Of a stretch of 64,000 nucleotides of DNA, positions 1 through 64,000 are shown piece after piece; positions within the stretch are counted from its first letter, which is position 1; every line of letters begins with the position of its first letter. The stretch comes from Prosthecobacter debontii. Its GTDB lineage: Bacteria > Verrucomicrobiota > Verrucomicrobiia > Verrucomicrobiales > Verrucomicrobiaceae. The translations under genes were made by a program, and so were the position numbers. The DNA is taken from positions 62,001-126,000 of the forward strand of contig NZ_FUYE01000007.1 of assembly GCF_900167535.1 (NCBI RefSeq), read 5' to 3'. The notes beneath the pieces were generated by a model. It was given only the letters and a program-made list of their open reading frames with translations. It had not been told where the DNA came from and made no database searches.

Positions 1-63
1 GAAGTCACGCCGGGTGATGCCGTCGCAGGTGGTGATGGAGCCGTCGCCGGAAAATTTAAACAT
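1..63 (-). CDS. DUF1501 family protein, N-terminal fragment (runs off the window)
   Basis: Only the first 21 codons are present. They start MFKFSGDGSITT and end in an ITRRDF twin-arginine-like motif, which is the classic N-terminus of planctomycete/verrucomicrobial DUF1501 proteins (secreted, alkaline phosphatase/sulfatase-like fold, function not established). The ATG is the complement of 61-63. The rest of the gene lies to the left of the window. The call rests on the leader sequence alone. A second, complete DUF1501 gene lies near 53 kb. Confidence 0.6.
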   Translation of the reverse strand, partial: MFKFSGDGSITTCDGITRRDF

Positions 64-343
64 AGCTATAAATCGTTAGGTGGAAGAATACGTCGCCAGT
101 TTGGAAATCTGAATGGACGATCCCGCTATGATGTTGGGAGGTTCGTGCCCTTGATTGGATGGGTCTGGAAGGAGTGAACGATCAAAATTTGCTGGATTCA
201 GCTTCGATTGGAACCCGTGAATCCAAAGGGGGTTGAAGCTTGTAACTTTTGGGGCTCTTTCCGTGATACAGCTTGGTGACGCTCGGTTTTGCCTGTTGAA
301 TTTACTTTAAGCTCGCCTTGATCCACACTCCGTTCACCTACCT

Positions 344-874
344 ATGAAATTCACCCTTCTTGCTCTGCTGTCTCTCCTTGGTGTCTGCACAGCGCTCGCT
401 CAGACCAGCGCCCCGGCGACACCGGCAAGTCCCAATCAAGAAGAGGTGACCCAAGACGGCTTGTGGGATGGACGGCTCAAGGGCGGGTCTTACCTCGTGC
501 GCTGCACGCAGATCCTTGCGTTATCTAAACACGAGTATGTGGCCGATTCCGTGGCCCGAGTGGTGGAGGTGAATTTGACCCTGAACTCCAGCATGAACGT
601 GCGCTTTTACTACCTGGAGCCCCTGCGTCTCGAGGGCGGCGGAATTGTCGGAGCCGGTCAGCAGGCGCTCGATAAAGCGCGTGCCATGGTGCAGGACGCC
701 GCCTCACGCGTTTCTCCGACCCTGACCACACCCAAGGTGGTGAAAAACTACCCCACCTCCACTCATGCGCACACGATTGAGTTCGTGATCGCAGATGAGG
801 AGCGGTTGAATTCCCTTCATGCCAGTCTTGAGCGTGCCTTCCGTACTGGCCGAGGCCGCATCTGGCGCGAGTGA
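344..874 (+). CDS. secreted hypothetical protein
   Basis: A 176-residue protein with a clear Sec signal peptide (MKFTLLALLSLLGVCTALAQ, cleavage after ALA). A Pro/Ala/Thr-rich linker leads into a globular domain of about 130 residues. The mature part has no Cys pair, metal motif or membrane segment that I recognise. It is convergent with the SprT-like gene, only 12 bases apart. The leader, sensible codon use and absence of a better frame make it a real gene. Function unknown; export to periplasm or beyond is inferred. Confidence 0.7.
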   Translation: MKFTLLALLSLLGVCTALAQTSAPATPASPNQEEVTQDGLWDGRLKGGSYLVRCTQILALSKHEYVADSVARVVEVNLTLNSSMNVRFYYLEPLRLEGGGIVGAGQQALDKARAMVQDAASRVSPTLTTPKVVKNYPTSTHAHTIEFVIADEERLNSLHASLERAFRTGRGRIWRE

Positions 875-886
875 AGCGCTACCACT

Positions 887-1561
887 CTATGCACCTTTGG
901 ACTTTCGGAGGTCCTCCACCAGCACGAACCGGAATCGCGAGTCATAAGCGCCGCCGTTGTAGCGATTGCAGCATTCACTGCAGGCCGTGTGGCGGTGAAA
1001 CTTGCGCACGCGTTTGACCACAAGACCGCAGTGAGAGCAGGCGTAGATCAGATTGCGCGCCACCTCTTGGCGAGGCAGTGGTAATTTATGACGGGCGGTT
1101 TCGCCAGGGATACCGACATCGGCACAGGCCTGCTGCCACTCACGACCGTGGGGTTCGATCCGGCGACGGCCAGCCCGGTGATAGGCCACCAGATGAGCCA
1201 GCTCATGCAGCAGGGTGCGCCGCACCTGACCGTCAAATTCCTCCAGTTTGGGATTCAGTTCGATCTTCCAGGAAGGAAAACTCGCATAACCCGCCGTGCT
1301 TCTGAGCCGATGATTCCACTTCACCGCAATCAGCTTAGCCGCACCGGCGAGATCCAATTGGCGCAGGATTTCCCGACATTCCTCCGTGAGGGCCTCGTCC
1401 AGTTCGAGACCGTCTTGGTCTTTGACTCGACGATTGACCGGTGATTCGCCCTGGCCATCCACATAGAGAGGTCGAGGCAGCGCCCGCTCTTCCAGGTTTC
1501 CGCGGACACCGGCCTGGAAATCCATCCACAGTTGAGAAAGTTTGCGCAGAGATCGGGGCAT
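887..1561 (-). CDS. SprT-like zinc metallopeptidase
   Basis: A 224-residue SprT/Spartan-like protein. The zincin motif HELAH is at residues 119-123, with a third His ligand in the following HGREW (about 138-142). A C-terminal zinc ribbon is formed by C175/C178 and C194/C197-198. SprT-like proteins include DNA-protein crosslink proteases; the bacterial members are mostly uncharacterised, so the substrate is not known. The start ATG shares one base with the stop of the upstream serine acetyltransferase (TGATG), so the two are very likely translated from one mRNA. The leftward order is acetyltransferase then peptidase. Family call is strong, biological role open. Confidence 0.85.
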   Translation of the reverse strand: MPRSLRKLSQLWMDFQAGVRGNLEERALPRPLYVDGQGESPVNRRVKDQDGLELDEALTEECREILRQLDLAGAAKLIAVKWNHRLRSTAGYASFPSWKIELNPKLEEFDGQVRRTLLHELAHLVAYHRAGRRRIEPHGREWQQACADVGIPGETARHKLPLPRQEVARNLIYACSHCGLVVKRVRKFHRHTACSECCNRYNGGAYDSRFRFVLVEDLRKSKGA

Positions 1562-2715
1562 CAGACCGCCTCCTTTTCGGGGGTTTTCGGAGCTTTCGTG
1601 ACAGGGGTGCTCTTGCGATCCCGGATGCGATGCTCCTGGTCGCCCAGGGCATACACCATGTCGGGAGCCACACTTTCCATGAGGAAAACGTTCGCGCCGA
1701 TCGTGCTGCGGGCCCCGACGATGGTATCACCGCCGACGATGGTGGCCCCAGCATAGATGGTGACGTTGTCCTCGATGGTGGGGTGGCGTTTTTTCCCGGC
1801 CAGAGCTTGACCCTGCGCCAGCGAGCGAGCGACGAGACCCACGCCTTGATAAAGCTTCACGCGGGTGCCGATGCTGCACGTCTCGCCGATCACCACGCCC
1901 GTGCCATGGTCAATGAAGAAGTGGCTGCCGATCTGCGCTCCGGGATGGATATCGATCCCCGTGCGTCCATGCGCCCACTCCGTCATCATGCGTGGGATCA
2001 GCGGCACCCCCAGGGTGTAGAGGAGGTGCGCCGTGCGTTGGACAGCAATGGCTTCCAGGCCTGGGTAGGCCAAAATGATTTCCTCATAACTGCGGGCCGC
2101 AGGATCGCCCTCAAAGGCCGCCTGGACATCGGTTTGCAGCAGACGCCGCACCTCCGGCAGCTTGACCATGAAGTCACAGACCAGCTTCATGGCTTCCTCA
2201 TGGTGATTGCCGCTTTGATCACGCAGGCGTAGGCTGCGACGCACCTCCGTGCGGAGACGCTCACGGATGCTGGCCACCAGCTCATGGGTCATCAGCTCCA
2301 GATCCTGAGAGGAAACGGCGTCTTCGGAGTAGAAACCGGGAAACAGCACCTGAAGGAGGTCTTCACAGAGCGAGGCAATCGCTTGCTTGGAGGGCAGCGC
2401 CCCGCAGTCCACATGGTTGATCCCGCCGACCTCGCAATACGAGGCCATGAGGCTCTGAACGATCTCTTCCTGTCGGCAATCCATTGAGTTGAAAGGTAAA
2501 ATAGAAGCAAAAGCCGCATCTGGCAAATGGCGGTCCGGGGCTTGACCACGATCCTCACCCGCCACCGCAGCGGCCTGCCTCGGGGATACGTCCGCCAGAC
2601 CACCCCGCATCCAGTCTTCTTTCAGCGCCATCTCCCACCGCTTCGGGTTCGTCGTTGTTGTGTTTTGATGCCTTTTGTCGAGCTTTGGCCTTTTTCCGCC
2701 CTTCCTGGTCGTCAT
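1561..2715 (-). CDS. cysE: serine O-acetyltransferase
   Basis: Acetyl-CoA:L-serine O-acetyltransferase, first step of cysteine synthesis (serine to O-acetylserine), cytoplasmic. The C-terminal half is a left-handed beta-helix of hexapeptide repeats with the signature IHPGAQIGSHFFIDHGTG, followed by VVIGETCSIG and a second repeat block (VTIYAGATIVGG). The N-terminal half is the usual all-helical SAT domain. The frame is open further upstream to 2952, but that stretch is low-complexity and overlaps an intergenic repeat. I therefore start at the ATG of MTTRKGGKRPKL, giving 384 aa, somewhat longer than classical CysE and like the EpsC-type long forms. It overlaps the SprT-like gene by one base downstream. 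Confidence 0.88.
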   Translation of the reverse strand: MTTRKGGKRPKLDKRHQNTTTTNPKRWEMALKEDWMRGGLADVSPRQAAAVAGEDRGQAPDRHLPDAAFASILPFNSMDCRQEEIVQSLMASYCEVGGINHVDCGALPSKQAIASLCEDLLQVLFPGFYSEDAVSSQDLELMTHELVASIRERLRTEVRRSLRLRDQSGNHHEEAMKLVCDFMVKLPEVRRLLQTDVQAAFEGDPAARSYEEIILAYPGLEAIAVQRTAHLLYTLGVPLIPRMMTEWAHGRTGIDIHPGAQIGSHFFIDHGTGVVIGETCSIGTRVKLYQGVGLVARSLAQGQALAGKKRHPTIEDNVTIYAGATIVGGDTIVGARSTIGANVFLMESVAPDMVYALGDQEHRIRDRKSTPVTKAPKTPEKEAV

Positions 2716-2905
2716 TTCAGCATAAACGATTGGGAAACAAAGGGTTAAAGCCCGTGCGCTTGGCTCAAAAAAGGCTCTTTCAAGGCTCAAGACGGGTTCA
2801 GGTGAATCCGGTGCCTGCTGGGTTGGCTGGGGACGGGCGATGGGTCCCTCAAGCACCGTGTGCGCCACGTCCCCAGGCCCGAGGTCCCTGGGAACACATT
2901 CCCTG

Positions 2906-2982
2906 CTCAGCGGCTGGAGCCCAGCTGCACTACTTGGCGGCTGCCGCAGCATCTCCCCCAGGCGTTTAAAGCCCGCCGATAG
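2906..2982 (+). repeat. diverged intergenic repeat, copy 1
   Basis: This lies in the 349-base gap (2716-3064) between UPF0175 and cysE. The core, around CGGCTGGAGCCCAGCTG, then a tract reading TTGGCGGC, ending AAAGCCCGCCGATAG, matches copy 2 about 620 bases away with scattered substitutions. It is in the same orientation. Translated, both copies give an SGW-SPAA-LG-like peptide in the + frame, but there is no real gene. It looks like a decayed dispersed intergenic element. The rest of the gap shows nothing I recognise. Confidence 0.5.
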
Positions 2983-3064
2983 TGATAGCGAAAAGAAATC
3001 ATCGATCTCATGCCCGCAGCGGGGTGATCAACGAGGGAAAAGGCAAGGGGAGAAATCAGTGCCC

Positions 3065-3385
3065 TCACTCACCCGCCTGTCCAAGAATCAGATCCCGCAG
3101 ATCATCATGGATGAAAAGCGAGCTTCGATTGGATTGACCACGAGCATCTGAGATGTCCTCCACCGCCGCCGTCAGATCGTAATTGCGCGGAATGCCACGC
3201 TCTGCCAACTCACAACCAAACGCGAAATGATCCAGCCCCGCCATCGCTGCGGCACGTCCCAGGCTTAACCAGCCACGAGCGTAATAGCGCGCCGCCAGTT
3301 CGATCTGCATATGCCGCTCTCGCTCGCCAGGTCCCAGGGGCAACTGCTGGAGCACCGCGTCATCGACTTCCAGGGTAATGCTCAT
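3065..3385 (-). CDS. UPF0175 family antitoxin-like protein
   Basis: Starting at MSITLEVDD (8 codons inside the longest frame) gives 106 aa. The middle matches the UPF0175 signature: LAARYYARGWLSLGRAA, then MAGLDHFAF, then ELAERGIPRNYDL. UPF0175 proteins are small helical DNA-binding-like proteins often found as antitoxins beside PIN-type (DUF3368) toxins. No PIN toxin gene is visible beside it, so it is an orphan here. It lies downstream of the Argonaute gene on the same strand but 418 bases away, so co-transcription is doubtful. Confidence 0.72.
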   Translation of the reverse strand: MSITLEVDDAVLQQLPLGPGERERHMQIELAARYYARGWLSLGRAAAMAGLDHFAFGCELAERGIPRNYDLTAAVEDISDARGQSNRSSLFIHDDLRDLILGQAGE

Positions 3386-3525
3386 GCTCAAGCCTACCCT
3401 GCTCCGCAAAATCTTGCAAGACGGTCTTGGGTCACCCAGCGTCGAAGTTCAGCGCTGCTCCTGCCTATGGGAGTTCATGGATAGGGCGCTGGGGCCTCCA
3501 AGCGCCTTATCGGCATCGAGCGTCT

Positions 3526-3605
3526 TTAGCGGCTGGAGGAGCCCAGCTGCGCGACTTGGCAGCCACTACATCATCCCGCCCCACGTGCTCAAAGCTCGCT
3601 GATAG
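3526..3605 (+). repeat. diverged intergenic repeat, copy 2
   Basis: Second copy of the element at 2906-2982: TAGCGGCTGGAGGAGCCCAGC, a TTGGCAGCC tract, and an end reading AAAGCTCGCTGATAG. It sits in the 418-base gap (3386-3803) between UPF0175 and the Argonaute gene. To its right, from about 3620, base composition drops sharply in GC, marking the left edge of the Argonaute island. No gene or clear terminator is visible in the rest of the gap. Confidence 0.5.
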
Positions 3606-3803
3606 AGCAAAGAAGGGGTGGTGGAATCCGATGAAGGTAGAGCTCGCAACAATCTCCTCAAACCCTTACGCAAATCGAATTCGCCATTCACTTTTCTGGA
3701 GGTTAGGCAACAGTGATGAGGCACCTCAGAGTATGTAACCTTAGTGAGGGCATGACATAATTATTTGAATATATACCTATCTTTTTTGAAGCGTTAAAAG
3801 GTG

Positions 3804-5246
3804 CTACATAAAATAACGAAATTGATAAGTTTGAGGATTCAGTGTGGGCATCCGTTTAATTACTCTAGCCAGTACTTGCGCGTATGCTAATGTGACAGGC
3901 AAGCGATCGTAAAGGCCATCGTTATTCCAATTCATTTTAGTCAAACCTAAAATGGCTTGGCAGTGAGGTTCCCAGCTTCCATGCCCTGCATATCTGCGCA
4001 ACATCAAGGGGGTGGGAATGCCTTTGCCTTCTTTATAGAAGTCCTTCCCGCCTACTGCGGTGGGAGCATTCCCTTGAGTCCACAACAACATCGTTCTTCC
4101 GTCTAATTGAAGTGAGGTGCCTCGATGGACTGGATAACCGTCAGGTGCACCTTTCGTTTTGTTAGGATCGGAGGGTGCGTGAATGAGAACTCCCCTCCAT
4201 CCGACATCTTGTTGAACTTGAATTAGATCAATGGCAAGAGAACCCCGAAATGCGTCAAAGCAACCTTCGATTTCATCAGATTTAAATTGTGTGGATTTGT
4301 GTACTACAACGCGTTGCGGAATCCTTCCCCCATGACGTCTTTGATAAAGTCCCAAGCTTCGACTCATAACTCGCCGCATCTCATTTCTACTAAGAAATGG
4401 ATTATCTCTTTCGACATGGACGTCATCGGTTTCGAAGGCAACAAATTCTAGACCAGAGCCTTCAGAGTCAAATACTTGGCTGCAACAAGTCACAAATCTT
4501 GACCCCTTCGATTGCTGCTCTCTCATGGCATAGCTTAGGCCTATGAAAGCTGTTTCAGGATCCGCACTAGCCATTTTCCATGGCACTCCTCCAGCTTTGC
4601 AATAAAGCGCTATAGACAATCTCCAGGCAACACTACAACGGCATTTGTATGTCAACGCATTATCAGTTATGATTTGCGTTGGAATGCCACGTGTTGCCAT
4701 CGTGGCCTTGAGGTAATCATGCAAATCAAAGCCATCAATCTCAGAGCTATAAAAACCAGCTTGCCATCGGTGAGGCAAATATATGGCAATAATGTCGAAT
4801 TCATGCCTGTGTGCTTCGACCACTGAAATTGCTCTGGAAAGCCCCTCTGCCAATGTTACATAAGGGGCTTTAGCATTATTCAATGCCTCATCGAAAGCTT
4901 GTGGAAATTCAAAAATTGCAGTGTCAGAAGCTATTTCAAGACCTACGCGGAAAATGCTAGTAAATCCAGGATATTCAGTGAGATATGCCCTTCGTTCACT
5001 TGGCCTGTGCCGCTGATGAAGTTCGGTTAATAAGCCTTTTACGAATTTTAATCCTCCAAATGGAGCGATTATTGCAATGCGTATCGGGTCTAAAACTGCT
5101 TGGAGTAAATTACGGCTATAAGGTCCAAAACGAACAAGCCCTATTAGTGGATGTTCTTCCACTTCTTGTCGACGCTCTGGGTGAAACAAAAGCCTCGCTT
5201 CTGGTAGCAGGAAATGGTCAGACAGTTGTGAAATTGGTGGGTTCAT
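3804..5246 (-). CDS. short prokaryotic Argonaute (MID-PIWI), SPARSA partner
   Basis: A 480-residue protein of the right size and layout for a short pAgo: MID plus PIWI only, no N-terminal or PAZ domains. The MID/PIWI junction reads LTYKCRCSVAWRLSIALY then KAGGVPWKM (about 198-225). The PIWI half has FIGLSYA (235-241), VVVHKSTQF (313-321), a GIPTPLMLRRYAG stretch (409-421) and the C-terminal LGLTKMNWNND (434-443) with LPVTLAYAQVLARVIK. Short pAgos normally lack the DEDX slicer tetrad and act as guide-directed sensors; I see no clear intact tetrad but cannot align it. Its ATG overlaps the stop of the SIR2-APAZ gene by 4 bases (ATGA). The pair should form a guide-loaded heterodimer. The gene is AT-rich relative to its flanks, suggesting horizontal acquisition. 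Confidence 0.88.
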   Translation of the reverse strand: MNPPISQLSDHFLLPEARLLFHPERRQEVEEHPLIGLVRFGPYSRNLLQAVLDPIRIAIIAPFGGLKFVKGLLTELHQRHRPSERRAYLTEYPGFTSIFRVGLEIASDTAIFEFPQAFDEALNNAKAPYVTLAEGLSRAISVVEAHRHEFDIIAIYLPHRWQAGFYSSEIDGFDLHDYLKATMATRGIPTQIITDNALTYKCRCSVAWRLSIALYCKAGGVPWKMASADPETAFIGLSYAMREQQSKGSRFVTCCSQVFDSEGSGLEFVAFETDDVHVERDNPFLSRNEMRRVMSRSLGLYQRRHGGRIPQRVVVHKSTQFKSDEIEGCFDAFRGSLAIDLIQVQQDVGWRGVLIHAPSDPNKTKGAPDGYPVHRGTSLQLDGRTMLLWTQGNAPTAVGGKDFYKEGKGIPTPLMLRRYAGHGSWEPHCQAILGLTKMNWNNDGLYDRLPVTLAYAQVLARVIKRMPTLNPQTYQFRYFM

Positions 5247-6973
5247 TTGCGACTTCTATGACGGGAAAATGCAGTGTTTCCAGAGATCTCAAATACGGCA
5301 TCGACGCCAGCTCCAGTATTAAATGCGGCAATCCTAGCAGTTTGATTATTGCCCGTGATTAACGCGCTCCAAGCTGCTAAAAGTTGATTCCAATTTTTAT
5401 TATACCGACTTGCTGAGCGCTGGCGATGAAACTCCTTTTCATTATCTGAAACCCTTCTTCCTGGCAGACTTTCGACCCAAGTCGTTGGTTCAAATAAAAG
5501 CCATAAGGCCTGTTGGCGGAGTTCCAGACGTATAGTTATAGCTTCCGCCCATGCAATGCCTGCTTTTGGGATCTTTCCCGTTAGAGAACCGCAAACCTGC
5601 CGGAGAGGATCATAGTGACGATTTGTGGTGTCTCTGTAATTAATTGCCAAAACATTGATATTTCCCCTTCGACAAGAAACTAATGACCTGTTTGTAGCTA
5701 GAGCTTTGACAAAGGCTTCATTAATCAAGCTGCTTTCCATGGAATCAAAATATAAGCGATCCGATTCAATCGGATGAAGATCCCATTCGGTTATTTGGTA
5801 ATTTGAGAACGTGGAGCGGACATCGCTATCACTTCCAAAAGCAAGAACTCCACTCCTTCTACGAACCGCTAAGATATCCGTGCCGCTAGTGCGGACTGCT
5901 TCACGTACTTCCTTCTGCCCACCAATTTTACAGGCAAGACGTCGACACAACGTCGGATAAGAAATGATGGGCAATGCGTTCAGACGTACAACAGGCCAGT
6001 CTCCTTCCCGTGGAGGGGGTTCCGCATCGCTCACGCGTGGAAGTGCTGAATCCAAATGCTGAGCCAATTTTGGGCTTATCTCTTGCTCCATCAATAGCAC
6101 ATCCGCCATAAATTCATCAAAGCCAGGTGATTCAATCAAATGCGCAAACACTCCTACTGATTGAGCTTTTTCAATCAGTTTAACTGCTCTTTGATAAGGA
6201 GGAGAACCTGGACGGCATACCCAGAAAAGCCCTCCTGGGAAACCCTTGCCGTTGTGTAACGCTGATTCTAACGCATCCATTATAGAGTCATCACGTCCAC
6301 TATAACCTAATACAATAAGACCGAAACGTTTACTGGCCTCAGTTAAGCTAAGTCGCATTTCTTCATCTTGTTTGATTAATTCATCAGATGTGTTCTTGAG
6401 TTTTCTGGATTGAAAATCGCCATGTAGTTTAACCAGAACTGGCCATCGATCTTCAATTAAAGTTTCTGTAGCAAGCTTTGGGGAATCGAGAGTTGCAACA
6501 GTCAGTTTTGCTGTAGTCTGGAAAATCTTGGCGGCAGCATCTTCAATATTCCTGTCGAAATTTGTGGTCCAAATTATTCGCGTTTTCTCCAATGCAGCTA
6601 GGACAGCAAGAGCTAGATGGCCAAATGATGTGGTGGCTTTAGAAACCATGCGATCGATAAATCGGCGACGGTCAGCCTCATCTGGACAAGCATTTAAAAA
6701 TAGCTCTGCGTATTCGGTTTCGCTATTTGGTTTTGGGAATCTGCCTGTGCTATCTATATATTCTTGAATGCGTCGCTGAAGAAGAGGATTGCTCAGGTCC
6801 TCACATGCGCGAATTGGCACTTTTTGTTCCGCACAATAAATGGTGCGTTTGAAATTCCAGATCATATCTCCCGCCGTGGGTATTCCCGACGATGCTGATG
6901 CTCCAGCTCCAAGGAACCACATCAGACTGTGAGATCGTGAGTTATATATTTTCAGGAAATCCGAGGCTGTCAT
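5243..6973 (-). CDS. SIR2-APAZ NADase effector of a short-Argonaute (SPARSA) system
   Basis: A 576-residue two-domain protein. The N-terminal SIR2-like NAD-binding domain (about 1-295) has GAGAS at 22-26, TTNFD at 136-140, the predicted catalytic His in KLHGDF (H184) and GYSGRDDS at 223-230. The C-terminal part (about 320-576) fits the APAZ domain, with LWLLFEPTTWVE near 485-497 followed by a charged helical tail. In characterised SPARSA systems (for example from Geobacter sulfurreducens) the APAZ part clasps the short Argonaute. Guide-directed recognition of invading DNA then triggers SIR2 to deplete NAD+ and abort the cell. Function here is inferred from domain identity. First gene of the operon; a TATAAT-like box lies about 38 bases upstream of the ATG. 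Confidence 0.88.
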   Translation of the reverse strand: MTASDFLKIYNSRSHSLMWFLGAGASASSGIPTAGDMIWNFKRTIYCAEQKVPIRACEDLSNPLLQRRIQEYIDSTGRFPKPNSETEYAELFLNACPDEADRRRFIDRMVSKATTSFGHLALAVLAALEKTRIIWTTNFDRNIEDAAAKIFQTTAKLTVATLDSPKLATETLIEDRWPVLVKLHGDFQSRKLKNTSDELIKQDEEMRLSLTEASKRFGLIVLGYSGRDDSIMDALESALHNGKGFPGGLFWVCRPGSPPYQRAVKLIEKAQSVGVFAHLIESPGFDEFMADVLLMEQEISPKLAQHLDSALPRVSDAEPPPREGDWPVVRLNALPIISYPTLCRRLACKIGGQKEVREAVRTSGTDILAVRRRSGVLAFGSDSDVRSTFSNYQITEWDLHPIESDRLYFDSMESSLINEAFVKALATNRSLVSCRRGNINVLAINYRDTTNRHYDPLRQVCGSLTGKIPKAGIAWAEAITIRLELRQQALWLLFEPTTWVESLPGRRVSDNEKEFHRQRSASRYNKNWNQLLAAWSALITGNNQTARIAAFNTGAGVDAVFEISGNTAFSRHRSRK

Positions 6974-7011
6974 AAAACGTTGGAAATTAATCCTATGTAT
7001 TTGAAAAAGTG

Positions 7012-7017
7012 ATTATA
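7012..7017 (-). promoter_or_regulatory. candidate -10 box for the SIR2-APAZ/Argonaute operon
   Basis: On the minus strand a perfect TATAAT lies 38 bases before the SIR2-APAZ start codon, in very AT-rich sequence. No convincing -35 box is seen at the expected spacing. This is a single-motif guess. Confidence 0.3.
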
Positions 7018-7117
7018 ACTGGCAAAGACCGATTTTATCCTGCATCCTGGCGTTTTGGAAGATATTCTCGTTTTTTGCGAATCCAGTCAATGTGAGTATT
7101 TCTCAGTATACTGACAG

Positions 7118-7141
7118 CATCATCATACCTTAATGATGATG
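7118..7141. repeat. short inverted repeat upstream of the Argonaute operon
   Basis: CATCATCAT and ATGATGATG face each other across six bases in the gap between the SIR2-APAZ gene and the decayed Cys-rich copy. It could be an operator or part of the island edge. The remainder of this 330-base gap (6974-7303) is AT-rich up to about 7180, and no gene is recognisable in it. Confidence 0.35.
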
Positions 7142-7303
7142 ACACCTCTCAAAACGATGCTTGTGTGATCAGGCTAGATTTCTGAATGGTATGTGCTTCA
7201 TCAACAACCTTGTCGTGAGTCCAAACTCAAAAAAGATAACAAGCTATGCGGCCATGGCTGTGAGGTTATCCAGATAGCATCACACGAACGGCGATTCCGT
7301 GTT

Positions 7304-7366
7304 TTACTTGCAGAAGCTCTTGCACTCTTTGCTATAGGAGGCGCAGGTTTCGCCTTTCTTGGAGCT
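7304..7366 (-). pseudogene. decayed copy of the small Cys-rich secreted protein gene
   Basis: The last 21 codons align base by base with the 3' end of the Cys-rich gene at 7853-8008. Shared blocks include GAAACCTGCGCCTCCT and a 3' end reading TTCTGCAAGTAA (CTGCTGCAAGTAA in the intact gene). There is a 12-base deletion, and most CxxCC cysteines have become Ser, Tyr or Phe. No signal peptide is left upstream. It is therefore a truncated, diverged duplicate lying 550 bases from the intact gene. It sits just outside the AT-rich Argonaute island. Confidence 0.6.
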
Positions 7367-7418
7367 TGTGGTGAATACGATCCCACTTCACGGGCCCGAA
7401 TGAACATGACAGCTCTAT

Positions 7419-7616
7419 TCACACCCCCGAAGTAAACCACATCGGAACTTCACAATCAGGAAACCGGGCGCGGATTTCCAGGGTGCCGCCGAGGGCTTGG
7501 ACGATGGCCATGAAGGTATCCCAATGGAGATGACTGCGGTGCACGACGCGGGAGACGGCGGCTTGTTTGATGCCGAGCTTGCTACCTAGATTGGTTTGGG
7601 AGAAGCCGTGCAGCAT
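7419..7616 (-). pseudogene. truncated XRE/HigA-type antitoxin (helix-turn-helix remnant)
   Basis: 65 codons carry the C-terminal two-thirds of an XRE antitoxin: FSQTNLGSKLGIKQAAVSR (the HTH) followed by FMAIVQALGGTLEIRARFPD, the usual tail of this group. The N-terminal helix region normally preceding the GLSQ motif is missing. In the same frame only about eight more codons exist upstream before a stop. No toxin gene is adjacent. Most likely a broken toxin-antitoxin locus; a functional short protein cannot be excluded. Confidence 0.6.
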
Positions 7617-7711
7617 GGCTGATCGCAGCGATAGAGCCGATCATCGCCTTGTTCAATCCTCAACACCTCTGCGGGCAAGAGTGCCCACATCACTTGGCTG
7701 GTTTCCGCCTC

Positions 7712-7753
7712 CCAAACAAAACTGCCGCCACCTGCATGAACAGATGGCGGCAG
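7712..7753 (-). terminator. intrinsic terminator after the Cys-rich peptide gene
   Basis: Nine-base perfect stem CTGCCGCCA / TGGCGGCAG with a 14-base loop. On the minus strand it is followed by TTTTGTTT. It lies about 100 bases past the stop of the Cys-rich gene. Confidence 0.7.
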
Positions 7754-7852
7754 CGTGGGGTATGGAAGTCGCAACCCAACCCGTGAGTCAGTCTAAGCCG
7801 CGATCAATGGCGGCTCGGGCTCAGGGTTCAGGCGACTTCGAGGGTGTGGGTC

Positions 7853-8008
7853 TTACTTGCAGCAGGTCTTGCACTCCTTGCCGGCGTCTTTGCAGCAGGA
7901 GGCGCAGGTTTTGCCTTTGTCGGAGCAGCACTTTTTGCAGGCTTCGCCACCAGCGAAGGCGGAGGTGGAGAGGGCGGTCAGGGCAAGGAGGGACAGAATG
8001 GTTTTCAT
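7853..8008 (-). CDS. small secreted Cys-rich peptide with three CxxCC repeats
   Basis: A 51-residue precursor. Residues 1-19 are a Sec signal peptide (MKTILSLLALTALSTSAFA). The 32-residue mature peptide carries nine cysteines as three CxxCC units, with first Cys at 24, 35 and 46, an exact 11-residue period. Between them lie Lys/Asp/Gly-rich spacers. Such spacing suggests metal binding (metallothionein-like, perhaps copper or zinc) or a disulfide-knotted peptide; neither is shown. The ATG at 8008 is chosen because it begins the signal peptide; the frame continues upstream without purpose. A good terminator follows. A second Cys-rich secreted protein lies upstream on the same strand. Confidence 0.75.
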   Translation of the reverse strand: MKTILSLLALTALSTSAFAGGEACKKCCSDKGKTCASCCKDAGKECKTCCK

Positions 8009-8242
8009 AATGTTGGAGATGTTTGAAGTTTGATTTGAATTGAGTTTTGAATCTGAACGAAGGTATCGCTTATCCATGGGAGAGATGGGCGGGATGGATG
8101 ACCCGGTCCCGACTCGGCGGCGCGCTCAAGGACCTGAGAGGCTCAGCTTCGTTCCTGAAGGAACTCGATGGCCGAAGGGCATGCCCTTTCGCATGCGGCT
8201 TCATTCTCTCGAGCAGGTTGCGGCCGAGTTTCCTTCAAGGCT

Positions 8243-8644
8243 TCAAATCAAGAGGGCACAGTGCTGCTGATACAGCGGCGGATGCCACGGCAGGCCTGAT
8301 TGAGGCGGGTGCCAGGTGTGGACATCACGCTCCTGCTTGTGCGGAGGCAGAAGCCAAGTGTCCATGGAGGAAGGCCAAAGGGCCAAGCTCTGCACGGAGA
8401 AAAGGGGGCGAGGGGCCTGGACGGCATCTGGGGAGAGATCCCGCGGGGTCATCTCCACGCAGCACGGGCAGTGCTTCTCAGCGGGAGTGGCCGGGGTGTG
8501 TGCAGGGGCAGCGTCCTGGTGGCAGGCCGGGCAGGCGGCTTCCTCCGGCTGCGGGGCGGCTGGCATGGCCTGCACCATGCAGCACCAGCACATGGGCAAG
8601 GCCATGATAAGAGCACTGACGATGCTGGAGATCTGCCGAAACAT
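8243..8644 (-). CDS. Cys-rich secreted hypothetical protein
   Basis: A 133-residue protein with an N-terminal hydrophobic signal segment (SSIVSALIMALPMCWCC). Metal-ligand-like motifs CPACH (38-42) and HCPCC (58-62) follow, then a Trp/His/Pro-rich tail. It resembles small Cys-rich periplasmic proteins found near metal-resistance genes, but no efflux gene is visible here. It sits 234 bases upstream of the CxxCC peptide gene on the same strand. A metal-handling role is inference only. Confidence 0.55.
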   Translation of the reverse strand: MFRQISSIVSALIMALPMCWCCMVQAMPAAPQPEEAACPACHQDAAPAHTPATPAEKHCPCCVEMTPRDLSPDAVQAPRPLFSVQSLALWPSSMDTWLLPPHKQERDVHTWHPPQSGLPWHPPLYQQHCALLI

Positions 8645-9141
8645 GCGAGTGTGGGATTAGTTTACCTCGGATCGGCGGTCGTTCAAAAAGATTCGACAGC
8701 CTCACAAGGCAGGCCGCAAGGATGACAATGTTTGGTTAGACCCGACGGGGTCGGTCCTGGGCTTCGTGGTGACGGGCCTTGTCCGCCTCTTGTCATCGCG
8801 GCTTCGCCGCCTCGGTCTTCGATGGCGGAGAGGAGTCTCCGCGCTCCTCTCAAAAGCTTGAGAGAATCCTGTGAAGGGGTCGGGCCTATTCTTGAGGCAT
8901 ACCCTCTGAGGGGCTGATGACTAGAGGTTGACCTCTTTTATTTTTTCCCTCGCTCCTGCACTCCGCCTGTAAAATCGACCAAGACCAGACGGAGTGCAGT
9001 TGTGAGCAATTGGGAAGGGTGGCCACCATCAGATCGCGCTTTGATCGCGAAGGGCTGAGAGTCAACAAACCATATTTGTTGGGTTTGATTCCAAGCCCTG
9101 GAATGCTGTTCAAAGAATTTTCGAAATTTTTCGAAGTTTTT
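8645..9141. other. 497-base non-coding gap with a 10-bp inverted repeat
   Basis: No convincing gene is seen. An inverted repeat CTGCACTCCG (8956-8965) / CGGAGTGCAG (8990-8999) could form a stem with a 24-base loop. Close to the xerD stop there is a TTCGAAATTTTTCGAA palindromic tract. A short GGAGAGGAGTCTCCGC hairpin-like stretch is near 8827. None has a clear poly-U tail. Confidence 0.4.
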
Positions 9142-10035
9142 TCAGGCGCGCGGATGAAACCGTAAATGCACCTGTTTCAGCCGCTTTTGATCGACATGGG
9201 TGTAGATCTGCGTGGTGGCGATATCGGCGTGGCCCAGCATCTCCTGGATGACGCGGAGATCCGCGCCGTTGTTCAGCAGGTGGGTGGCGAAGGAGTGGCG
9301 CAGGAGGTGAGGGTGCACGCTTTCATCCAAACCGGCCTGACGTGCACGCTCGCGAACGATCTGCCACACACGCTCTCGCGTGAGGACCCCTCCGCGCACG
9401 GACAGAAAGATATGACTCTGCGTCTTTTTCGTCTTCACCAAAGCGGGGCGGCCCAGGCTGAGGTAGGCTTTCATGGCCTCCAAGGCGGCTGAGCCGATGG
9501 GGCAGAGGCGGGTTTTATTACCTTTCCCGGTCACGCGGATCCAGCCTTCCTCGACGCTGAGGTTCTCGAGGCGGGCATTCACCAGCTCGGAGAGCCGCAA
9601 GCCACTGGCGTAAAAAAGCTCCAGCATGGCACGATCTCGACGGTCCAGCGGGTCGAGTCCGGTGATGGACTCGACGAGCTGTCGGGCGGCGGCCTCATTG
9701 AGCGTATCAGGCAGGTGTTTCTCCTGACGTGGGGGCAGGATCGGCTCGGCGGGATCTCCCTGGCGTTTGCCCCGAGCCGCCAGCCAGCGGAAGAAGATTT
9801 TGATCGCGACCAGCTCGACCCGGGCACTGGAGGCCGCAAGGCCGTCTTTTTTTCGACGGGCGAGATAATCGGTCAGGTGCGGGGTGGTGACGGCCGAGAT
9901 GTCTTCAACGTTTTTGTCTTGTTTCAGCCAGGAAGCCAGGGCCTCCAAAACGCGGCGGACGAGGAGTTGGTAGTTCGTGGACAGACCTCGCTCGGTGGCG
10001 AGGTGCAGGATAAAACTGTCCAGAGCATCGGTCAT
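9142..10035 (-). CDS. xerD: tyrosine recombinase XerD
   Basis: 297 residues, the standard Xer length. The N-terminal core-binding domain covers about 1-105. The catalytic domain has R147 in SGLRLSEL, K171 in TGKGNKTR, H243 and R246 in HPHLLRHSFATHLL, H269 in LGHADIATT and nucleophile Y278 in QIYTHV, so all active residues are present. Xer recombinases resolve chromosome dimers at dif with FtsK. XerC versus XerD is decided by overall resemblance (HLLRHSFATHLLNNGADLR), and an integrase role is not excluded. No dif-like site was identified. Single gene, divergent from the cytochrome gene. Confidence 0.85.
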   Translation of the reverse strand: MTDALDSFILHLATERGLSTNYQLLVRRVLEALASWLKQDKNVEDISAVTTPHLTDYLARRKKDGLAASSARVELVAIKIFFRWLAARGKRQGDPAEPILPPRQEKHLPDTLNEAAARQLVESITGLDPLDRRDRAMLELFYASGLRLSELVNARLENLSVEEGWIRVTGKGNKTRLCPIGSAALEAMKAYLSLGRPALVKTKKTQSHIFLSVRGGVLTRERVWQIVRERARQAGLDESVHPHLLRHSFATHLLNNGADLRVIQEMLGHADIATTQIYTHVDQKRLKQVHLRFHPRA

Positions 10036-10106
10036 GGCAATGGGAGAGATTGTCGTGTAAAGCTAAGGACCTGTCATCTGCTGCGTTTGACTAGCAGCCC
10101 TCTCGC

Positions 10107-10664
10107 ATGAAACACCTGCCCGTATTTCTCATCACTGCCACCGCGGCCGCTGCGGCGGATTTCAAAAAGGACGTTCAGCCGATCTTGGAGAAAAACTGCT
10201 ACGAATGCCACAGCGAGAAGCATAACAAACGCAAGGCGGGCTATGTCTTTGATGATCTGGCGACGCTGAAGTTAGACATCAATCCGAAGGGGGCCATCGT
10301 GCCGGGGAATCCCAAAGAGAGTCACTTTTTTGAGGTCGTCTCGAATCCGGATCACAAGGCCCACATGCCACCGGATGATAACCTTTCCGCCAAAGACCTG
10401 GAAACCCTGCGCGAATGGATCACTGATGGGGCCATGCTGGATAAGGATGGGCCGAAGCCAGAACTGGTGCCGGTGAAGAAGGATCTGCCGCCGATCATGA
10501 GCTGGACGAACTTTGAGGGGAAAAAGATCAAAGCCGGGTTTGTGAAGCTGGAGGGGGACATGGTCTATCTGCGCATGCCGATCAACGGCAAGGAAGTACC
10601 CTATCCCATGGATAAGCTGGATGCGGCCAGCCAGCAGCAGGCGAAGGAGTGCGCGGCACCTTGA
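10107..10664 (+). CDS. secreted PSCyt1-type cytochrome c with C-terminal SHD1-like domain
   Basis: 185 residues with an Ala-rich signal peptide. The region reading FKKDVQPILEKNCYECH contains a single c-type heme motif CYECH (31-35), as in the planctomycete cytochrome C1 (PSCyt1) domain. The distal ligand region HKAHMPPDDNLS fits the same domain. The last 50 residues (MSWTNFEGKKIKAGF, then MPINGKEVPYPMDKL) resemble SHD1 (SLA1 homology) modules common in this phylum. Probably periplasmic electron transfer; partner unknown. Strong-looking single gene followed by a terminator shared with the facing MFS gene. Confidence 0.8.
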   Translation: MKHLPVFLITATAAAAADFKKDVQPILEKNCYECHSEKHNKRKAGYVFDDLATLKLDINPKGAIVPGNPKESHFFEVVSNPDHKAHMPPDDNLSAKDLETLREWITDGAMLDKDGPKPELVPVKKDLPPIMSWTNFEGKKIKAGFVKLEGDMVYLRMPINGKEVPYPMDKLDAASQQQAKECAAP

Positions 10665-10721
10665 GGGTGGAGGAGGTAAGGGTGCGGGCAGGAGTACCTA
10701 TTACCTCTATCACTTTTTGGA

Positions 10722-10753
10722 TAACAAAAAGGGCGGCATTGCTGCCGCCCTTT
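10722..10753 (-). terminator. intrinsic terminator between convergent genes
   Basis: Perfect 11-base stem AAAGGGCGGCA / TGCCGCCCTTT with a four-base loop. On the minus strand, for the MFS gene, it runs into TTTTTGTT. On the plus strand the U tail is only three long, so termination is mainly leftward. Confidence 0.8.
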
Positions 10754-10793
10754 GAGCTAAATGGATCGAGCGCCCAAGAGGCAGGGGCAGGAC

Positions 10794-12260
10794 TCAATGC
10801 TCCTGATCGGGATCAGGCTCCGGCAAGAATTGCGTGAGAATAGCACCGATCAAGGCATAAGCTCCTGCAACACAGGCTCCAACGATCGCGATACGAGCTG
10901 GATCGGGTTTATCGGAGGCCGCCAGAGTGAGCGTAATCCAGGCGGCAGCAGTCCCCAACACACGTCCACCGATGTTGGCAGCAAAACTCTCACCCGTGCC
11001 GCGTAGATGCATGGGGAAGACCAGAGGGATGTAGTTACCCCAAAAGCTGAACTGCGAAACCGTTAAGAAACCAGCGATGAAGATGCCGATCTTGATCATC
11101 CCGAGGCTCTCAGGATTGTTCAACTGGCCTGCAATCCACCAAAACAGGAGTGGCACGATGATGAGAGAGGGGATCTGAAATAGGCGAAACAAGGTCCGAC
11201 GACTGACGATGGCAACGGCCAGCAGTGCCAGGGCAATACGGCCCATCATGCCACCGATCTCCTGCCAGAAGGTAATCTTAGCCACCGCCTCATCGCTGGC
11301 ATTGCCGCCAATTTGACGTTTTTTGCCTACAGGCACTTCGGGTAAGCCTGCGGCCTTGGTCTCCTGCACAGCTTTACCAACAGCGGCTTTGGCGGTGGAA
11401 ATAATGGCCGCGTGGCCAGCTTCATTCGGCGTATTCAAGGCCTGGGCACCCAAGATTTGAGGGAGCTGCTGGATGGCCCCAAAAGCGATGCCATAGCTGG
11501 CGGCAAAGACAAGCGTGGTCAAAACAGTGGTCTTGACGAGTTCTGGAGCAAACAACTCGCGGATGCTCGGCCGCTTGAGGACTCCCGCTGCCTTCTTACG
11601 AGCCCATTCAGGCGACTCAGGGAGGAACGGACGAATCAGGATCAAAGGCAGTGCAGGGATAACACCGGAAATCAAGGTGTAGCGCCATGCTTCATGGCCT
11701 CCATGGATGGCTGGCAAATCCAGTGCCCACTTGGCGGCAAGGACGTTGGCACCAGCGACGAGCAGGCCACCAATGGAAGAGAAGGCCTGGGTGTAACCCA
11801 GCACTTTTTCACGTTGCACATTGTCTTTGAAAAGCTCTGCCAGCCAAGCCACCGCAGCGACGAACTCAACACACACACCGATGAATACAAGGCAGCGGAA
11901 TAAGAGAAGCTGATAGAGGTTTTGCGAAAACCCGGCCGCACATGCAGAGAATGCATACAACAAGATGCTGTAGGTCAGCACGCGACGACGGCCTAGGCGG
12001 TCCGTGAGATACCCCCCCAACAAGCCAAAGATACCGCCCGCCAACGCGGGAATGAAAAAGAGCATTCGCGCCCACTGGGTGAATTGTGGGGTGCCTGGTA
12101 AAAGGAGAGGAACTCCATCTGCACCGACTCCCCCCAATGATGCCAAGGCAGGTTTGACGATCAATGGCAACATCAGGAGCTCATAAATATCGAAAGCGAA
12201 GCCGATCGAGGCAATGATGCAGATCAACCATTGGGTGGAGGTGAGTTTTGGGGCGGGCAT
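10794..12260 (-). CDS. MFS transporter (sugar/organic acid type)
   Basis: 488 residues with twelve predicted membrane segments. MFS motif A lies between TM2 and TM3 (GGYLTDRLGRRRVL), and a motif-B-like stretch reads LLLFRCLVFIGVCVEFVAA. A central loop of about 60 residues is unusually polar (KAAGLPEVPVGKKRQIGG). It fits the broad sugar/metabolite:H+ symporter group. The substrate cannot be read from sequence. The neighbouring sugar-isomerase gene upstream on the same strand suggests a carbohydrate-related substrate, but a four-helix-bundle element separates the two. Confidence 0.85.
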   Translation of the reverse strand: MPAPKLTSTQWLICIIASIGFAFDIYELLMLPLIVKPALASLGGVGADGVPLLLPGTPQFTQWARMLFFIPALAGGIFGLLGGYLTDRLGRRRVLTYSILLYAFSACAAGFSQNLYQLLLFRCLVFIGVCVEFVAAVAWLAELFKDNVQREKVLGYTQAFSSIGGLLVAGANVLAAKWALDLPAIHGGHEAWRYTLISGVIPALPLILIRPFLPESPEWARKKAAGVLKRPSIRELFAPELVKTTVLTTLVFAASYGIAFGAIQQLPQILGAQALNTPNEAGHAAIISTAKAAVGKAVQETKAAGLPEVPVGKKRQIGGNASDEAVAKITFWQEIGGMMGRIALALLAVAIVSRRTLFRLFQIPSLIIVPLLFWWIAGQLNNPESLGMIKIGIFIAGFLTVSQFSFWGNYIPLVFPMHLRGTGESFAANIGGRVLGTAAAWITLTLAASDKPDPARIAIVGACVAGAYALIGAILTQFLPEPDPDQEH

Positions 12261-12283
12261 TGGGCGGGGTAGGGGAAGTTGGC

Positions 12284-12325
12284 AGTGGTTGAGCGATGGC
12301 TGAACGATTGTTGAGCAGTGGTTTA
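12284..12325. repeat. left arm of ~42-bp inverted repeat flanking a four-helix-bundle gene
   Basis: This arm carries GGTTGAGCGATGGCTGAACG, then TTGTTGAGCAGTGGTTT. It is the near-exact reverse complement of 12716-12757, with about four mismatches. The arm is internally repetitive (TGAGC/TGAAC/TTGAGC). The stop codon of the enclosed gene lies in its last bases. Confidence 0.85.
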
Positions 12326-12700
12326 AGAGACTTGGGAGCGCCGAAGCTGGGATTCTCGGAGATTGTTTATACGGACGCTGAGATCAAAAGCTGCATCGAG
12401 AACCGCATCCGCTTTTTCTTGGGGGATAAAACCCAGGTCTGTGGCGATGATTATGTCTGATGCCGTTTCCATCAAAGAACCGTAAGCTTGGTTGGAGAAG
12501 TGTGCTTGGTCCTTGAGGCTGGCTCGCACCGAACCTTCGGCCAGATTATTGGCGACAGGCACAGCAGCTCGATTGATCTGGCTTGTGATCCCATACAACT
12601 CGGCTTTGGGAAATGAACTCGTCTGTTCATAAACCGCACCTACGAGCCGACGTGCGTCCTGCCAGACTTCCAGCTTTTCAAAAGGAAACTGTTTTCTCAT
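12323..12700 (-). CDS. four-helix bundle protein (23S rRNA intervening-sequence/IVP-Avd family)
   Basis: 125 residues if started at MRKQFPFEKLEVWQDARRL; an in-frame ATG 11 codons earlier is possible. Family hallmarks are FEKLEVWQDAR, the SSFPKAELYGITSQINRAA segment, VPVANNLAEGS, and a late helix RINNLRES. The family (PF05635-like) is known from proteins encoded in intervening sequences of 23S rRNA genes and from Avd, an accessory of diversity-generating retroelements. Biochemical role unclear, probably nucleic-acid binding as a pentamer. The gene is enclosed by long inverted repeats and stands outside any rRNA gene. No reverse transcriptase is nearby. Confidence 0.85.
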   Translation of the reverse strand: MRKQFPFEKLEVWQDARRLVGAVYEQTSSFPKAELYGITSQINRAAVPVANNLAEGSVRASLKDQAHFSNQAYGSLMETASDIIIATDLGFIPQEKADAVLDAAFDLSVRINNLRESQLRRSQVS

Positions 12701-12715
12701 AGCGTCGGAATCTTT

Positions 12716-12757
12716 AAAACCACTGCTCAACAACCGTTCAGCTATCGCTCAGCCACC
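12716..12757. repeat. right arm of ~42-bp inverted repeat flanking a four-helix-bundle gene
   Basis: AAAACCACTGCTCAACAACC followed by GTTCAGCTATCGCTCAGCC, reverse complement of the arm at 12284-12325. A transcript across the gene would fold into a stem of about 40 base pairs enclosing the whole coding sequence. No target-site duplication is obvious outside the arms. Confidence 0.85.
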
Positions 12758-12769
12758 GCAAACACCATC

Positions 12770-13687
12770 TCATCCTAATTTCGGGCGGAGCATGTCGAGA
12801 ATCTTGGGAATCTCGATCATAGCGTCCGTGCCTTTCACCTCATATTCCAGAGTGAACCAGCCTTGGTAATTGGCGTCCTTGAGGATCTTGATCACGCGAT
12901 CCACATCGCTGGCTTCCTTGGTTTTGCCATCGGCGTGGGTGATCTCCATCTTGAGCTGCACGTTGATCGCATACGGGGCGATTTTGGCCAGATCACCGTA
13001 GGGGTCTTCCGTGTGGAAGTTGCCGCTATCCCAGTTGATGCCTGCCCAGGGACTCTTGGCTTCGCGCACGAGGTGGATCAGGTTCTCGGGTTTGGCGACC
13101 AAGCCATGGTGATTTTCCAGACCGAGGAAAATGCCCTTTTTACCCGCGTAGTCCAAACACTCCTGATAGGCCTCCAGGCAGTTGGCCAGGGCTTCTTCAT
13201 CCGGTGTGCCTTTCGGGGGCTGACCGGCGAAAACGCGGATGTGCGGGGCATTCATGACAGCTGCGTGGTCGATCCACTGCTTCACGTTGGCGATTTCTTG
13301 GTCGCGTTTTTCTCCCTTCGGAAGGGCGAAGTTATTGCCCACGGCAGTGCCTGCGAGTTGCACGCCACGCAGATACGCATGGCGCTTCACTTCCAGCAAA
13401 AAGGCTTCGTCCACATCGGGTGGGAAGAAGTAGCTGGTCACTTCGGCTCCCGGGACATTGTGATCTGCGCACCAGTCGATGAAATCCAGGATGCTCCAGA
13501 GCTTCTCGCCGTCTTTGGCCTTTTGCTCCTTGCCACGCGACCATTGGAACTTTTCGCGGAAGCTGTAGGCGGCGACACCGAGTTGCATGCGACTTTGACC
13601 AGCGCGGTTGATGGGCTCGATGGCTGGCAGGGCGGAGGCCCCGAGGGCGCTCAGACTGGTGGTGAGGAAGGAACGACGTGAAATCAT
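12770..13687 (-). CDS. sugar phosphate isomerase/epimerase (TIM barrel) with Tat-like leader
   Basis: 305 residues. The N-terminus ISRRSFLTTSLSALGASALP is a twin-arginine-type export leader. The body is an AP-endonuclease-2-like TIM barrel: MQLGVAAYSFREKF, IDWCADHNVPGAEVTSYFF, a glutamate in LENHHG, NWDSGNFHTEDP, and WFTLEYEVKGTDAM near the end. The Glu/His/Asp set matches metal-dependent xylose-isomerase-like enzymes. Exported members are very common in Planctomycetes/Verrucomicrobia and are usually annotated only as sugar isomerases; substrate unknown. It is followed by the inverted-repeat four-helix-bundle element. Confidence 0.85.
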   Translation of the reverse strand: MISRRSFLTTSLSALGASALPAIEPINRAGQSRMQLGVAAYSFREKFQWSRGKEQKAKDGEKLWSILDFIDWCADHNVPGAEVTSYFFPPDVDEAFLLEVKRHAYLRGVQLAGTAVGNNFALPKGEKRDQEIANVKQWIDHAAVMNAPHIRVFAGQPPKGTPDEEALANCLEAYQECLDYAGKKGIFLGLENHHGLVAKPENLIHLVREAKSPWAGINWDSGNFHTEDPYGDLAKIAPYAINVQLKMEITHADGKTKEASDVDRVIKILKDANYQGWFTLEYEVKGTDAMIEIPKILDMLRPKLG

Positions 13688-13730
13688 GGTGAGATTGGGG
13701 AGTGTAGTGAACGCAGCGCAGAAACGAATA

Positions 13731-15479
13731 TTAATTTTCCGGTGAGATTTGATTCTCTCGCACCGTCGCTTCCGCCTGTTGGACGGAAATGGGGGCTTGG
13801 TCCGTCAGATTGTAATCCCGGGCCATGCGAGGCTCGCGGACCAGATTCACTCGGCGGAGGGTGTTGTTTTCCACCATCACTCCTCGGGAAGCGGTGATGG
13901 TGATGCCATTGACGGCACAGTTTTCGATCTGGTTGCCCGTGATCGTGATGTTTTCATTGCCCAGGAAATAGCGGGTCTTTTCACCTTGGGGTTCGACACG
14001 ACCCATCAGGGTAATGGCTCCAGTGGTGTAGCTGTTTTTTTGGAGCAGGTTGGTCCCCTGAGCCACATCGCGAATGTGGTTGCCACGGATCTTGATGTCT
14101 CGGCACCAGCCCGCCTCTCTCCAAAACGCATACTCCGGGCCGATGGTGATAGCCACGCCCTTGAGTCGCTCGAATCGGTTGTTCTCGACAATCCCCTCAT
14201 TGCTCATCAATCTCAGTCCTCGGGCGCGATGATCGTGAAAATTGCTGTCCGTGATGGAAAAGCCCGGTGCACTGGTGGCGGGGACATCGCAGAAATCCCC
14301 TGGAGCCACGCCGGACACAGGTTGATCGAGGTGCACAAGATAGACCGCTCCAGGTTTTTCCTCTTTAGAGGTCGGCCAGAGTTTCTTCACATCGGCCTCG
14401 ATGCCCGCGTTTTTGCCGTCCTGGTATTCCACCTTCACCACCTTGGCTCGGGCAGTGACCTCAAAAACGGGTTCCTTGAGAAAACGGATCTCGTCACCTG
14501 CTCGGATCAGCCGGTCAAACCGATCTCCACGATGGGCGCGCATGGCAATGAAGGTGCGCTCATCCAACCAGCGGATCACGGGCAACATCACACCATGCAG
14601 ATTCACGGCATCATCCCCCATGAAGGAAAAATCGCAGTTTTTGAGGGTTGGCCCCTTGCGCACATAAGCGGCATTGAAGGCATCTGCGGAGGTGGAAAAC
14701 AGCCGTTCTTCGGTGGCTCCAGCCGGCTTGGGGCCGGGAACAATGCGCACATTTTCAAAGGTGCCCGCTTCCTCAGCAAAACGGATGAGAAAACCGATGC
14801 CAGGAGCCGAGTGAACGGTGACATCCTTGAAGGTGAGGCCCGCGCAACCCTCACCGATCAACACGCCTTGGCGCTTGCGCACATTGAGGACGATCCGGTC
14901 GCCCTTTTTTAAAGACTCGAACCCCGTGGCCTCCTGACTGAAAACGAGACGGCCTTTTCGAGGCGTGATCCGCTCGATTTTCTTGGGATAATAATCCGGC
15001 ACCCCCACCTTCCAACGGTTGGCTTCGGGTTCAAACAGATGAACCGTTTGACCCTCCAGATACACGTCCGTCAGATCTGGATACCCCGCGCTGACCTCGA
15101 AGTCAGCCGTCCTACCTTTGGCGTCAACCCCTGTGAGTCGGGCTTGAGTGAAGGGTAGAGGATCATAGTCCAGAGTAAGTCCCGTAATCGTCAAATTCTG
15201 ACAGTCATGAAACCGAAGTGCTGACGGACTGAGATCGGTGCCGAGGAGGGTAACTCCTTCAGCCCGCAAGGTTCGATTTTTCAGTCCTCGGAGTTGCAGT
15301 CCTTCCTTGGGTAAACGGTAGGTTCCTGGTGGAATCGTCAAGGTCGTTTCGGTGCCCGTAGCTAGGAGATCCAGCTTAGCTTGAAGCTCGTTCGCCGGGG
15401 CGCTGATGAGATCGCTCGCCGAATAAAGAAACCCGCTGAGGGTTACCAACAAGGTTTGAAGTAACATCTGCAATCTCAT
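13731..15479 (-). CDS. secreted right-handed parallel beta-helix protein
   Basis: 582 residues with a signal peptide (LLQTLLVTLSGFLYSAS). An N-terminal cap with TLTIPPGTYRLP is typical of pectate-lyase-3-like folds. It is followed by repeated coils with Asn ladders such as NLTITGLTLD, ENNRFERLKGVAITIG, IKIRGNHIRDVAQ, and ITITGNQIENC-NGITIT. This is a carbohydrate-active or carbohydrate-binding fold; the active site is not identifiable. It lies 43 bases upstream of the sugar isomerase on the same strand, so the two may be co-transcribed. A second beta-helix protein of the same architecture is at the right end of the window. Confidence 0.82.
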   Translation of the reverse strand: MRLQMLLQTLLVTLSGFLYSASDLISAPANELQAKLDLLATGTETTLTIPPGTYRLPKEGLQLRGLKNRTLRAEGVTLLGTDLSPSALRFHDCQNLTITGLTLDYDPLPFTQARLTGVDAKGRTADFEVSAGYPDLTDVYLEGQTVHLFEPEANRWKVGVPDYYPKKIERITPRKGRLVFSQEATGFESLKKGDRIVLNVRKRQGVLIGEGCAGLTFKDVTVHSAPGIGFLIRFAEEAGTFENVRIVPGPKPAGATEERLFSTSADAFNAAYVRKGPTLKNCDFSFMGDDAVNLHGVMLPVIRWLDERTFIAMRAHRGDRFDRLIRAGDEIRFLKEPVFEVTARAKVVKVEYQDGKNAGIEADVKKLWPTSKEEKPGAVYLVHLDQPVSGVAPGDFCDVPATSAPGFSITDSNFHDHRARGLRLMSNEGIVENNRFERLKGVAITIGPEYAFWREAGWCRDIKIRGNHIRDVAQGTNLLQKNSYTTGAITLMGRVEPQGEKTRYFLGNENITITGNQIENCAVNGITITASRGVMVENNTLRRVNLVREPRMARDYNLTDQAPISVQQAEATVRENQISPEN

Positions 15480-15642
15480 GAGGGGAGCGAAAGACGAGAA
15501 GATGATTGGGTATCGAAGGACAGCAAGGGCTACTGCACCTTGCTGCTATTGGAAAGAAGAGGGAACATAGAATGGCGATCGCCCATCAAAATGGCGCTGT
15601 AAAAACCCGTTAACGTCCAATCCTGCCGAATCACGAATCCAC

Positions 15643-15682
15643 CCAAAAGAAGAGCCCCAGCGGGTGTTCTCGCTGGGGCTCT
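15643..15682 (-). terminator. intrinsic terminator after the 2091-residue surface protein
   Basis: Perfect 12-base stem AGAGCCCCAGCG / CGCTGGGGCTCT with an 8-base loop. On the minus strand it is followed by TCTTTTGGG. It lies about 45 bases past the stop codon of the giant gene. Confidence 0.75.
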
Positions 15683-15726
15683 AGGCTTACCGGTGTTCGA
15701 TCTACAACCTTAGGGATTCATTCAGA

Positions 15727-18700
15727 TCACGGCTCAATAACGGTGATGGTGACCGTGCCGCTGGAAACCAGAGTGCCTCCATTGGCGTCGTTACCCACTT
15801 CGACTCGATAAGTGCCAGAATCACTGCCTGTGACGCCATTGATCTCAATGCTTGGCTGATCGGCTTGATCCTGGAGTTCGTTCTCATCCTTATACCAACG
15901 GTAGGTCAGGTCGCCGGTCGTCACATTCGGACCTGCTGTCAATTTGATGTTCCCCCCTGCTTCAATGGTGGTGGTGCCTTCCTCTAGAGTCAGCGAGACC
16001 GCAGTTACGGGATTGAGCTTTTCGAGAGCAACTTCGTTGCTCTCCACAGAGTTTTCCGTGTTCGTGACCACGACTGTGTAAACGCCATAATCATCCTCAA
16101 TGATGGCATCAATCACATAGTCTGCAGAGGTTGCCCCAGGAATGTCCTCACCATCCTTTTTCCACTGGTAAGAGAAGTCGGGCTGTCCTTGGGCAGACAC
16201 CGAGAAAGTCACGCCATCTCCCAAGGGCAAATACTGGTCCGCAGGAGAACGGGTAGCATTCACATTCGAGACTTCCGTGCTGACATTGAGAGATATCGGT
16301 GCGCTTTCTTGTCCGTCTGGCGTTGCTCCATTTTTAACGAGCACCGAGTAGTTGCCAACGCTATCGCTGTTTGCGGAACTGATGAAGTAGGTGGAATTCG
16401 TCGCCCCATTGATGTTCTCACCGTCTTTCTTCCATTGATAGGTGTAAGGACCCGTGCTGCCGGTAATGCTGGCAATGGTGAAGGTAACACTGGCCCCGAG
16501 TCCTACGCGGTCTGTCGAAGGGGTGCGTTGGGCAGTCACCGAAGTGATCGGGTTGGCCACCGTGATCGTTTTACTGCCGGTAACACCATTCGGCGTTGCT
16601 GCATTGGTGACCTTGACACTGTAGGTCGTATTGGAATCTGCAAGTGTCAGCGGCCCCACGGTGTAGGTGGAACCCGCTCCCGCTTCTCCTGGAATCTGAG
16701 TGCCATCTTTGCTCCAGCGATAAGTGAGCGTCCCTGTGCCGCCTGTGACGTTGGCTTTAAAAATCACAGTGCCATCCACGGGGAGGACGGCAGTATCGGG
16801 CTCAGTGGTGACCGTAACGCTAGTGATGGGTTTATTCAGCACCAATTCGGCCTCTTCGCTCTCCACGCGAGAATAGACCGTGGTGATGACCACATCATAG
16901 GAATCTTCATCCGCTGAGGTCACACCATTCACTGTATAAGACTTCACATTGACCCCTGCAGCAGTGGAGATGTTGACCCCGCCTTTTCTCCATTGATAAT
17001 AAACCTCGGTTCCAGGATTCACGGCCACATCAACCGTAAACGTGACATTCGCTCCGCTGTTCACAGTGACGGACTGAGGCTGCTGAGTGATCACCACCGG
17101 CAAAGGGTTGAGGCGCACGCTTCCTGACAGAATCGGAGAGTTTTTCAACGTCGTCACTGGATCGGTGGAAGGTAACTGCGGTAAGAGGAAGTGCCCCACC
17201 CCCGTAGGAGCGACACCCTCCAATTGCGTTCCATCGCTGGTGGTCACATCTGGAATGCGTGGAATGGCCAGACCATAGAAGGCGGCCTTACGTTTCCCTG
17301 CCGGATCGTTCAGCGTGAAACTACCGGTGATCAGGCCCGTGCTGCTGGCCATCTTCACGCTGGTCGCTGCCGGGTTTAGAATGCCGCTGTTTTTGGGAAT
17401 GGAAGCGGCTCCTTTGGAATCGATCCTGATGGCGCTCAAGTCGGGATTGAGGCTTGCTTGAGCCAAACCGGCACCCTCGAAGTCAATGGAGGCATTGCCT
17501 TGTGTCGTGGCTGTCGCAGGCAATGACATTGCATAAGGGGTGTTAGCCGGAGCAACATACGTGTAACCGCTGACCGCCACCCCGAGAGGGCCAAATCCCG
17601 CCTTGTACAAACGCTCTGAGGCTGAGGATTGAGGGTCTCTCGTCCAAACGAGTTCCCCGCCCACACGGTAAAGAGGGTAGACCTCATAAGCTGTACCGTA
17701 ATACGTAAGTGTCGGCATGCCAACGACTGAACCCGTGTTCTTGTAAAGTGACTGATAAACCAAGAATTGATTCTGTCCTCCCACGAAAGAACTGCTGGTA
17801 ATGGTCGTGCCATCTGCAGTCCGACCCGTAACCTTCACCGTGCCAGAGGGGTCGGATGTGATAACCATGAAGCCTGTCCCATGTGGGATAGAGTTGTCAG
17901 TCTCCTCGACATCGGTCACGTCAAGTGCGGCATGGTGCCTTCCGCTCCCCGTGTAGATCTCACCCGCCACTCGGTAGCGGTTTCGGTAAGCCACGAAATC
18001 CGCTGTATTGTGGCCATCGGAGATCGTGCCATAGACATCACCACTGTCTGTATAACCGGACAGATAAATGGCGCTGAATTCGATTTGGAGCGGTGTCAGT
18101 CCTTTGCGCGCGACCGTTGCGCTTCCACTGGTATAATAAGCCGTGAGATTGGTCGGTTGCTTCATGCTGCCGGTAAAGTTATAGACTTTTCCAGCTTGGC
18201 TTAGCTTACCACTGAGCGTTCCTCCTTCGGTGACGGTCATATCGATGCGTCCGCCTTTATTTCCGTTAAGAGCGTTGTTTCCAACCTGCCCGACAAAAAC
18301 GCCGACCACAGCTTCGGGCATCGGCCAAACCTTCAAGGGAATGTTGCTCACAATTTTGCTGCCGGCAGGGTTACTGACGGTGACTTTCAAGAAATAAGTC
18401 CCCGCACTTTTTGGAGCTCCCGTGATGCGGCCCGTGCTTGTATTCACGGTAAGCCCTGAAGGAAGACCTGAGATCGCGAAGGCCGAGATCGACTGGTTAG
18501 TGTCTGGATCCGCACCGGGAAGCAGGTAATCGTAAGGCATCCCGACAAAGGCATCATCTGGGACAAATGTATTGTAAACTGGAGGAGCTCCTGCCGCATA
18601 GACGCGCCAATCGCCTGACTGTTCAGAGATGCCTTCATCTTCTTTGACCCATGTGCAGGAATAACTCCCGCTGTCTGGAGTGGTTAAATTGATGTTAAAT

Positions 18701-21700
18701 TTTTTGATCACCAAAGTGGCGGTGCCCGCTCCGGAAATACGATCACTGTTTTGCACCACCGCGCCGCCCTTTTTCCAAATGTACTTCACGTTAGGGCTGA
18801 TCGGTCCAGCCACTTGCGCTTTAAGCGTCATGGTGCCCCCATTTTTCACAAACGCGCTGTAAGTGTTCCTATCGACGACAACGACGGTGGCGGTGTTGCT
18901 ATCCGCACGTCCTGCCGCACTGCTGGCTCTCACCATATAGGTGCCAGCGTCTGTCAACTTGGCCGAAGCAATGGTCAAGGTTGCCGATTTTTGCCCCGAA
19001 ACACCTTTACCGTTACGCAGCCAAGTGAAGGCAGGCACGGGAGCCCCTGTCGCCGCCGATTCGATTTTCAATTCCTCGCCTACTTCGACAATCTGCTTGG
19101 TCAGAGGCTGAGTGATGACCGGAGCTTCGCGAATGTCCACTCGGGCGGAGTTGCTCGTCACCGTGGTCATTTCATTGCTCACGACGACACGGTATTCACC
19201 TTCCTCATCAGGGCCATTGACGGCAGTGAAAGGGAGTGTCGCACTTTCAGCACCTGAAACATCCATCCAGGTCTCTCCATTCTTCTTTTGCCACTGATAC
19301 GCCAAAGTGGATCCTGTCGCTTTGACTGCGAGGGCTGCTTTTTTCCCGGCGACGACCGCCACTGATGTCGGCTGCTTGGAGATGACCGGGGGTTTATAAC
19401 TTTTAATGACATTCACGGTGAAGACCTGCTGAGTCACGTTCATGTCGAGGTCGTAGGCCTTGAGGGTGACGGTTCGAGATCCTGCCGTCTTGCCTTCAAC
19501 CAAGATGTCAGTTCCGTTCAAAATCGAAACGCCAGCAATCGCTTCTTCTCCAGCCGTTCCGGCCACGATTTCGTATCTAAAGATGGGCACTTCCCGCGCA
19601 CTCGTGATACGCACGGTCTTTGTGATATCCATCGTTGTCGGTGCCGTAGAGCCTGTAACGTCCATAGGGACCCCCGTCAGGGACGAAGCGGCTCCATCGA
19701 TAGCTACACCGACCGAATCTGACGTCGAGACGTATGAACCGACAGGCAGATCCGAAATGGCATCCACCGTAGTCATCCCGCTTCCAGCCACCCGACCAAA
19801 AACCGTGAAACCACCGTTTTGGTTATCGAGGGCCTGTGAATTAGAGGCGTCGTTATTATTGACCAAGTTAAAAAAGAAATCATGGGTAGCACTGTCCGGA
19901 CTTCCCCCGACTTTAGCGTGAGCGACACTACCCCGAACATTTGAAATTCCCGGCTCATTGAATGGAGATGGGCGCTTTACCAGCGAGGCAAAGTAGTAGG
20001 GGGATTGAGTCGGCACGTAGCCACCTCCCTGAAGGACAAAATCAGTGACGTTGCGATGAAAGATCACGCCATCGTAGGCTTTGTTATCTACATAACCCAT
20101 GAAGTTATTGACGGCTTCTGGCGTGAGGCTCGGGTAGAGCAGAAGATCGACCTGCCTATCGCCCGAGATCTGCAATCGAACGGCTTTTTCTGAATCGGCA
20201 TCGGTAAACTTGCCTTCCAGCGGAATGGTCAGTTGGGTCGCTGTGCCAACTGTGGCGCTAACGATTTGTGTGGCCGCCTGAGGTGAAGCTGGCCGCCTTA
20301 AAATACGCAGCGTCAGCGGCATGGAGGCGGAGTAGTTGATATAGTTCACCGTCATCGGACAAATGAAAACCCCGGATTGGGTCGGCGTGCCCGTGATGGT
20401 GCCGGCTGAGGCGTCAAATGAAAGGCCGTTCGGTAGGTCTTCAACAGTCCAGTCCACCTTGTTGACCGCATCCGAAACCGTCAAAGTGTAGCTGAAGCTA
20501 ACATCTTGCTGAGCAGGCTGATAAGGACGGCTGGTGAAGCCGTAACGCGCATAGGCAGAGGCAAAATTGCTCTCATCGGAGTTGTTGTCCTGATAGCGGG
20601 CGACAACTTTGAATTCATATTCCGTATCGGGTGTCAAAGCCACCCGAGCGGTTTGAGTTTCGTTCGACTGGTCAACCAAATAGGAATAGTAGTCCTCGAA
20701 TACAGTCCGATCTTTCACCGTGATACGCTTGCTGTCAGCCTGCATGGATTCCACGAGATACCATTCATCGTCTTCTGTCTCCTCGTCCACCTGACGCACA
20801 AAAACGTCGTAATTGGTTTCATCAACGGACGTGTCTTGCCAAGTCAAATCAACAGCACCCGACATACCGGATGTCGTGGCCACCAGCCCTTCGGGTTTGA
20901 TGAAAGGCATCTTATCTAGAGTAAAGACATTAGAGTAGTCTGAATCGATGGCAGTCAGAGAACTGCCCGAACTGACCGCCCGCATGCGCCATTCATAATA
21001 GGCGCCGGGTCCGATGGAGAAAATATAAGACGTTAGGTTTTTGTTGATCGAGACGGTAGTCCAATTGCTTGTAGATCCTGGTTCACGATAACCCACTTCG
21101 TAACTCGTTTCGTTGTCGCTGTTATCCTGCCAACTCAGCTTGACTCGAAGATTGTCCAATTTTTCAACCACAAGATTGGTCGGTGGGCTCAGTCTCGGGA
21201 CCTGATAAAAGGTAGAATTTGCAGGAGGATAATTACCCGAAGTGGGAGAGATGAAAACGCTGGCAAACTGCGCCGAGACTCCTTGTGCGGCATCGGTGTT
21301 TACGCGAGTGGCTCGGATCGCGAAGTTGTAGGATTCACCAGCCACGAGATTGTGCTGAACTTCCACTTGAGTGGTGTTAAAATACACCACGGATAACGGC
21401 TTGTAAGCACTGGCAGCTTCCGAATTTTTTTTGTAGAAAATCTGATAAAAGAGCTCTCCAGAGCTTCGGTCAGTCCAATTGAAGCGAAGAAATCCATCGC
21501 TCATCTCCGCCACCTTGAAGGACTCTGCCGCATTCAAATTGATGTAGTCTCCCGTGATGGCATAGCTTTGGGACGGACTCGCACTCACCTCCGTTTTGGT
21601 GCCGTTGTATTTGTAGGCCACAACCCGAAAATAAAGGGTCGAATCTTGAGTCGGGTCATAGGGCCCCCACACGTATTCCGTGCTATCCGCAGCGGCAGCC

Positions 21701-22002
21701 CCGACATACTCAAAAGGTCCGGTGCTGGCAAAGCCGGCTTCGATACGAAACCCGCTTTCATCCAGCGAGTTATCCTGCCAAGAGATTCGATAGACCCGGG
21801 CGGTCGTTTTAGCCCCCGTTGAATAGACGTTGCCGTTAGAATCGACTCCGTAAGTGGTCGCACTGATCCCAACATTTGAGGGGGCTTTAGGTGCAGCGGC
21901 CAAGGCGGGCGTTTCGAATCCCAAGCTGACCAAAACAGTCACCATAGGCAGCAGAAGCAGGGCACGTGCTCTGCAGGAAAACGAGCGAGATGAAGACAGC
22001 AT
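15727..22002 (-). CDS. giant secreted FN3 - cyclophilin - Ig-domain protein
   Basis: 2091 residues with a signal peptide (FSCRARALLLLPMVTVLVSL, ending ALAAA). From the N-terminus there are about four fibronectin-III-like domains (roughly 35-490, motifs such as YRISWQDNSLDESGF), then an Ig-like He-PIG segment. Next is a cyclophilin-type peptidyl-prolyl isomerase domain (about 605-760) with NNFMGYVDNKAYDGVIFHR, DFVLQGGG and GGFTVFGRV. Ig-like domains (about 870-1220) follow, then a ~400-residue module (about 1225-1630) also found in the other giant protein. Five further Ig-like repeats run to the end. There is no recognisable C-terminal sorting tag. Likely a cell-surface or secreted adhesion/assembly protein. 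Single gene, divergent from the FG-GAP gene. Confidence 0.85.
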   Translation of the reverse strand: MLSSSRSFSCRARALLLLPMVTVLVSLGFETPALAAAPKAPSNVGISATTYGVDSNGNVYSTGAKTTARVYRISWQDNSLDESGFRIEAGFASTGPFEYVGAAAADSTEYVWGPYDPTQDSTLYFRVVAYKYNGTKTEVSASPSQSYAITGDYINLNAAESFKVAEMSDGFLRFNWTDRSSGELFYQIFYKKNSEAASAYKPLSVVYFNTTQVEVQHNLVAGESYNFAIRATRVNTDAAQGVSAQFASVFISPTSGNYPPANSTFYQVPRLSPPTNLVVEKLDNLRVKLSWQDNSDNETSYEVGYREPGSTSNWTTVSINKNLTSYIFSIGPGAYYEWRMRAVSSGSSLTAIDSDYSNVFTLDKMPFIKPEGLVATTSGMSGAVDLTWQDTSVDETNYDVFVRQVDEETEDDEWYLVESMQADSKRITVKDRTVFEDYYSYLVDQSNETQTARVALTPDTEYEFKVVARYQDNNSDESNFASAYARYGFTSRPYQPAQQDVSFSYTLTVSDAVNKVDWTVEDLPNGLSFDASAGTITGTPTQSGVFICPMTVNYINYSASMPLTLRILRRPASPQAATQIVSATVGTATQLTIPLEGKFTDADSEKAVRLQISGDRQVDLLLYPSLTPEAVNNFMGYVDNKAYDGVIFHRNVTDFVLQGGGYVPTQSPYYFASLVKRPSPFNEPGISNVRGSVAHAKVGGSPDSATHDFFFNLVNNNDASNSQALDNQNGGFTVFGRVAGSGMTTVDAISDLPVGSYVSTSDSVGVAIDGAASSLTGVPMDVTGSTAPTTMDITKTVRITSAREVPIFRYEIVAGTAGEEAIAGVSILNGTDILVEGKTAGSRTVTLKAYDLDMNVTQQVFTVNVIKSYKPPVISKQPTSVAVVAGKKAALAVKATGSTLAYQWQKKNGETWMDVSGAESATLPFTAVNGPDEEGEYRVVVSNEMTTVTSNSARVDIREAPVITQPLTKQIVEVGEELKIESAATGAPVPAFTWLRNGKGVSGQKSATLTIASAKLTDAGTYMVRASSAAGRADSNTATVVVVDRNTYSAFVKNGGTMTLKAQVAGPISPNVKYIWKKGGAVVQNSDRISGAGTATLVIKKFNINLTTPDSGSYSCTWVKEDEGISEQSGDWRVYAAGAPPVYNTFVPDDAFVGMPYDYLLPGADPDTNQSISAFAISGLPSGLTVNTSTGRITGAPKSAGTYFLKVTVSNPAGSKIVSNIPLKVWPMPEAVVGVFVGQVGNNALNGNKGGRIDMTVTEGGTLSGKLSQAGKVYNFTGSMKQPTNLTAYYTSGSATVARKGLTPLQIEFSAIYLSGYTDSGDVYGTISDGHNTADFVAYRNRYRVAGEIYTGSGRHHAALDVTDVEETDNSIPHGTGFMVITSDPSGTVKVTGRTADGTTITSSSFVGGQNQFLVYQSLYKNTGSVVGMPTLTYYGTAYEVYPLYRVGGELVWTRDPQSSASERLYKAGFGPLGVAVSGYTYVAPANTPYAMSLPATATTQGNASIDFEGAGLAQASLNPDLSAIRIDSKGAASIPKNSGILNPAATSVKMASSTGLITGSFTLNDPAGKRKAAFYGLAIPRIPDVTTSDGTQLEGVAPTGVGHFLLPQLPSTDPVTTLKNSPILSGSVRLNPLPVVITQQPQSVTVNSGANVTFTVDVAVNPGTEVYYQWRKGGVNISTAAGVNVKSYTVNGVTSADEDSYDVVITTVYSRVESEEAELVLNKPITSVTVTTEPDTAVLPVDGTVIFKANVTGGTGTLTYRWSKDGTQIPGEAGAGSTYTVGPLTLADSNTTYSVKVTNAATPNGVTGSKTITVANPITSVTAQRTPSTDRVGLGASVTFTIASITGSTGPYTYQWKKDGENINGATNSTYFISSANSDSVGNYSVLVKNGATPDGQESAPISLNVSTEVSNVNATRSPADQYLPLGDGVTFSVSAQGQPDFSYQWKKDGEDIPGATSADYVIDAIIEDDYGVYTVVVTNTENSVESNEVALEKLNPVTAVSLTLEEGTTTIEAGGNIKLTAGPNVTTGDLTYRWYKDENELQDQADQPSIEINGVTGSDSGTYRVEVGNDANGGTLVSSGTVTITVIEP

Positions 22003-22185
22003 AACCTTTGAATGGATACGGGTTGGGGGGGTAGGAAGCCCGATGGGGGAGTAGGTGAGAACACCACCGAGCGGTTTTCGTTGTCATAATATTACCTTTT
22101 TTGTCATTACATCGTCAATCAATTTGCGATTCGATGTCATCTTTTGCTCGCCAGGAGGGGGAGTCCTTCGGCAAAGTGAGGGTTT

Positions 22186-23367
22186 ATGCGTCCTCTGACC
22201 GTCGTTTCCGCGCTCGCTTTCTCCACCCTGGGGCTGGCCCAGGAATCGCCGCTTTTTCGCGAGGAGACCATCGATGCCGAGGTTGGCATCGGTTATGGCC
22301 TGGCGGTTGCAGATGTGGACGGAGACCGAAAGCCCGATATTCTGGTGGCGGATAAGGACCTCATTGTCTGGTACCAGAACCCCACCTGGAAAAAGCATGT
22401 CATCGCAGAAAAACTGACGGAGAAAGACCATGTCTGCATCGCCGCAAGGGACATCGATGGTGACGGTAAGGCTGAAATTGCCGTAGGAGCGCAGTGGGAC
22501 CCTGGCGATACGGAAACCAGTGGTGCGGTGTTTTACCTGCAACCGCCTGCGGACCGAACCCAGATGTGGAAGCCGATCCAGCTCACTCACGAGCCGACCA
22601 CTCACCGGATGCGCTGGGTGCGGAATCGAGCCGGGCGGTATGATCTGATCGTGGCGCCTCTTCATGGGCGAGGAAACCAGAAGGGAGAGGGCGTAGGCGT
22701 CCACATCCTGGCTTATCACAAGCCGGATGATGTGACCCAGCCCTGGAATACCACCCTGGTGCATGACAGCATGCACATGACTCATAATTTCGAAATCGTG
22801 CCCAGCCCGGCCGATGAGGCTGAGCCGATCCTGCTTGCAGGTCGTGAGGGCATCGTTCGCCTGACGCCTGGCGACAATGGCTGGAAAGAACAGTGGGTGA
22901 CCCGCCACGACAGTCCAGATCTAGCGGGTGCAGGGGAAGTGCGTTGGGGCGCTTTTGCTGGAGGTCAGCCTTACATTGCGGCCATTGAACCGATGCATGG
23001 CCACCAACTCGTGATTTACACCCCTCCCCCCAATGGGCCTAAAGATGGCCTCTGGCAGCGGCGAGTCTTGGACGATACGCTCGTGGATGGACATGCCCTG
23101 GCCTGTTATGATTACCTGGGACTCAACAACCGCCAAATCGCCGTGGGCTGGCGTGCTCATCATAAGCTTGGCACCCGTGTGGGGGTGAAGCTCTTTTCCA
23201 CCACGAAGGAGGATGGCACGGGGTGGACGCAGACCTGGGTGGATGATAATACGATGGCTTGCGAAGACCTAGCGGCAGCGGACCTGGATGGTGATCGCGA
23301 CACCGATCTGGTGGCCGCAGGTCGACGGACTAAAAATATCAAAATTTACTGGAATCTCCGACAGTAA
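22186..23367 (+). CDS. secreted FG-GAP/VCBS repeat protein
   Basis: 393 residues with a signal peptide (VVSALAFSTLGLAQ). At least three FG-GAP-like calcium-binding loops are visible: AVADVDGDRKPDILVA, AARDIDGDGKAEIAVG and AAADLDGDRDTDLVAAG at the C-terminus. Together they suggest a seven-bladed propeller of the integrin-alpha type. Such proteins are exported and often have ligand- or polysaccharide-binding roles, unassigned here. A long frame on the opposite strand overlaps it but lacks a leader or domain, so the plus strand is chosen. Divergent from the giant FN3/cyclophilin gene across 183 bases. Confidence 0.85.
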   Translation: MRPLTVVSALAFSTLGLAQESPLFREETIDAEVGIGYGLAVADVDGDRKPDILVADKDLIVWYQNPTWKKHVIAEKLTEKDHVCIAARDIDGDGKAEIAVGAQWDPGDTETSGAVFYLQPPADRTQMWKPIQLTHEPTTHRMRWVRNRAGRYDLIVAPLHGRGNQKGEGVGVHILAYHKPDDVTQPWNTTLVHDSMHMTHNFEIVPSPADEAEPILLAGREGIVRLTPGDNGWKEQWVTRHDSPDLAGAGEVRWGAFAGGQPYIAAIEPMHGHQLVIYTPPPNGPKDGLWQRRVLDDTLVDGHALACYDYLGLNNRQIAVGWRAHHKLGTRVGVKLFSTTKEDGTGWTQTWVDDNTMACEDLAAADLDGDRDTDLVAAGRRTKNIKIYWNLRQ

Positions 23368-23441
23368 TCGCTGCCAATAGATTGCCTTCTCCTAGGTGTG
23401 CCGGGTTGCAAATGTGACTTTTTTGCTAAGGTCACTGCACC

Positions 23442-24041
23442 ATGAATGCGATACGATTTTCTTTTGCCCTTTTGACGGGCTGCATTCTCAGCTCCTGCCA
23501 GCTTCCTCTGTCAATGATTCGCCAGGAAGTGATTCGTAAGCCTTTGGTCGTTCAGCCAGCTGACTCCTCCAACAGTCCCCTGTATGTTTGGCATGGCAGC
23601 GGTGAACCAGGCCCTGTCCGAGTCACGATCGACCTGAGCGAACAAAAGGCCTACATCTTCCAAAACAGTGAAAACATCGGCTGGAGTTACGTAGCAACTG
23701 GCCGCAGTGGCTTCCGCACGCCGACAGGCACCTTTGTCATTACGGAGAAAGTGGTGAACAAACGCTCGAACAAGTATGGCAGCATCGTCGATGCCAACGG
23801 TAACACCGTGCGCAGTAATGCGACCGCTGGAGTCCATGGGGTGCCCTCAGGCGGTAAATTCCTGGGTGCTAAGATGCCCTACTGGATGCGCCTGACTAAC
23901 TACGGTGTCGGCATGCATGCCGGCCCCATCCCTCATCCTGGCTCCCCGGCCTCTCATGGTTGCATCCGCCTGCCTTACGATATGGCCGAGCGGATTTTTG
24001 AGGTTGCACCCAGCGGCACCCGTGTGACGATTGTTCCTTAA
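23442..24041 (+). CDS. L,D-transpeptidase (YkuD family), probable lipoprotein
   Basis: 199 residues. The N-terminus has a short hydrophobic stretch with two possible lipobox cysteines (LTGC at 14, LSSC at 19). The catalytic domain (about 59-199) has TPTGTFVITEK, H159 in GVGMHAGP and the nucleophile motif SHGCIRLP (171-178, Cys174). Members form 3-3 peptidoglycan cross-links or attach proteins to murein in the periplasm. Next gene starts 9 bases after the stop, so it may be co-transcribed with the TauE/SafE gene. Confidence 0.9.
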   Translation: MNAIRFSFALLTGCILSSCQLPLSMIRQEVIRKPLVVQPADSSNSPLYVWHGSGEPGPVRVTIDLSEQKAYIFQNSENIGWSYVATGRSGFRTPTGTFVITEKVVNKRSNKYGSIVDANGNTVRSNATAGVHGVPSGGKFLGAKMPYWMRLTNYGVGMHAGPIPHPGSPASHGCIRLPYDMAERIFEVAPSGTRVTIVP

Positions 24042-24050
24042 TTTGTCCGC

Positions 24051-24827
24051 TTGAGCATCCCCGACTGGTTACAGCAACACACCCTTTTTACAGGAGATCC
24101 CACGATCCTGCTGATGGCCAGCGCTGCGGCGGTGTGCATCGGGTTGTCTAAAAGCGGACTCTCCGGCACCGCCACCCTGAATGTCGTGCTGATGGCCCAG
24201 GCCTTTGGCGCTAAAGCCTCTGTCGGTCTCGTTCTACCGCTGCTGATTGTCGCGGACTTCATGGGCTATTACCTGAACCGGCACGGTGGCTCCTGGCGGC
24301 GCATCTGGCCCATGGTCCCTCCCGCCATCCTCGGCGTGGTCATCGGGTATTTCCTGCTGGGGGAGATCGACAATGTGGCCGCCCGCACGGTCATCGGCTG
24401 GCTCATCATCGGCCTGCTCGGATTTAAGCTGGTGCTGGATGCCAGCAAGGGCACACTGGAGGTGCTCACCCAACACCGGGGTTTTGCCTGGCTCATGGGC
24501 ATCTGCGCGGGGGTCGTCACCATGCTGGCCAACGCCGCTGGTCCTGTGATGACCGTCTATCTTCTCTCCCAACGCCTGGAGAAAAAGGATCATCTGGGCA
24601 CCTTCAGCCGCTACTTCCTTTTCATCAATCTCTTCAAGGTCCCCTTCTCGGCCGATCTCGGCATCATCAATCCCAAGTCTCTGGCGACCAATCTGGTCCT
24701 CCTCCCCGGTGTCGTCATCGGCATTCTGCTTGGCTGGCAGATCCTGAAACGCATCCCGCAAAAGCCTTTCGAATGGACGCTTTTCATCCTGACCCTCATC
24801 GCGGCGATGTGGTTGATCCGAGGGTGA
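24051..24827 (+). CDS. TauE/SafE-type sulfite/anion exporter family membrane protein
   Basis: 258 residues, about eight membrane helices. It has the TSUP signature near the N-terminus (AAAVCIGLSKSGLSG) and a matching second-half repeat (GICAGVVTMLANAAGPVM). The family moves sulfite, sulfoacetate and other organosulfur anions or acts as a general permease; the substrate here is not inferable. TTG is the likely start, since no ATG is available before the first helix. It is adjacent to the L,D-transpeptidase without obvious functional link. Confidence 0.85.
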   Translation: MSIPDWLQQHTLFTGDPTILLMASAAAVCIGLSKSGLSGTATLNVVLMAQAFGAKASVGLVLPLLIVADFMGYYLNRHGGSWRRIWPMVPPAILGVVIGYFLLGEIDNVAARTVIGWLIIGLLGFKLVLDASKGTLEVLTQHRGFAWLMGICAGVVTMLANAAGPVMTVYLLSQRLEKKDHLGTFSRYFLFINLFKVPFSADLGIINPKSLATNLVLLPGVVIGILLGWQILKRIPQKPFEWTLFILTLIAAMWLIRG

Positions 24828-24878
24828 GCAGACGAGAGTTGACCCCACGACAGCTTTGTGGTGCTATCCGGCCCCACC

Positions 24879-26123
24879 ATGATCATTCGCAGCCTCTTCG
24901 TCTCCCTCATCCTCGCTGTTACAGCGATCTCTCAAGCTGAGAGCCTCATCCCCGCCAATGCCCGCGTGGCCGTCATTGGGGACAGCATCACGGAGCAGAA
25001 ACTCTATTCCAAATACATCGAGGCTTACCTCCTGGCTTGCACAGGGCGCACGGACATCCAGGTCTTTCAATTCGGCTGGAGTGGCGAGCGCGCCAGTGGT
25101 TTTGCCGCACGGCTGAAAAACGACCTCAGCGTCTTCAACCCCACCGTCGCCACCACCTGCTATGGCATGAATGACGGCAGCTATACCGCCTACACCGATG
25201 CCATCGGCGCTGAGTATGAGAAAAACATGCGCCTCGTGCTCGATGGATTGAAAGAGATCGGCGTCTCCAACATCGCCGTCGGTTCTCCCGGGGCTGTGGA
25301 CACGAAGTTTTTCACCCGCTTCGAACCTGCCATCTACAACGACAACCTCGCTCACCTTCGCGACATCGCCAAGAAACTGGCTGGTGAGTCTAACCAAAGT
25401 TTCGCCAATGTGCATGACACCATGATCGAAGCCATGAGCAAGGCCAAACCAGTGATGGGAGAGAACTACGACGTCTGTGGTCCCGATGGTTTCCACCCAG
25501 GCCCCAATGGCCACCTACTCATGGCGCAGGCCTTTCTCAAAGCCCTAAAGCTGGATGGCAAGATCGGTGAAATCACCCTTGATCTGAAGGGACAATCGAC
25601 CGCAAGCCAAGGCCACGAGATCATCACCCAGGCTCCCGGCAGCATCACACTCTCCAGCACCACCTGGCCCTTCTGCTTCGATGCCGATCCCAAAGCCTCG
25701 TCCAGCAATCGCAGCATCCTCCCCTTCACCAGTTTCAATCAAGACCTGAATCGCCTCACGCTCGTGGTCAAGGGCTTGGACAAGGACAAAGCCAAAGTCA
25801 CCTGGGGCAGCCAAAGCCAGGAGTTCACCAAGGCCCAATTGGAAGCCGGGATCAATCTCGCCGCCGAATTCTCCCAGACACCTTTCGATGCGGCCTTCAA
25901 TGATTTGATCGGCGCCATCGGCTCCAAGCAGAGCTTTGAAACCACGATGATCAAAAACATGATCACCCACTTCCGCACCCTGGGAAAAGAAGCTGAAGGC
26001 GATGCCGAATTCACCAACGCACTCACCGTGCTAAAGAAGAAACTCATGGTCAAACACGACCTGTATGAAGCCAATGTACGCAAGCGCCTCAAGGCCGTGA
26101 ACCACACCATCTCCGTGGAGTAG
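24879..26123 (+). CDS. secreted SGNH/GDSL hydrolase
   Basis: 414 residues from the ATG of the signal peptide (MIIRSLFVSLILAVTAISQA); an in-frame upstream GTG adds seven non-leader residues and is rejected. SGNH blocks: GDSIT (34-38, nucleophile S36), the Gly block at GWSGERASGF, GMNDG for the Asn block, and DGFHPGPNGH for the Asp/His dyad. The C-terminal 180 residues are an extra domain without a clear match. Likely a carbohydrate esterase acting on plant or algal polysaccharide. A terminator hairpin follows. Confidence 0.85.
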   Translation: MIIRSLFVSLILAVTAISQAESLIPANARVAVIGDSITEQKLYSKYIEAYLLACTGRTDIQVFQFGWSGERASGFAARLKNDLSVFNPTVATTCYGMNDGSYTAYTDAIGAEYEKNMRLVLDGLKEIGVSNIAVGSPGAVDTKFFTRFEPAIYNDNLAHLRDIAKKLAGESNQSFANVHDTMIEAMSKAKPVMGENYDVCGPDGFHPGPNGHLLMAQAFLKALKLDGKIGEITLDLKGQSTASQGHEIITQAPGSITLSSTTWPFCFDADPKASSSNRSILPFTSFNQDLNRLTLVVKGLDKDKAKVTWGSQSQEFTKAQLEAGINLAAEFSQTPFDAAFNDLIGAIGSKQSFETTMIKNMITHFRTLGKEAEGDAEFTNALTVLKKKLMVKHDLYEANVRKRLKAVNHTISVE

Positions 26124-26149
26124 TTCTGACCCACATTCCAAGTCCAACC

Positions 26150-26185
26150 AAGGCTCGGCTCGTTATTTAGCGACCGAGCCTTTTA
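26150..26185 (+). terminator. intrinsic terminator after the SGNH hydrolase gene
   Basis: Stem AAGGCTCGG / CCGAGCCTT with a 15-base loop, followed by TTATCTT. It lies 26 bases after the stop codon. Confidence 0.7.
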
Positions 26186-26290
26186 TCTTGTCGGATGAAT
26201 GCGTTGTCGGAGCGCGACCACTCCTAACCGCGATGTTCGAATCTACAATTACGGCCCCACACGGTCATTAGTGAAGCCAGGCCACATCAC

Positions 26291-26980
26291 TCATACCTCA
26301 GGCGTATCCAGCATCTGCCATCGGCCCACTTCCAAGGTTCCCAACTGATAGTCCCCAAACTGGCGGCGGTGCAGTTTCTCGACATGCCAGCCCTGACTGG
26401 CAAACATCCGCCGGACCTGATGATAACGCCCCTCCATCAGCGTGAGCGATGCGGTATGTGATCCCGTGATGTCGAGCTTGGCGGGCAGACAGGGTCTATC
26501 TTCTCCACGAAGCATGACTTCCCCGGAAGCGAACGTCTCAATGAGAGAATCCTCCAACGCGTGATCCACCGTCACTTCATAGATTTTCTTCACCTCGGCC
26601 CGGGGCGAGGTGTAACGATGCACGAGAGGGCCGAGATCCGTGATGAGAAGCAGCCCGCTGGTGTCCTTATCCAGCCGACCAATGCTGGTCACCGAAGGCT
26701 TACGGTTCATCCACTGTGGAGGCAGCAGCTCATAGATCGTCGGCCCTTCCCCATCGCTGTGGGTGCAGACATAACCCAGAGGCTTATGCAGCATGGCCAG
26801 CAAACCATGAGGTGCTTCGAGAGGCTGCCCATCCAAGGTGACTTGATCCGCCTCCACTTTTTGATCCGACTTTTTTAGTACGATGCCATCCAACGCGACA
26901 CGACCCGCTTTGACGATGTCAGCCACCTGTTTGCGTGAGCCATAACCGAGAGAAGAGAGAAGTTGATCAAGCCGAGGCAC
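26291..26980 (-). CDS. RsuA/RluB-family pseudouridine synthase
   Basis: A ribosomal RNA pseudouridine synthase. An N-terminal S4 RNA-binding domain (PRLDQLLSSLGYGSRKQVADI) precedes the catalytic domain with MLHKPLGYVCTH and the active-site motif IGRLDKDTSGLLL (catalytic Asp). The conserved tail is LMEGRYHQVRRMFASQGW. I start at a GTG giving (M)PRLDQLL, the family's usual N-terminus; an ATG 11 codons upstream would add a Cys/Trp-containing extension. Which 16S or 23S uridine is modified cannot be told. A second paralogue lies 2.2 kb away. Confidence 0.88.
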   Translation of the reverse strand: MPRLDQLLSSLGYGSRKQVADIVKAGRVALDGIVLKKSDQKVEADQVTLDGQPLEAPHGLLAMLHKPLGYVCTHSDGEGPTIYELLPPQWMNRKPSVTSIGRLDKDTSGLLLITDLGPLVHRYTSPRAEVKKIYEVTVDHALEDSLIETFASGEVMLRGEDRPCLPAKLDITGSHTASLTLMEGRYHQVRRMFASQGWHVEKLHRRQFGDYQLGTLEVGRWQMLDTPEV

Positions 26981-27061
26981 CTCACACGCTAGCCACCCGC
27001 ACCTCGAGTGCAACTCCCGCTCGCTCAGGGATCAAAGCCACTTGCGCTCCTAACGAGACCT

Positions 27062-28123
27062 TCATTCAAAAGGTCGCAATTCGACTCCGCCGCAGTCTAA
27101 GCATTGCGTTGCTCCCGATTGAAACTGGGCTTGGCAATTCGGACAATACGCTGCTGTGCCGGACTCCTGTTGGGGAACGATTTCCAACTCGTGAATCGCT
27201 ATCCCCTGAGCTTGGAAATACACCTCTAAAGCTTGGCATTGAAGATCGGCCGTGGCACTCGGACGATGCCGGGCGATCTTCCAAAAGTGCCGGGCGAGTT
27301 TTTGCCAGGCTTCATCGCCAATCAAAGACCGTGCGGCCAAGGGATGTACCCATCGAGCATGTGTAGGTGGCAGATCTGCTAAGAGATCGGCGGCACGCAT
27401 GGCATGCTGAGGCAAAAGAGCTATCGCCAGCGCTTTCCAGACCCGATGAGGCACCGCCTTGGCCTGACGGACGAAAAGAGCGGCTTGGCTAATCTGTAGT
27501 CCAAGTAACACAGCCGCAGCCCATAAGATCTCGAGGCCGTCACCGAGCCACCGATACAACACGACCATGACCATAAAGGTCCAAACAAAGATCACGCTTC
27601 CAAGTCTCTTCAGCCACTTCGTCTGGCGAGAAAGCTGATCGATACCATCGGTGAGTGGAGACTGCTGGAGCGACTCCTGAGCAAGACTCAAAAAGTCGGC
27701 TTCCCTTTGCGCTTGGGTTTGCTGTTTCCAAGTAACCAATCGCTGTTGGGCTTCTCGGGCCTGATCCTCGCTCAACCAACGCACGGAACAGCCGGGGGCC
27801 AAGATCAGCTTTTTCCCATCAACCCGTGGCTGGAGGCTTTCCCAGTTCACCAGCCGAGGTCGGCGTTCATCTCCATGGACCTCCACCCCAGCTTCGGCTG
27901 GGATGAGCTGCCAGGGCAAGGTCAGCCAATGATCTTCCATCGGCGGCACCACGCCGAGCAGCGATGGGCATGCCCCAGCCCATTCAATCGCATGAAAGGG
28001 CCGCTGCTGACGCCAACGTTTACCACTGCCAATCAGCACATGGCTTCGGGCAGGCAGCCAGCGCAGGCTCTCAATGAGATAAAGCGCGACAAAGAGAAGC
28101 AACAGCGACTGACCGTCTGTCAT
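27062..28123 (-). CDS. membrane protein with C-terminal zinc ribbon
   Basis: 353 residues. There is one N-terminal hydrophobic segment (LLLLFVALYLIESL) and two central ones (VIFVWTFMVMVVLYRW and LEILWAAAVLLGLQIS). The C-terminal zinc ribbon is CPNCQAQFQSGATQCLDCGG. I do not recognise the family. It is 15 bases downstream of the DUF2167 gene, so the two likely form an operon and may act together at the inner membrane. Confidence 0.7.
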   Translation of the reverse strand: MTDGQSLLLLFVALYLIESLRWLPARSHVLIGSGKRWRQQRPFHAIEWAGACPSLLGVVPPMEDHWLTLPWQLIPAEAGVEVHGDERRPRLVNWESLQPRVDGKKLILAPGCSVRWLSEDQAREAQQRLVTWKQQTQAQREADFLSLAQESLQQSPLTDGIDQLSRQTKWLKRLGSVIFVWTFMVMVVLYRWLGDGLEILWAAAVLLGLQISQAALFVRQAKAVPHRVWKALAIALLPQHAMRAADLLADLPPTHARWVHPLAARSLIGDEAWQKLARHFWKIARHRPSATADLQCQALEVYFQAQGIAIHELEIVPQQESGTAAYCPNCQAQFQSGATQCLDCGGVELRPFE

Positions 28124-28138
28124 GATCGAAGGATCCCA

Positions 28139-29059
28139 TCAAATCTGTTCGCGCTTACCGAACAACTTGCCGAACAAGCCTTTGATGGCAGCCCCGACGG
28201 CCACAACAACCAGAATAACCGCTTTGCCCATTTTGGCGAAGATACCCCCCAGCTTCGCGAAAAGCCCCATCTTTCCAGCCGCCACCGCAGCACCGCCAGC
28301 GACCAAGGCGGTAAGGCCATATTTCGCCACTTTGTCACCTTCACGAAACTCTGCATAGCTATTGCCCGTCAGGTATTGGTAACCGGAGATGATGCTTTGG
28401 TAAGGCGTCATGAGCGCTGTCAATTCCTCGGGCGTGCAGACCAGGTCCACTTTCATCACCCCATGGCGACCGAGCAGACGAGTGCTGTAATTAATCGACT
28501 CCCCGTTGGCGGAGCCCACACGGATCGCCCACTCCAGGTTCTTGGTCTGGTCATTGAAGCGAGGAGCGACGGCCCAGCCGAGAAGTTGCAGCTCTCCCAG
28601 CCCCATTTCACGCCGCCGTTCATTGCCTGCATCTTGGATTTCCCGCAGGGTTGCGAGCATTTCGTCCGCATTCAGTTGGTCCTTCTCGTCATCCTTCACA
28701 TAACCGGAGTCCTCGAATTCGAAGATGACCCAGGGTCCTTCGCCTTCAGTAGTCAGCATGCCCAGTTCAGTGTCACCCACCAAGTTGCCATACAGCTTCA
28801 AAAGCTCGCGAGTGCCGTTACCATCGGTGAAGCGCCAGTCTTTAGGAATCTGCACCTCGGCCATGGAGCCAAGCTGTCCTTTCCCTTCACGCTTCCAGCC
28901 GAAGGATTCGATTTTATCCAGGAACGCTTTCCTCTGGGCTTCCTGCTCCTCGGGTGATGGAGCCGATTCCGCTGTCGCGGCGGCTTCTTGCGCTAGGACC
29001 GAAGGGATCATCAGGCCCACGAGGAGACCCGCCAATGTGAGAATGCGTAGGTTTGACAT
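28139..29059 (-). CDS. DUF2167 family membrane protein
   Basis: 306 residues: signal peptide (LTLAGLLVGLMIPSVLA), then the DUF2167 domain. Typical pieces are AEVQIPKDWRFTDGNGTREL, WVIFEFEDSGYVKDDEK and ESINYSTRLLGRHGVMKVDL. The C-terminus is strongly hydrophobic and Gly/Ala-rich (LTALVAGGAAVAAGKMGLFAK then AVILVVVAVGAAIKGL). Function unknown in all bacteria. It is preceded by a perfect AGGAGG ribosome-binding site and followed closely by the zinc-ribbon membrane protein gene. Confidence 0.88.
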   Translation of the reverse strand: MSNLRILTLAGLLVGLMIPSVLAQEAAATAESAPSPEEQEAQRKAFLDKIESFGWKREGKGQLGSMAEVQIPKDWRFTDGNGTRELLKLYGNLVGDTELGMLTTEGEGPWVIFEFEDSGYVKDDEKDQLNADEMLATLREIQDAGNERRREMGLGELQLLGWAVAPRFNDQTKNLEWAIRVGSANGESINYSTRLLGRHGVMKVDLVCTPEELTALMTPYQSIISGYQYLTGNSYAEFREGDKVAKYGLTALVAGGAAVAAGKMGLFAKLGGIFAKMGKAVILVVVAVGAAIKGLFGKLFGKREQI

Positions 29060-29063
29060 AGGA

Positions 29064-29069
29064 CCTCCT
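29064..29069 (-). promoter_or_regulatory. strong Shine-Dalgarno site of the DUF2167 gene
   Basis: AGGAGG four bases before the ATG on the minus strand, stronger than in most genes of this window. It confirms the start. Confidence 0.7.
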
Positions 29070-29151
29070 AGTTAAGAGAGCGGCGGAGACTACCCTGCAA
29101 GAATCAGGGACGTCAAGCCGATAACTTCAAATCCTTGAACTCAGTGAACGA

Positions 29152-29847
29152 CTAAAAGAACGCCACTTCTTGAGGAGTCAGAAAGCGCCACTGACCGGGA
29201 GCTAACTCATCTGGCAGGTGCAAGCGGCCAATGCTTTCTCGATGCAAGGTCATGACTCGATTCTGCACCCGATGAAACATGCGTTTCACCTGATGATACC
29301 GCCCCTCATGGAGGGTCAATCGCGCCTGTCGCGGTGCTAAAATCTCCAACAGAGCGGGCAAGGTCGTGATGTCTTCGGTGTGAAAATAAAACCCTTTGGC
29401 AAAGGCCTCCACAGCTTCGGGGAGGATGTCTTCCGCCGTATCGACAAGGTAGGTCTTGGGCACATGCAGATGCGGCTCCATCAAGCGTTTGGACCAGCGC
29501 CCATCATTGGTCAGAAGCACGAGCCCTGTTGTGCTTCGATCCAAACGCCCCGCAATATGCAGCGTCTGTTTATCCGGATCGTCAATGAGATCCAACACGG
29601 TCGGATGCACGGGATCCGTCGTCGCACTGAGAATGCCTGCGGGTTTATGCATCATGAGATACAAGGCCCGCTCAGGCTGTTGCATCACGGTGCCATCATT
29701 GAGCTCGATGCGAGTGAATCGATCCACCTCACGTTGATTGTCTCGACAGACCTCACCATCCACACACACCCTCCCAGCCGCAATCAGCCGATGCGCAGCT
29801 GAGCGTCCCATGGAAGATTGTTTGGCGAGAAAACGGTCCAGTTTCAT
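29152..29847 (-). CDS. RsuA-family pseudouridine synthase (second paralogue)
   Basis: 231 residues from MKLDRFLAKQSSMGRSAAHR, the S4-domain start; the frame continues upstream without family similarity. The catalytic motif is IAGRLDRSTTGLVLLTNDG, preceded by LMMHKPAGILSATTDP, with the tail LHEGRYHQVKRMF. This looks closer to RsuA (16S rRNA small-subunit type) than the paralogue near 26.6 kb, but specificity is inferred only. The gene stands alone between the DUF2167 and DUF1080 genes. Confidence 0.88.
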   Translation of the reverse strand: MKLDRFLAKQSSMGRSAAHRLIAAGRVCVDGEVCRDNQREVDRFTRIELNDGTVMQQPERALYLMMHKPAGILSATTDPVHPTVLDLIDDPDKQTLHIAGRLDRSTTGLVLLTNDGRWSKRLMEPHLHVPKTYLVDTAEDILPEAVEAFAKGFYFHTEDITTLPALLEILAPRQARLTLHEGRYHQVKRMFHRVQNRVMTLHRESIGRLHLPDELAPGQWRFLTPQEVAFF

Positions 29848-30005
29848 CACACGTTTGGGATCCCGGACTCTCACCTCCGGCGGATTCGCAGACGCTACGA
29901 ACTCAACTCTACGACACCGCAAAGCGGCCAGGAAAGAAAAGCCAAGCTACATTTACCCCTGGCAAAGGCTCCCGCGATCCGGGTCAAGAGGACTTGTCTT
30001 GATGC

Positions 30006-30644
30006 CTATTTCAGTTCCTTGATGCGCAGATTGCGGAACTTGTAGGTCGCTCCCTTTTCACCGTGGTGTTGGATGGCGATGACACCACTGGCGTCTTTAT
30101 CATCTTCCACGTCGGTGGTCACCACACCGTTGACCTCGATCTTCAGCTTATTGCCTTGGCAAGTGATGCGATAGGTGTTCCAGTCATTGCGCTTGAAGGC
30201 ATCGCCTGCACGAGCACGGAAGGCGGCTTCGCTTTCTTTGTCCCCTTTGATAGGGCTGATGAACCACATGCGACGACCTTCATCATAGAGCCCACCGGAC
30301 CATTTCCGGTCCGCATTCCCATCCACCTCGGCTTGATAACCAAAGACCTTATTCGGCTGCACATGGGCGCGGAACATGAAGCCGCTATTGGCTTGGCCTT
30401 CAGGTAATTTCACTTCGCCTTCAAAGATGAAGTCGGAATAAGTTTTCTCGGTGACGACGAAGAACTTCTTTTCGCCGGTCAGGTGAATCTCGCCGTCCAC
30501 CACTTCGATGTGACCCCACTGATAAGGATTCTTCCATCCATCCATGGTTTTGCCATCAAACAAAGGCACGAAGCCCTCTTCGGCCGGTGCTTGGGTGAGA
30601 GTGAAAACTGAGAGAAGGGCAAGAAGGAGAAACGGCTTTTTCAT
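30006..30644 (-). CDS. secreted DUF1080 (3-keto-disaccharide hydrolase-like) protein
   Basis: 212 residues with a signal peptide (LLLALLSVFTLTQAPA). The DUF1080 concanavalin-like fold opens with FVPLFDGKTMDGWKNP. It continues with SGFMFRAHVQPNK, a NDWNTYRITCQGN block and the final strand TYKFRNLRIKEL. Some DUF1080 proteins cleave 3-keto-glycosides made by Gfo/Idh oxidoreductases; whether this one is catalytic cannot be read. A Gfo/Idh/MocA gene lies 7 kb away. Confidence 0.88.
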   Translation of the reverse strand: MKKPFLLLALLSVFTLTQAPAEEGFVPLFDGKTMDGWKNPYQWGHIEVVDGEIHLTGEKKFFVVTEKTYSDFIFEGEVKLPEGQANSGFMFRAHVQPNKVFGYQAEVDGNADRKWSGGLYDEGRRMWFISPIKGDKESEAAFRARAGDAFKRNDWNTYRITCQGNKLKIEVNGVVTTDVEDDKDASGVIAIQHHGEKGATYKFRNLRIKELK

Positions 30645-31002
30645 GGCGGAAGCTCACTATGAGCGGGCAGGCTACCCGTGCCAAGTCTGATCAGATCAGG
30701 ATATTCCAGTTAGCACTGGTCCATAGCCCCTCCCGTTGTCTGATTCGCCAAGACCAGACCTGAACCAAAGTCAGCTCTAACTGGTAGGAAAACGCTGAAT
30801 CAAGAACCCTCATGGCTGCGGGGAGCGCGCCAGGGACGAGGATATGAAGGTAACGGCAGTCATTGTATTCTGCATAAAGAACACGATACCCGAATTCTGG
30901 AAAATATCAAAATTGTCGCTAATGCCCCCCAAATGCGGGTCTTTTTCGCTGAGGAACCTAACCGACAATGTAACCGCAAAGAGTTCTTCATCAAAACCCC
31001 CT
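30645..31002. other. 358-base gap upstream of the second giant gene
   Basis: Probably divergent promoter region between the DUF1080 gene and the giant VCBS-type gene. I see no consensus promoter pair or hairpin. The giant gene's frame stays open through part of this gap, but that part has no signal-peptide character. Confidence 0.4.
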
Positions 31003-34000
31003 ATGTTCACCTGCTCCACTAATCGCCGCTTCGGCTTTTCAGCAACCCCACTGGGTGCGCTGAGTTTGGGCTTCCTGTTACTGTTCCCTTGGGTGTCTGC
31101 CAAACTTCAGGCGGCTTCCTTACAGTTTCCGCAGCAAGCATTTCTCGTCTCAGGCAACCAGGATCTTGAATCCAACACGATGGCCCTCGGCTTGCCTGTC
31201 ACTGGGCAAAAGGTGCTTTTTGTTTCAGATCCGGCCGACGACGTCTGGTTCTCGGGCAACAACGTTCGTGGTCGGCTCTACTCGGTTAATGCGAGCAATC
31301 AGGTTCTCAGCTCCTACTTTGGCGAAGTGACAAGGTTGGTCAAAGTGGGGGGCCATGTGATTGCCTGCCAATTTTATGTGTATCCAGTCCCAGGTGATCC
31401 GGCCGTGCGGAACGTCCCAAGCCAGACGTTGCTAATCAATATCTCCGGCACCTTTACCACCGGCCAGACGATCAAAACGAGCAGTGATCCTGTAGCAGCC
31501 TACTTCAATAGCCTGCTGCCCTCCGTAGCCTCCCCCGTAGCCAACCCGGATACCGGCACGGCAGTCGAAGCTGGCGGCCTGAACAATGCGATACCTGGAT
31601 TCAATGCGACCGGCACTCTGCTGACCAATGACAGTGGGGCAGCAATCGCCTACTCCTTCGATAATAGCGCCGTGCCGCCCGTGTTGGTTGAAACTGTGGG
31701 AGGTCTCAAAGTGACTTCGGTGATCAACACGGCAGCAACGACTCTTGCGACCGCGGTGCCTGCCTCCGGCAACGCGAGTGCTTCCGGTTTGTATGGCACG
31801 TTGAACGTCAATGCGGCAGGTACTTATACGTATCAAATCAATGACTCTCACGCCGCGGTCCAAGCACTGCGCTTGTCCAGCAACCGCTTGCAAGACGTCT
31901 TCACCTACACCATCACCGACGAACGAGGAAAAAAATCCGCCACCTCCCTGACGGTGACGATTCAGGGAGCCAATGACACCCCTGTCGCTGTCGCTGACCA
32001 CGCTTTTGCCAAAGAGTCTCTGCGCACCGATGCTACCGCTTATGATGGCACTGATCCTCAGGGGTATAAAGCACAAGGCAACGTCCTGCCGAATGATACT
32101 GATGTGGATCGCAATGGAGAATCTCTGGCTCTGAGCGGACTGGTCGCTACGGCAACTGGCACCACCAATTCCGCTCCCGTGCTGACATTCTCAGGAACCT
32201 CATCCAACGTGAACGTGGGTTATTATGTCTTCCGCTACAACACGAGCACCAGCACCCGTGGAGCCGCACTGGTGACAGCGACCGGAACACAGATCACTGT
32301 GGCGACGAAGACGCCGAGCATCACGCTGTCCTCCATGCCTCCAGCGGGAATCGGCAACGGGGAAACTCTGTATTTTGGCCTCAAAGCCGATGGCTCAGGA
32401 GCTGGCGGCACAGGTGTGGTCTCTTCGGCTACGGCGACGAGCGGCCCAAACATCGCCTTGGATACGGCGACCTTGACGGGATCCATCGTGCAGGGCATGA
32501 GCGTCTCCGGCACAGGTATCACTGCTGGCACGACGGTGACAGGCATGACTTATGATGGAAGCGGCCGGACCAACGGCATCACACTCAGCCAATCTGCCGG
32601 CCTTACGAGCACGGCACTGACATTCACGGCCCCCCTGGGCACCACACTGACAGGTCGTTATGGGGATTTAGTTTTGCAGTCCAACGGCAGCTACGTGTAC
32701 ACGCCGTTCAAAAACAATGCTGACATTGCAGCGGGAAGCTCGGTTGTGGATTCCTTCACCTACCGCATGACCGACTTGGAGGCGCAAACCAGTGACGGGG
32801 TGCTGCATGTGACGGTCCTGGGTTCGAGCACCCAAGATCCTGATGCAGTAGCTGACACGCTCGCAGCCACCGAGGCCGGAGGCACGGCCAACGGCACGGC
32901 GGGAACGAACCCCAGCTCATCTGGCAGTGGTGTACTGGCCAACGATCTTGCCAAAGATGGCGGCACACTGAGCTTGACGGCTGCCAAGTCCGCTCAGACC
33001 AGCACGATCTCTACCCTGAGCACCAACAGCGTCACCGCCCCTGGCGGCAGCACTTACGATGTGAAGCTCACCGGTCTGTATGGCGATCTCTATCTCAAGG
33101 CCAGTGGCGCCTACCTGTATGTGGTTAACAATACCAGCACGACTGTGGAGGCACTGAAGACGGGCGATAGCCTAACAGACAGTTTCCAATATAAGGTCCG
33201 CAACTCCATCGCAGGAATGGAGGACTGGGCCGCCACCAGCGTCGTCATTTCTGGAGCTTATGATGCGCCAGTGGCTGTCGCTGATACCGCAACGGCCAGC
33301 GCTAGCGGTGCAACACTTTCCAATCCCTCAGGTCAGGTTCTGTCCAACGATACCGATAAGGATGTGGGCGATACCAAAACCGTCTCCCGTGCCGCTGCTG
33401 GTCTCAGTGTGGGGTCTGGCACAAGCGTGTCACCTGGCAGCACTTCCGCCAGCGGCTACGCTGAGTTGACGGGCAGCTATGGCACGTTGCGCATCGGTGC
33501 CGATGGCAGCTACAAGTACTTCTTGGATACGACCAATGCCGCCGTGCGTGCCCTGGGCGAGGGTGTGTCTATGCCTTCTCCAGACATCTTTACCTACGAA
33601 GCGAAAGATGCAGGCGGACTGACTGCCACGGCAACACTCAGTGTCACCATCACTGGCAGCAACGATGCACCGGTCAATACTTGGCCGGCCTCAGCCACTC
33701 TGGAAACGGGCGGGCAGTTGAGCTTCACGGGGGGCCATGCCGTTTCGGTTTCCGATGTCGATGACAATCTGGCCGCCCTACGCCTCCAAGTCTCGAATGG
33801 AGTCTTGACGGTGAATGAAACAGGAGCCTCTTTCGATGCTGCAGAGGGAATACTGACGCTGGCAGGAGGCGCCAAAATCTACTACAAATCGTCCGACGAT
33901 GGCTCGGGTTTTGTCTCTGAAAACGGAACCACGAGCATCACCCTCTACGGCACACAGGCCCAGATCAATGCCGCCCTTGCCTCACTCACTTACACACCGG

Positions 34001-37000
34001 CCAACGGCTTCGTGGGCAGCGACACCCTGAGCTTGCTTGCGGTCGATGAAGGCGCTCTGCAAGATCTCGATACCGTGAGTTTGTCGGTGTTGGATGTTCC
34101 GTCTGTGGCTGACATCGTGGTGAACGAAAGCTCTCCTCATGCCGTTTTTATCGTTCGCGGCACTGCGGGTCAACAGGTTAAACTCTCTCTTCAGGACCTC
34201 ACGGCGACGAGTTTGGACTACGGTCCAAGCTTGGAATACTGGAATGGAACGAGTTGGCAGAGTTACGTTGCCGACAGCCTGATCACCCTTCCCACCGAAG
34301 GTGAATTGGCCGTCCGCACAACCGTTGTCGCCGATACCGAAACCGAAGGAGCTCACAGTTTCCAACTGAAGGTGACTAACCCTTACAATGTGTCTAAGAC
34401 CGCCCTTGGCACGATCCGAGATGATGGGTTGGGCAGCTACTGGATCGGTGCGGCCCGAACACCCGCCTTGGCCAGCGACCTGACGGCCGCTAACATCTTC
34501 CTGGATGACGACCGCCCGCTGACGGTAACGAGCCCGACCGTGAACGAAGCCTCACCCTATGCCGTCTTTAAAGTCGGTGGCATTGAGGGGCAGATGGTGA
34601 AGCTGGAGCTGGGTGAAACCGGCGCGAATTACAGCGCCGGTGATGCCCAACTGGGTGTCGATACCGGCACGGCCTTGCAATATTGGGACGGCACAGCGTG
34701 GCTTGCTTACACCGCAGGGAGCTATGTAGCGATTCCCAAAGTAGGAGCTGTGTTGGACGATGAAGCAGGTTTCTTGATCGTGCGTGTTGCTGTCAAACCT
34801 GACTCCAACAATGAAGGGGCTGAAACCTTCAAGCTAACCGCTATCAATGTGGGTGGTACTCGCAGCAATGGCACATGCACCATCAAGGACGATGGCACAG
34901 GCCTTGTCTATCTCGGCAATAAGACGGATGGAAACTCCAGTGTGATCACAGATCCCGGCTATCCCGCCCTTGATAACGACAGCATCGTTGTTGATCCCAG
35001 CACAGACATTGTGAAATGGGGCATCGCTGGAGCAACCCCAGCCGCAGGCCTGATGGATACGACCATCATTCCTAACACCTCCACTACCCCAGTCATCTAT
35101 TCCGGCATGAACAATGGTCGCTTCGACCTACACCTGACGACACAAGGCTTGGCGGGCAATGGTTTAGACTTGAAGGGAGGAGAAGCCACGTGGGGAATCA
35201 GTCCGCGCACTTCAACATCAACCATGAAGTTCCGCTTTTATGAGCCAGGGACAACCACACCCTATTCGCTTACCAATATTTACTTCAGCTTTGAAGATGC
35301 AGAAATGAATGAAGAATTCTCCAATTTCATTTACTGGGACGCCAACGGTAACCAAGTCTCACTCCCATGGAACAGTGGCACCTTCAGCTACAGTCATCAG
35401 CCAATGCTGAAGAATAACAACCTAGCGGTCTGCAATGGTGCAGTCTTGGTAGGCAAGCCTCAAGCGGGCAAATGGATTCGCGTGGACCTGCGCGGCATCG
35501 CCGTCACGGGCTTCCAGTTCAGCTACCGCATGGCCAGCTCGACGGCAGGCACGGTGCAGATGACCCACCTCACCGGCCAGGCGGGCAAGTTCGGGTTCGA
35601 TGTCACGAATGCGAACACCTTCACTCCCCTGACCATCAAAGCCGACTCCAACGACCAGGCTCAGATGCCTGACTATCGCTCTCAGATGACCTGGAATCCT
35701 GCGCTCATCGGCGCTGAGGTCTCCCAACTTCCCGCACCAGGCACCCTGATTACTCTGGGCGACCACCCGGTCACCATGACCCTGACGACAGCCGATCAAC
35801 AAACCGCGACTGTCGGCTTCGTCATGACCGTTCGAGCATCGAAGAAACCCGTTTTGACCGTCACGACCCCAAGCACCCGCGTCACCACCCTGGAAGCCCT
35901 CGCTCCCTATGCAGTAACTGGTCAGGTAACCGATCCTGAAGGTGTTGGCATCGACCGAGTCGAAGTCGTTCATAATGGTGTTACCCTCGTGGCCTCTTTA
36001 AACGGCACTCCAGGCGATCTCTCGCGCAATTGGTCGCTCGATTTGGTTCCAGTGAACGGGCCGAATACCTTAGACATCAGAGCAATCGACCATGATGGCA
36101 TCTGTAGCGACACGGTATCCCGAAGCTTTAGCTTCACCCAACGTTACGCCCTTCAGATTGCGACCTCTGGAGAAGCAGGGACTCTCAGCGTCAAGGTGGC
36201 CACAGGCGGTGCCTTTAGTCGGCTGAACTCCGCCCCCCCCGTCAGCACTTACACGGTGCGTGCCGGAAGCGTCGTGACCCTCACAGCAACGCCGAAGAGC
36301 AATACGGTTTTCAGCCATTGGACCGGCTTGCCTGTGGGAGCGGTGAACTGCGGTAAACAGGTGATTTTAACCATGCCAAACGCAGACATAAATAACCTCG
36401 TCGCTCACTTCGTTGTGAATCCATTCGTAGCTCCAATAGGACAAGGGACCGTATTCGCGGGCGTGCTAACACCTGCCGATGTGGCGACCACCCAGATCGC
36501 TAGTGTCGGCTATGTGACAGGCACGCTGACTTCCGCAGGTTCCTTCAGCGGACAGATTGTCAATTCGGGTAAAACAGATCGCTTCAGTGCTACCTTTTAC
36601 GGTAATTGCCAAGCCTTATTTAGTCTGACTCCAGCAACGACGTCTACCCTGAATCTGAGTGATGGTCGCACACTTGAACTGGGCTTCGATGCGGCGAATG
36701 GCACCATCATTGCAACCTTGACCCAAGCAGGCAAGATCAGTCGGGCAACGCTTCAACGCGCCGCCTACAGTGCTACCAACAAGGTGTCTTCGAGCCTTCT
36801 GAACCGTAAGACACGTGCGGATCTCACCGCCAACAACCAGGGCTACTTCACCGCAGCTCTTCCAGCGATTGATCAGACGCCATCAATGGCTTCTCGAATG
36901 TATCCACAAGGCAGTGGCTACGCCATGATCACCCTCCTGGAAACCGGCACCGTCAGCGTTACAGGTGTGCTGGCTGATGGAACGAGTTTCACCTCCTCAA

Positions 37001-37638
37001 CCCTGTTGGTGGTCTCCGATGCAGCTCCGATGTTCGCTCAGCTCAAAACGCCAGGAGCGACCAGCCTGCTCGGCAGCCTGGGTGGACGCCTTGACTTCGC
37101 TGTTGCAACCCACAGTGACGTCTCCAGCAGGGGTCTAGTGTGGATCCGGCCCGAAGTGACTCAAACCACGGGTACGACAGCGACAGCTGTGGCGACCCAG
37201 CTTTATACAAGCGGTTGGCCAACAGGCATCTCGGTCGGCTTCGCGGGAGCGCTTTACGATTCCGCCTCGATGGTAGCGACTCAGCTCACGCTGTCAGCAC
37301 CCGATGCCACCAAGGGCAATGCCGAACTCCAGTTCTATGAGGGCAAGTTGGTAACCCCGGTGTGCGTCCGTAATTTCAACGTCGCTGCCAATACAGTGAC
37401 TAAAATTCCGGCCACCGATAAGACCTACACGCTGAGCGTGAGCCCCACTAACGGGCAATTCTCGGGCACATTCACGCCTAACTGGACTCAACCCTCGACC
37501 AAAAAGCCCGCCTTTAAAGGTGTCGTCGTCACGAAAGGCCTAACCGGACCCGCAGGCTATGGGTTCTTCCACAGCAACCGGTCTGCGGATCTGGACCCCG
37601 AGTCGGGAGAGGTGACCATCGGTCTGCAAACTCCCTAA
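31003..37638 (+). CDS. giant secreted cadherin/VCBS-repeat surface protein
   Basis: About 2211 residues from the ATG at MFTCSTNRRFGF, which begins a leader (ALSLGFLLLFPWVSAKLQA). The frame extends 53 codons further upstream, so the start is uncertain. Several cadherin/VCBS-like repeats (about residues 170-850) share a pattern of PVAVAD, a VLxNDTD Asp-rich turn, LYGTLNVNAAGTYTYQI and a TFTYTITDERG-like strand. Calx-beta-like repeats follow, each with an NExSPxAVFxV start. A bacterial Ig-like region and a divergent InlB-B-like repeat (about 1730-1800, with FSHWTGLPVGAV) come next. The last 400 residues form a module related to one in the other giant protein. Likely a calcium-stabilised adhesin or matrix protein. 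No sorting tag seen. Confidence 0.82.
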   Translation: MFTCSTNRRFGFSATPLGALSLGFLLLFPWVSAKLQAASLQFPQQAFLVSGNQDLESNTMALGLPVTGQKVLFVSDPADDVWFSGNNVRGRLYSVNASNQVLSSYFGEVTRLVKVGGHVIACQFYVYPVPGDPAVRNVPSQTLLINISGTFTTGQTIKTSSDPVAAYFNSLLPSVASPVANPDTGTAVEAGGLNNAIPGFNATGTLLTNDSGAAIAYSFDNSAVPPVLVETVGGLKVTSVINTAATTLATAVPASGNASASGLYGTLNVNAAGTYTYQINDSHAAVQALRLSSNRLQDVFTYTITDERGKKSATSLTVTIQGANDTPVAVADHAFAKESLRTDATAYDGTDPQGYKAQGNVLPNDTDVDRNGESLALSGLVATATGTTNSAPVLTFSGTSSNVNVGYYVFRYNTSTSTRGAALVTATGTQITVATKTPSITLSSMPPAGIGNGETLYFGLKADGSGAGGTGVVSSATATSGPNIALDTATLTGSIVQGMSVSGTGITAGTTVTGMTYDGSGRTNGITLSQSAGLTSTALTFTAPLGTTLTGRYGDLVLQSNGSYVYTPFKNNADIAAGSSVVDSFTYRMTDLEAQTSDGVLHVTVLGSSTQDPDAVADTLAATEAGGTANGTAGTNPSSSGSGVLANDLAKDGGTLSLTAAKSAQTSTISTLSTNSVTAPGGSTYDVKLTGLYGDLYLKASGAYLYVVNNTSTTVEALKTGDSLTDSFQYKVRNSIAGMEDWAATSVVISGAYDAPVAVADTATASASGATLSNPSGQVLSNDTDKDVGDTKTVSRAAAGLSVGSGTSVSPGSTSASGYAELTGSYGTLRIGADGSYKYFLDTTNAAVRALGEGVSMPSPDIFTYEAKDAGGLTATATLSVTITGSNDAPVNTWPASATLETGGQLSFTGGHAVSVSDVDDNLAALRLQVSNGVLTVNETGASFDAAEGILTLAGGAKIYYKSSDDGSGFVSENGTTSITLYGTQAQINAALASLTYTPANGFVGSDTLSLLAVDEGALQDLDTVSLSVLDVPSVADIVVNESSPHAVFIVRGTAGQQVKLSLQDLTATSLDYGPSLEYWNGTSWQSYVADSLITLPTEGELAVRTTVVADTETEGAHSFQLKVTNPYNVSKTALGTIRDDGLGSYWIGAARTPALASDLTAANIFLDDDRPLTVTSPTVNEASPYAVFKVGGIEGQMVKLELGETGANYSAGDAQLGVDTGTALQYWDGTAWLAYTAGSYVAIPKVGAVLDDEAGFLIVRVAVKPDSNNEGAETFKLTAINVGGTRSNGTCTIKDDGTGLVYLGNKTDGNSSVITDPGYPALDNDSIVVDPSTDIVKWGIAGATPAAGLMDTTIIPNTSTTPVIYSGMNNGRFDLHLTTQGLAGNGLDLKGGEATWGISPRTSTSTMKFRFYEPGTTTPYSLTNIYFSFEDAEMNEEFSNFIYWDANGNQVSLPWNSGTFSYSHQPMLKNNNLAVCNGAVLVGKPQAGKWIRVDLRGIAVTGFQFSYRMASSTAGTVQMTHLTGQAGKFGFDVTNANTFTPLTIKADSNDQAQMPDYRSQMTWNPALIGAEVSQLPAPGTLITLGDHPVTMTLTTADQQTATVGFVMTVRASKKPVLTVTTPSTRVTTLEALAPYAVTGQVTDPEGVGIDRVEVVHNGVTLVASLNGTPGDLSRNWSLDLVPVNGPNTLDIRAIDHDGICSDTVSRSFSFTQRYALQIATSGEAGTLSVKVATGGAFSRLNSAPPVSTYTVRAGSVVTLTATPKSNTVFSHWTGLPVGAVNCGKQVILTMPNADINNLVAHFVVNPFVAPIGQGTVFAGVLTPADVATTQIASVGYVTGTLTSAGSFSGQIVNSGKTDRFSATFYGNCQALFSLTPATTSTLNLSDGRTLELGFDAANGTIIATLTQAGKISRATLQRAAYSATNKVSSSLLNRKTRADLTANNQGYFTAALPAIDQTPSMASRMYPQGSGYAMITLLETGTVSVTGVLADGTSFTSSTLLVVSDAAPMFAQLKTPGATSLLGSLGGRLDFAVATHSDVSSRGLVWIRPEVTQTTGTTATAVATQLYTSGWPTGISVGFAGALYDSASMVATQLTLSAPDATKGNAELQFYEGKLVTPVCVRNFNVAANTVTKIPATDKTYTLSVSPTNGQFSGTFTPNWTQPSTKKPAFKGVVVTKGLTGPAGYGFFHSNRSADLDPESGEVTIGLQTP

Positions 37639-37654
37639 CCCATAGGACTTCGAA

Positions 37655-37684
37655 AGCGTCCACTCGCAGTCGCTACTGGACGCT
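37655..37684 (+). terminator. hairpin just after the giant VCBS-type gene
   Basis: Stem AGCGTCCA / TGGACGCT separated by 14 bases, 17 bases after the stop, followed by CCTTCC rather than a U run. Weak as an intrinsic terminator. Confidence 0.4.
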
Positions 37685-37713
37685 CCTTCCAATAGCTCAT
37701 GAGTCATGAATGA

Positions 37714-37742
37714 GGGCATTGCGATTTAAGGTCGCAATGCCC
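37714..37742. terminator. bidirectional hairpin between convergent genes
   Basis: Perfect 11-base stem GGGCATTGCGA / TCGCAATGCCC with a 7-base loop. It is followed on the plus strand by GATTTCATTTTT. It lies between the giant gene and the facing Gfo/Idh/MocA gene. Confidence 0.6.
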
Positions 37743-37775
37743 GATTTCATTTTTCCGAACCTGCGATTGAGCGTT

Positions 37776-39140
37776 TTAAGCTGTCCAAAGATCTTCACCG
37801 TAGCTCCAGCCGTCACGGACGGGTTCTTTGATCCAGTTATCGAATTCCGGGGCACCTTTCACTTTCATCGCTTCAGCATCCCATTCGAGAGTTTTGCCAG
37901 AGCGGATGGCCAGGACACCGACGTTGACGAGTTCGGTCAAAGGACAGGCGTAGTCGAAGTGGGAACCCGCGTGAGGAATCTCACCGCGAATGGCGTCGAA
38001 GAGTTCGCCGATAGGTTCGCCAGCCGCAGATCGAGGCAGGGGTTTACGGCGCAGCACTTCGTAGTGCTCCTTCATGCGCTCCCTGGGCCAGAGCTGCGGA
38101 CTTTGCACACGCATGCCATCGGAGAAGAGGGTTTCTTTGCTGCCCTTCATGATCATGCCATTGCCAGGCAGACCTTTTTCCATGCCGGGCAGGGCTTCGG
38201 GCAAAAGGCCGCCTTCGTACCAGTGAATCTTCACCGCTGGCAGCGAACCACGCGCGGCGAAATGGAAGACGATGTGGGACTTCCCTGCAGTATAGGATTT
38301 TAAAACCCCGGGCTCCTGCTCAATGACCTCGACTTTCTCAGGCATGCCGAGTTGGAGTGCCCAGAAGGGAGCATCCAGGCAATGGCATCCGATATCACCC
38401 AGACCTCCGCAGCCGTAGTCCCACCAGCCGCGCCAGAACATCGGCATGTATTTGGAACTGAACTCGCGCTCAGCCACAGGGCCCTGCCAGAGATCCCAGG
38501 ACACTTCCTTCGGCACGGGTTCTCCGGCTGGGACTTCCGTAGGCAACGTCTCCGGGAAACCGACTTTTCCTGCTGGTCGATCTGTCCAGCAATGGACCTC
38601 GCGCACCTCACCGAGCACCCCGGCTTCGAACCATTCTTTCACGAGGCGGATGCCTTCCCAGCAGTGACCTTGGTTGCCCATCACCGTCTGCACGCCGTAT
38701 TTCTTCGCTGCTTTTTGAAGAGTGCGCACCTGCCAGATGTTATGCGCCAGCGGCTTTTGGACAAAGATGTGTTTACCCGCCTGCATCGCTGCCATGGCCA
38801 CCGCAAAGTGCGTGTGATCGGGCGTCGAAATGAGCACAGCATCGATGTCCTTGCCCTTTTTATCCAGCATTTCTCGGAAGTCGGTAAAACGTGGGACCTT
38901 GGGTTGCTTCTCTGCGATGGCGATCGCCGAGCGATCACTGAGCTTACGCCAGTCCACATCACAAAACGCGACGATTTCTTCATCGCTGGAAGCCTGCACG
39001 GCCCCCGCCCCCATCTGCCCGATGCCGACGCAGGCGACCCGAATCTTCTGTTTGGAGTTTTGAGCGCGTAGGATATTGGGGCCCGCAAAAGCGCTGAGTG
39101 CGGCGGTTTTCAGGAAATGACGGCGTTGGAGGGAAGTCAT
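37776..39140 (-). CDS. exported Gfo/Idh/MocA-family oxidoreductase
   Basis: 454 residues from the ATG of a twin-arginine leader (LQRRHFLKTAALSAFAG); an upstream in-frame ATG adds 20 residues without purpose. The Rossmann NAD(P) site is VACVGIGQMGAGAV. The conserved EKP-type motif appears as VQKPLAHN, with Gln in place of Glu as seen in some exported relatives. The C-terminal half contains WWDYGCGGLGDIGCHCLDA, typical of the planctomycete Tat-secreted subgroup. Probably oxidises or eliminates sugars or glycosides in the periplasm, with cofactor bound before export. Neighbouring DUF1080-like genes fit 3-keto-sugar metabolism. Confidence 0.88.
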   Translation of the reverse strand: MTSLQRRHFLKTAALSAFAGPNILRAQNSKQKIRVACVGIGQMGAGAVQASSDEEIVAFCDVDWRKLSDRSAIAIAEKQPKVPRFTDFREMLDKKGKDIDAVLISTPDHTHFAVAMAAMQAGKHIFVQKPLAHNIWQVRTLQKAAKKYGVQTVMGNQGHCWEGIRLVKEWFEAGVLGEVREVHCWTDRPAGKVGFPETLPTEVPAGEPVPKEVSWDLWQGPVAEREFSSKYMPMFWRGWWDYGCGGLGDIGCHCLDAPFWALQLGMPEKVEVIEQEPGVLKSYTAGKSHIVFHFAARGSLPAVKIHWYEGGLLPEALPGMEKGLPGNGMIMKGSKETLFSDGMRVQSPQLWPRERMKEHYEVLRRKPLPRSAAGEPIGELFDAIRGEIPHAGSHFDYACPLTELVNVGVLAIRSGKTLEWDAEAMKVKGAPEFDNWIKEPVRDGWSYGEDLWTA

Positions 39141-39243
39141 GGGCAAAGGAACGAGTGAGATGCGGGTTCCTTGCTTAGCGATATGCACATTTACTGGCAA
39201 GCTCTAGGCGAGTGCATCGTTCTAGCGGCTCTCGGTCATTCCC

Positions 39244-39981
39244 ATGAAAGCTGCTTTTGCTGTCCTCCTCCTTGGTGCCTCTTTTTTTCAAGCTCAGGCT
39301 GCCGAACTCAAACCTCTTCTGGCGCAACCGGATCAGGTCGTCCTCAAGGATGATTTCTCCAAACCCGGTCCTTTCAACAAAAAGCAGTGGGGTGCTCGGC
39401 AAGGCACGCGCTGGGTGATTGAAGACGGCGTGCTTCGCGGAAGGCCTTCCACCCCAGAGTATCAAGCCAAGAAGAAGGATCACAAAGGGTATGAACCACG
39501 GATCAGCTCTCCCGTGACCCCAGCGCAATTCATCGCGCAGTTTTCCATTCGGTTCAGCGAGGGCAGCCCCACCGCCATCGTTCCTTTTGTCGAGTTCGGC
39601 CATCATGTCTGCCGCCTGCGCTTCAGTGAGGAGGGCGTGGAAATCGTCGCCGAGGGTGAATCCGTCAAAGTGGCGGAAAGCCACGAGCTGAAATTCGAAC
39701 CCGGCCGTTGGTATCACGCCTTAGCCGAGATGAAGGGTGAGGAGTTCGTCATCCAATTCGTCGAGGGCCCGACTTTGTATGCAAAACATCCCTGCTTTGC
39801 CAAACCGGCCCCCAGTGGTGGCAATGGCCTGGGGGTCGCTGGCACGAACGATGGCAAGGTCGAGTTGGATAACGTGACCCTCTGGAGCATCCAGGCTGAA
39901 GCTCAGACCGGATGGGAAACCAAACGTCAGACGTTCCCTGCCTATACGCCCGTGCCCCTTGCGAAAAAGAAGGCCAAGTAA
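39244..39981 (+). CDS. secreted DUF1080/LamG-like protein
   Basis: 245 residues with a signal peptide (AFAVLLLGASFFQAQA). The body looks like a concanavalin-type jelly roll: VVLKDDFSKPGPFNKKQWG, WVIEDGVLRGRPS, IAQFSIRFSEGSP, and the final strand GKVELDNVTLWSI. This is the pattern of 3-keto-disaccharide hydrolase-like secreted proteins. It has a Lys-rich tail. It is divergent from the Gfo/Idh/MocA gene and 27 bases ahead of a related gene, so the latter pair is probably one operon. Confidence 0.75.
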   Translation: MKAAFAVLLLGASFFQAQAAELKPLLAQPDQVVLKDDFSKPGPFNKKQWGARQGTRWVIEDGVLRGRPSTPEYQAKKKDHKGYEPRISSPVTPAQFIAQFSIRFSEGSPTAIVPFVEFGHHVCRLRFSEEGVEIVAEGESVKVAESHELKFEPGRWYHALAEMKGEEFVIQFVEGPTLYAKHPCFAKPAPSGGNGLGVAGTNDGKVELDNVTLWSIQAEAQTGWETKRQTFPAYTPVPLAKKKAK

Positions 39982-40008
39982 TCGAATCTCCACCTTTCAC
40001 CCCCGGTC

Positions 40009-40674
40009 ATGAAACTCCTCCGTCTTTCCCTAACCCTGGGCTGCTTAGCCCTCAGTCTCAGCTCTCTGCGCGCCGATGAGCCCAACCCCCCGGTGACTCA
40101 CATCTGTGAGCCCGTTTCACCCGTCGTCTCGACCGCTTTCAATCAGCCTACGGGCCCGACCCGAAAAGGGGATGTCAATGGCTGGCAGGCGGGCATTGGG
40201 GAATGGACCGTCAAAGACGGCTCCCTGTATGGAGATGAACTGCCGGAAAACCATCATCCCTCGTCCCTGACCTATCGCGTGGAGGAGACGGACATGATCA
40301 TCACCGCTCAGTTTAAGCTGGGCACGGCCGAGCATGTCGCCTTTGGCTGCCGGGATACCATCGCGCCTAACCTCCATCTGGGGCGCACTTTCATCAGTAA
40401 AAATGCCATTTGGGTGCAGCGGATGTCGGGGATCTCAAAGACCACGAAAGCCGTGAAACTTCAGGAACTCAAAACCCCGGTGGACCCGGAGGCCTGGCAC
40501 GACCTGACAATCGAGATCTGTGGCGACCACTACCGGGCCCAGGTGGACGGGTACGTGGTGGAGGCCCATCATGAGAGGTTTAAGGATGCCAAGGGCCTTG
40601 TGGCGTTGATCGTGAAGGGCCAGGGGGCGCAATTCAAAAACGTCTCGATCTGGAAAGCTAAACCGAAGGCTTGA
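40009..40674 (+). CDS. secreted DUF1080/LamG-like protein (paralogue)
   Basis: 221 residues with a signal peptide (LLRLSLTLGCLALSLSSLRA). It follows the same plan as the gene before it: GWQAGIGEWTVKDGSLYGDE, MIITAQFKLGTAEHVAFGC, WHDLTIEICGDHYRAQVDG and the last strand GAQFKNVSIWKAK. The two are tandem paralogues that have diverged strongly. Likely lectin-like or lyase/hydrolase; no catalytic residue can be assigned. Confidence 0.72.
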   Translation: MKLLRLSLTLGCLALSLSSLRADEPNPPVTHICEPVSPVVSTAFNQPTGPTRKGDVNGWQAGIGEWTVKDGSLYGDELPENHHPSSLTYRVEETDMIITAQFKLGTAEHVAFGCRDTIAPNLHLGRTFISKNAIWVQRMSGISKTTKAVKLQELKTPVDPEAWHDLTIEICGDHYRAQVDGYVVEAHHERFKDAKGLVALIVKGQGAQFKNVSIWKAKPKA

Positions 40675-40797
40675 GGGGCTCTCCGAAGGCTCTATTCAGG
40701 AGTCTAACCAATAGGAATTTACCTCTCACGGCCCGATTTCTGCATCAGGCGGGCGATAGATGACGTTGCTTTCGACGTTATCCGCAGCACCCCCTCT

Positions 40798-43290
40798 ATG
40801 CGTTTCCCTCTGCTCTCCGGAGCTTTTCTTTCGGCGACCTGCCTGTCGGTCACTGCCTGGTCCTCTGTCTCAGCGGAGTTACCGGCAGAGCTATCGGCAT
40901 TTCTCGATCAGCACTGCCTGGAGTGTCATGATGCCGATGTGACGAAGGGTGGGCTGGACCTCACGGCTCTGAAATTTGAGTTGAATCAGAGGGCTAATTT
41001 CAGCCAATGGCAGCGGGTCTTTGAACGAGTCCGGGATGGGGAAATGCCGCCGAAGAAGCAAACTCAGCCGGAGAAACCTGAGCTGGCGAAATTCATCGCT
41101 GGGCTGGGCCAGCCACTGCTGAAGGCAGACACGGACGACATCGCCACCGTCGGCCGCGTGCGCAGCCGTAAGCTGACACGCACGGAGTATGAGCACACGC
41201 TGCATGATCTACTCGGGATCGATATCCCGGTGAAGGCCTTGCTGCCGGAGGATCGGGCCTCGCATGGCTTTGAAACCGTGGCGGAGGGGCAGCAGCTCTC
41301 CCATCATCAGTTGGCCCGTTATCTGGATGTCGCGGACTTGGCGCTCAGTGAGGCTTTCAAGCGAGCCCTGGAGGGCGACGTTGTTTTTGAGCGTCACTGC
41401 ACACCGGCAGACTTAGCCATGTTCACCCGCGGTAACTACCGTGGTCCCGATCTCAAAGAAGGGCGCAGCCTCTCCTGGCCGATCACGCTCCAGTTTTTTG
41501 GCCGTATGAAGGCCACCGAGGTACCCGAGGATGGCTGGTATCGCATCACCCTACGGGATGTTCAGGCCGTCAATCCTGGGCCTACAGGGGCCGTCTGGGG
41601 CACACTGAGGTCAGGTATCTGTTACTCGAATGCGCCCATGCTGTACATGATCGGGCTGGTGGAGGCGACCTCCACGCCGCGTGATCTGGTTTATGAGGCC
41701 TGGATTCAAAAAGACCACATGCTGGAGCTGAAACCGAATGATGCGACGCTGAAACGTGCGGCGACAGGAGCCAACGGTGGCAATGTCTCCTTCAAGGGTC
41801 GGGACCTCGCCAAAGATGGCTTTTCCGGCATCTCGAACCGAGGTATCGATCTCCAACGCATCTATCCGAATGGCGACAACGACTTGGTGAAACGCTCCTT
41901 GTTTGGAGAAACCGATCTCCAAAAAGCCGGGAAAGGTGACCAAGCCATTAAAGCCCTGGATCGCCTCGTGGCCCGGTTTGCCCGGCGGGCTTTTCGGCGC
42001 CCTGTAACGGCTGAACAAACCGCGCCTTACCAAGAGATCGGTCGCAAGGTTTTAGCGGAAGAGAGCTCTCTCGCCGAGGGCCTGAAAGCCAGCTATCGCG
42101 CCATCCTCTGCTCACCTCGATTCTTGACCTTTGTCGAAGCTCCAGGGGAGCTGGATGATCACGCCATCGCCTCCCGTCTGAGCTATGCTCTGTGGGTCAG
42201 CATGCCTGATGCAGAACTGCTCAAGCTAGCCGATCAAGGCAAACTTAAACAGCCGGAGGTGCTCTCCGCTCAGGTCACCCGTTTGCTCGCGGATGCCAAG
42301 AGCCAGCGCTTCATCGAAAGCTTCAGCGACCAGTGGCTACGACTGAAGGAGATCGACTTCACCAGCCCGGATACCCGGCAGTTTCCCACCTTCGACCCCG
42401 TGGTTCAGGAGTCCATGCTTCAGGAGACGCGTACTTATCTGAGTGAGCTCATTCACCAGAACTTGGATGTGACCCACCTCGTGGATTCGGACTTTGCCTT
42501 CCTCAACGGCAGGTTGGCACGGCACTATCTCGGGGATCTACCGCCCAACAAAAAGGCCGAGCTCAAATCCCCCAAAACCAAGAATAAGGACAAGGAGAAG
42601 AAGCAAGCCAAGATCGCGCAGAAGGATGCGACAGGGGTGGAATGGGATGATCTCATGACATCTCCCCTCAAGGTCGGCGAAGGTTTGCAGAAAGTGTCTC
42701 TCAATCCGCAGTCCATGCGTGGAGGCCTGCTGGCCCAGGGAGCCCTGCTGAAAGTCACCTCGGATGGCACAAGCACCTCACCCGTGCTGCGGGGTGTCTT
42801 TGTCAATGAACGCATCCTAGGCACCCATATCCCGCCGCCGCCGCCCGGTGTGCCAGCCATTGAGCCGGACATCCGTGGAGCCACCTCCATCCGCGAACGG
42901 CTGGAAAAACATCGCAGCAATGAATCCTGCATGTCCTGCCACACGCTGATCGACCCTCCAGGGTTTGCCCTGGAGAGCTTTGACCCTGTCGGCGGCTGGC
43001 GCACTCGCTATGGCAAGGGCAAAGGCGCTGAGGTGAACCCCTCTGGAGCCACGCCCGATGGGGCCGTCTTTGCGGATTTCGAGGCCTGGAAGCAGGTTTA
43101 CAGACAACGGGCCGATCAGTTGGCCCGAGGTTTCGCCCAACAATTTTTGACCTATGCTACCGGTGCCGCCATGCGTTTCAGTGATGCTGCTGCCCTAGAC
43201 ACCGTCGTCACGCGTTCCCGCGCAGACGGGCATGGTCTGCGCTCAATCCTCCAGGCTGCGGTGCAGAGCCCCGTCTTTCTTCACAAATAA
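40798..43290 (+). CDS. DUF1592-type secreted multi-domain cytochrome (PSCyt1-PSD)
   Basis: 830 residues with a signal peptide. Domain order fits the DUF1587/DUF1595/DUF1592/DUF1588/DUF1585 family. An N-terminal cytochrome segment holds CLECH (40-44) and the MPPKK loop. RKLTRTEYEHTLHDLLGID is the DUF1587 start. The FARRAFRRPVTAEQ region and SRLSYALWVSMPDAELL belong to DUF1592. RGVFVNERILGTHIPPPPPG is DUF1588, followed by a second heme motif CMSCH (711-715) with LIDPPGFALESFD. A Lys-rich linker sits near 585-610. These proteins are paired almost always with DUF1552 proteins, as here 12 bases downstream. Probably periplasmic redox; substrate unknown. Confidence 0.9.
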   Translation: MRFPLLSGAFLSATCLSVTAWSSVSAELPAELSAFLDQHCLECHDADVTKGGLDLTALKFELNQRANFSQWQRVFERVRDGEMPPKKQTQPEKPELAKFIAGLGQPLLKADTDDIATVGRVRSRKLTRTEYEHTLHDLLGIDIPVKALLPEDRASHGFETVAEGQQLSHHQLARYLDVADLALSEAFKRALEGDVVFERHCTPADLAMFTRGNYRGPDLKEGRSLSWPITLQFFGRMKATEVPEDGWYRITLRDVQAVNPGPTGAVWGTLRSGICYSNAPMLYMIGLVEATSTPRDLVYEAWIQKDHMLELKPNDATLKRAATGANGGNVSFKGRDLAKDGFSGISNRGIDLQRIYPNGDNDLVKRSLFGETDLQKAGKGDQAIKALDRLVARFARRAFRRPVTAEQTAPYQEIGRKVLAEESSLAEGLKASYRAILCSPRFLTFVEAPGELDDHAIASRLSYALWVSMPDAELLKLADQGKLKQPEVLSAQVTRLLADAKSQRFIESFSDQWLRLKEIDFTSPDTRQFPTFDPVVQESMLQETRTYLSELIHQNLDVTHLVDSDFAFLNGRLARHYLGDLPPNKKAELKSPKTKNKDKEKKQAKIAQKDATGVEWDDLMTSPLKVGEGLQKVSLNPQSMRGGLLAQGALLKVTSDGTSTSPVLRGVFVNERILGTHIPPPPPGVPAIEPDIRGATSIRERLEKHRSNESCMSCHTLIDPPGFALESFDPVGGWRTRYGKGKGAEVNPSGATPDGAVFADFEAWKQVYRQRADQLARGFAQQFLTYATGAAMRFSDAAALDTVVTRSRADGHGLRSILQAAVQSPVFLHK

Positions 43291-43302
43291 GCCCCCCTGA
43301 AT

Positions 43303-44571
43303 ATGAAAAGCGTTCACTTCAACTTTCAGCGTCACCTTTCCCGTCGAGCGCTCTTGCGGGGGGCTGGAATTAGCCTCGGCCTGCCTCTTCTGGATGCCAT
43401 GACGCCGGCTTTTGCCGCAGTGCAGGAGAGCCGCACGGCCAAACGTTTCGTGGGAGTCAGCATGGCTTTGGGGCTGCACAATCCCAATCTCGTGCCGGAG
43501 ACCGCAGGGCGGGACTACAAACCCTCACGCTACCTCACCAGCCTCCAAGATCTGCGCGGTGATTTCACCGTGGTTTCCGGTTCTTCTCACCCCGGTGTGA
43601 CTGGAGGGCATACGGCGGAGGGTAGCATCTTTTCGGCCTGCCCCAATCAACGCGGTGCCACCTCTCGCAACACGATCTCCTTGGACCAGCTCATGGCCAA
43701 ACATCTGGGGCATGAAACACGTTTCCCATCTCTGGTGCTGAACACCAACAGCCAGACGAGCCCCTCTTACACGGAAAATGGCTCCATGATCCCGGCGGAA
43801 AACAGCGCCATGCGCCTGTTCACCCGCTTGTTCGTCAATGATTCTCCGGCAGAGCAGGACCGCCAGGCTGAACTGATCCGCCGTGGACGCAGCGTCATGG
43901 ATGTCGTCGGCATCGAAGCCAAGAGCCTCCAGCGGGAACTGGGCGCCGCGGATCGTGACAAGCTGGATGCTTGGTTCACCAGCATTCGTGAGCTTGAACA
44001 GCGCTTGGTGGCCAATGAGGAATGGATTCACCGGCCCAAGCCGAAGGTGGCGATGCAACCACCCACCAACATCCCGCGTGACAACGAGGTGGCCGTGGAT
44101 GGCATCTTTCTCGACATCGTCCACATGGCGCTGGCCACGGATTCGACTCGTTTTGTGACTCTCCACATCACTGGCAATTCCGTGCAAGGCATTGAGGGCG
44201 TGGATGAAAGTTATCACAACCTCAGTCACCATGGCATGGACGATGAAAAACTCGCTCAGTTGGCCATCGTCGAGCAAGGCGTGATCAATCAATGGGGAGG
44301 CTTCCTACGCAAGCTGAAGGCGGACAAGATGCTGGATGAAACAATGGTCATCCTGACCTCGAACCTGGGTAACGCCTCCTCCCATGATAACAAAAACATG
44401 CCGATGCTCTTCGCCGGTGGTGGCTTTAAACACGGGCAGCATCTCGCCTTCGACCAAAAGGATAACTACCCGCTGCCCAACCTCTACCTCAGCACGCTTC
44501 AGCGTCTCGGGCTCGAAGAGGAGAGGTTTGCCACCAGCACCTCCACCATGACGGGGTTGGAGGTGGCTTAA
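43303..44571 (+). CDS. DUF1552 family secreted protein
   Basis: 422 residues, start FNFQRHLSRRALLRGAGISLG with a twin-arginine-type leader. DUF1552 landmarks: FVGVSMALGLHNPNLVPE near the N-terminus, SSHPGVTGGHTAEGSIF, SLDQLMAKHLG, the YHNLSHHGMDDEK stretch and ILTSNLGNASSHDNKNMPML. Function not established; the fold is thought to be alkaline-phosphatase-like. It forms a two-gene operon with the DUF1592 cytochrome just upstream, the usual arrangement in this phylum. Confidence 0.9.
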   Translation: MKSVHFNFQRHLSRRALLRGAGISLGLPLLDAMTPAFAAVQESRTAKRFVGVSMALGLHNPNLVPETAGRDYKPSRYLTSLQDLRGDFTVVSGSSHPGVTGGHTAEGSIFSACPNQRGATSRNTISLDQLMAKHLGHETRFPSLVLNTNSQTSPSYTENGSMIPAENSAMRLFTRLFVNDSPAEQDRQAELIRRGRSVMDVVGIEAKSLQRELGAADRDKLDAWFTSIRELEQRLVANEEWIHRPKPKVAMQPPTNIPRDNEVAVDGIFLDIVHMALATDSTRFVTLHITGNSVQGIEGVDESYHNLSHHGMDDEKLAQLAIVEQGVINQWGGFLRKLKADKMLDETMVILTSNLGNASSHDNKNMPMLFAGGGFKHGQHLAFDQKDNYPLPNLYLSTLQRLGLEEERFATSTSTMTGLEVA

Positions 44572-44625
44572 AGCCCATTCTCGCACTTGTGTGGCTGCTC
44601 AGGTCGCATCATAGCTTGCGAGGAA

Positions 44626-45258
44626 ATGCATTATTTCATCACTGGAACGGACACCGACGCAGGCAAGACCTACGTCACTTGCTTGCTCGTCGAGGCCTTG
44701 AGACGGGCGGGTCATGCCGCCGTGGGCTATAAACCTTTCGCTTGTGGAGATCGCATCGACGCCCACGCCCTCCGCCAAGCCAGTGAGGACGCGCTGACGC
44801 TGGAAGAAATCAATCCCGTGTATCTCAAGGTGCCTGCATCCCCCTATGCAGCCGCTCTGCTGGAAAACAAAACCGTGGATGTCGAGACCGCTCGACAGGG
44901 ATTTTACTCCCTCGCCGCCCGTTTTTCCCATGTTCTGGTGGAGGGGGCCGGGGGCTGGGAAGTGCCTCTGGAGGGCAAGCGAACGATGGCCGACTTTGCC
45001 GCAGATCTGGGTCTGCCCGTCATCTTGGTGGTCAATAACCGCCTGGGCTGCCTGAATCACACGCTGCTGACCGTGAAAAACATCCAGGCCCGTGGGCTGA
45101 CTTGTGCGGGAATCATCCTGAATCATGCTCAGGACGAGCGGGATCTCGCCAGCATCTCCAACCGCATGATCTTAGATAATTTTCTCAACATTCCTGTCCT
45201 CTCGGAGGTCATGCATGCGGAGTCACAAATGGATTGGCCAGCAGATTTACCCCTATAA
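44626..45258 (+). CDS. bioD: dethiobiotin synthetase
   Basis: 210 residues from MHYFITGTDTDAGKT, the canonical BioD start with its P-loop at residues 7-15. The frame is open 13 codons earlier but without homology. Other conserved parts are GYKPFACGDR, VEGAGGWEVPL and VVNNRLGCLNHTLLT. It catalyses ATP- and CO2-dependent closure of the ureido ring from 7,8-diaminopelargonate to dethiobiotin in the cytoplasm. No other biotin genes are in the window. Confidence 0.9.
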   Translation: MHYFITGTDTDAGKTYVTCLLVEALRRAGHAAVGYKPFACGDRIDAHALRQASEDALTLEEINPVYLKVPASPYAAALLENKTVDVETARQGFYSLAARFSHVLVEGAGGWEVPLEGKRTMADFAADLGLPVILVVNNRLGCLNHTLLTVKNIQARGLTCAGIILNHAQDERDLASISNRMILDNFLNIPVLSEVMHAESQMDWPADLPL

Positions 45259-45373
45259 AGATTGTCACATGTGAACTAATTTGGTGTAAGTACTGATGGA
45301 CACCTGCTGAAAAGCTTGATTTCCACGCAGCGGTCCCGATGATGCCACCTCTTATTCCCATCGCTCAACCTCG

Positions 45374-46096
45374 ATGAAATTTGCCATTTTCGGAGACATC
45401 CACGCTAACTTGGAGGCCCTGCAGACTGTTCTGTGGGACGCCCAAGAGCAGGGCTGTGCCAATTACGTTTGCCTCGGTGACATCGTTGGTTATGCCGCGA
45501 ATCCGGTGGAATGCCTGGAAACCGTGCGCCAGATGGGATGCCCTGTCGTCCGCGGCAACCACGATGAAGGCGCTGCGAGTGACAGCACGCTGGATGAGCT
45601 GAATCCCCTGGCTCAGGCCGCTCTCCTCTGGACCCGCCAACAGCTCAACGATGATCAGCGCCAGTGGCTGCGTGAATTGAAGCTGGTCCGTCAGGTGCGG
45701 GACTTTACCATCGTTCACTCCACACTCGATTCACCCGGTGCCTGGGGATATGTGACCAATCGCTTCGATGCGATGGCCAGCTTCAGCTACCAGTTTACTC
45801 AAGTTTGCTTCTATGGACACACCCATGTGCCACGCATCTTTGAAAAGGACGATTCCGTCCGTGCTGCCCGTGGCAACGATGTGACTCTTCAGCGCGGCGT
45901 GAAGTACTTCGTCAACGTAGGCAGCGTCGGTCAGCCCCGCGACGGAGACTGGCGTGCTGCCTATGCCATCTACGATGTGCAGGCGCAGACGATTTCCATC
46001 CGCCGTCTGGAATATGACATCCAGACCGCCCAGGATAAGATCCGGGCTGCCGGATTGCCCTCCCTCCTTGCCGAGCGTTTGGCTCTGGGTAAATGA
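45374..46096 (+). CDS. metallophosphoesterase (calcineurin-like, YfcE-type)
   Basis: 240 residues with the full set of phosphoesterase motifs: FGDIHANLEAL, CLGDIVGYAANP, VRGNHDEG, IVHSTLD and YGHTHVP, which together bind two metal ions. Cytoplasmic, acting on an unknown phosphodiester or phosphomonoester. Its stop overlaps the start of the next gene by 4 bases (ATGA), so it is translationally coupled with the glycosyltransferase. Confidence 0.88.
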   Translation: MKFAIFGDIHANLEALQTVLWDAQEQGCANYVCLGDIVGYAANPVECLETVRQMGCPVVRGNHDEGAASDSTLDELNPLAQAALLWTRQQLNDDQRQWLRELKLVRQVRDFTIVHSTLDSPGAWGYVTNRFDAMASFSYQFTQVCFYGHTHVPRIFEKDDSVRAARGNDVTLQRGVKYFVNVGSVGQPRDGDWRAAYAIYDVQAQTISIRRLEYDIQTAQDKIRAAGLPSLLAERLALGK

Positions 46097-47112
46097 TGAG
46101 CATGCAGGGTTTACCATCGCTGGCGGACTTTCGTTCCGCCATGATTGTGAAACCTAGTTCGCTTGGTGATATCGTCCACACTCTGCCTGCGGTCTGGGCC
46201 ATCAAGCAAGCGTTCCCAGATCTCAAGCTGCGCTGGCTCGCCAATACGGAGTGGACCCCACTGCTTCATGGGGCGCCTCTTCTGGAGGAAGTCATTTCAT
46301 TCCCCCGCAAGCAATGCCGTGGGCTCGGAGGCCCCCTAGTGATGCGACGCTGGGCCAAGGGCTGGCGGCGTTTACCTCGTGAAGAGCCGGAGATCGTTTT
46401 GGATTTCCAGGGCCTGCTCCGCAGCGGCTATCTTTCACGCAGCCGGGGATCGCGTCCCGTCATTGGGCTATCAGATTCACGGGAAGGAGCCCGCTGGTTT
46501 CACGATCACATCGTGCCCGTCGATGCAGGAGCCCATGCAGTCGATCGTTACTTAGCCATTCCTCGTGCTTTTGGCATCTCGGTGAATCCAGAACATTTGG
46601 TTTTTCCCCTGGCGCAGGGGCACAAGCCAGAAGGTTGGCCAGAGCGCGATGACCTCATCATCGTCCACCCATGGTCACGTGGCGAAGGCAAGTCTTTGAG
46701 CCCTCAGATGTTAGAAGTTCTCTGTGCCGCGTTAGCCCCCCTGCCTGTCATTTTAGTCGGCATGCCCAATGGAGCCCCCATTCCTCAGGGACCCAACGTG
46801 ACGGATTTCAGCGGCCGCACGAGTTTGGCCGAGTTGGTTTGGGTGCTTCGGCAGGCACGATTTGTAGCGAGCGTGGACAGCGGCCCCATGCACATCGCGG
46901 CAGCCGTCAATGATCACACCCTGGGCATTCACACCTGGAGTGACCCCCGCAAAGTCGGTCCTTACAATCCCCGCGCCTGGGTTTGGAAAGCGGGACGGAT
47001 AGCGCCTCGCACGGGATTCCAACCGCAGGAGTGCGTGTCTGAACAGGTCCCCGAAGCCGCAGATATGCAGCAGATGGCTGCCTTTATCCGGAACTTCGGA
47101 GAGAAGCATTGA
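46093..47112 (+). CDS. glycosyltransferase family 9 (heptosyltransferase-like)
   Basis: 339 residues. The N-terminal half has VKPSSLGDIVHTLPAVWAIK, the classic ADP-heptose:LPS heptosyltransferase motif. The C-terminal half has IIVHPWSRGEGKSL and the donor-site motif VASVDSGPMHIAAA. It likely adds a sugar to lipopolysaccharide core on the cytoplasmic face of the inner membrane. An internal ATG 16 codons on would begin at MIVKPSS, but the 4-base overlap with the phosphoesterase gene supports the longer start. Confidence 0.85.
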   Translation: MMSMQGLPSLADFRSAMIVKPSSLGDIVHTLPAVWAIKQAFPDLKLRWLANTEWTPLLHGAPLLEEVISFPRKQCRGLGGPLVMRRWAKGWRRLPREEPEIVLDFQGLLRSGYLSRSRGSRPVIGLSDSREGARWFHDHIVPVDAGAHAVDRYLAIPRAFGISVNPEHLVFPLAQGHKPEGWPERDDLIIVHPWSRGEGKSLSPQMLEVLCAALAPLPVILVGMPNGAPIPQGPNVTDFSGRTSLAELVWVLRQARFVASVDSGPMHIAAAVNDHTLGIHTWSDPRKVGPYNPRAWVWKAGRIAPRTGFQPQECVSEQVPEAADMQQMAAFIRNFGEKH

Positions 47113-47182
47113 CAACGTTCGTGCGGATTTCTAAACTTGTCTCGTTATTCAACTGCACCCGGGACGTGGAGGTTATCACTCA

Positions 47183-47422
47183 ATGAGGAACGACGAATTT
47201 GAAGAGCCAAGGCGTGGCAGCCCTGCGCTACACTCCGAGAAGATCATGACGGACAGGAAAATTTTCTTCCTGGATCTCAAAGAGAATGAGCGTGGTCGTG
47301 TGATCAAAATCACCGAAGACGTGCGCGGCCGCCGAGACACCATCATGCTTCCTCTGGAAGCGGCCGATGAGTTTCTGGATGCCCTCCAGCGTATCCTGGA
47401 AGTGGAGCGCGATCTGCAATAG
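47183..47422 (+). CDS. PUR-family DNA/RNA-binding protein
   Basis: 79 residues. The core [19 protein letters not shown], then [13 protein letters not shown] and an amphipathic helix [14 protein letters not shown], is the single PUR repeat (DUF3276-type) known from Bacteroidetes, spirochaetes and Verrucomicrobia. These small proteins dimerise and bind single-stranded nucleic acid. It sits 42 bases upstream of the protein kinase gene and could be co-transcribed with it. Confidence 0.85.
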
Positions 47423-47463
47423 CTCCGCAGCACAACCTTGCCTCGCATCTTCCTTCCCTCTCC

Positions 47464-49488
47464 ATGACCGAGGAAGAAATCTTTCATGCGGTCTTGGAGC
47501 AAGATGACCCGCAGGAAAGACGGCGTATCCTGGAAGAACACGCATCCCAAGACCCGGTTCTGCATCGGCGTGTCGAGGCTCTTTTAGCCTCGCTGGAGGC
47601 TGATTTCATGCATGTGCACCTTCAGCCTCCTACGGAAGTCCTTGCGAATCCCCCTGCCGAACCCGAAAACCGCGAGATCGGTCCTTATAAGCTTCTACAG
47701 CAGATCGGTGAGGGTGGTTTCGGCATCGTCTGGATGGCGGAGCAAACCCAGCCGGTTCAGCGCAAAGTCGCGCTCAAGATCATCAAGGCGGGCATGGACA
47801 GCAAAGAGGTGATCGCCCGCTTCGAGCAGGAGCGGCAGGCGCTCGCGCTCATGGATCATCCGAATATCGCCCGAGTTTTGGATGCCGGCACCACCACAGC
47901 AGGCAAGCCGTTCTTCGTCATGGAACTCGTGCGCGGTGTGCCTATCACGCGCTTTGCAGATGAACACCTGCTGACCCCGCAAGATCGCCTGAGCCTTTTC
48001 ATCAAGGTCTGCCGCGCCGTGCAGCACGCGCACATGAAGGGGGTCATCCACCGGGACCTCAAACCCTCCAATATTCTGGTGACTCTGCATGATGGCGTGC
48101 CAGTGCCTAAGGTCATCGACTTTGGCGTGGCCAAAGCCATGCAGCGGCGGCTGACGGACAAGACCCTATTCACTCACTTTGAGCAGATGGTGGGCACTCC
48201 CCTCTACATGGCACCCGAGCAAGCCGAGTTGAGTGGGCTGGATATCGATACCCGCTGTGACATCTATGCCCTGGGGGTGTTGCTTTACGAGTTGCTAACC
48301 GGCCATACCCCCTTCAGCCAGGAGGAGCTGATGCGTGCAGGGTTCGATGAAATGCGCCGCCTCATCCGCGAGCGTGAGCCCAAGAAACCCTCCACACTTC
48401 TGAAAACCCTGGCGGCCGCCACGGTCAGCACCGTGGCCGGACATCGGCAGAGTGAACCTCCCAAGCTCATCGGCTTGCTGCGTGGCGATCTCGATTGGAT
48501 CGTCATGAAGGCCATGGAAAAAGACCGCCGCCGCCGCTATGAAACGGCCAGCGCCTTAGCCGACGATCTCCAACGACACTTGGATCATGAACCCGTCCTG
48601 GCTCGTCCGCCCAGCACGGCATACCGGCTGCAAAAACTGCTGCAAAAGAATCGCGCAGCTTTCATCACCATCACCTTGGTCGCACTCTCTCTCCTTGCCG
48701 GGCTGGCCGTTTCCACGACTCTTTATGTTAGGCTGCGGGTGGAAAAAGCCCAACGCACCGTCGAAGCTGCTCAGTTTGCCATCATGAGCGGTGAAGATGA
48801 GTGGATCACTGCCGCCATTCGTGAATGCGGTTCCGCCGGTGTGCCTCAAACGTTCATCGGCCTTCTCCTGGCCGAACAACATTTGATACAAGGCCGCGTG
48901 GAAGAAGCCATCTCCACGCTGGAAGATCTGGTTCACGAAGCCCCGAAAAGCATTCCTGCCCGTGCCCTCTTGGCGACAGCGCATGATCTGGTGGACGATA
49001 AACGTGGTTACACCCGCGTCATGGCTTCTCTGGCCGAAGCCCAGCCCAAAGAGCGTGAGGACTATCTCATCCTAGGCCACGCTCTCAGCCATAGTGAAGA
49101 TGCCCGCGAACGCCAACGCGGAGTGGATTATATGGTCCATGCCATCCAAAAAATGCGCGACTCGCCCATGGCTCGAGTACTTTTGGCCGAAGCCCGCACC
49201 CGCCAAGCTGTTCATGCTCATAGCCTCGAAGAGATTCAGGAAGCCATTGCCGACATCAACGCCGCTCGCGGATGGCAGCGGCACGGCATCGCCGTCCTCG
49301 CCATCAGCGCCTGGGCCCACGCGGTCGGCGCTCAGATCGCCCAAGAAAAGAGTCAGCCAGCACTAAGTCAGCAATACCTCGCCATTTCCCAAACCGATGG
49401 AGAGCAACTCGCGACCTTCACCAGCTATTATGCCGAGAAATACTTGAAGCTCCAGAAGGCGATCTTTTCGGAGATGGGTAAACCTTGA
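47464..49488 (+). CDS. membrane-anchored serine/threonine protein kinase with TPR-like periplasmic part
   Basis: 674 residues. The N-terminal helical stretch (1-72) precedes a complete Hanks-type kinase domain: GEGGFG loop (82-87), K105 in [14 protein letters not shown] (196-203, catalytic D198), DFGVAK (219-224), and MAPEQAE (249-255). After the kinase comes one membrane helix ([19 protein letters not shown]). The C-terminal ~230 residues consist of helical repeats ([23 protein letters not shown]), likely TPRs outside the membrane. The architecture matches the abundant sensor kinases of Planctomycetes/Verrucomicrobia. Active-site residues are intact. Confidence 0.9.
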
Positions 49489-49602
49489 CTTGATTCTATC
49501 GAACCTCCGACGAGCCCCATGTTTTTGACTTCGCAGACGTAATCAGCAAGTCATGAACCCACTCTTGATGAACTCCTGCCCCTTCCCCCCCTATACCGAG
49601 GC

Positions 49603-50328
49603 ATGAGCAGTGAAACTCGCCACCGAGGCGCTCACTCGAATGATGCTGAACTTTTCTCGCGAGATAAGCTCCCCGTCCTGAAACAAGCGGTGGCAGATCT
49701 TTCTTGGTTGTTGAGTCGTGGTTACGCTCGGCCCTCCGGCTTGAAGCTCGTTGGTGATCGTTATTCGCTGATCGAGAGACAACGTGTGGCTGTTGGCCGA
49801 GCTGCTTGTGCAGATGCCAACCTAGTAAGACGTCAGCATCATCATAGCCCAGCCAAGCAAATCCAAGGTCGGCGCGTCTGCATTGATGGTTTTAATTTGT
49901 TGGTGACCTTAGAGACACTGCTCGGAGGCGGCGTTCTTCTGCTTTGTCGAGATGGGTGCGTACGCGATATGTCGAGCGTGCATGGTTCGTATCACGCCGT
50001 TGCGGAGACAGATCGAGCGATCTTAATGGCAGCAGAATATTTACAGGCCTTGGAGATCCGTTCCGCACACTGGCTTCTCGACAGCCCGGTATCAAACAGT
50101 GGGCGTTTGGCGCAGCGGTTGCGTGATCTCGCGGAAGAGCGTCGCTGGCCGTGGACAGTGGAAACGGTGCTCAGTCCAGATGCCGTGCTCAAACAAACCA
50201 AAGAAGCCATCGTTATCACTTCTGATGCGATCATTCTCGATCATGCGCAGGCTTGGTATAACCTGGCGGCAGAGATTATCGTCCATTCTCCAACTCCCTT
50301 CTCCTGGTTAATGGATTTGCGCAGCTGA
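49603..50328 (+). CDS. DUF434/DUF5616 domain protein
   Basis: 241 residues. The N-terminal part (LKQAVADLSWLLSRGYARPS, then RQRVAVGRAACAD) fits DUF434. The second part has VCIDGFNLLVTLETLLGGG, LLLCRDGCVRD and VVITSDAI-like acidic strands, matching the C-terminal DUF5616 nuclease-like region with its DGFN and TSDAI acidic residues. It resembles a PIN/NYN-type fold, so nuclease activity is possible but unproven. No leader; cytoplasmic. Single gene. Confidence 0.78.
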   Translation: MSSETRHRGAHSNDAELFSRDKLPVLKQAVADLSWLLSRGYARPSGLKLVGDRYSLIERQRVAVGRAACADANLVRRQHHHSPAKQIQGRRVCIDGFNLLVTLETLLGGGVLLLCRDGCVRDMSSVHGSYHAVAETDRAILMAAEYLQALEIRSAHWLLDSPVSNSGRLAQRLRDLAEERRWPWTVETVLSPDAVLKQTKEAIVITSDAIILDHAQAWYNLAAEIIVHSPTPFSWLMDLRS

Positions 50329-50393
50329 TTCTTGGATGAAAAAACAAAAGCGCATGAGAGTGTGTTGACATAGCTGCATCAGCCTTTCCCATC

Positions 50394-51068
50394 ATGGCTT
50401 CCATCACCCCAGTTGCCACACTCCGCACCTGCTACACCGATAAGTTTGGCGTGCCGCGCCAGCCCGGCTTGGTGCCTGCCGCTTGGGGCATTGTCGAGTT
50501 TGAACCGGCGTTCCGGCGAGCTGAAGCCGTGCGTGGCATCGAGGAGTTCAGCCACCTTTGGTTGATCACCCAATTTCATTTGGTGACGGAAGAGCCTGTT
50601 TCGTTGACGGTACGCCCGCCCAAACTAGGCGGCAATGAACGCAAAGGGGTCTTCGCTACCCGGGCACCTTTTCGCCCGAATCGTCTAACTCTGAGCGTGG
50701 TTAAACTGGATCGCGTGGAACTGGAGGGCGAGGAAGCACCCCGGCTCTTTGTCTCCGGCGTGGATCTGGTGGATGGCACCCCCATCTTCGACATCAAACC
50801 CTACGTGCGTTATGCCGACTCCCTCCCTGAGGCCTACAGCGCCTTTGCCAATGAGGCCCCTGTGACGGTGCCGGTGATGTGGGACTGTGAAACGGCGGCT
50901 CCCGAGGACGTGCGCTTGATCGTGGATCAATCCCTGGCTCAGCAACCCCAGCCGGCTTACCATGGGGACGGTGAGCGTGAATACGTCACCGAGATCGCCG
51001 GTTGGCGAGTGCGTTGGTTGGCACGAGACGATTGCGCCAGCGTGACTTCCTGCGAGAGGGTGGCTTGA
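50394..51068 (+). CDS. trmO: tRNA (N6-threonylcarbamoyladenosine-37) methyltransferase TrmO
   Basis: 224 residues. The TrmO (TsaA/YaeB) beta-barrel is clear: ATLRTCYTDKFGVPRQPGL, FSHLWLITQFHL, RPPKLGGNERKGVFATRAPF, RPNRLTLSVVKL and VDGTPIFDIKPYVRYAD. It uses S-adenosylmethionine to methylate t6A37 in tRNA, aiding decoding. The C-terminal region is present but ends in a short, poorly conserved tail. Cytoplasmic, apparently single gene. Confidence 0.9.
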   Translation: MASITPVATLRTCYTDKFGVPRQPGLVPAAWGIVEFEPAFRRAEAVRGIEEFSHLWLITQFHLVTEEPVSLTVRPPKLGGNERKGVFATRAPFRPNRLTLSVVKLDRVELEGEEAPRLFVSGVDLVDGTPIFDIKPYVRYADSLPEAYSAFANEAPVTVPVMWDCETAAPEDVRLIVDQSLAQQPQPAYHGDGEREYVTEIAGWRVRWLARDDCASVTSCERVA

Positions 51069-51133
51069 TTCCGTGCCGCATCGCTTGCATGTGAACACAC
51101 CGCTCCGGCGGTTCCGTTCCCTTTCCATCTTTC

Positions 51134-52012
51134 ATGCCTTCGTCTGATCTTCCCATCCGTGCAGCGACTGAAACCGCCATCGCTCATGGCATCACACCTG
51201 ATCGCTGCGACATCCTGCAGGACAGCAGCACGCTGGTCTTGCGCCTCACGGATACCTTGGTGGCCCGTGTGGTGCAGGATCAAGACGGCCCAAGGCAAGG
51301 AACGGAATGGTTCGCCCGGGAGAATGCGATTGCGCATCATCTGACCATGCATGGCGCGCCAGTCATTCCCCTGCATCCAGACCTGCCGCCGGGGCCGCAT
51401 GAACACCTGGGTTATCCGGTCAATTTTTGGCAATTCGTCACCCGCATCGAGGCTGAACCCGAGCCGCGAGAGATTGGCCGCACCTTGCAGCAGTGCCATG
51501 CGGTGATGCGCCATTTCCCAGAGCCTTTGCCCAAGCTGGCCATCATCACAGAGAGCCTCGCGATGCTGAAGATGCTCGAGGAACGAGCCCTATTGCCACC
51601 AGACATCCTGGAGCTTCTGCATCACCACCTGACAACGTCACTGACCTGTCTAGAACCTTTTCCCCATCAGTCCCTGCATGGAGATGCCCACATCGGCAAT
51701 CTAATGAATACCACCCAGGGCCTGCTCTGGACGGATTGGGAAGACACCTTTGCCGGCCCCGTGGAGTGGGATGTGGCTTCCATCATCTGGAATGCCAAAC
51801 TCCTCGAAGGTGATGAAGCGACGGTGCATCAGATTCTAGCGGCCTATCAAGAAGCCGGGGGACTGATTCATGATGAGGCCTTGCAGCAATGCCTCATCGC
51901 CAGAGCAGCGGTCGTCACGGCGTGGTATCCCCTCCTCTATCCCAACCCGAATGAAGACCGCCAGACAAAGCTGCGTCAGCGTATCGAATGGCTGAAGGCG
52001 ATCAGACTTTGA
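51134..52012 (+). CDS. APH-family phosphotransferase (small-molecule kinase-like)
   Basis: 292 residues. The catalytic motif LHGDAHIGNLM and the metal-binding LLWTDWEDTFAGPVEWDVAS are the standard APH/choline-kinase signatures. The nucleotide-binding N-lobe is short. The substrate may be an aminoglycoside, a sugar or another hydroxylated metabolite; a resistance function should not be assumed. It is convergent with a secreted-protein gene, three bases apart. Confidence 0.82.
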   Translation: MPSSDLPIRAATETAIAHGITPDRCDILQDSSTLVLRLTDTLVARVVQDQDGPRQGTEWFARENAIAHHLTMHGAPVIPLHPDLPPGPHEHLGYPVNFWQFVTRIEAEPEPREIGRTLQQCHAVMRHFPEPLPKLAIITESLAMLKMLEERALLPPDILELLHHHLTTSLTCLEPFPHQSLHGDAHIGNLMNTTQGLLWTDWEDTFAGPVEWDVASIIWNAKLLEGDEATVHQILAAYQEAGGLIHDEALQQCLIARAAVVTAWYPLLYPNPNEDRQTKLRQRIEWLKAIRL

Positions 52013-52015
52013 AGG

Positions 52016-52609
52016 TTATTTCAACCCAGGAATCAAATTCGGATTGTAAGTCGAGCCTTGGGAAACCTGGATGACCGTAAAGCGCACTTTGGTAGGGAAG
52101 AACTTTTCGTGATCGGGGCGCTTGTGGGCATGGCCCTTGCCGCCGCTGTTGTCCTTGATCACGAGATGCATCTCCTTGATGCCTTCACTCCAAATGATGT
52201 TGTCGTTTTGCCAAAAGCTGGTCATGGGCACGTCCTTCTCGTAGAGACCTGGTTTGGTATAGACCCCGGCATTGAAGCATCCATACCCGTGGTCTTGGCC
52301 TTTGTAAGGGATGTAGCAAATGCTCCAGGTCGTAGGCTCATCCCCCGTCGGCTTTTCCAGCACCTCCAAACGCAGGTGCACGGTGCCATTGCGATAATCC
52401 ACGGGGGAGGTCCAGTCCTTGGGACGCTCGGGATTGATCCGATCACTTTTCACATAATAATGCGAAGGGTTTGGCTTGGCGTTGTCTGCCTGCTCCTTCG
52501 TGAAAGGGAAGGTAACATCAAACAGGACGAACTGCTCGGCTTGAGCGGATGAACCTGCCATCAGAGCGAGCGCCAGAATGGCCCGACGAAGTGTGTGGGA
52601 GAAAACCAT
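52016..52609 (-). CDS. secreted hypothetical protein
   Basis: 197 residues starting at MVFSHTLRRAILALALMAGSS, a signal peptide; the longer in-frame start adds 15 residues before it. The mature part is rich in aromatic strands (FVLFDVTFPFTKEQAD, HYYVKSDRINPERPKDW, STYNPNLIPG), consistent with a beta-sandwich carbohydrate-binding-like fold. I cannot name the family. The leftward gene pair with DUF1501 upstream may be co-transcribed. Confidence 0.68.
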   Translation of the reverse strand: MVFSHTLRRAILALALMAGSSAQAEQFVLFDVTFPFTKEQADNAKPNPSHYYVKSDRINPERPKDWTSPVDYRNGTVHLRLEVLEKPTGDEPTTWSICYIPYKGQDHGYGCFNAGVYTKPGLYEKDVPMTSFWQNDNIIWSEGIKEMHLVIKDNSGGKGHAHKRPDHEKFFPTKVRFTVIQVSQGSTYNPNLIPGLK

Positions 52610-52678
52610 GGTGCCTAGCAAACATCGTCCTGAACCCACTTGGCAAGCCTGCAAAATAGGTCACCCACATGAAAGCAC

Positions 52679-54016
52679 TCACGCGATCAACTCTTCAATC
52701 AGTCGGCCGCCATTGACGATATCAATCGGGCGCACGCCTTCCAAAATGAGGCGCTTTTGCGAGTTAATCCCCAAAAGCCGATACATGGTGCGGGCGAGAT
52801 CCTCCGGCCCAACGGGGTTTTCATCCGGCTCAGCCCCCAGAGCATCGGATTTACCGTAGATAAAACCTTTCTTCACGCCGCCACCCGCCATCGCCACAGA
52901 GAAGACCCGAGGATGGTGATCTCGCCCATTGGTGGAGTTGATCTTCGGCGTGCGCCCAAACTCGGAACTCACCAGCACCAGGGTTGTGTCCAACATGCCA
53001 CGCTCATCGAGATCGCGAATCAGGCGGGCAAAGGCTTGGTCGAACTGCACGGCTTGGCTTTCGAAGGAGCCTTTGATATTCGAGTGGTGATCCCAACTTC
53101 CGTAATTCACAGAGACCATGCGCACACCCGCTTCCACTAAGCGACGCGCGAGGAGAAAGCGCTGACCGGCACTGGTTCGTCCATATTCATCCCTTAGTTT
53201 GGCCGATTCCGCATTGAGATTGAAAGCCTCCCGAGCCTGGCTGGAAGTGATCAGGCTGTAAGCCGCGCTGTAGAAGCTATCCATGGCCTCGACACTGTCT
53301 GATTTTTCCTGATGGCGGAAATGCTCATCCACAGTGGCTAACAAAGAGCGTCGTCGTTCAAACCGGCGATCATCAATGTCTTGGGGCGTGGCCAAGTCAC
53401 GCACGGTGAAACCTGGAGAGGCGGGATCACTGCCCAGAGCAAAAGGACCGTAAGCGCTGCTCAGATAACCGCTGCCTTGATCCGGTGCAATGACACCTGG
53501 GATGGCCACATAAGGGGGCAGATTGTTTCGTGGTCCCTGTTCATGAGAGATGATGCTGCCAAAGCTAGGAAACTTGATCGCAGGACTCGGGCGATACCCT
53601 GTGAACATGTTATGAGTGCCACGTTCGTGCGCCGCCTCGCCATGGGTCACCGAGCGAATGAGGCTGATCTTATCCAGAATCTTAGCTGTCTTGGCAAACT
53701 TCTCCCCAACGTACTCCCCGGTGACTCCTTTGATGGGATTGAATGGGCCGCGATACTCTGGGGAGGCAAAGGGCTTGGGATCCCAGGATTCATGCTGGGC
53801 CATGCCACCCGGGAGATAGATATGAATGATGGAGGTGGCGATTGGCTTGTAGGTCTCGACCGGGGGCAGAGCCATCTGTCCGGCTTGGAGCTTGAGTAAC
53901 TGCGGTAAGGTGATCCCCAGTCCCGCGAGAGCACCCACCTGCAAGAAGTCTCGACGGCGTTGCGAGGCGGCAAAAGGGTTGCTGTGTTGTCCACTGCACA
54001 AAGGATGCATTTTCAT
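52679..54016 (-). CDS. DUF1501 family secreted protein
   Basis: 445 residues from MKMHPLCSGQHSNPF; the frame is open to 54211, but that part overlaps an inverted-repeat element and lacks similarity. The leader RRRDFLQVGALAGLGITLP is twin-arginine-like. DUF1501 landmarks: HIYLPGGMAQHESWDPKP, SVTHGEAAHERGTHNMFTG, VSVNYGSWDHHSNI, LVLVSSEFGRTPKIN, GRDHHPRVFSVAMAGGG. These are secreted sulfatase/phosphatase-fold proteins usually paired with DUF1549/DUF1553 cytochromes. That partner is not adjacent here. Confidence 0.9.
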   Translation of the reverse strand: MKMHPLCSGQHSNPFAASQRRRDFLQVGALAGLGITLPQLLKLQAGQMALPPVETYKPIATSIIHIYLPGGMAQHESWDPKPFASPEYRGPFNPIKGVTGEYVGEKFAKTAKILDKISLIRSVTHGEAAHERGTHNMFTGYRPSPAIKFPSFGSIISHEQGPRNNLPPYVAIPGVIAPDQGSGYLSSAYGPFALGSDPASPGFTVRDLATPQDIDDRRFERRRSLLATVDEHFRHQEKSDSVEAMDSFYSAAYSLITSSQAREAFNLNAESAKLRDEYGRTSAGQRFLLARRLVEAGVRMVSVNYGSWDHHSNIKGSFESQAVQFDQAFARLIRDLDERGMLDTTLVLVSSEFGRTPKINSTNGRDHHPRVFSVAMAGGGVKKGFIYGKSDALGAEPDENPVGPEDLARTMYRLLGINSQKRLILEGVRPIDIVNGGRLIEELIA

Positions 54017-54152
54017 AAAGTGTCGTCTCGGAAGGCTTCGAAAGCCGATTACGCAGCCCATCCGGATCTTTTGCCGGGAGGACGGAGTCTGCCAACCTGA
54101 GGCCAACAGTTCACAAGAAATGCACGGTTCTGCGCCAGTCTCATGCATCTCG

Positions 54153-54430
54153 CCTGGGGTGCGTTTTAAAATTCGGGTGAGGCTCGCCCGTGAGAAGGTG
54201 TTGAAGAGCAAGCCGAACGCCGATGGGGCTATGGGAACATAGCTCCGAGGCGTTCGACGCAGCTCTTCGGCACCTCGCTCACGGCCCTTCGGGTTGAGTC
54301 AGAACGAAGGCCTGGCGGCGTTGCTTCACTGGGCCAAGATCGCCGAGGATACAGGCCCGGCGCTCGCGTCTTGCCCCGACCTCCGTTCTGACTCAACGAG
54401 CCCTTCCCGAATTTTAAAACGCCCCCCTGG
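54153..54430. repeat. nested inverted-repeat element, candidate MITE-like
   Basis: Outer arms 54153-54177 and 54406-54430 are reverse complements with two mismatches (core GCGTTTTAAAATTCGGG / CCCGAATTTTAAAACGC). Inside, GTTGAGTCAGAACG (54294-54307) faces CGTTCTGACTCAAC (54384-54397). The interior has no convincing gene. It fills most of the 467-base gap (54017-54483) upstream of the DUF1501 start and could be a small non-autonomous mobile element. No clear target duplication was found. Confidence 0.6.
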
Positions 54431-54483
54431 GACTCACTTGTCGCTTGCAAGGTCTAACAGCTCATCTAGCTAAGCAGGCCTGA

Positions 54484-55467
54484 ATGAAAAAACTCCTGAA
54501 AGTCATCTGCGGTCTCTTCGTCCTGATCGCCGTGGCAATTGGCGGTCTCCTCTTCTATGTGACCCGCTTCCTGCCTAACATCCCTGCTCAGGCAGACCTG
54601 AAAGTGGCAGTCACTCCCGAGCGAGTCGAGCGAGGCAAGTATCTCGCCCACAGTGTGGCAGTGTGCATGGACTGCCACAGCACCCGAGACTGGGGCACTT
54701 TCTCCGCCCCGCTCAAACCCGGCACGCTCGGAATTGGAGGCGAGCTCTTTGATCAAAAGATGAATTTCCCGGGCTCCTTCATCTCGCCTAACATCACCCC
54801 CCATGGATTGAAGGAATGGAGTGATGGCGAGCTTTATCGCGCCATCACCAGTGGGGTGAGTAAAGATGGCCACCCGCTTTTTCCCATCATGCCTTATCCT
54901 GCCTATGGTAAAATGGCCACGGAGGACATCTACAGTATCATCGCTTATCTGCGCAGTCTGCCAGCCATTCAGAGCAGCCCGGCACCGTCTAAAGCCGATC
55001 CACCCGTGAATGTGATCATGCATCTCATGCCCCAACCCGCTCAGCCAATGGCGTTGCCCAATAAGTCGGGTGTGGTCGCCTATGGCGGTTATCTGGCCAA
55101 TGCAGCCGGCTGCACCGAATGCCACACCAAGATGGAAAAGGGCACTCCTGTCGGCAAACCTTACGCAGGCGGCTTTGAATTTGCCATGCCTGCGGGTGTA
55201 CTGCGTTCACCGAATATCACGCCACACCCAACGACCGGCATCGGTGCTTGGACGAAGCAGATGTTCATCGATCGTTTCAAAGCCTATGCACCTGACCGCT
55301 TCAAGGCCACACCCGTGGACATGATGAAAGGCGAAATGCAAACCGTCATGCCATGGACCATGTATGCCACCATGACCGAGGAAGATCTGGGGGCCATCTA
55401 CGAGTTTTTGAAGACCCTCCCCGCCGAAGAAAATGGGGTCGAACGATGGACGGTGACCAGTAAGTGA
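54484..55467 (+). CDS. membrane-anchored diheme cytochrome c
   Basis: 327 residues with an N-terminal anchor (VICGLFVLIAVAIGGLLFYV). Two heme c motifs, CMDCH (61-65) and CTECH (210-214), each start a cytochrome c domain. Further landmarks are SPNITPHGLKEWSDGELYRAI and the matching SPNITPHPTTGIG of the second domain, and MPYPAYGKMATEDIYSIIAYLR. It resembles the cytochrome subunits of quinoprotein dehydrogenases and similar periplasmic electron carriers. Partner dehydrogenase not visible. Confidence 0.88.
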   Translation: MKKLLKVICGLFVLIAVAIGGLLFYVTRFLPNIPAQADLKVAVTPERVERGKYLAHSVAVCMDCHSTRDWGTFSAPLKPGTLGIGGELFDQKMNFPGSFISPNITPHGLKEWSDGELYRAITSGVSKDGHPLFPIMPYPAYGKMATEDIYSIIAYLRSLPAIQSSPAPSKADPPVNVIMHLMPQPAQPMALPNKSGVVAYGGYLANAAGCTECHTKMEKGTPVGKPYAGGFEFAMPAGVLRSPNITPHPTTGIGAWTKQMFIDRFKAYAPDRFKATPVDMMKGEMQTVMPWTMYATMTEEDLGAIYEFLKTLPAEENGVERWTVTSK

Positions 55468-55536
55468 GCATCTCTGCTCGATGAAGTTTCTCATCCGCGA
55501 TTGAATGCGGAGGAACAGGCTTTCGTCAGAAATGAC

Positions 55537-55785
55537 ATGAAAGCTATTTTCCTTCGTTTCGTCCTCCCTGTCGTTTTGATGTCTTCCGCGGTGAGCTGCA
55601 CAACGGCTTACGACGCGTATGGCAATCCCCGCACCGTCGTCACTCCGGAAGGAGCTGTGCTTGGCGCAGCTGCTGTGGGTCTTCTTGCGTATGGTTTAGC
55701 GGAAAGTAATAACCGCCATGACCATCGTCATTATCATCGCGGTCACTACCGTCACTCGCGTTATCATCGGGGCTACTACCATTAA
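55537..55785 (+). CDS. small lipoprotein with His/Tyr/Arg-rich tail
   Basis: 82 residues from MKAIFLRFVLPVVLMSSAV; a lipobox AVSC follows, so it is a probable lipoprotein. A hydrophobic Gly/Ala segment (GAVLGAAAVGLLAYGLAE) is followed by a C-terminal tail of about 26 residues made largely of His, Arg and Tyr. The tail could bind metal or nucleic acid. I do not recognise the family. An in-frame TTG/ATG further upstream is possible. Confidence 0.55.
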   Translation: MKAIFLRFVLPVVLMSSAVSCTTAYDAYGNPRTVVTPEGAVLGAAAVGLLAYGLAESNNRHDHRHYHRGHYRHSRYHRGYYH

Positions 55786-55985
55786 GCTGTTGGGTGTTCC
55801 CTCTCACTCTCGTGCCCATCGGTGTTAGACCGGTGGACACGTGGATTGCTGAAAAGTTGTCACCACGGAACTGCAAAAATGTGGTTATACCGACGAAGAG
55901 CTGAAAAAAGGCCTTTGGCCTCGATCGGGTCACCTTGTTTCGCAAGGTCTTGAAACCTTGATCGTTCAGAAGGGACTCTGCCGAC

Positions 55986-57740
55986 ATGAAGTTTCCCCTG
56001 CTCCATCTCTTTGTCATCCTCTCCGTCAGCCTGCCCGTCAGTGCTTTTGCGGAACTCTCTCTGCCTCATTGCTTCAGCGATCACATGGTCTTGCAGCGTG
56101 AGCGTGCAGCTCAAATCTGGGGCCAAGCCGACGCCCAAGCCGAGGTCACCGTGCGCTTCAAAGATCAGTCAGCCACCACGAAAGCGGATGCCAACGGTCA
56201 TTGGAAAACGCAGATCCCGACCGGAGCGGCGGATGCACAAGGCGCAGAACTGACCGTCACGAGTCACGGCGAGAACGTGAAGGTCTCCGACGTGCTGGTG
56301 GGTGAGGTCTGGCTGGCCTCTGGACAGTCCAACATGTATTTTACCATGGACCGCGTGCCTGCATATGAGGCGCTCATGGCGAAAGCGAACTACCCAGGCT
56401 TGCGCATGTTCAATGCGCCTCTGGTGACCGCCGAAAAACCGCAGGCCGACATCGAGGGACCATGGAGCCTTTGCAGCCCGGAAACCGTGCCTAGCTATTC
56501 CGCCGTGGCTTTCTTCTTCGCGCTCAAACTGCATCAAGAGTTAGGTGTGCCTGTAGGCGTCATTAAGACCGCCTGGGGCGGTAAACCGGTGGAAACTTTC
56601 ACCAGCCGCGAAGCGCTGAACACGCTTCCGGGCACGAAAGCCATGGTGGATAAGCTGATGGAAGAAGCCGCCACTTATGATCCGCCTCAAGCCCAAGCCG
56701 CCTATGAAAAACGGCTGGAGCAGTGGAAGGCGACGATGGCAGCCGCGAAGGGCCAACCCGCCGACGATCGCAAACGCCTCCCCAAGAAGCCTGCCGCGCC
56801 CAAGCCCCCTCTCCTGACCGAGGGCAAACCTGGGGTGCTCTACAATGCGATGATCCACCCCTTTGTCGGCTACACGATGCGTGGAGCCATCTGGTATCAA
56901 GGTGAGGGCAACGCCAAAGCTGGAGCCGTGCCTTACGACCAGACCCTGCCTCTGATGATCCGCGACTGGCGTCAACGCTGGAAGGATGAATTCTCCTTCT
57001 ATTTCGTTCAACTGGCAAACTATCGTGAACCTTCCACCGCCCCAGGCACACCTGACCCTTGGCCGCTTCTGCAAGATCGTATGCGCCACATTCTGGAAAC
57101 CACTCCGAAAACCGGGATGGCCGTGATCAATGATGTGGGCGAAGCGAATGACATTCACCCCAAAGACAAACAGACTCCAGGTGAACGTCTTGCACGCTGG
57201 GCTCTGGCCAAGGATTATCGTCGTGATATTCTCCACAGCAGCCCGCTGTATCGCAGCAGCAAGGTTAAAGATGGAGCCATGCAGATCACTTTTGACCACG
57301 TCGGTGCCGGATTGAAAAGCCGGGACGGAGGTCCTCTGAAACGCTTCGAGATCGCAGGCGCGGATCGTGTTTGGCATTGGGCCGACGCCTCGGTCAAAGG
57401 CAAAGATCAAGTCGTGGTCAGCAACCCCGCCGTGCCTCAACCCGTCGCTGTCCGTTACGCATGGGCCTCTAACCCTGAAGGTGCTAACCTCATCAATGGT
57501 GAAGGCTTGCCAGCCTCTGTCTTCCGCACCGATGATTGGAATGATGTCGAAGTCACTGCGACTGAAACAGGGGGCAGGTCCAACCAAGAAAAACGCCGCA
57601 TCCTTGGCGCTGAAATCAAGGCACTCAACGCTCAATCGGCGAAGATGGACAAGACCAGTCCTGATTTCAAAGCCACTCGCAAGAAGATCCAAGAAATGCT
57701 GGCGGAGTTCAAAGCCATGGCACCAAGCAAGGCGAAGTGA
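55986..57740 (+). CDS. sialate O-acetylesterase-like secreted hydrolase
   Basis: 584 residues with a signal peptide (LLHLFVILSVSLPVSAFA). A beta-sandwich N-terminal domain (LSLPHCFSDHMVLQRER) leads to the SGNH esterase domain. GQSNM (113-117, nucleophile S115), WGGKPVE, IWYQGEGNA and the Asp/His motif DIHPKDK complete the catalytic set. The C-terminal extension of about 130 residues ends in a Lys-rich helix (KKIQEMLAEFKAMAPSKAK). It removes acetyl groups from sialic acids or plant-type polysaccharides outside the cytoplasm; specificity unknown. Confidence 0.88.
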   Translation: MKFPLLHLFVILSVSLPVSAFAELSLPHCFSDHMVLQRERAAQIWGQADAQAEVTVRFKDQSATTKADANGHWKTQIPTGAADAQGAELTVTSHGENVKVSDVLVGEVWLASGQSNMYFTMDRVPAYEALMAKANYPGLRMFNAPLVTAEKPQADIEGPWSLCSPETVPSYSAVAFFFALKLHQELGVPVGVIKTAWGGKPVETFTSREALNTLPGTKAMVDKLMEEAATYDPPQAQAAYEKRLEQWKATMAAAKGQPADDRKRLPKKPAAPKPPLLTEGKPGVLYNAMIHPFVGYTMRGAIWYQGEGNAKAGAVPYDQTLPLMIRDWRQRWKDEFSFYFVQLANYREPSTAPGTPDPWPLLQDRMRHILETTPKTGMAVINDVGEANDIHPKDKQTPGERLARWALAKDYRRDILHSSPLYRSSKVKDGAMQITFDHVGAGLKSRDGGPLKRFEIAGADRVWHWADASVKGKDQVVVSNPAVPQPVAVRYAWASNPEGANLINGEGLPASVFRTDDWNDVEVTATETGGRSNQEKRRILGAEIKALNAQSAKMDKTSPDFKATRKKIQEMLAEFKAMAPSKAK

Positions 57741-57805
57741 GCCAGCGAGCCATTTAAAAAGCTGGGCAGCAAACTCAAGCTCCAGTAAAAGAGCAACTGC
57801 TGCCC

Positions 57806-58495
57806 ATGAAAGTAAGTTATGAAAAACACGGCCTGACCTTGTTAGGCCTGTTTGTCGTTTGGTGGATCGCCCTCGCAGTGAAGCCCTGGTATCGGCACGA
57901 CTGGATACTGGAAAATGTCCTGCTGATTCCAGCCTTTACCTTGTTGATATGGGGCTGGAAACGACGGCTGTTTTCCCGGGTCTCTCACACGCTCATTTTC
58001 ATCTTTCTCTGCCTCCACGAAGTCGGGGCTCACTACACCTATGAAAAGGTGCCGTATGACGCCTGGTGGCAAGCCCTCACGGGGGAGACGTTCAATGCCA
58101 TGATGGGGTGGCAGCGCAATCACTTCGATCGCCTCCTCCACTTTCTCTACGGCTTGCTCTGCGCCTATCCCTTTCGAGAGATCTTTCTGCGGGTCGCTGG
58201 AGTGAAGGGCTTCTGGTCCTACTTCTTGCCCCTGGATGTCATGCTCTCTTCGTCAGCCTTGTTTGAATTGATTGAGTGGGCCGCCGCCACGGTCTTCGGG
58301 GGGGATCTCGGCAATGCTTATCTGGGCACCCAAGGCGATGTCTGGGACGCGCACAAGGACATGGCCCTCGCCGGGCTCGGAGCACTCATCGCCGTGTTGG
58401 TGATCGCTTTCATCAATGGGCGGTGTCAGAGAGACTTCGCTCGTGAATGGTCCGAGAGTTTGAAGGTTTCTAGTCCGAAGAACTCTGCGGCTTGA
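57806..58495 (+). CDS. DUF2238 membrane protein (YjdF-like)
   Basis: 229 residues with about six membrane helices. The DUF2238 signature is visible in FLCLHEVGAHYTYEKVPYD, RNHFDRLLHFLYGLLCAYP and the helix-turn FELIEWAAATVFGGDLG, ending LGTQGDVWDAHKDMALAGLG. Members are inner-membrane proteins of unknown function; the conserved HE, H and D residues suggest metal binding. Single gene. Confidence 0.88.
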   Translation: MKVSYEKHGLTLLGLFVVWWIALAVKPWYRHDWILENVLLIPAFTLLIWGWKRRLFSRVSHTLIFIFLCLHEVGAHYTYEKVPYDAWWQALTGETFNAMMGWQRNHFDRLLHFLYGLLCAYPFREIFLRVAGVKGFWSYFLPLDVMLSSSALFELIEWAAATVFGGDLGNAYLGTQGDVWDAHKDMALAGLGALIAVLVIAFINGRCQRDFAREWSESLKVSSPKNSAA

Positions 58496-58515
58496 ACTCG
58501 CAATCTATAGACGCG

Positions 58516-60531
58516 TTATCCCACAATTTCCGTCGGGCAATCCGGCAAGCTGGCCAGGAACGCGCGACCATAGGGCTTGGTCAGGATGCGATTGTCCAGG
58601 ATCACGACCATGCCTTGATCCTTTTGCGAGCGGATGAGACGTCCCACCCCTTGGCGGAGCTTCAGGATGGCCTCGGGAACGCTGTATTCACTGAAGCTGT
58701 TCAGCCCCTGCTCCTCCAGATGCTCCAAGCGGGAGGCAGTGACTGGATGATCCGGCACGGCAAAGGGGAGGCGGGTGATGATGACGTTACTCAAGGCCTC
58801 TCCGGGCACATCCACGCCGGTCCAAAAGCTATCGGTGCCTAACAAGATGCTATGCACGTCTTTTTTGAACTCGGCGAGCATCTGATGACGAGGCATGCCG
58901 CGCCCCTGCACCAGCAGGCGCCAGCCGTTATCGAGGCAAAAATCCTCGATCCGATCCGCCATCGAAGTCATCTGATTGTAACTGGTGAAGAGGACGAAGG
59001 CTCGGCCTCGAGATAGATCGAGGAAGTGCTCGATCTGTGCCTGCATGGCCTCCTGATACTGCGCGTGGCTGGGCTCCGGCATGCGCTTTACCAGATACAG
59101 CCTCATTTGCTTCTGGAAGTCGAACGGGCTTTCGATGGTGGCGGCTTGAGCTTTCCAGGCACCGACACGTTTGCGGAAATAATTCAGCTTTTCGTCATCA
59201 CCGACCCCCAGGGTGGCGCTGGTGAAGACACAGGCCTTGGTGCCCGTGAAAAAGATCTCTTCCAGCTTGGGTGCTACATCAATGGGGGCGCTGTGAAAGG
59301 ACACCACCTTGTTGTCCCCCCCACTGCGCTCCGCCCAATAGACATGACCTTCTTCGCTTTGATCGAGGAAGGCGCTGATGGCCACCCGCAGGTTGCCCAG
59401 GCGTTTGGCCAGATCTAGAAGTTCCAGTTTTTGTCCCTCACTCTTAGCAGCGTCACCCGCCTTCTGGGCATAGCGAGCCACCCGCTGTAAAGGTAAGGAG
59501 AGGGTATCCTCCACGAGCCCGGGTTCGCGCACGCGAAACTCTTTGGCATAGGGACCACTGAACTTGCAGGCATTCTCGGCCGTGCGGAAAAAGCTCTCCA
59601 CCATGCCGATGCACTGAGACACCTCTCGGATGCCATCCTGCTCTCCCAAAGACTGGAAGAAGCCTTTGCGCGTCTTCGGATTGTAGAGACGCCCGAGTTC
59701 GAAACGCATGTTGGATTCGCTCACATGCAGGCCAAAGGCTTTGGCGGCGATGTTTTCAATCGTATGAGCCTCGTCAAGAATGACGAAGTCACGCGGAAAG
59801 ATGAAGTTGGTATCCTCCGCGATCGGACCTTCATCCGCCGCCGCTAGCAGGGTGAAAAACAGCGTGTGATTCAGCACCAACACATCCGCCTCAGCCATGC
59901 GCCGCCGCACATCCTGATACACACAACCGCTGCCTGGCGGGCACCGCCGGGGCGTGCAGGCATGAGCCTCACTGCACACCAGGGACCACACCCGGGCTCC
60001 AGGGGTGAAATCCATCTCACTCAGCGTGGCGGTCGGGTTTTCTCGGAAAAAACTCTCGATCAACTGAAGTTCGGCGGACTCACTGCTGCTGAACAGATCG
60101 CCACTGTGGGAGTAAGCGTTCTTCAGCCGGGTGGGGCATAGATAGTTGCTGCGGCCTTTGAGAAGCTCTGCATGGAACGGCCCCACGATCTTTTTGACGA
60201 TGGGGATATCCTTGTGAATGAGCTGCTCCTGGAGATTGATCGTGTGGGTGCAGATGATCGCCTTGCGCCCTTGTTGCAGCGCATATTCCACGGCTGGCAC
60301 GAGGTAAGCCAAGGACTTGCCAACCCCCGTGGCCGCCTCGACCACCAGCGGTTTGTTCTTCTCCAAGGCCCCACCCACAAGCTGCGCCATGCGCTGTTGC
60401 TGAGGGCGATATTCAAACTGAGGCGACTGCGCCAGCTTGCCCTCGGTGGAGAAGGCCACGTGCATCCTCTCCGCCAGCGAGGCCCCGCCGGTGGAGCCCT
60501 CTAAGGCTTCGAGAATGCTGATCATCCGCAC
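58516..60531 (-). CDS. DinG/XPD-family ATP-dependent DNA helicase
   Basis: 671 residues. Walker A is EAATGVGKS (65-73), motif Ia HTINLQEQL, and DEAH at 252-255. Conserved cysteines of the iron-sulfur domain are C132 (YLCPT) and C192, C197 and C203 (ACTPRRCPPGSGC). The C-terminal helicase domain includes LFTSYNQM, GTDSFWTGVDVPGEAL and VGRLIRSQKDQGM. DinG-like enzymes unwind 5'-3', removing R-loops and G-quadruplexes or supporting replication repair. Annotated as family only, since DinG and YoaA paralogues are hard to separate. Confidence 0.9.
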   Translation of the reverse strand: MRMISILEALEGSTGGASLAERMHVAFSTEGKLAQSPQFEYRPQQQRMAQLVGGALEKNKPLVVEAATGVGKSLAYLVPAVEYALQQGRKAIICTHTINLQEQLIHKDIPIVKKIVGPFHAELLKGRSNYLCPTRLKNAYSHSGDLFSSSESAELQLIESFFRENPTATLSEMDFTPGARVWSLVCSEAHACTPRRCPPGSGCVYQDVRRRMAEADVLVLNHTLFFTLLAAADEGPIAEDTNFIFPRDFVILDEAHTIENIAAKAFGLHVSESNMRFELGRLYNPKTRKGFFQSLGEQDGIREVSQCIGMVESFFRTAENACKFSGPYAKEFRVREPGLVEDTLSLPLQRVARYAQKAGDAAKSEGQKLELLDLAKRLGNLRVAISAFLDQSEEGHVYWAERSGGDNKVVSFHSAPIDVAPKLEEIFFTGTKACVFTSATLGVGDDEKLNYFRKRVGAWKAQAATIESPFDFQKQMRLYLVKRMPEPSHAQYQEAMQAQIEHFLDLSRGRAFVLFTSYNQMTSMADRIEDFCLDNGWRLLVQGRGMPRHQMLAEFKKDVHSILLGTDSFWTGVDVPGEALSNVIITRLPFAVPDHPVTASRLEHLEEQGLNSFSEYSVPEAILKLRQGVGRLIRSQKDQGMVVILDNRILTKPYGRAFLASLPDCPTEIVG

Positions 60532-60600
60532 ACCATGGCCGGGGAGCTAAAACGCGCAAGTGGGAGACGGCTTCGGGGCTGGATGAATGGCTAGAGAAGC

Positions 60601-61017
60601 CTATTTGTGAGCTGTTTCTTGGGGGGAAGTCACCGGGAGCACCTCCTGAATGACTTTCTTGGTTTGAGCCATCGGCCCATCAAATTCCGTCCATCGGATG
60701 GTGCGGTGCATGTTCACCCACATCAAGACCGTGCAAAGCAGCGCATAGCGGAGCCGCCATTCACGCAGGACAAAGCCCAGAGCGAACAGAAAGATCAGCG
60801 GGAAAACCCAGAGTCCGATGCCATAGAAAATCGAGAAGATGCCCAGGAGGATCATTTCATCGAGGGCCAGCCAGACGGGCTTGAACGAACGAAAAGCCGT
60901 GACTATTCCAAGCATAAACCCGACACCGGAAGCCGCGATAACGAGAAATGCTCGACCCAGGAGAGTGTTGAGCGCACTTAACACCGGCCCATAGGGATAG
61001 TCATCGAAACGATTCAT
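60601..61017 (-). CDS. hypothetical membrane protein
   Basis: 138 residues from MNRFDDYPYGPVL; the longer start at 61116 adds 33 residues of doubtful character. Three to four hydrophobic segments are seen (AFLVIAASGVGFMLGIVTA, MILLGIFSIFYGIGLWVFPLI, FALGFVLREWRL). No family recognised. It follows the helicase gene in reverse order, upstream on the same strand. Confidence 0.6.
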   Translation of the reverse strand: MNRFDDYPYGPVLSALNTLLGRAFLVIAASGVGFMLGIVTAFRSFKPVWLALDEMILLGIFSIFYGIGLWVFPLIFLFALGFVLREWRLRYALLCTVLMWVNMHRTIRWTEFDGPMAQTKKVIQEVLPVTSPQETAHK

Positions 61018-61150
61018 GGCAGGCTGAAGGCTGAGGTGACTGATCAGAGTTGCATCTGGTCGGCTACGACTCGGCTCAGTCTGGGCAACCATCACCAGCC
61101 AGCCATTCCAAAACATCGCTTCTTTTCTCGAGGGTCAGCCTCTGTCAACC

Positions 61151-62149
61151 TCACAGCCCCGAGAGCAACTCCGCAAACTGAAGACCACTGACGGTGATCT
61201 GGCCGCTGTTGCTGACGAGGCCACGTGTGTTGTAGTAGTGGGGAATAGGATCTTCCTTCACCCAGGTGATCACCGGTTTAGCGGCAGCTTGATCGGCAGC
61301 ACGCACACTGATGGGGAGGCCCCAGCGGGTGCAGCGGATTTTCCACGCGTTGACCGGGGCCGTCGGCACGTCTTTCAGCCAGGGATAGCGGGTGATAAAG
61401 TCCATCTTGGCCGTGGAGGGAACGGTGATTTCAAACCAAGCCTCACTGCTTCGGATGAAGTCACTCAGGCTGAGATCGGGGTTCTTCTGGTGAGCCAAAT
61501 ACAGAGCCTGGAGATCCAGCCCCAGCAGGTTCATGCCATTGTAGATGCCATGATGATTCGGCGAGCGGAAGTGACTGGCATGCCAGGTTTCGAACTCTGG
61601 GTTTAACAAAAGGTTCAGTTCCACATGCAGGTGAGCGCGGCGCTGATCGATGCCACTGCCGGTGTAACCCATGCGACCAAGGACACTGGCGTGGGTGACG
61701 GTATCTCCGGCCTGAACATTCGCTGAAGCAAGGTGGGCATAGAGCGAATAAAAGCTGCCTTCCGGTAAATCATGCTGCACAACGAGGTAGCGCCCGTAGT
61801 TGCTCTGGGCGGCGCTGGCGGTGACATAGATGACCTTACCCGGTAAGATGGGGTGAATGTCATCCAGAGGATTCCCTTTCGCATCGCGCTGCGTGGGTTT
61901 GACGTCCATACCTTCATGAAAACGTGCGTATGCGATGCGCTGGCCGACACGGCGGGCATCCCGCACGAAGCCAAACTGACCACCCTGCCAGGGGGTGGAC
62001 TTCACGCCTTCAAAGTCACGATCCACAAACTGGAAGTAGCCGGAGCCGTCTCCAACCAGCAGAGCACCGTTGTCGGTAGGCAGGCGCAGATCGAGTGCCT
62101 GGGCACCTGTGGCGGCAGCGATGAGGAGGGGGAGGAGGAAACGTGACAT
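61151..62149 (-). CDS. M23-family metallopeptidase (LytM-like), secreted
   Basis: 332 residues with a signal peptide (LLPLLIAAATGAQA). The M23 zinc ligands are in FHEGMDVKP (HxxxD) and the final HLHVELN; the fold core is YGRYLVVQHDLPEGSFYSLYAHL and LGRMGYTGSG. These peptidases cut peptidoglycan cross-bridges or are inactive activators of amidases. A C-terminal ~130-residue domain follows. Likely active in the periplasm; next gene upstream is a beta-helix protein, 65 bases away. Confidence 0.88.
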   Translation of the reverse strand: MSRFLLPLLIAAATGAQALDLRLPTDNGALLVGDGSGYFQFVDRDFEGVKSTPWQGGQFGFVRDARRVGQRIAYARFHEGMDVKPTQRDAKGNPLDDIHPILPGKVIYVTASAAQSNYGRYLVVQHDLPEGSFYSLYAHLASANVQAGDTVTHASVLGRMGYTGSGIDQRRAHLHVELNLLLNPEFETWHASHFRSPNHHGIYNGMNLLGLDLQALYLAHQKNPDLSLSDFIRSSEAWFEITVPSTAKMDFITRYPWLKDVPTAPVNAWKIRCTRWGLPISVRAADQAAAKPVITWVKEDPIPHYYNTRGLVSNSGQITVSGLQFAELLSGL

Positions 62150-62214
62150 CAGGAGCAGTTAACGGAGAAGATATCGTCTCGCAAACCTTCCTCGCGTGGC
62201 TCGAAAGACGCTTT

Positions 62215-63852
62215 TCAGCGGCGACCGTGATTAAAATCCACCGCCGCACGGCGCACGTCAGCCCCTTGATTGGCCTCGATCTGCGTGTTTTGGCAGGAGG
62301 GATCGACCACGATGGTCGCAGGTTTGTTCTGGAAGACGTTTCCGGTCATCTGCAAATCATGGCCGTTGGGGGCGAACGTTACGGCATTCTCGGGCGCTGA
62401 ATCCCCAAGAGCGAAGACATTGTCCCGCACGATGACGGGGCCGTAGCTCGCGCCTTCTTCGTAGAGCGTGAAGTAGAGTTCAGGGAAGGCCACCGGTTTC
62501 CCCGTTTGATAAGCGATGCGTCCACGGCGCATGTCGGGTTCATTCTTGGTGGTGTTATTCACGAAGACATTGCCCTGGAGGATGAAGTTTTTCGGCTGAT
62601 TGATCCAGCTTCCGCGTCCGCCGTTGCGGAAGGTATTGCCCGTGATGGTCACATCCGTGCAGGACTTCTCCACACTCATCACACGGGAGCCATTGGTGCC
62701 ATCAATCAGATTGCCTGTGATGGTGGCGTTTTGACAAAACTCCGCCAGGAAGAAAGCGCCCATGCGCGAGCCCATGATGTGATTGTTAGCAAAGACGACG
62801 TTACGGCAGGCCTGGATGTGCATGGTATCCCCTAAGGCACTGAGCTGACACCCCGTGACGCGCACGTCACGGGCACCGGTGATGTCGAAGGCTCCCTTCC
62901 CAGGGCCTGCTCCAATGGGTGCCCAGCCCAGGTAGCAAGCGGAGAGATTGTAAGCCAGCCGAGTTCCCTCTCCTGAGTTGCCCTCAAAGCGGATGGGTTC
63001 ACCTCCAGGCGTCTCTGAGATCTTGATGAAGGCGTCGTGAGATTCGACAACGAAATACTGGCGTCCGTGGATGACGTTCTTGGGCAAGTGGGGCGTGAGA
63101 AAGCTTAAAGCTTCCCGAGGTTCATCGAGCTGGCTGACAGGCAGGCTCTGTTCGCGGTTGTCAAACACCACCCGATCATCTCCATCCGCCATCTGCACGT
63201 TCTCCCGGATCATATCCATGCGGAAATACTGTTTGGCGCGTTCCACCTCCCAAGGCTCGTAAGACTCCGGCCAAGTCAATATCTGCCAGAGGTAACCGTA
63301 GTCCCACATGAATTTACCGCTGCGTAGCAGAGTGCAGCTTTCGATTGCCACACGTTCCGCATAGGTGATGACATCACCTTCGGATCCTTTTTTGGTTAGG
63401 CCGTGAACACCGATCACGGCACCTGCCATGCCGTTGGATTTCACATCTCGAAATAGGATGTCATGGGTGGCACCATCCTGCGCGGTGGTGATCTCGATGC
63501 CCTTCGTATTGACGTTGGGCTCCCAAGTGTTGGCCTGCTTGGCCGGATCAAACACTTGGCCGACAAACTCGCCCCCCATCCAGGTGAAGTGTTCGAGGTT
63601 CTGTCCGGCAAAGACGACGATGCGAGCTTTATCTCCCAAGTCCCTGGGCAGAATGAACCGAGCGCCATAGGCCATCACCGTGGTATTGGATACAATCGGG
63701 ATGGGAGCCGTTCCATCCAGATGATATTCCCCCGCCGGGATGGTGACACTGCCGCCATCTCCTAACCACTCTTTCAAAATTGCAGAGTCATCCGAGAGAG
63801 CGAACGAGGCAGAACCAAGAACCCAAGCGGCAAGAGCGAATCGAATCTTCAT
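62215..63852 (-). CDS. secreted right-handed parallel beta-helix protein (second)
   Basis: 545 residues with a signal peptide (RFALAAWVLGSASFALS). It has the same plan as the beta-helix protein at 13.7 kb: cap with VTIPAGEYHLDGTAPIPIVS, then coils such as FLAEFCQNATITGNLIDG, CTDVTITGNTFRNGG and DLQMTGNVFQNKPATI. Polysaccharide lyase or hydrolase-like fold; catalytic residues not identified. Possibly in one transcript with the M23 peptidase. Confidence 0.82.
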   Translation of the reverse strand: MKIRFALAAWVLGSASFALSDDSAILKEWLGDGGSVTIPAGEYHLDGTAPIPIVSNTTVMAYGARFILPRDLGDKARIVVFAGQNLEHFTWMGGEFVGQVFDPAKQANTWEPNVNTKGIEITTAQDGATHDILFRDVKSNGMAGAVIGVHGLTKKGSEGDVITYAERVAIESCTLLRSGKFMWDYGYLWQILTWPESYEPWEVERAKQYFRMDMIRENVQMADGDDRVVFDNREQSLPVSQLDEPREALSFLTPHLPKNVIHGRQYFVVESHDAFIKISETPGGEPIRFEGNSGEGTRLAYNLSACYLGWAPIGAGPGKGAFDITGARDVRVTGCQLSALGDTMHIQACRNVVFANNHIMGSRMGAFFLAEFCQNATITGNLIDGTNGSRVMSVEKSCTDVTITGNTFRNGGRGSWINQPKNFILQGNVFVNNTTKNEPDMRRGRIAYQTGKPVAFPELYFTLYEEGASYGPVIVRDNVFALGDSAPENAVTFAPNGHDLQMTGNVFQNKPATIVVDPSCQNTQIEANQGADVRRAAVDFNHGRR

Positions 63853-63940
63853 GTCGCGATTCTAGCGAAAGTTGCTTTGGAATCGCTACGTCAAAATCTG
63901 TGTGAAATGCGTCTTCGCCGAAATGTGAGCGAAGTCGATT

Positions 63941-64000
63941 CTACTCTACCAATCGCCACGTGAGCTCTAAATTGAGCCCGATGGGGAGAGGTGTCACAGG
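63941..64000 (-). CDS. C-terminal end of an unidentified protein (runs off the window)
   Basis: The last 19 codons before a TAG read PLPIGLNLELTWRLVE at the end, a plausible final beta strand. The rest lies outside the window. Frame choice rests only on the open frame and amphipathic strand, so confidence is low. Confidence 0.3.
   Translation of the reverse strand, partial: PVTPLPIGLNLELTWRLVE

What the first reader, a model, noticed from the sequence alone, without database searches (positions are those of the whole stretch)
12284..12757. Four-helix-bundle gene enclosed by ~42-bp inverted repeats, outside rRNA
The IVP/Avd-like gene is framed by near-perfect inverted arms with about four mismatches, and its stop codon lies inside one arm. 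In some bacteria this family is encoded in intervening sequences of 23S rRNA whose ends pair into a stem cut by RNase III. Here the same architecture stands between an MFS and an isomerase gene. It may be an IVS-like mobile unit or a stem-protected transcript.
Basis: partly seen in the sequence, partly recalled or inferred. Interest (0 to 1): 0.66.

Follow-up and report, generated by a model that had tools for sequence, protein, structure and literature searches.

The report
Small gene inside matched repeat hairpin
A small protein gene lies between two mirrored arrays of a short repeat; the same arrangement surrounds most of the related genes examined in many kinds of bacteria, and gene-less hairpins of the same repeat lie elsewhere in some genomes, which suggests that protein and repeat form one ancient unit whose function can now be tested.

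Summary
A PF05635 four-helix-bundle (FHB) gene (12323-12700, minus) sits between inverted 53-nt arms, 46 of 53 complementary, between co-directional isomerase-like and MFS genes. The arms are arrays of degenerate 10-11-bp repeats. Inverted arrays are the rule: arm score >=30 around 66 of 90 FHB genes in the genus against 1 of 74 control genes, and 62 of 79 against 3 of 84 in named genomes of about ten phyla. The unit differs between loci, both arms share it, and it follows protein relatedness (Mantel r 0.82 and 0.40). Gene-less hairpins of the unit occur elsewhere: 30 of 36 Mesorhizobium sites, two in this genome. One Mesorhizobium site alternates between filled and empty: 12 changes by parsimony, 7-8 forced by supported branches. 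The window's copy keeps its place across the genus and is decayed in two relatives. Coxiella's 23S rRNA IVS, with heptamer repeats (PMC4990558), looks like a special case. Best reading: an IVS-type element of protein plus repeat hairpin outside rRNA; mobility and binding are inferred.

The parts
12323..12700 (-). four-helix-bundle gene, 125 aa (PF05635/TIGR02436), stop codon inside the 3' arm
12711..12763 (-). 5' arm (upstream of the gene): G-rich array of degenerate 10-11-mers on the coding strand; 6 nt lie between it and the stop of the upstream gene
12278..12330 (-). 3' arm: the inverted, C-rich copy of the array on the coding strand, overlapping the gene's stop codon
12770..13687 (-). upstream co-directional neighbour, xylose-isomerase-like TIM barrel (PF01261); conserved flank of the site in the genus
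10794..12260 (-). downstream co-directional neighbour, MFS transporter (PF07690/PF00083)

Best explanation
The gene and its two arms are one unit: a member, outside rRNA, of the element type known from 23S rRNA intervening sequences with an S23p gene. Inferred working: the element lies between genes, mostly co-directional, and is made by read-through transcription; the G-rich 5' array can pair with the C-rich 3' array and put the gene in the loop; the (probably pentameric) four-helix-bundle protein recognises hairpins of its own repeat unit, in cis and at gene-less hairpins elsewhere, and through this the protein-plus-repeat unit is maintained and was spread, homing-like, to sites at gene ends. 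Shown: unit structure, family-wide occurrence, arm-to-arm matching, unit-to-protein correlation, gene-less hairpins, filled/empty alleles at one site. Inferred: binding, transcription of the whole unit, and any role of the protein in spread. In this genome the copy is old, inherited with its neighbours, and probably not moving.
For: Inverted arms around 66 of 90 genus and 62 of 79 wide FHB genes against 1 of 74 and 3 of 84 control genes; cross-locus null 2.2% at score 30. Left/right unit similarity 0.64-0.66 within loci against 0.05-0.07 between loci (the within-locus value is favoured because the arms were picked by their match). Protein identity predicts unit similarity, Mantel r 0.816 (64 of 91 loci) and 0.402 (61 of 80), both p 0.0005. 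The G-rich arm is 5' in 57 of 64 and 57 of 61. Gene-less hairpins: 30 of 36 Mesorhizobium sites have the inverted partner, 0 of 35 sites with both neighbours called lie between divergent genes; own genome L367, L368. The unit is genome-specific: 8 of 8 genomes chosen because their FHB arms use AGGCARTAGGCA hold the pattern (9-416 hits, own arms included), 1 of 6 others (1 hit). Filled and empty alleles at one fixed site: contiguous in at least 84 of 146 genomes, 12 changes on the tree of 50. FHB genes are co-directional with both neighbours in 68 of 88 and 60 of 73, against 79 of 156 and 119 of 177 background triples; upstream-divergent in 2 of 88 and 1 of 73, against 30 of 156 and 24 of 177.
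Against: No nuclease, transposase or polymerase family matched. No target-site duplication seen by eye; filled and empty alleles also differ next to the downstream ATG, so allele exchange by recombination is possible. This locus is positionally conserved in the genus. No excess of sense-wobble mismatches. Hairpin number is higher with the element, but weakly: median 18 against 7 extra hits (21 filled, 29 empty), one-sided p 0.034 without tree correction; 8 independent pairs, p 0.125. 16 of 28 FHB-lacking Mesorhizobium genomes keep the repeat. 24 of 90 and 17 of 79 FHB genes lack arms at score 30. The one near-identical same-genome pair seen in the genus (L024/L038) shares flanking sequence and looks like a segmental duplication.
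Confidence: 0.5

Rival explanations
1. Regulatory module, not a mobile one: the FHB protein is a hairpin-binding RNA protein that controls its own mRNA through the arms, and the gene-less hairpins at gene 3' ends are the other sites of its regulon (processing, termination or 3'-end protection). Presence/absence comes from gene loss and recombination.
For: Gene-less hairpins lie at gene ends and in 0 of 35 cases between divergent genes; FHB genes rarely have a divergent upstream neighbour (2 of 88 and 1 of 73 against 30 of 156 and 24 of 177 background triples); the unit follows the protein; six of 21 orthologous loci in the own genus (L020, L026-L029, L057, by eye) carry a further C-rich array just before the ATG that could compete for the 5' array; a hairpin is kept at the acnA 3' end in the 30 orthologs fetched although the unit changes (by eye).
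Against: Units turn over fast at a fixed site; FHB-less genomes keep hairpins; sense-wobble test negative; the gene decays while both arrays persist in G023.
Confidence: 0.28
2. Mutational hairpin model: inverted tandem arrays arise and stay matched by slippage and template switching at hairpins; they are useful as 3'-end structures, and the FHB gene is a passenger that tolerates them.
For: Arms at a fixed site change unit together; arrays vary in copy number between orthologs; heptamer hairpins are known in Xanthomonas without mention of FHB genes in the passages seen (PMC4692102, section 10 and passages read).
Against: Does not explain why FHB genes have arms and control genes from the same loci mostly do not, nor why the unit tracks the protein across phyla.
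Confidence: 0.17
3. Coincidence: the arms are a chance or local duplication at this one locus.
For: Sequences of this unit are found at few other places in this genome (one weak match, four further sites).
Against: 66 of 90 and 62 of 79 FHB genes show arms.
Confidence: 0.01

Closest known systems
23S rRNA intervening sequence (IVS) with S23p gene, Coxiella burnetii type
   Same: S23p four-helix protein, ~430 nt unit, ends in a stem of inverted repeats, sense orientation in the transcript, heptamer repeats (GACAGAT, 2-3 copies) upstream of the ATG with copy number varying among strains (PMC4990558, sections 3, 16, 19 read)
   Different: Here the unit lies between protein genes, not in rRNA; arms are longer tandem arrays; gene-less copies of the hairpin occur; RNase III excision untested
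Avd accessory protein of diversity-generating retroelements
   Same: Structural homologue: PMC10053308 (passages read) compares Avd 4DWL with PF05635 2GSC
   Different: No RT, template or variable repeat was noticed among the ORFs around the window gene (not searched specifically)
Xanthomonas GGGAATC heptamer repeats, with 70-75 convergent pairs per genome
   Same: Dispersed G-rich heptamer arrays, often in convergent pairs, on average 28 nt behind the upstream ORF (PMC4692102, section 10 read); Xanthomonas also has an FHB protein of solved structure, XCC0516 (2gsc)
   Different: No link to an FHB gene is made in the passages read; not tested here in Xanthomonas
REP elements with RAYT genes, and MITEs (recalled)
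   Same: Short palindromes in many copies plus a rarer gene-bearing version flanked by the same palindrome
   Different: RAYT is a Y1 transposase; the FHB protein matched no such family; arms here are tandem arrays that differ between loci

Membership tests
PF05635 / TIGR02436 four-helix-bundle (23S_rRNA_IVP) protein family | score over the curated cut-off | tested here: met
   101 bits against 33.8; 91.9 against 24
23S rRNA IVS | located inside an rRNA gene | tested here: not met
   between isomerase and MFS genes; no Rfam match in 10000-16000; of the 80 wide loci 20 were scanned and none has an rRNA match
23S rRNA IVS | ends are inverted repeats that can pair into a stem | tested here: met
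23S rRNA IVS | excised from the transcript by RNase III | not testable with these tools
   needs RNA
Insertion sequence or MITE | target-site duplication and movement to new sites | tested here: inconclusive
   filled and empty alleles at one site; no duplication seen by eye, none searched for systematically; in the own genus positions are shared
Insertion sequence or MITE | transposase gene | tested here: not met
   only the PF05635/TIGR02436-type families matched; nothing in PHROGs or PADLOC
Diversity-generating retroelement | reverse transcriptase with template and variable repeats | not tested
   none noticed in the ORF list 8000-17000

The most novel reading that the evidence does not exclude
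A widespread, so far undescribed class of bacterial element: a pentameric four-helix-bundle protein and its cognate short-repeat hairpin co-spread, homing-like, to gene ends; gene-less hairpins are its trans-maintained miniature copies; fast, concerted turnover of the unit in both arms is driven by the protein; and the S23p-bearing 23S rRNA IVSs are the few copies that landed in rRNA.
Probability: 0.3. Interest if true: 0.9.

Novelty: new variant of a known kind. Interest (0 to 1): 0.75.

Why it matters
PF05635/TIGR02436 genes are common and, to my knowledge, without a proven function; S23p in the Coxiella rRNA IVS has been called expendable (PMC4990558). The family-wide link to a cognate repeat hairpin gives a concrete substrate to test. 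It would also tie together three separate observations: rRNA intervening sequences, dispersed heptamer repeats of bacterial genomes, and Avd-like proteins. Ten literature searches (open-licence PMC library only, lists capped) showed no title or start of abstract that makes this link outside rRNA; of the listed papers I saw parts of seven, and only PMC4990558 joins heptamer repeats with an S23p gene, in the rRNA IVS.

Tried and rejected
Sense-RNA selection by wobble polarity: 63 loci, 53 against 72, transversions 160; no support. Clean transposition inside one genome: L024/L038 in G011 share flanking sequence, so segmental duplication is likelier. In-frame stop codons as the reason for the unit: enriched in the wide set (three frames in 23 of 61, 6.0 expected) but not in the genus (5 of 64, 5.1 expected), so not general. 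Register (unit order) test: median z 1.8 and 1.7, but the observed alignment was chosen as optimal, so biased; not used. A first gene caller by ORF length gave wrong strands (known MFS neighbours); replaced by a codon model, which still seems to miscall some strands, for instance L023, L043 and L050, whose orthologs are called co-directional. The background triples were not turned to the strand of the centre gene; one search gives the turned counts used here. Mesorhizobium interrupted against contiguous sites over all 146 genomes: p 0.11; the 62 'interrupted' include sites with diverged flanks. tblastn of the window FHB missed elements known at L101 and L120. Group means by FHB presence (13.9 against 5.25 hits, one-sided p 0.014) are not tree-corrected; 8 of the 28 FHB-less handles were found by elimination, as one search does not list them. 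No structure was predicted: the fold is known from 2gsc.

Full report
What is in the window. The gene at 12323-12700 (minus) encodes 125 aa and matches PF05635 (5.3e-29) and TIGR02436 (2.7e-26). It lies between inverted arms 12278-12330 and 12711-12763, 53 nt, 46 positions complementary. Read in the gene's direction the 5' arm is GTTTGCGGTG GCTGAGCGATA GCTGAACGGTT GTTGAGCAGTG GTT, that is, a tandem array of a degenerate 10-11-mer; the 3' arm is its inverted counterpart and overlaps the stop codon. Both neighbours are co-directional; 6 nt lie between the isomerase stop and the 5' arm. No sigma-70-like promoter was found in 12100-12900, so read-through transcription is likely but unproven. The RNA of the unit folds at -191 kcal/mol, z -7.0.

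The rule for the family. The own genome has one PF05635 gene; 47 of 48 genomes of the genus have at least one, 230 matches in all. I fetched 91 of these loci (mostly the higher-scoring ones, so not a random draw) and aligned the upstream flank with the reverse complement of the downstream flank. With other genes of the same loci as control, 66 of 90 FHB genes and 1 of 74 controls reach score 30 (L049, without a stop codon in its stretch, falls out). In 80 loci from the named genome collection (the best 80 of 575 confirmed relatives, themselves from a capped list), 62 of 80 reach 30 against 2.2% of cross-locus pairings; with the gene control, 62 of 79 against 3 of 84. Going by record titles, with some phylum names from memory, the positives come from at least ten phyla: Verrucomicrobiota, Bacteroidota, Planctomycetota, Acidobacteriota, Pseudomonadota, Gemmatimonadota, Bacillota, Elusimicrobia, KSB1 and Patescibacteria.

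What the arms are. Best periods are mostly 7 (or 14), 8 and 10. Units differ widely between loci, but within a locus both arms share one: 5-mer cosine 0.64-0.66 within against 0.05-0.07 between loci; the within value is favoured because the arms were chosen by their match. The unit follows the protein: Mantel r 0.816 in the genus (64 of 91 loci with arms), where orthologs weigh in, and 0.402 in the wide set (61 of 80), both p 0.0005. For example Mesorhizobium and a Thermoguttaceae MAG, with proteins about 53% identical, share GTAGGCA. The G-rich array is the 5' one in 57 of 64 and 57 of 61 loci, against 78 of 165 control 40-mers with G over C. Such a polarity is easier to explain by recognition of a single strand or RNA than of double-stranded DNA (inference).

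This locus in relatives. The FPFEKLE[VL]WQ type (21 loci by regular expression) sits in many genomes beside the same isomerase gene. In 30 isomerase loci fetched, tblastn sees the FHB gene downstream in 16 and misses at least two known (L101, L120). I read three of the loci without a hit: in G023 (L098) the gene is truncated with an internal deletion and both arrays remain; in G034 (L099) only the 3' end of the gene and its array remain; in G005 (L097), whose isomerase is 94% identical, gene and arms are gone. Between orthologs the flanks align and the alignment often breaks at the arms, so the arms turn over while staying matched. Six of the 21 loci carry an extra C-rich array just before the ATG (L020, L026-L029, L057, by eye). 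The gene is therefore dispensable and the copy old.

Context. With a codon-model gene caller of my own, both neighbours are co-directional with the FHB gene in 68 of 88 genus and 60 of 73 wide loci, against 79 of 156 and 119 of 177 background triples; an upstream neighbour pointing away is seen in 2 of 88 and 1 of 73, against 30 of 156 and 24 of 177. FHB genes at a stretch end (2 genus, 7 wide) and the one without a stop were left out.

Gene-less hairpins. The pattern AGGCARTAGGCARTAGGCA hits 8 of 8 genomes chosen because their FHB arms use that unit (9 to 416 hits, own arms included) and 1 of 6 genomes whose arms use others (1 hit); the reversed control gives 0-3 hits a genome. In one Mesorhizobium genome (G048) 6 of 7 sites are away from its four FHB genes. 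I inspected 38 such sites of the genus; two had no array near the centre by my rule (L235, cut by a contig end, and L299) and were dropped. Of the other 36, 30 have an inverted partner array, the whole spanning 60-211 bp, 29 of them simply G-rich first and one (L290) with a further C-rich array in front; none holds a called gene; of 35 with both neighbours called 14 are convergent, 21 co-directional and 0 divergent. tblastn with a Mesorhizobium FHB protein finds nothing in 37 of the 38 and remnants of the gene in one, L280; L280 lies at the element site described below (G074, compare), so a gene-bearing element can decay to a nearly gene-less one there too. In the own genome a 3-mismatch pattern finds four further sites; two of them, L367 and L368, are gene-less hairpins of the window's unit, L364 and L366 are single arrays (by eye). 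Downstream of an aconitase-like gene (name by eye), the 30 Mesorhizobium orthologs fetched (of 60 genomes with a match) have a hairpin right after the stop codon, with units that differ between species but match between the two arms (by eye).

Presence and absence. In Mesorhizobium one FHB type with GTAGGCA arms lies between an acyl-CoA-dehydrogenase-like and a hydroxyisobutyrate-dehydrogenase-like gene (names by eye). A query of the joined flanks is contiguous in at least 84 of 146 genomes, a few of them with 25-56 extra bases. The 30 empty alleles fetched have ordinary short intergenic regions without arrays; the 21 filled alleles carry the element at the same point, some with the array supplying the upstream stop codon. 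On flank trees of 50 genomes (29 empty, 21 filled; one empty row dropped as short) the state changes 12 times upstream, 11 downstream and 12 on both flanks together, with 7-8 forced by supported branches; the state is also more clustered than in shuffles. This may be homing, repeated precise loss or allele exchange; the sequence next to the downstream ATG travels with the element. Genomes with the element have more hairpins elsewhere (median 18 against 7 extra hits, one-sided p 0.034) but the tree-aware test is not significant (8 pairs, p 0.125), and 16 of 28 FHB-less genomes keep the repeat.

Comparison with the known. The Coxiella IVS is a 428-nt unit in 23S rRNA with an S23p gene, inverted-repeat ends, heptamer repeats before the ATG that vary among strains, and RNase III excision (PMC4990558; introduction, ORF section and discussion read). 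Except for the rRNA location and the untested excision, the window's unit has the same parts. The nearest solved structures are XCC0516 (2gsc, profile E 1.3e-30) and 2rld; PMC4990558 states that the Xanthomonas protein is a homopentamer of four-helix bundles. PMC4692102 (section 10 and passages) describes 186 and 183 GGGAATC heptamer arrays in two Xanthomonas genomes, with 70 and 75 cases of convergent pairs, without mention of this gene family in the passages seen. PMC4679880 (passages) describes TAACTGA repeats, likewise without it. So the unit works like an IVS but fails IVS membership in the strict sense (rRNA location not met).

Judgement. That protein and matched arms form one unit is well supported (about 0.9, my estimate). 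That the protein acts on its own repeat is inferred from the unit-protein correlation. Mobility is plausible but unproven, and not evident at this locus.

Noticed in passing
L039:3487-4818: A 443-aa reverse-transcriptase-like ORF (group II intron type by eye, not searched) lies in an insert of about 2 kb within the 3' array of an FHB element; the orthologs L013 and L021 lack the insert.
   Followed up: partly
L084, L086: The FHB element lies between genes that by eye are gyrB and gyrA (not searched).
   Followed up: no
L004:1501-1560 and 1066-1130: Between terminase-like genes of an apparent prophage (by eye) the own genome has a single array of the window's unit and another array of a TCAGTGG unit.
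   Followed up: partly
L366, centre: Two arrays of different units side by side (GTTGAGCGGTG and GGTCAAG), the second like the arms of another FHB type of the genus (by eye).
   Followed up: no
L280: At the Mesorhizobium element site, G074 holds a 211-bp array pair with remnants of an FHB gene inside.
   Followed up: partly
L129:3489-3534 and 4062-4107: Two Acido-Lenti-1 RNA matches near an FHB locus of a KSB1 bacterium.
   Followed up: no
window 15727-22002: A 2091-aa ORF that by eye looks like a secreted repeat protein.
   Followed up: no
PMC5524665 table 5: Flavobacterium columnare has guanylate kinase, four helix bundle protein and nicotinic acid mononucleotide adenylyltransferase in a row with gaps of about 35 bp in strain 94-081, an arrangement like those seen here; arms not checked.
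   Followed up: no
PMC10910872 figure legend: 23S rRNA IVP is listed among domains in a figure of CRISPR-linked genes (legend passage only); possibly short tandem repeats near FHB genes taken as arrays, which I did not test.
   Followed up: no
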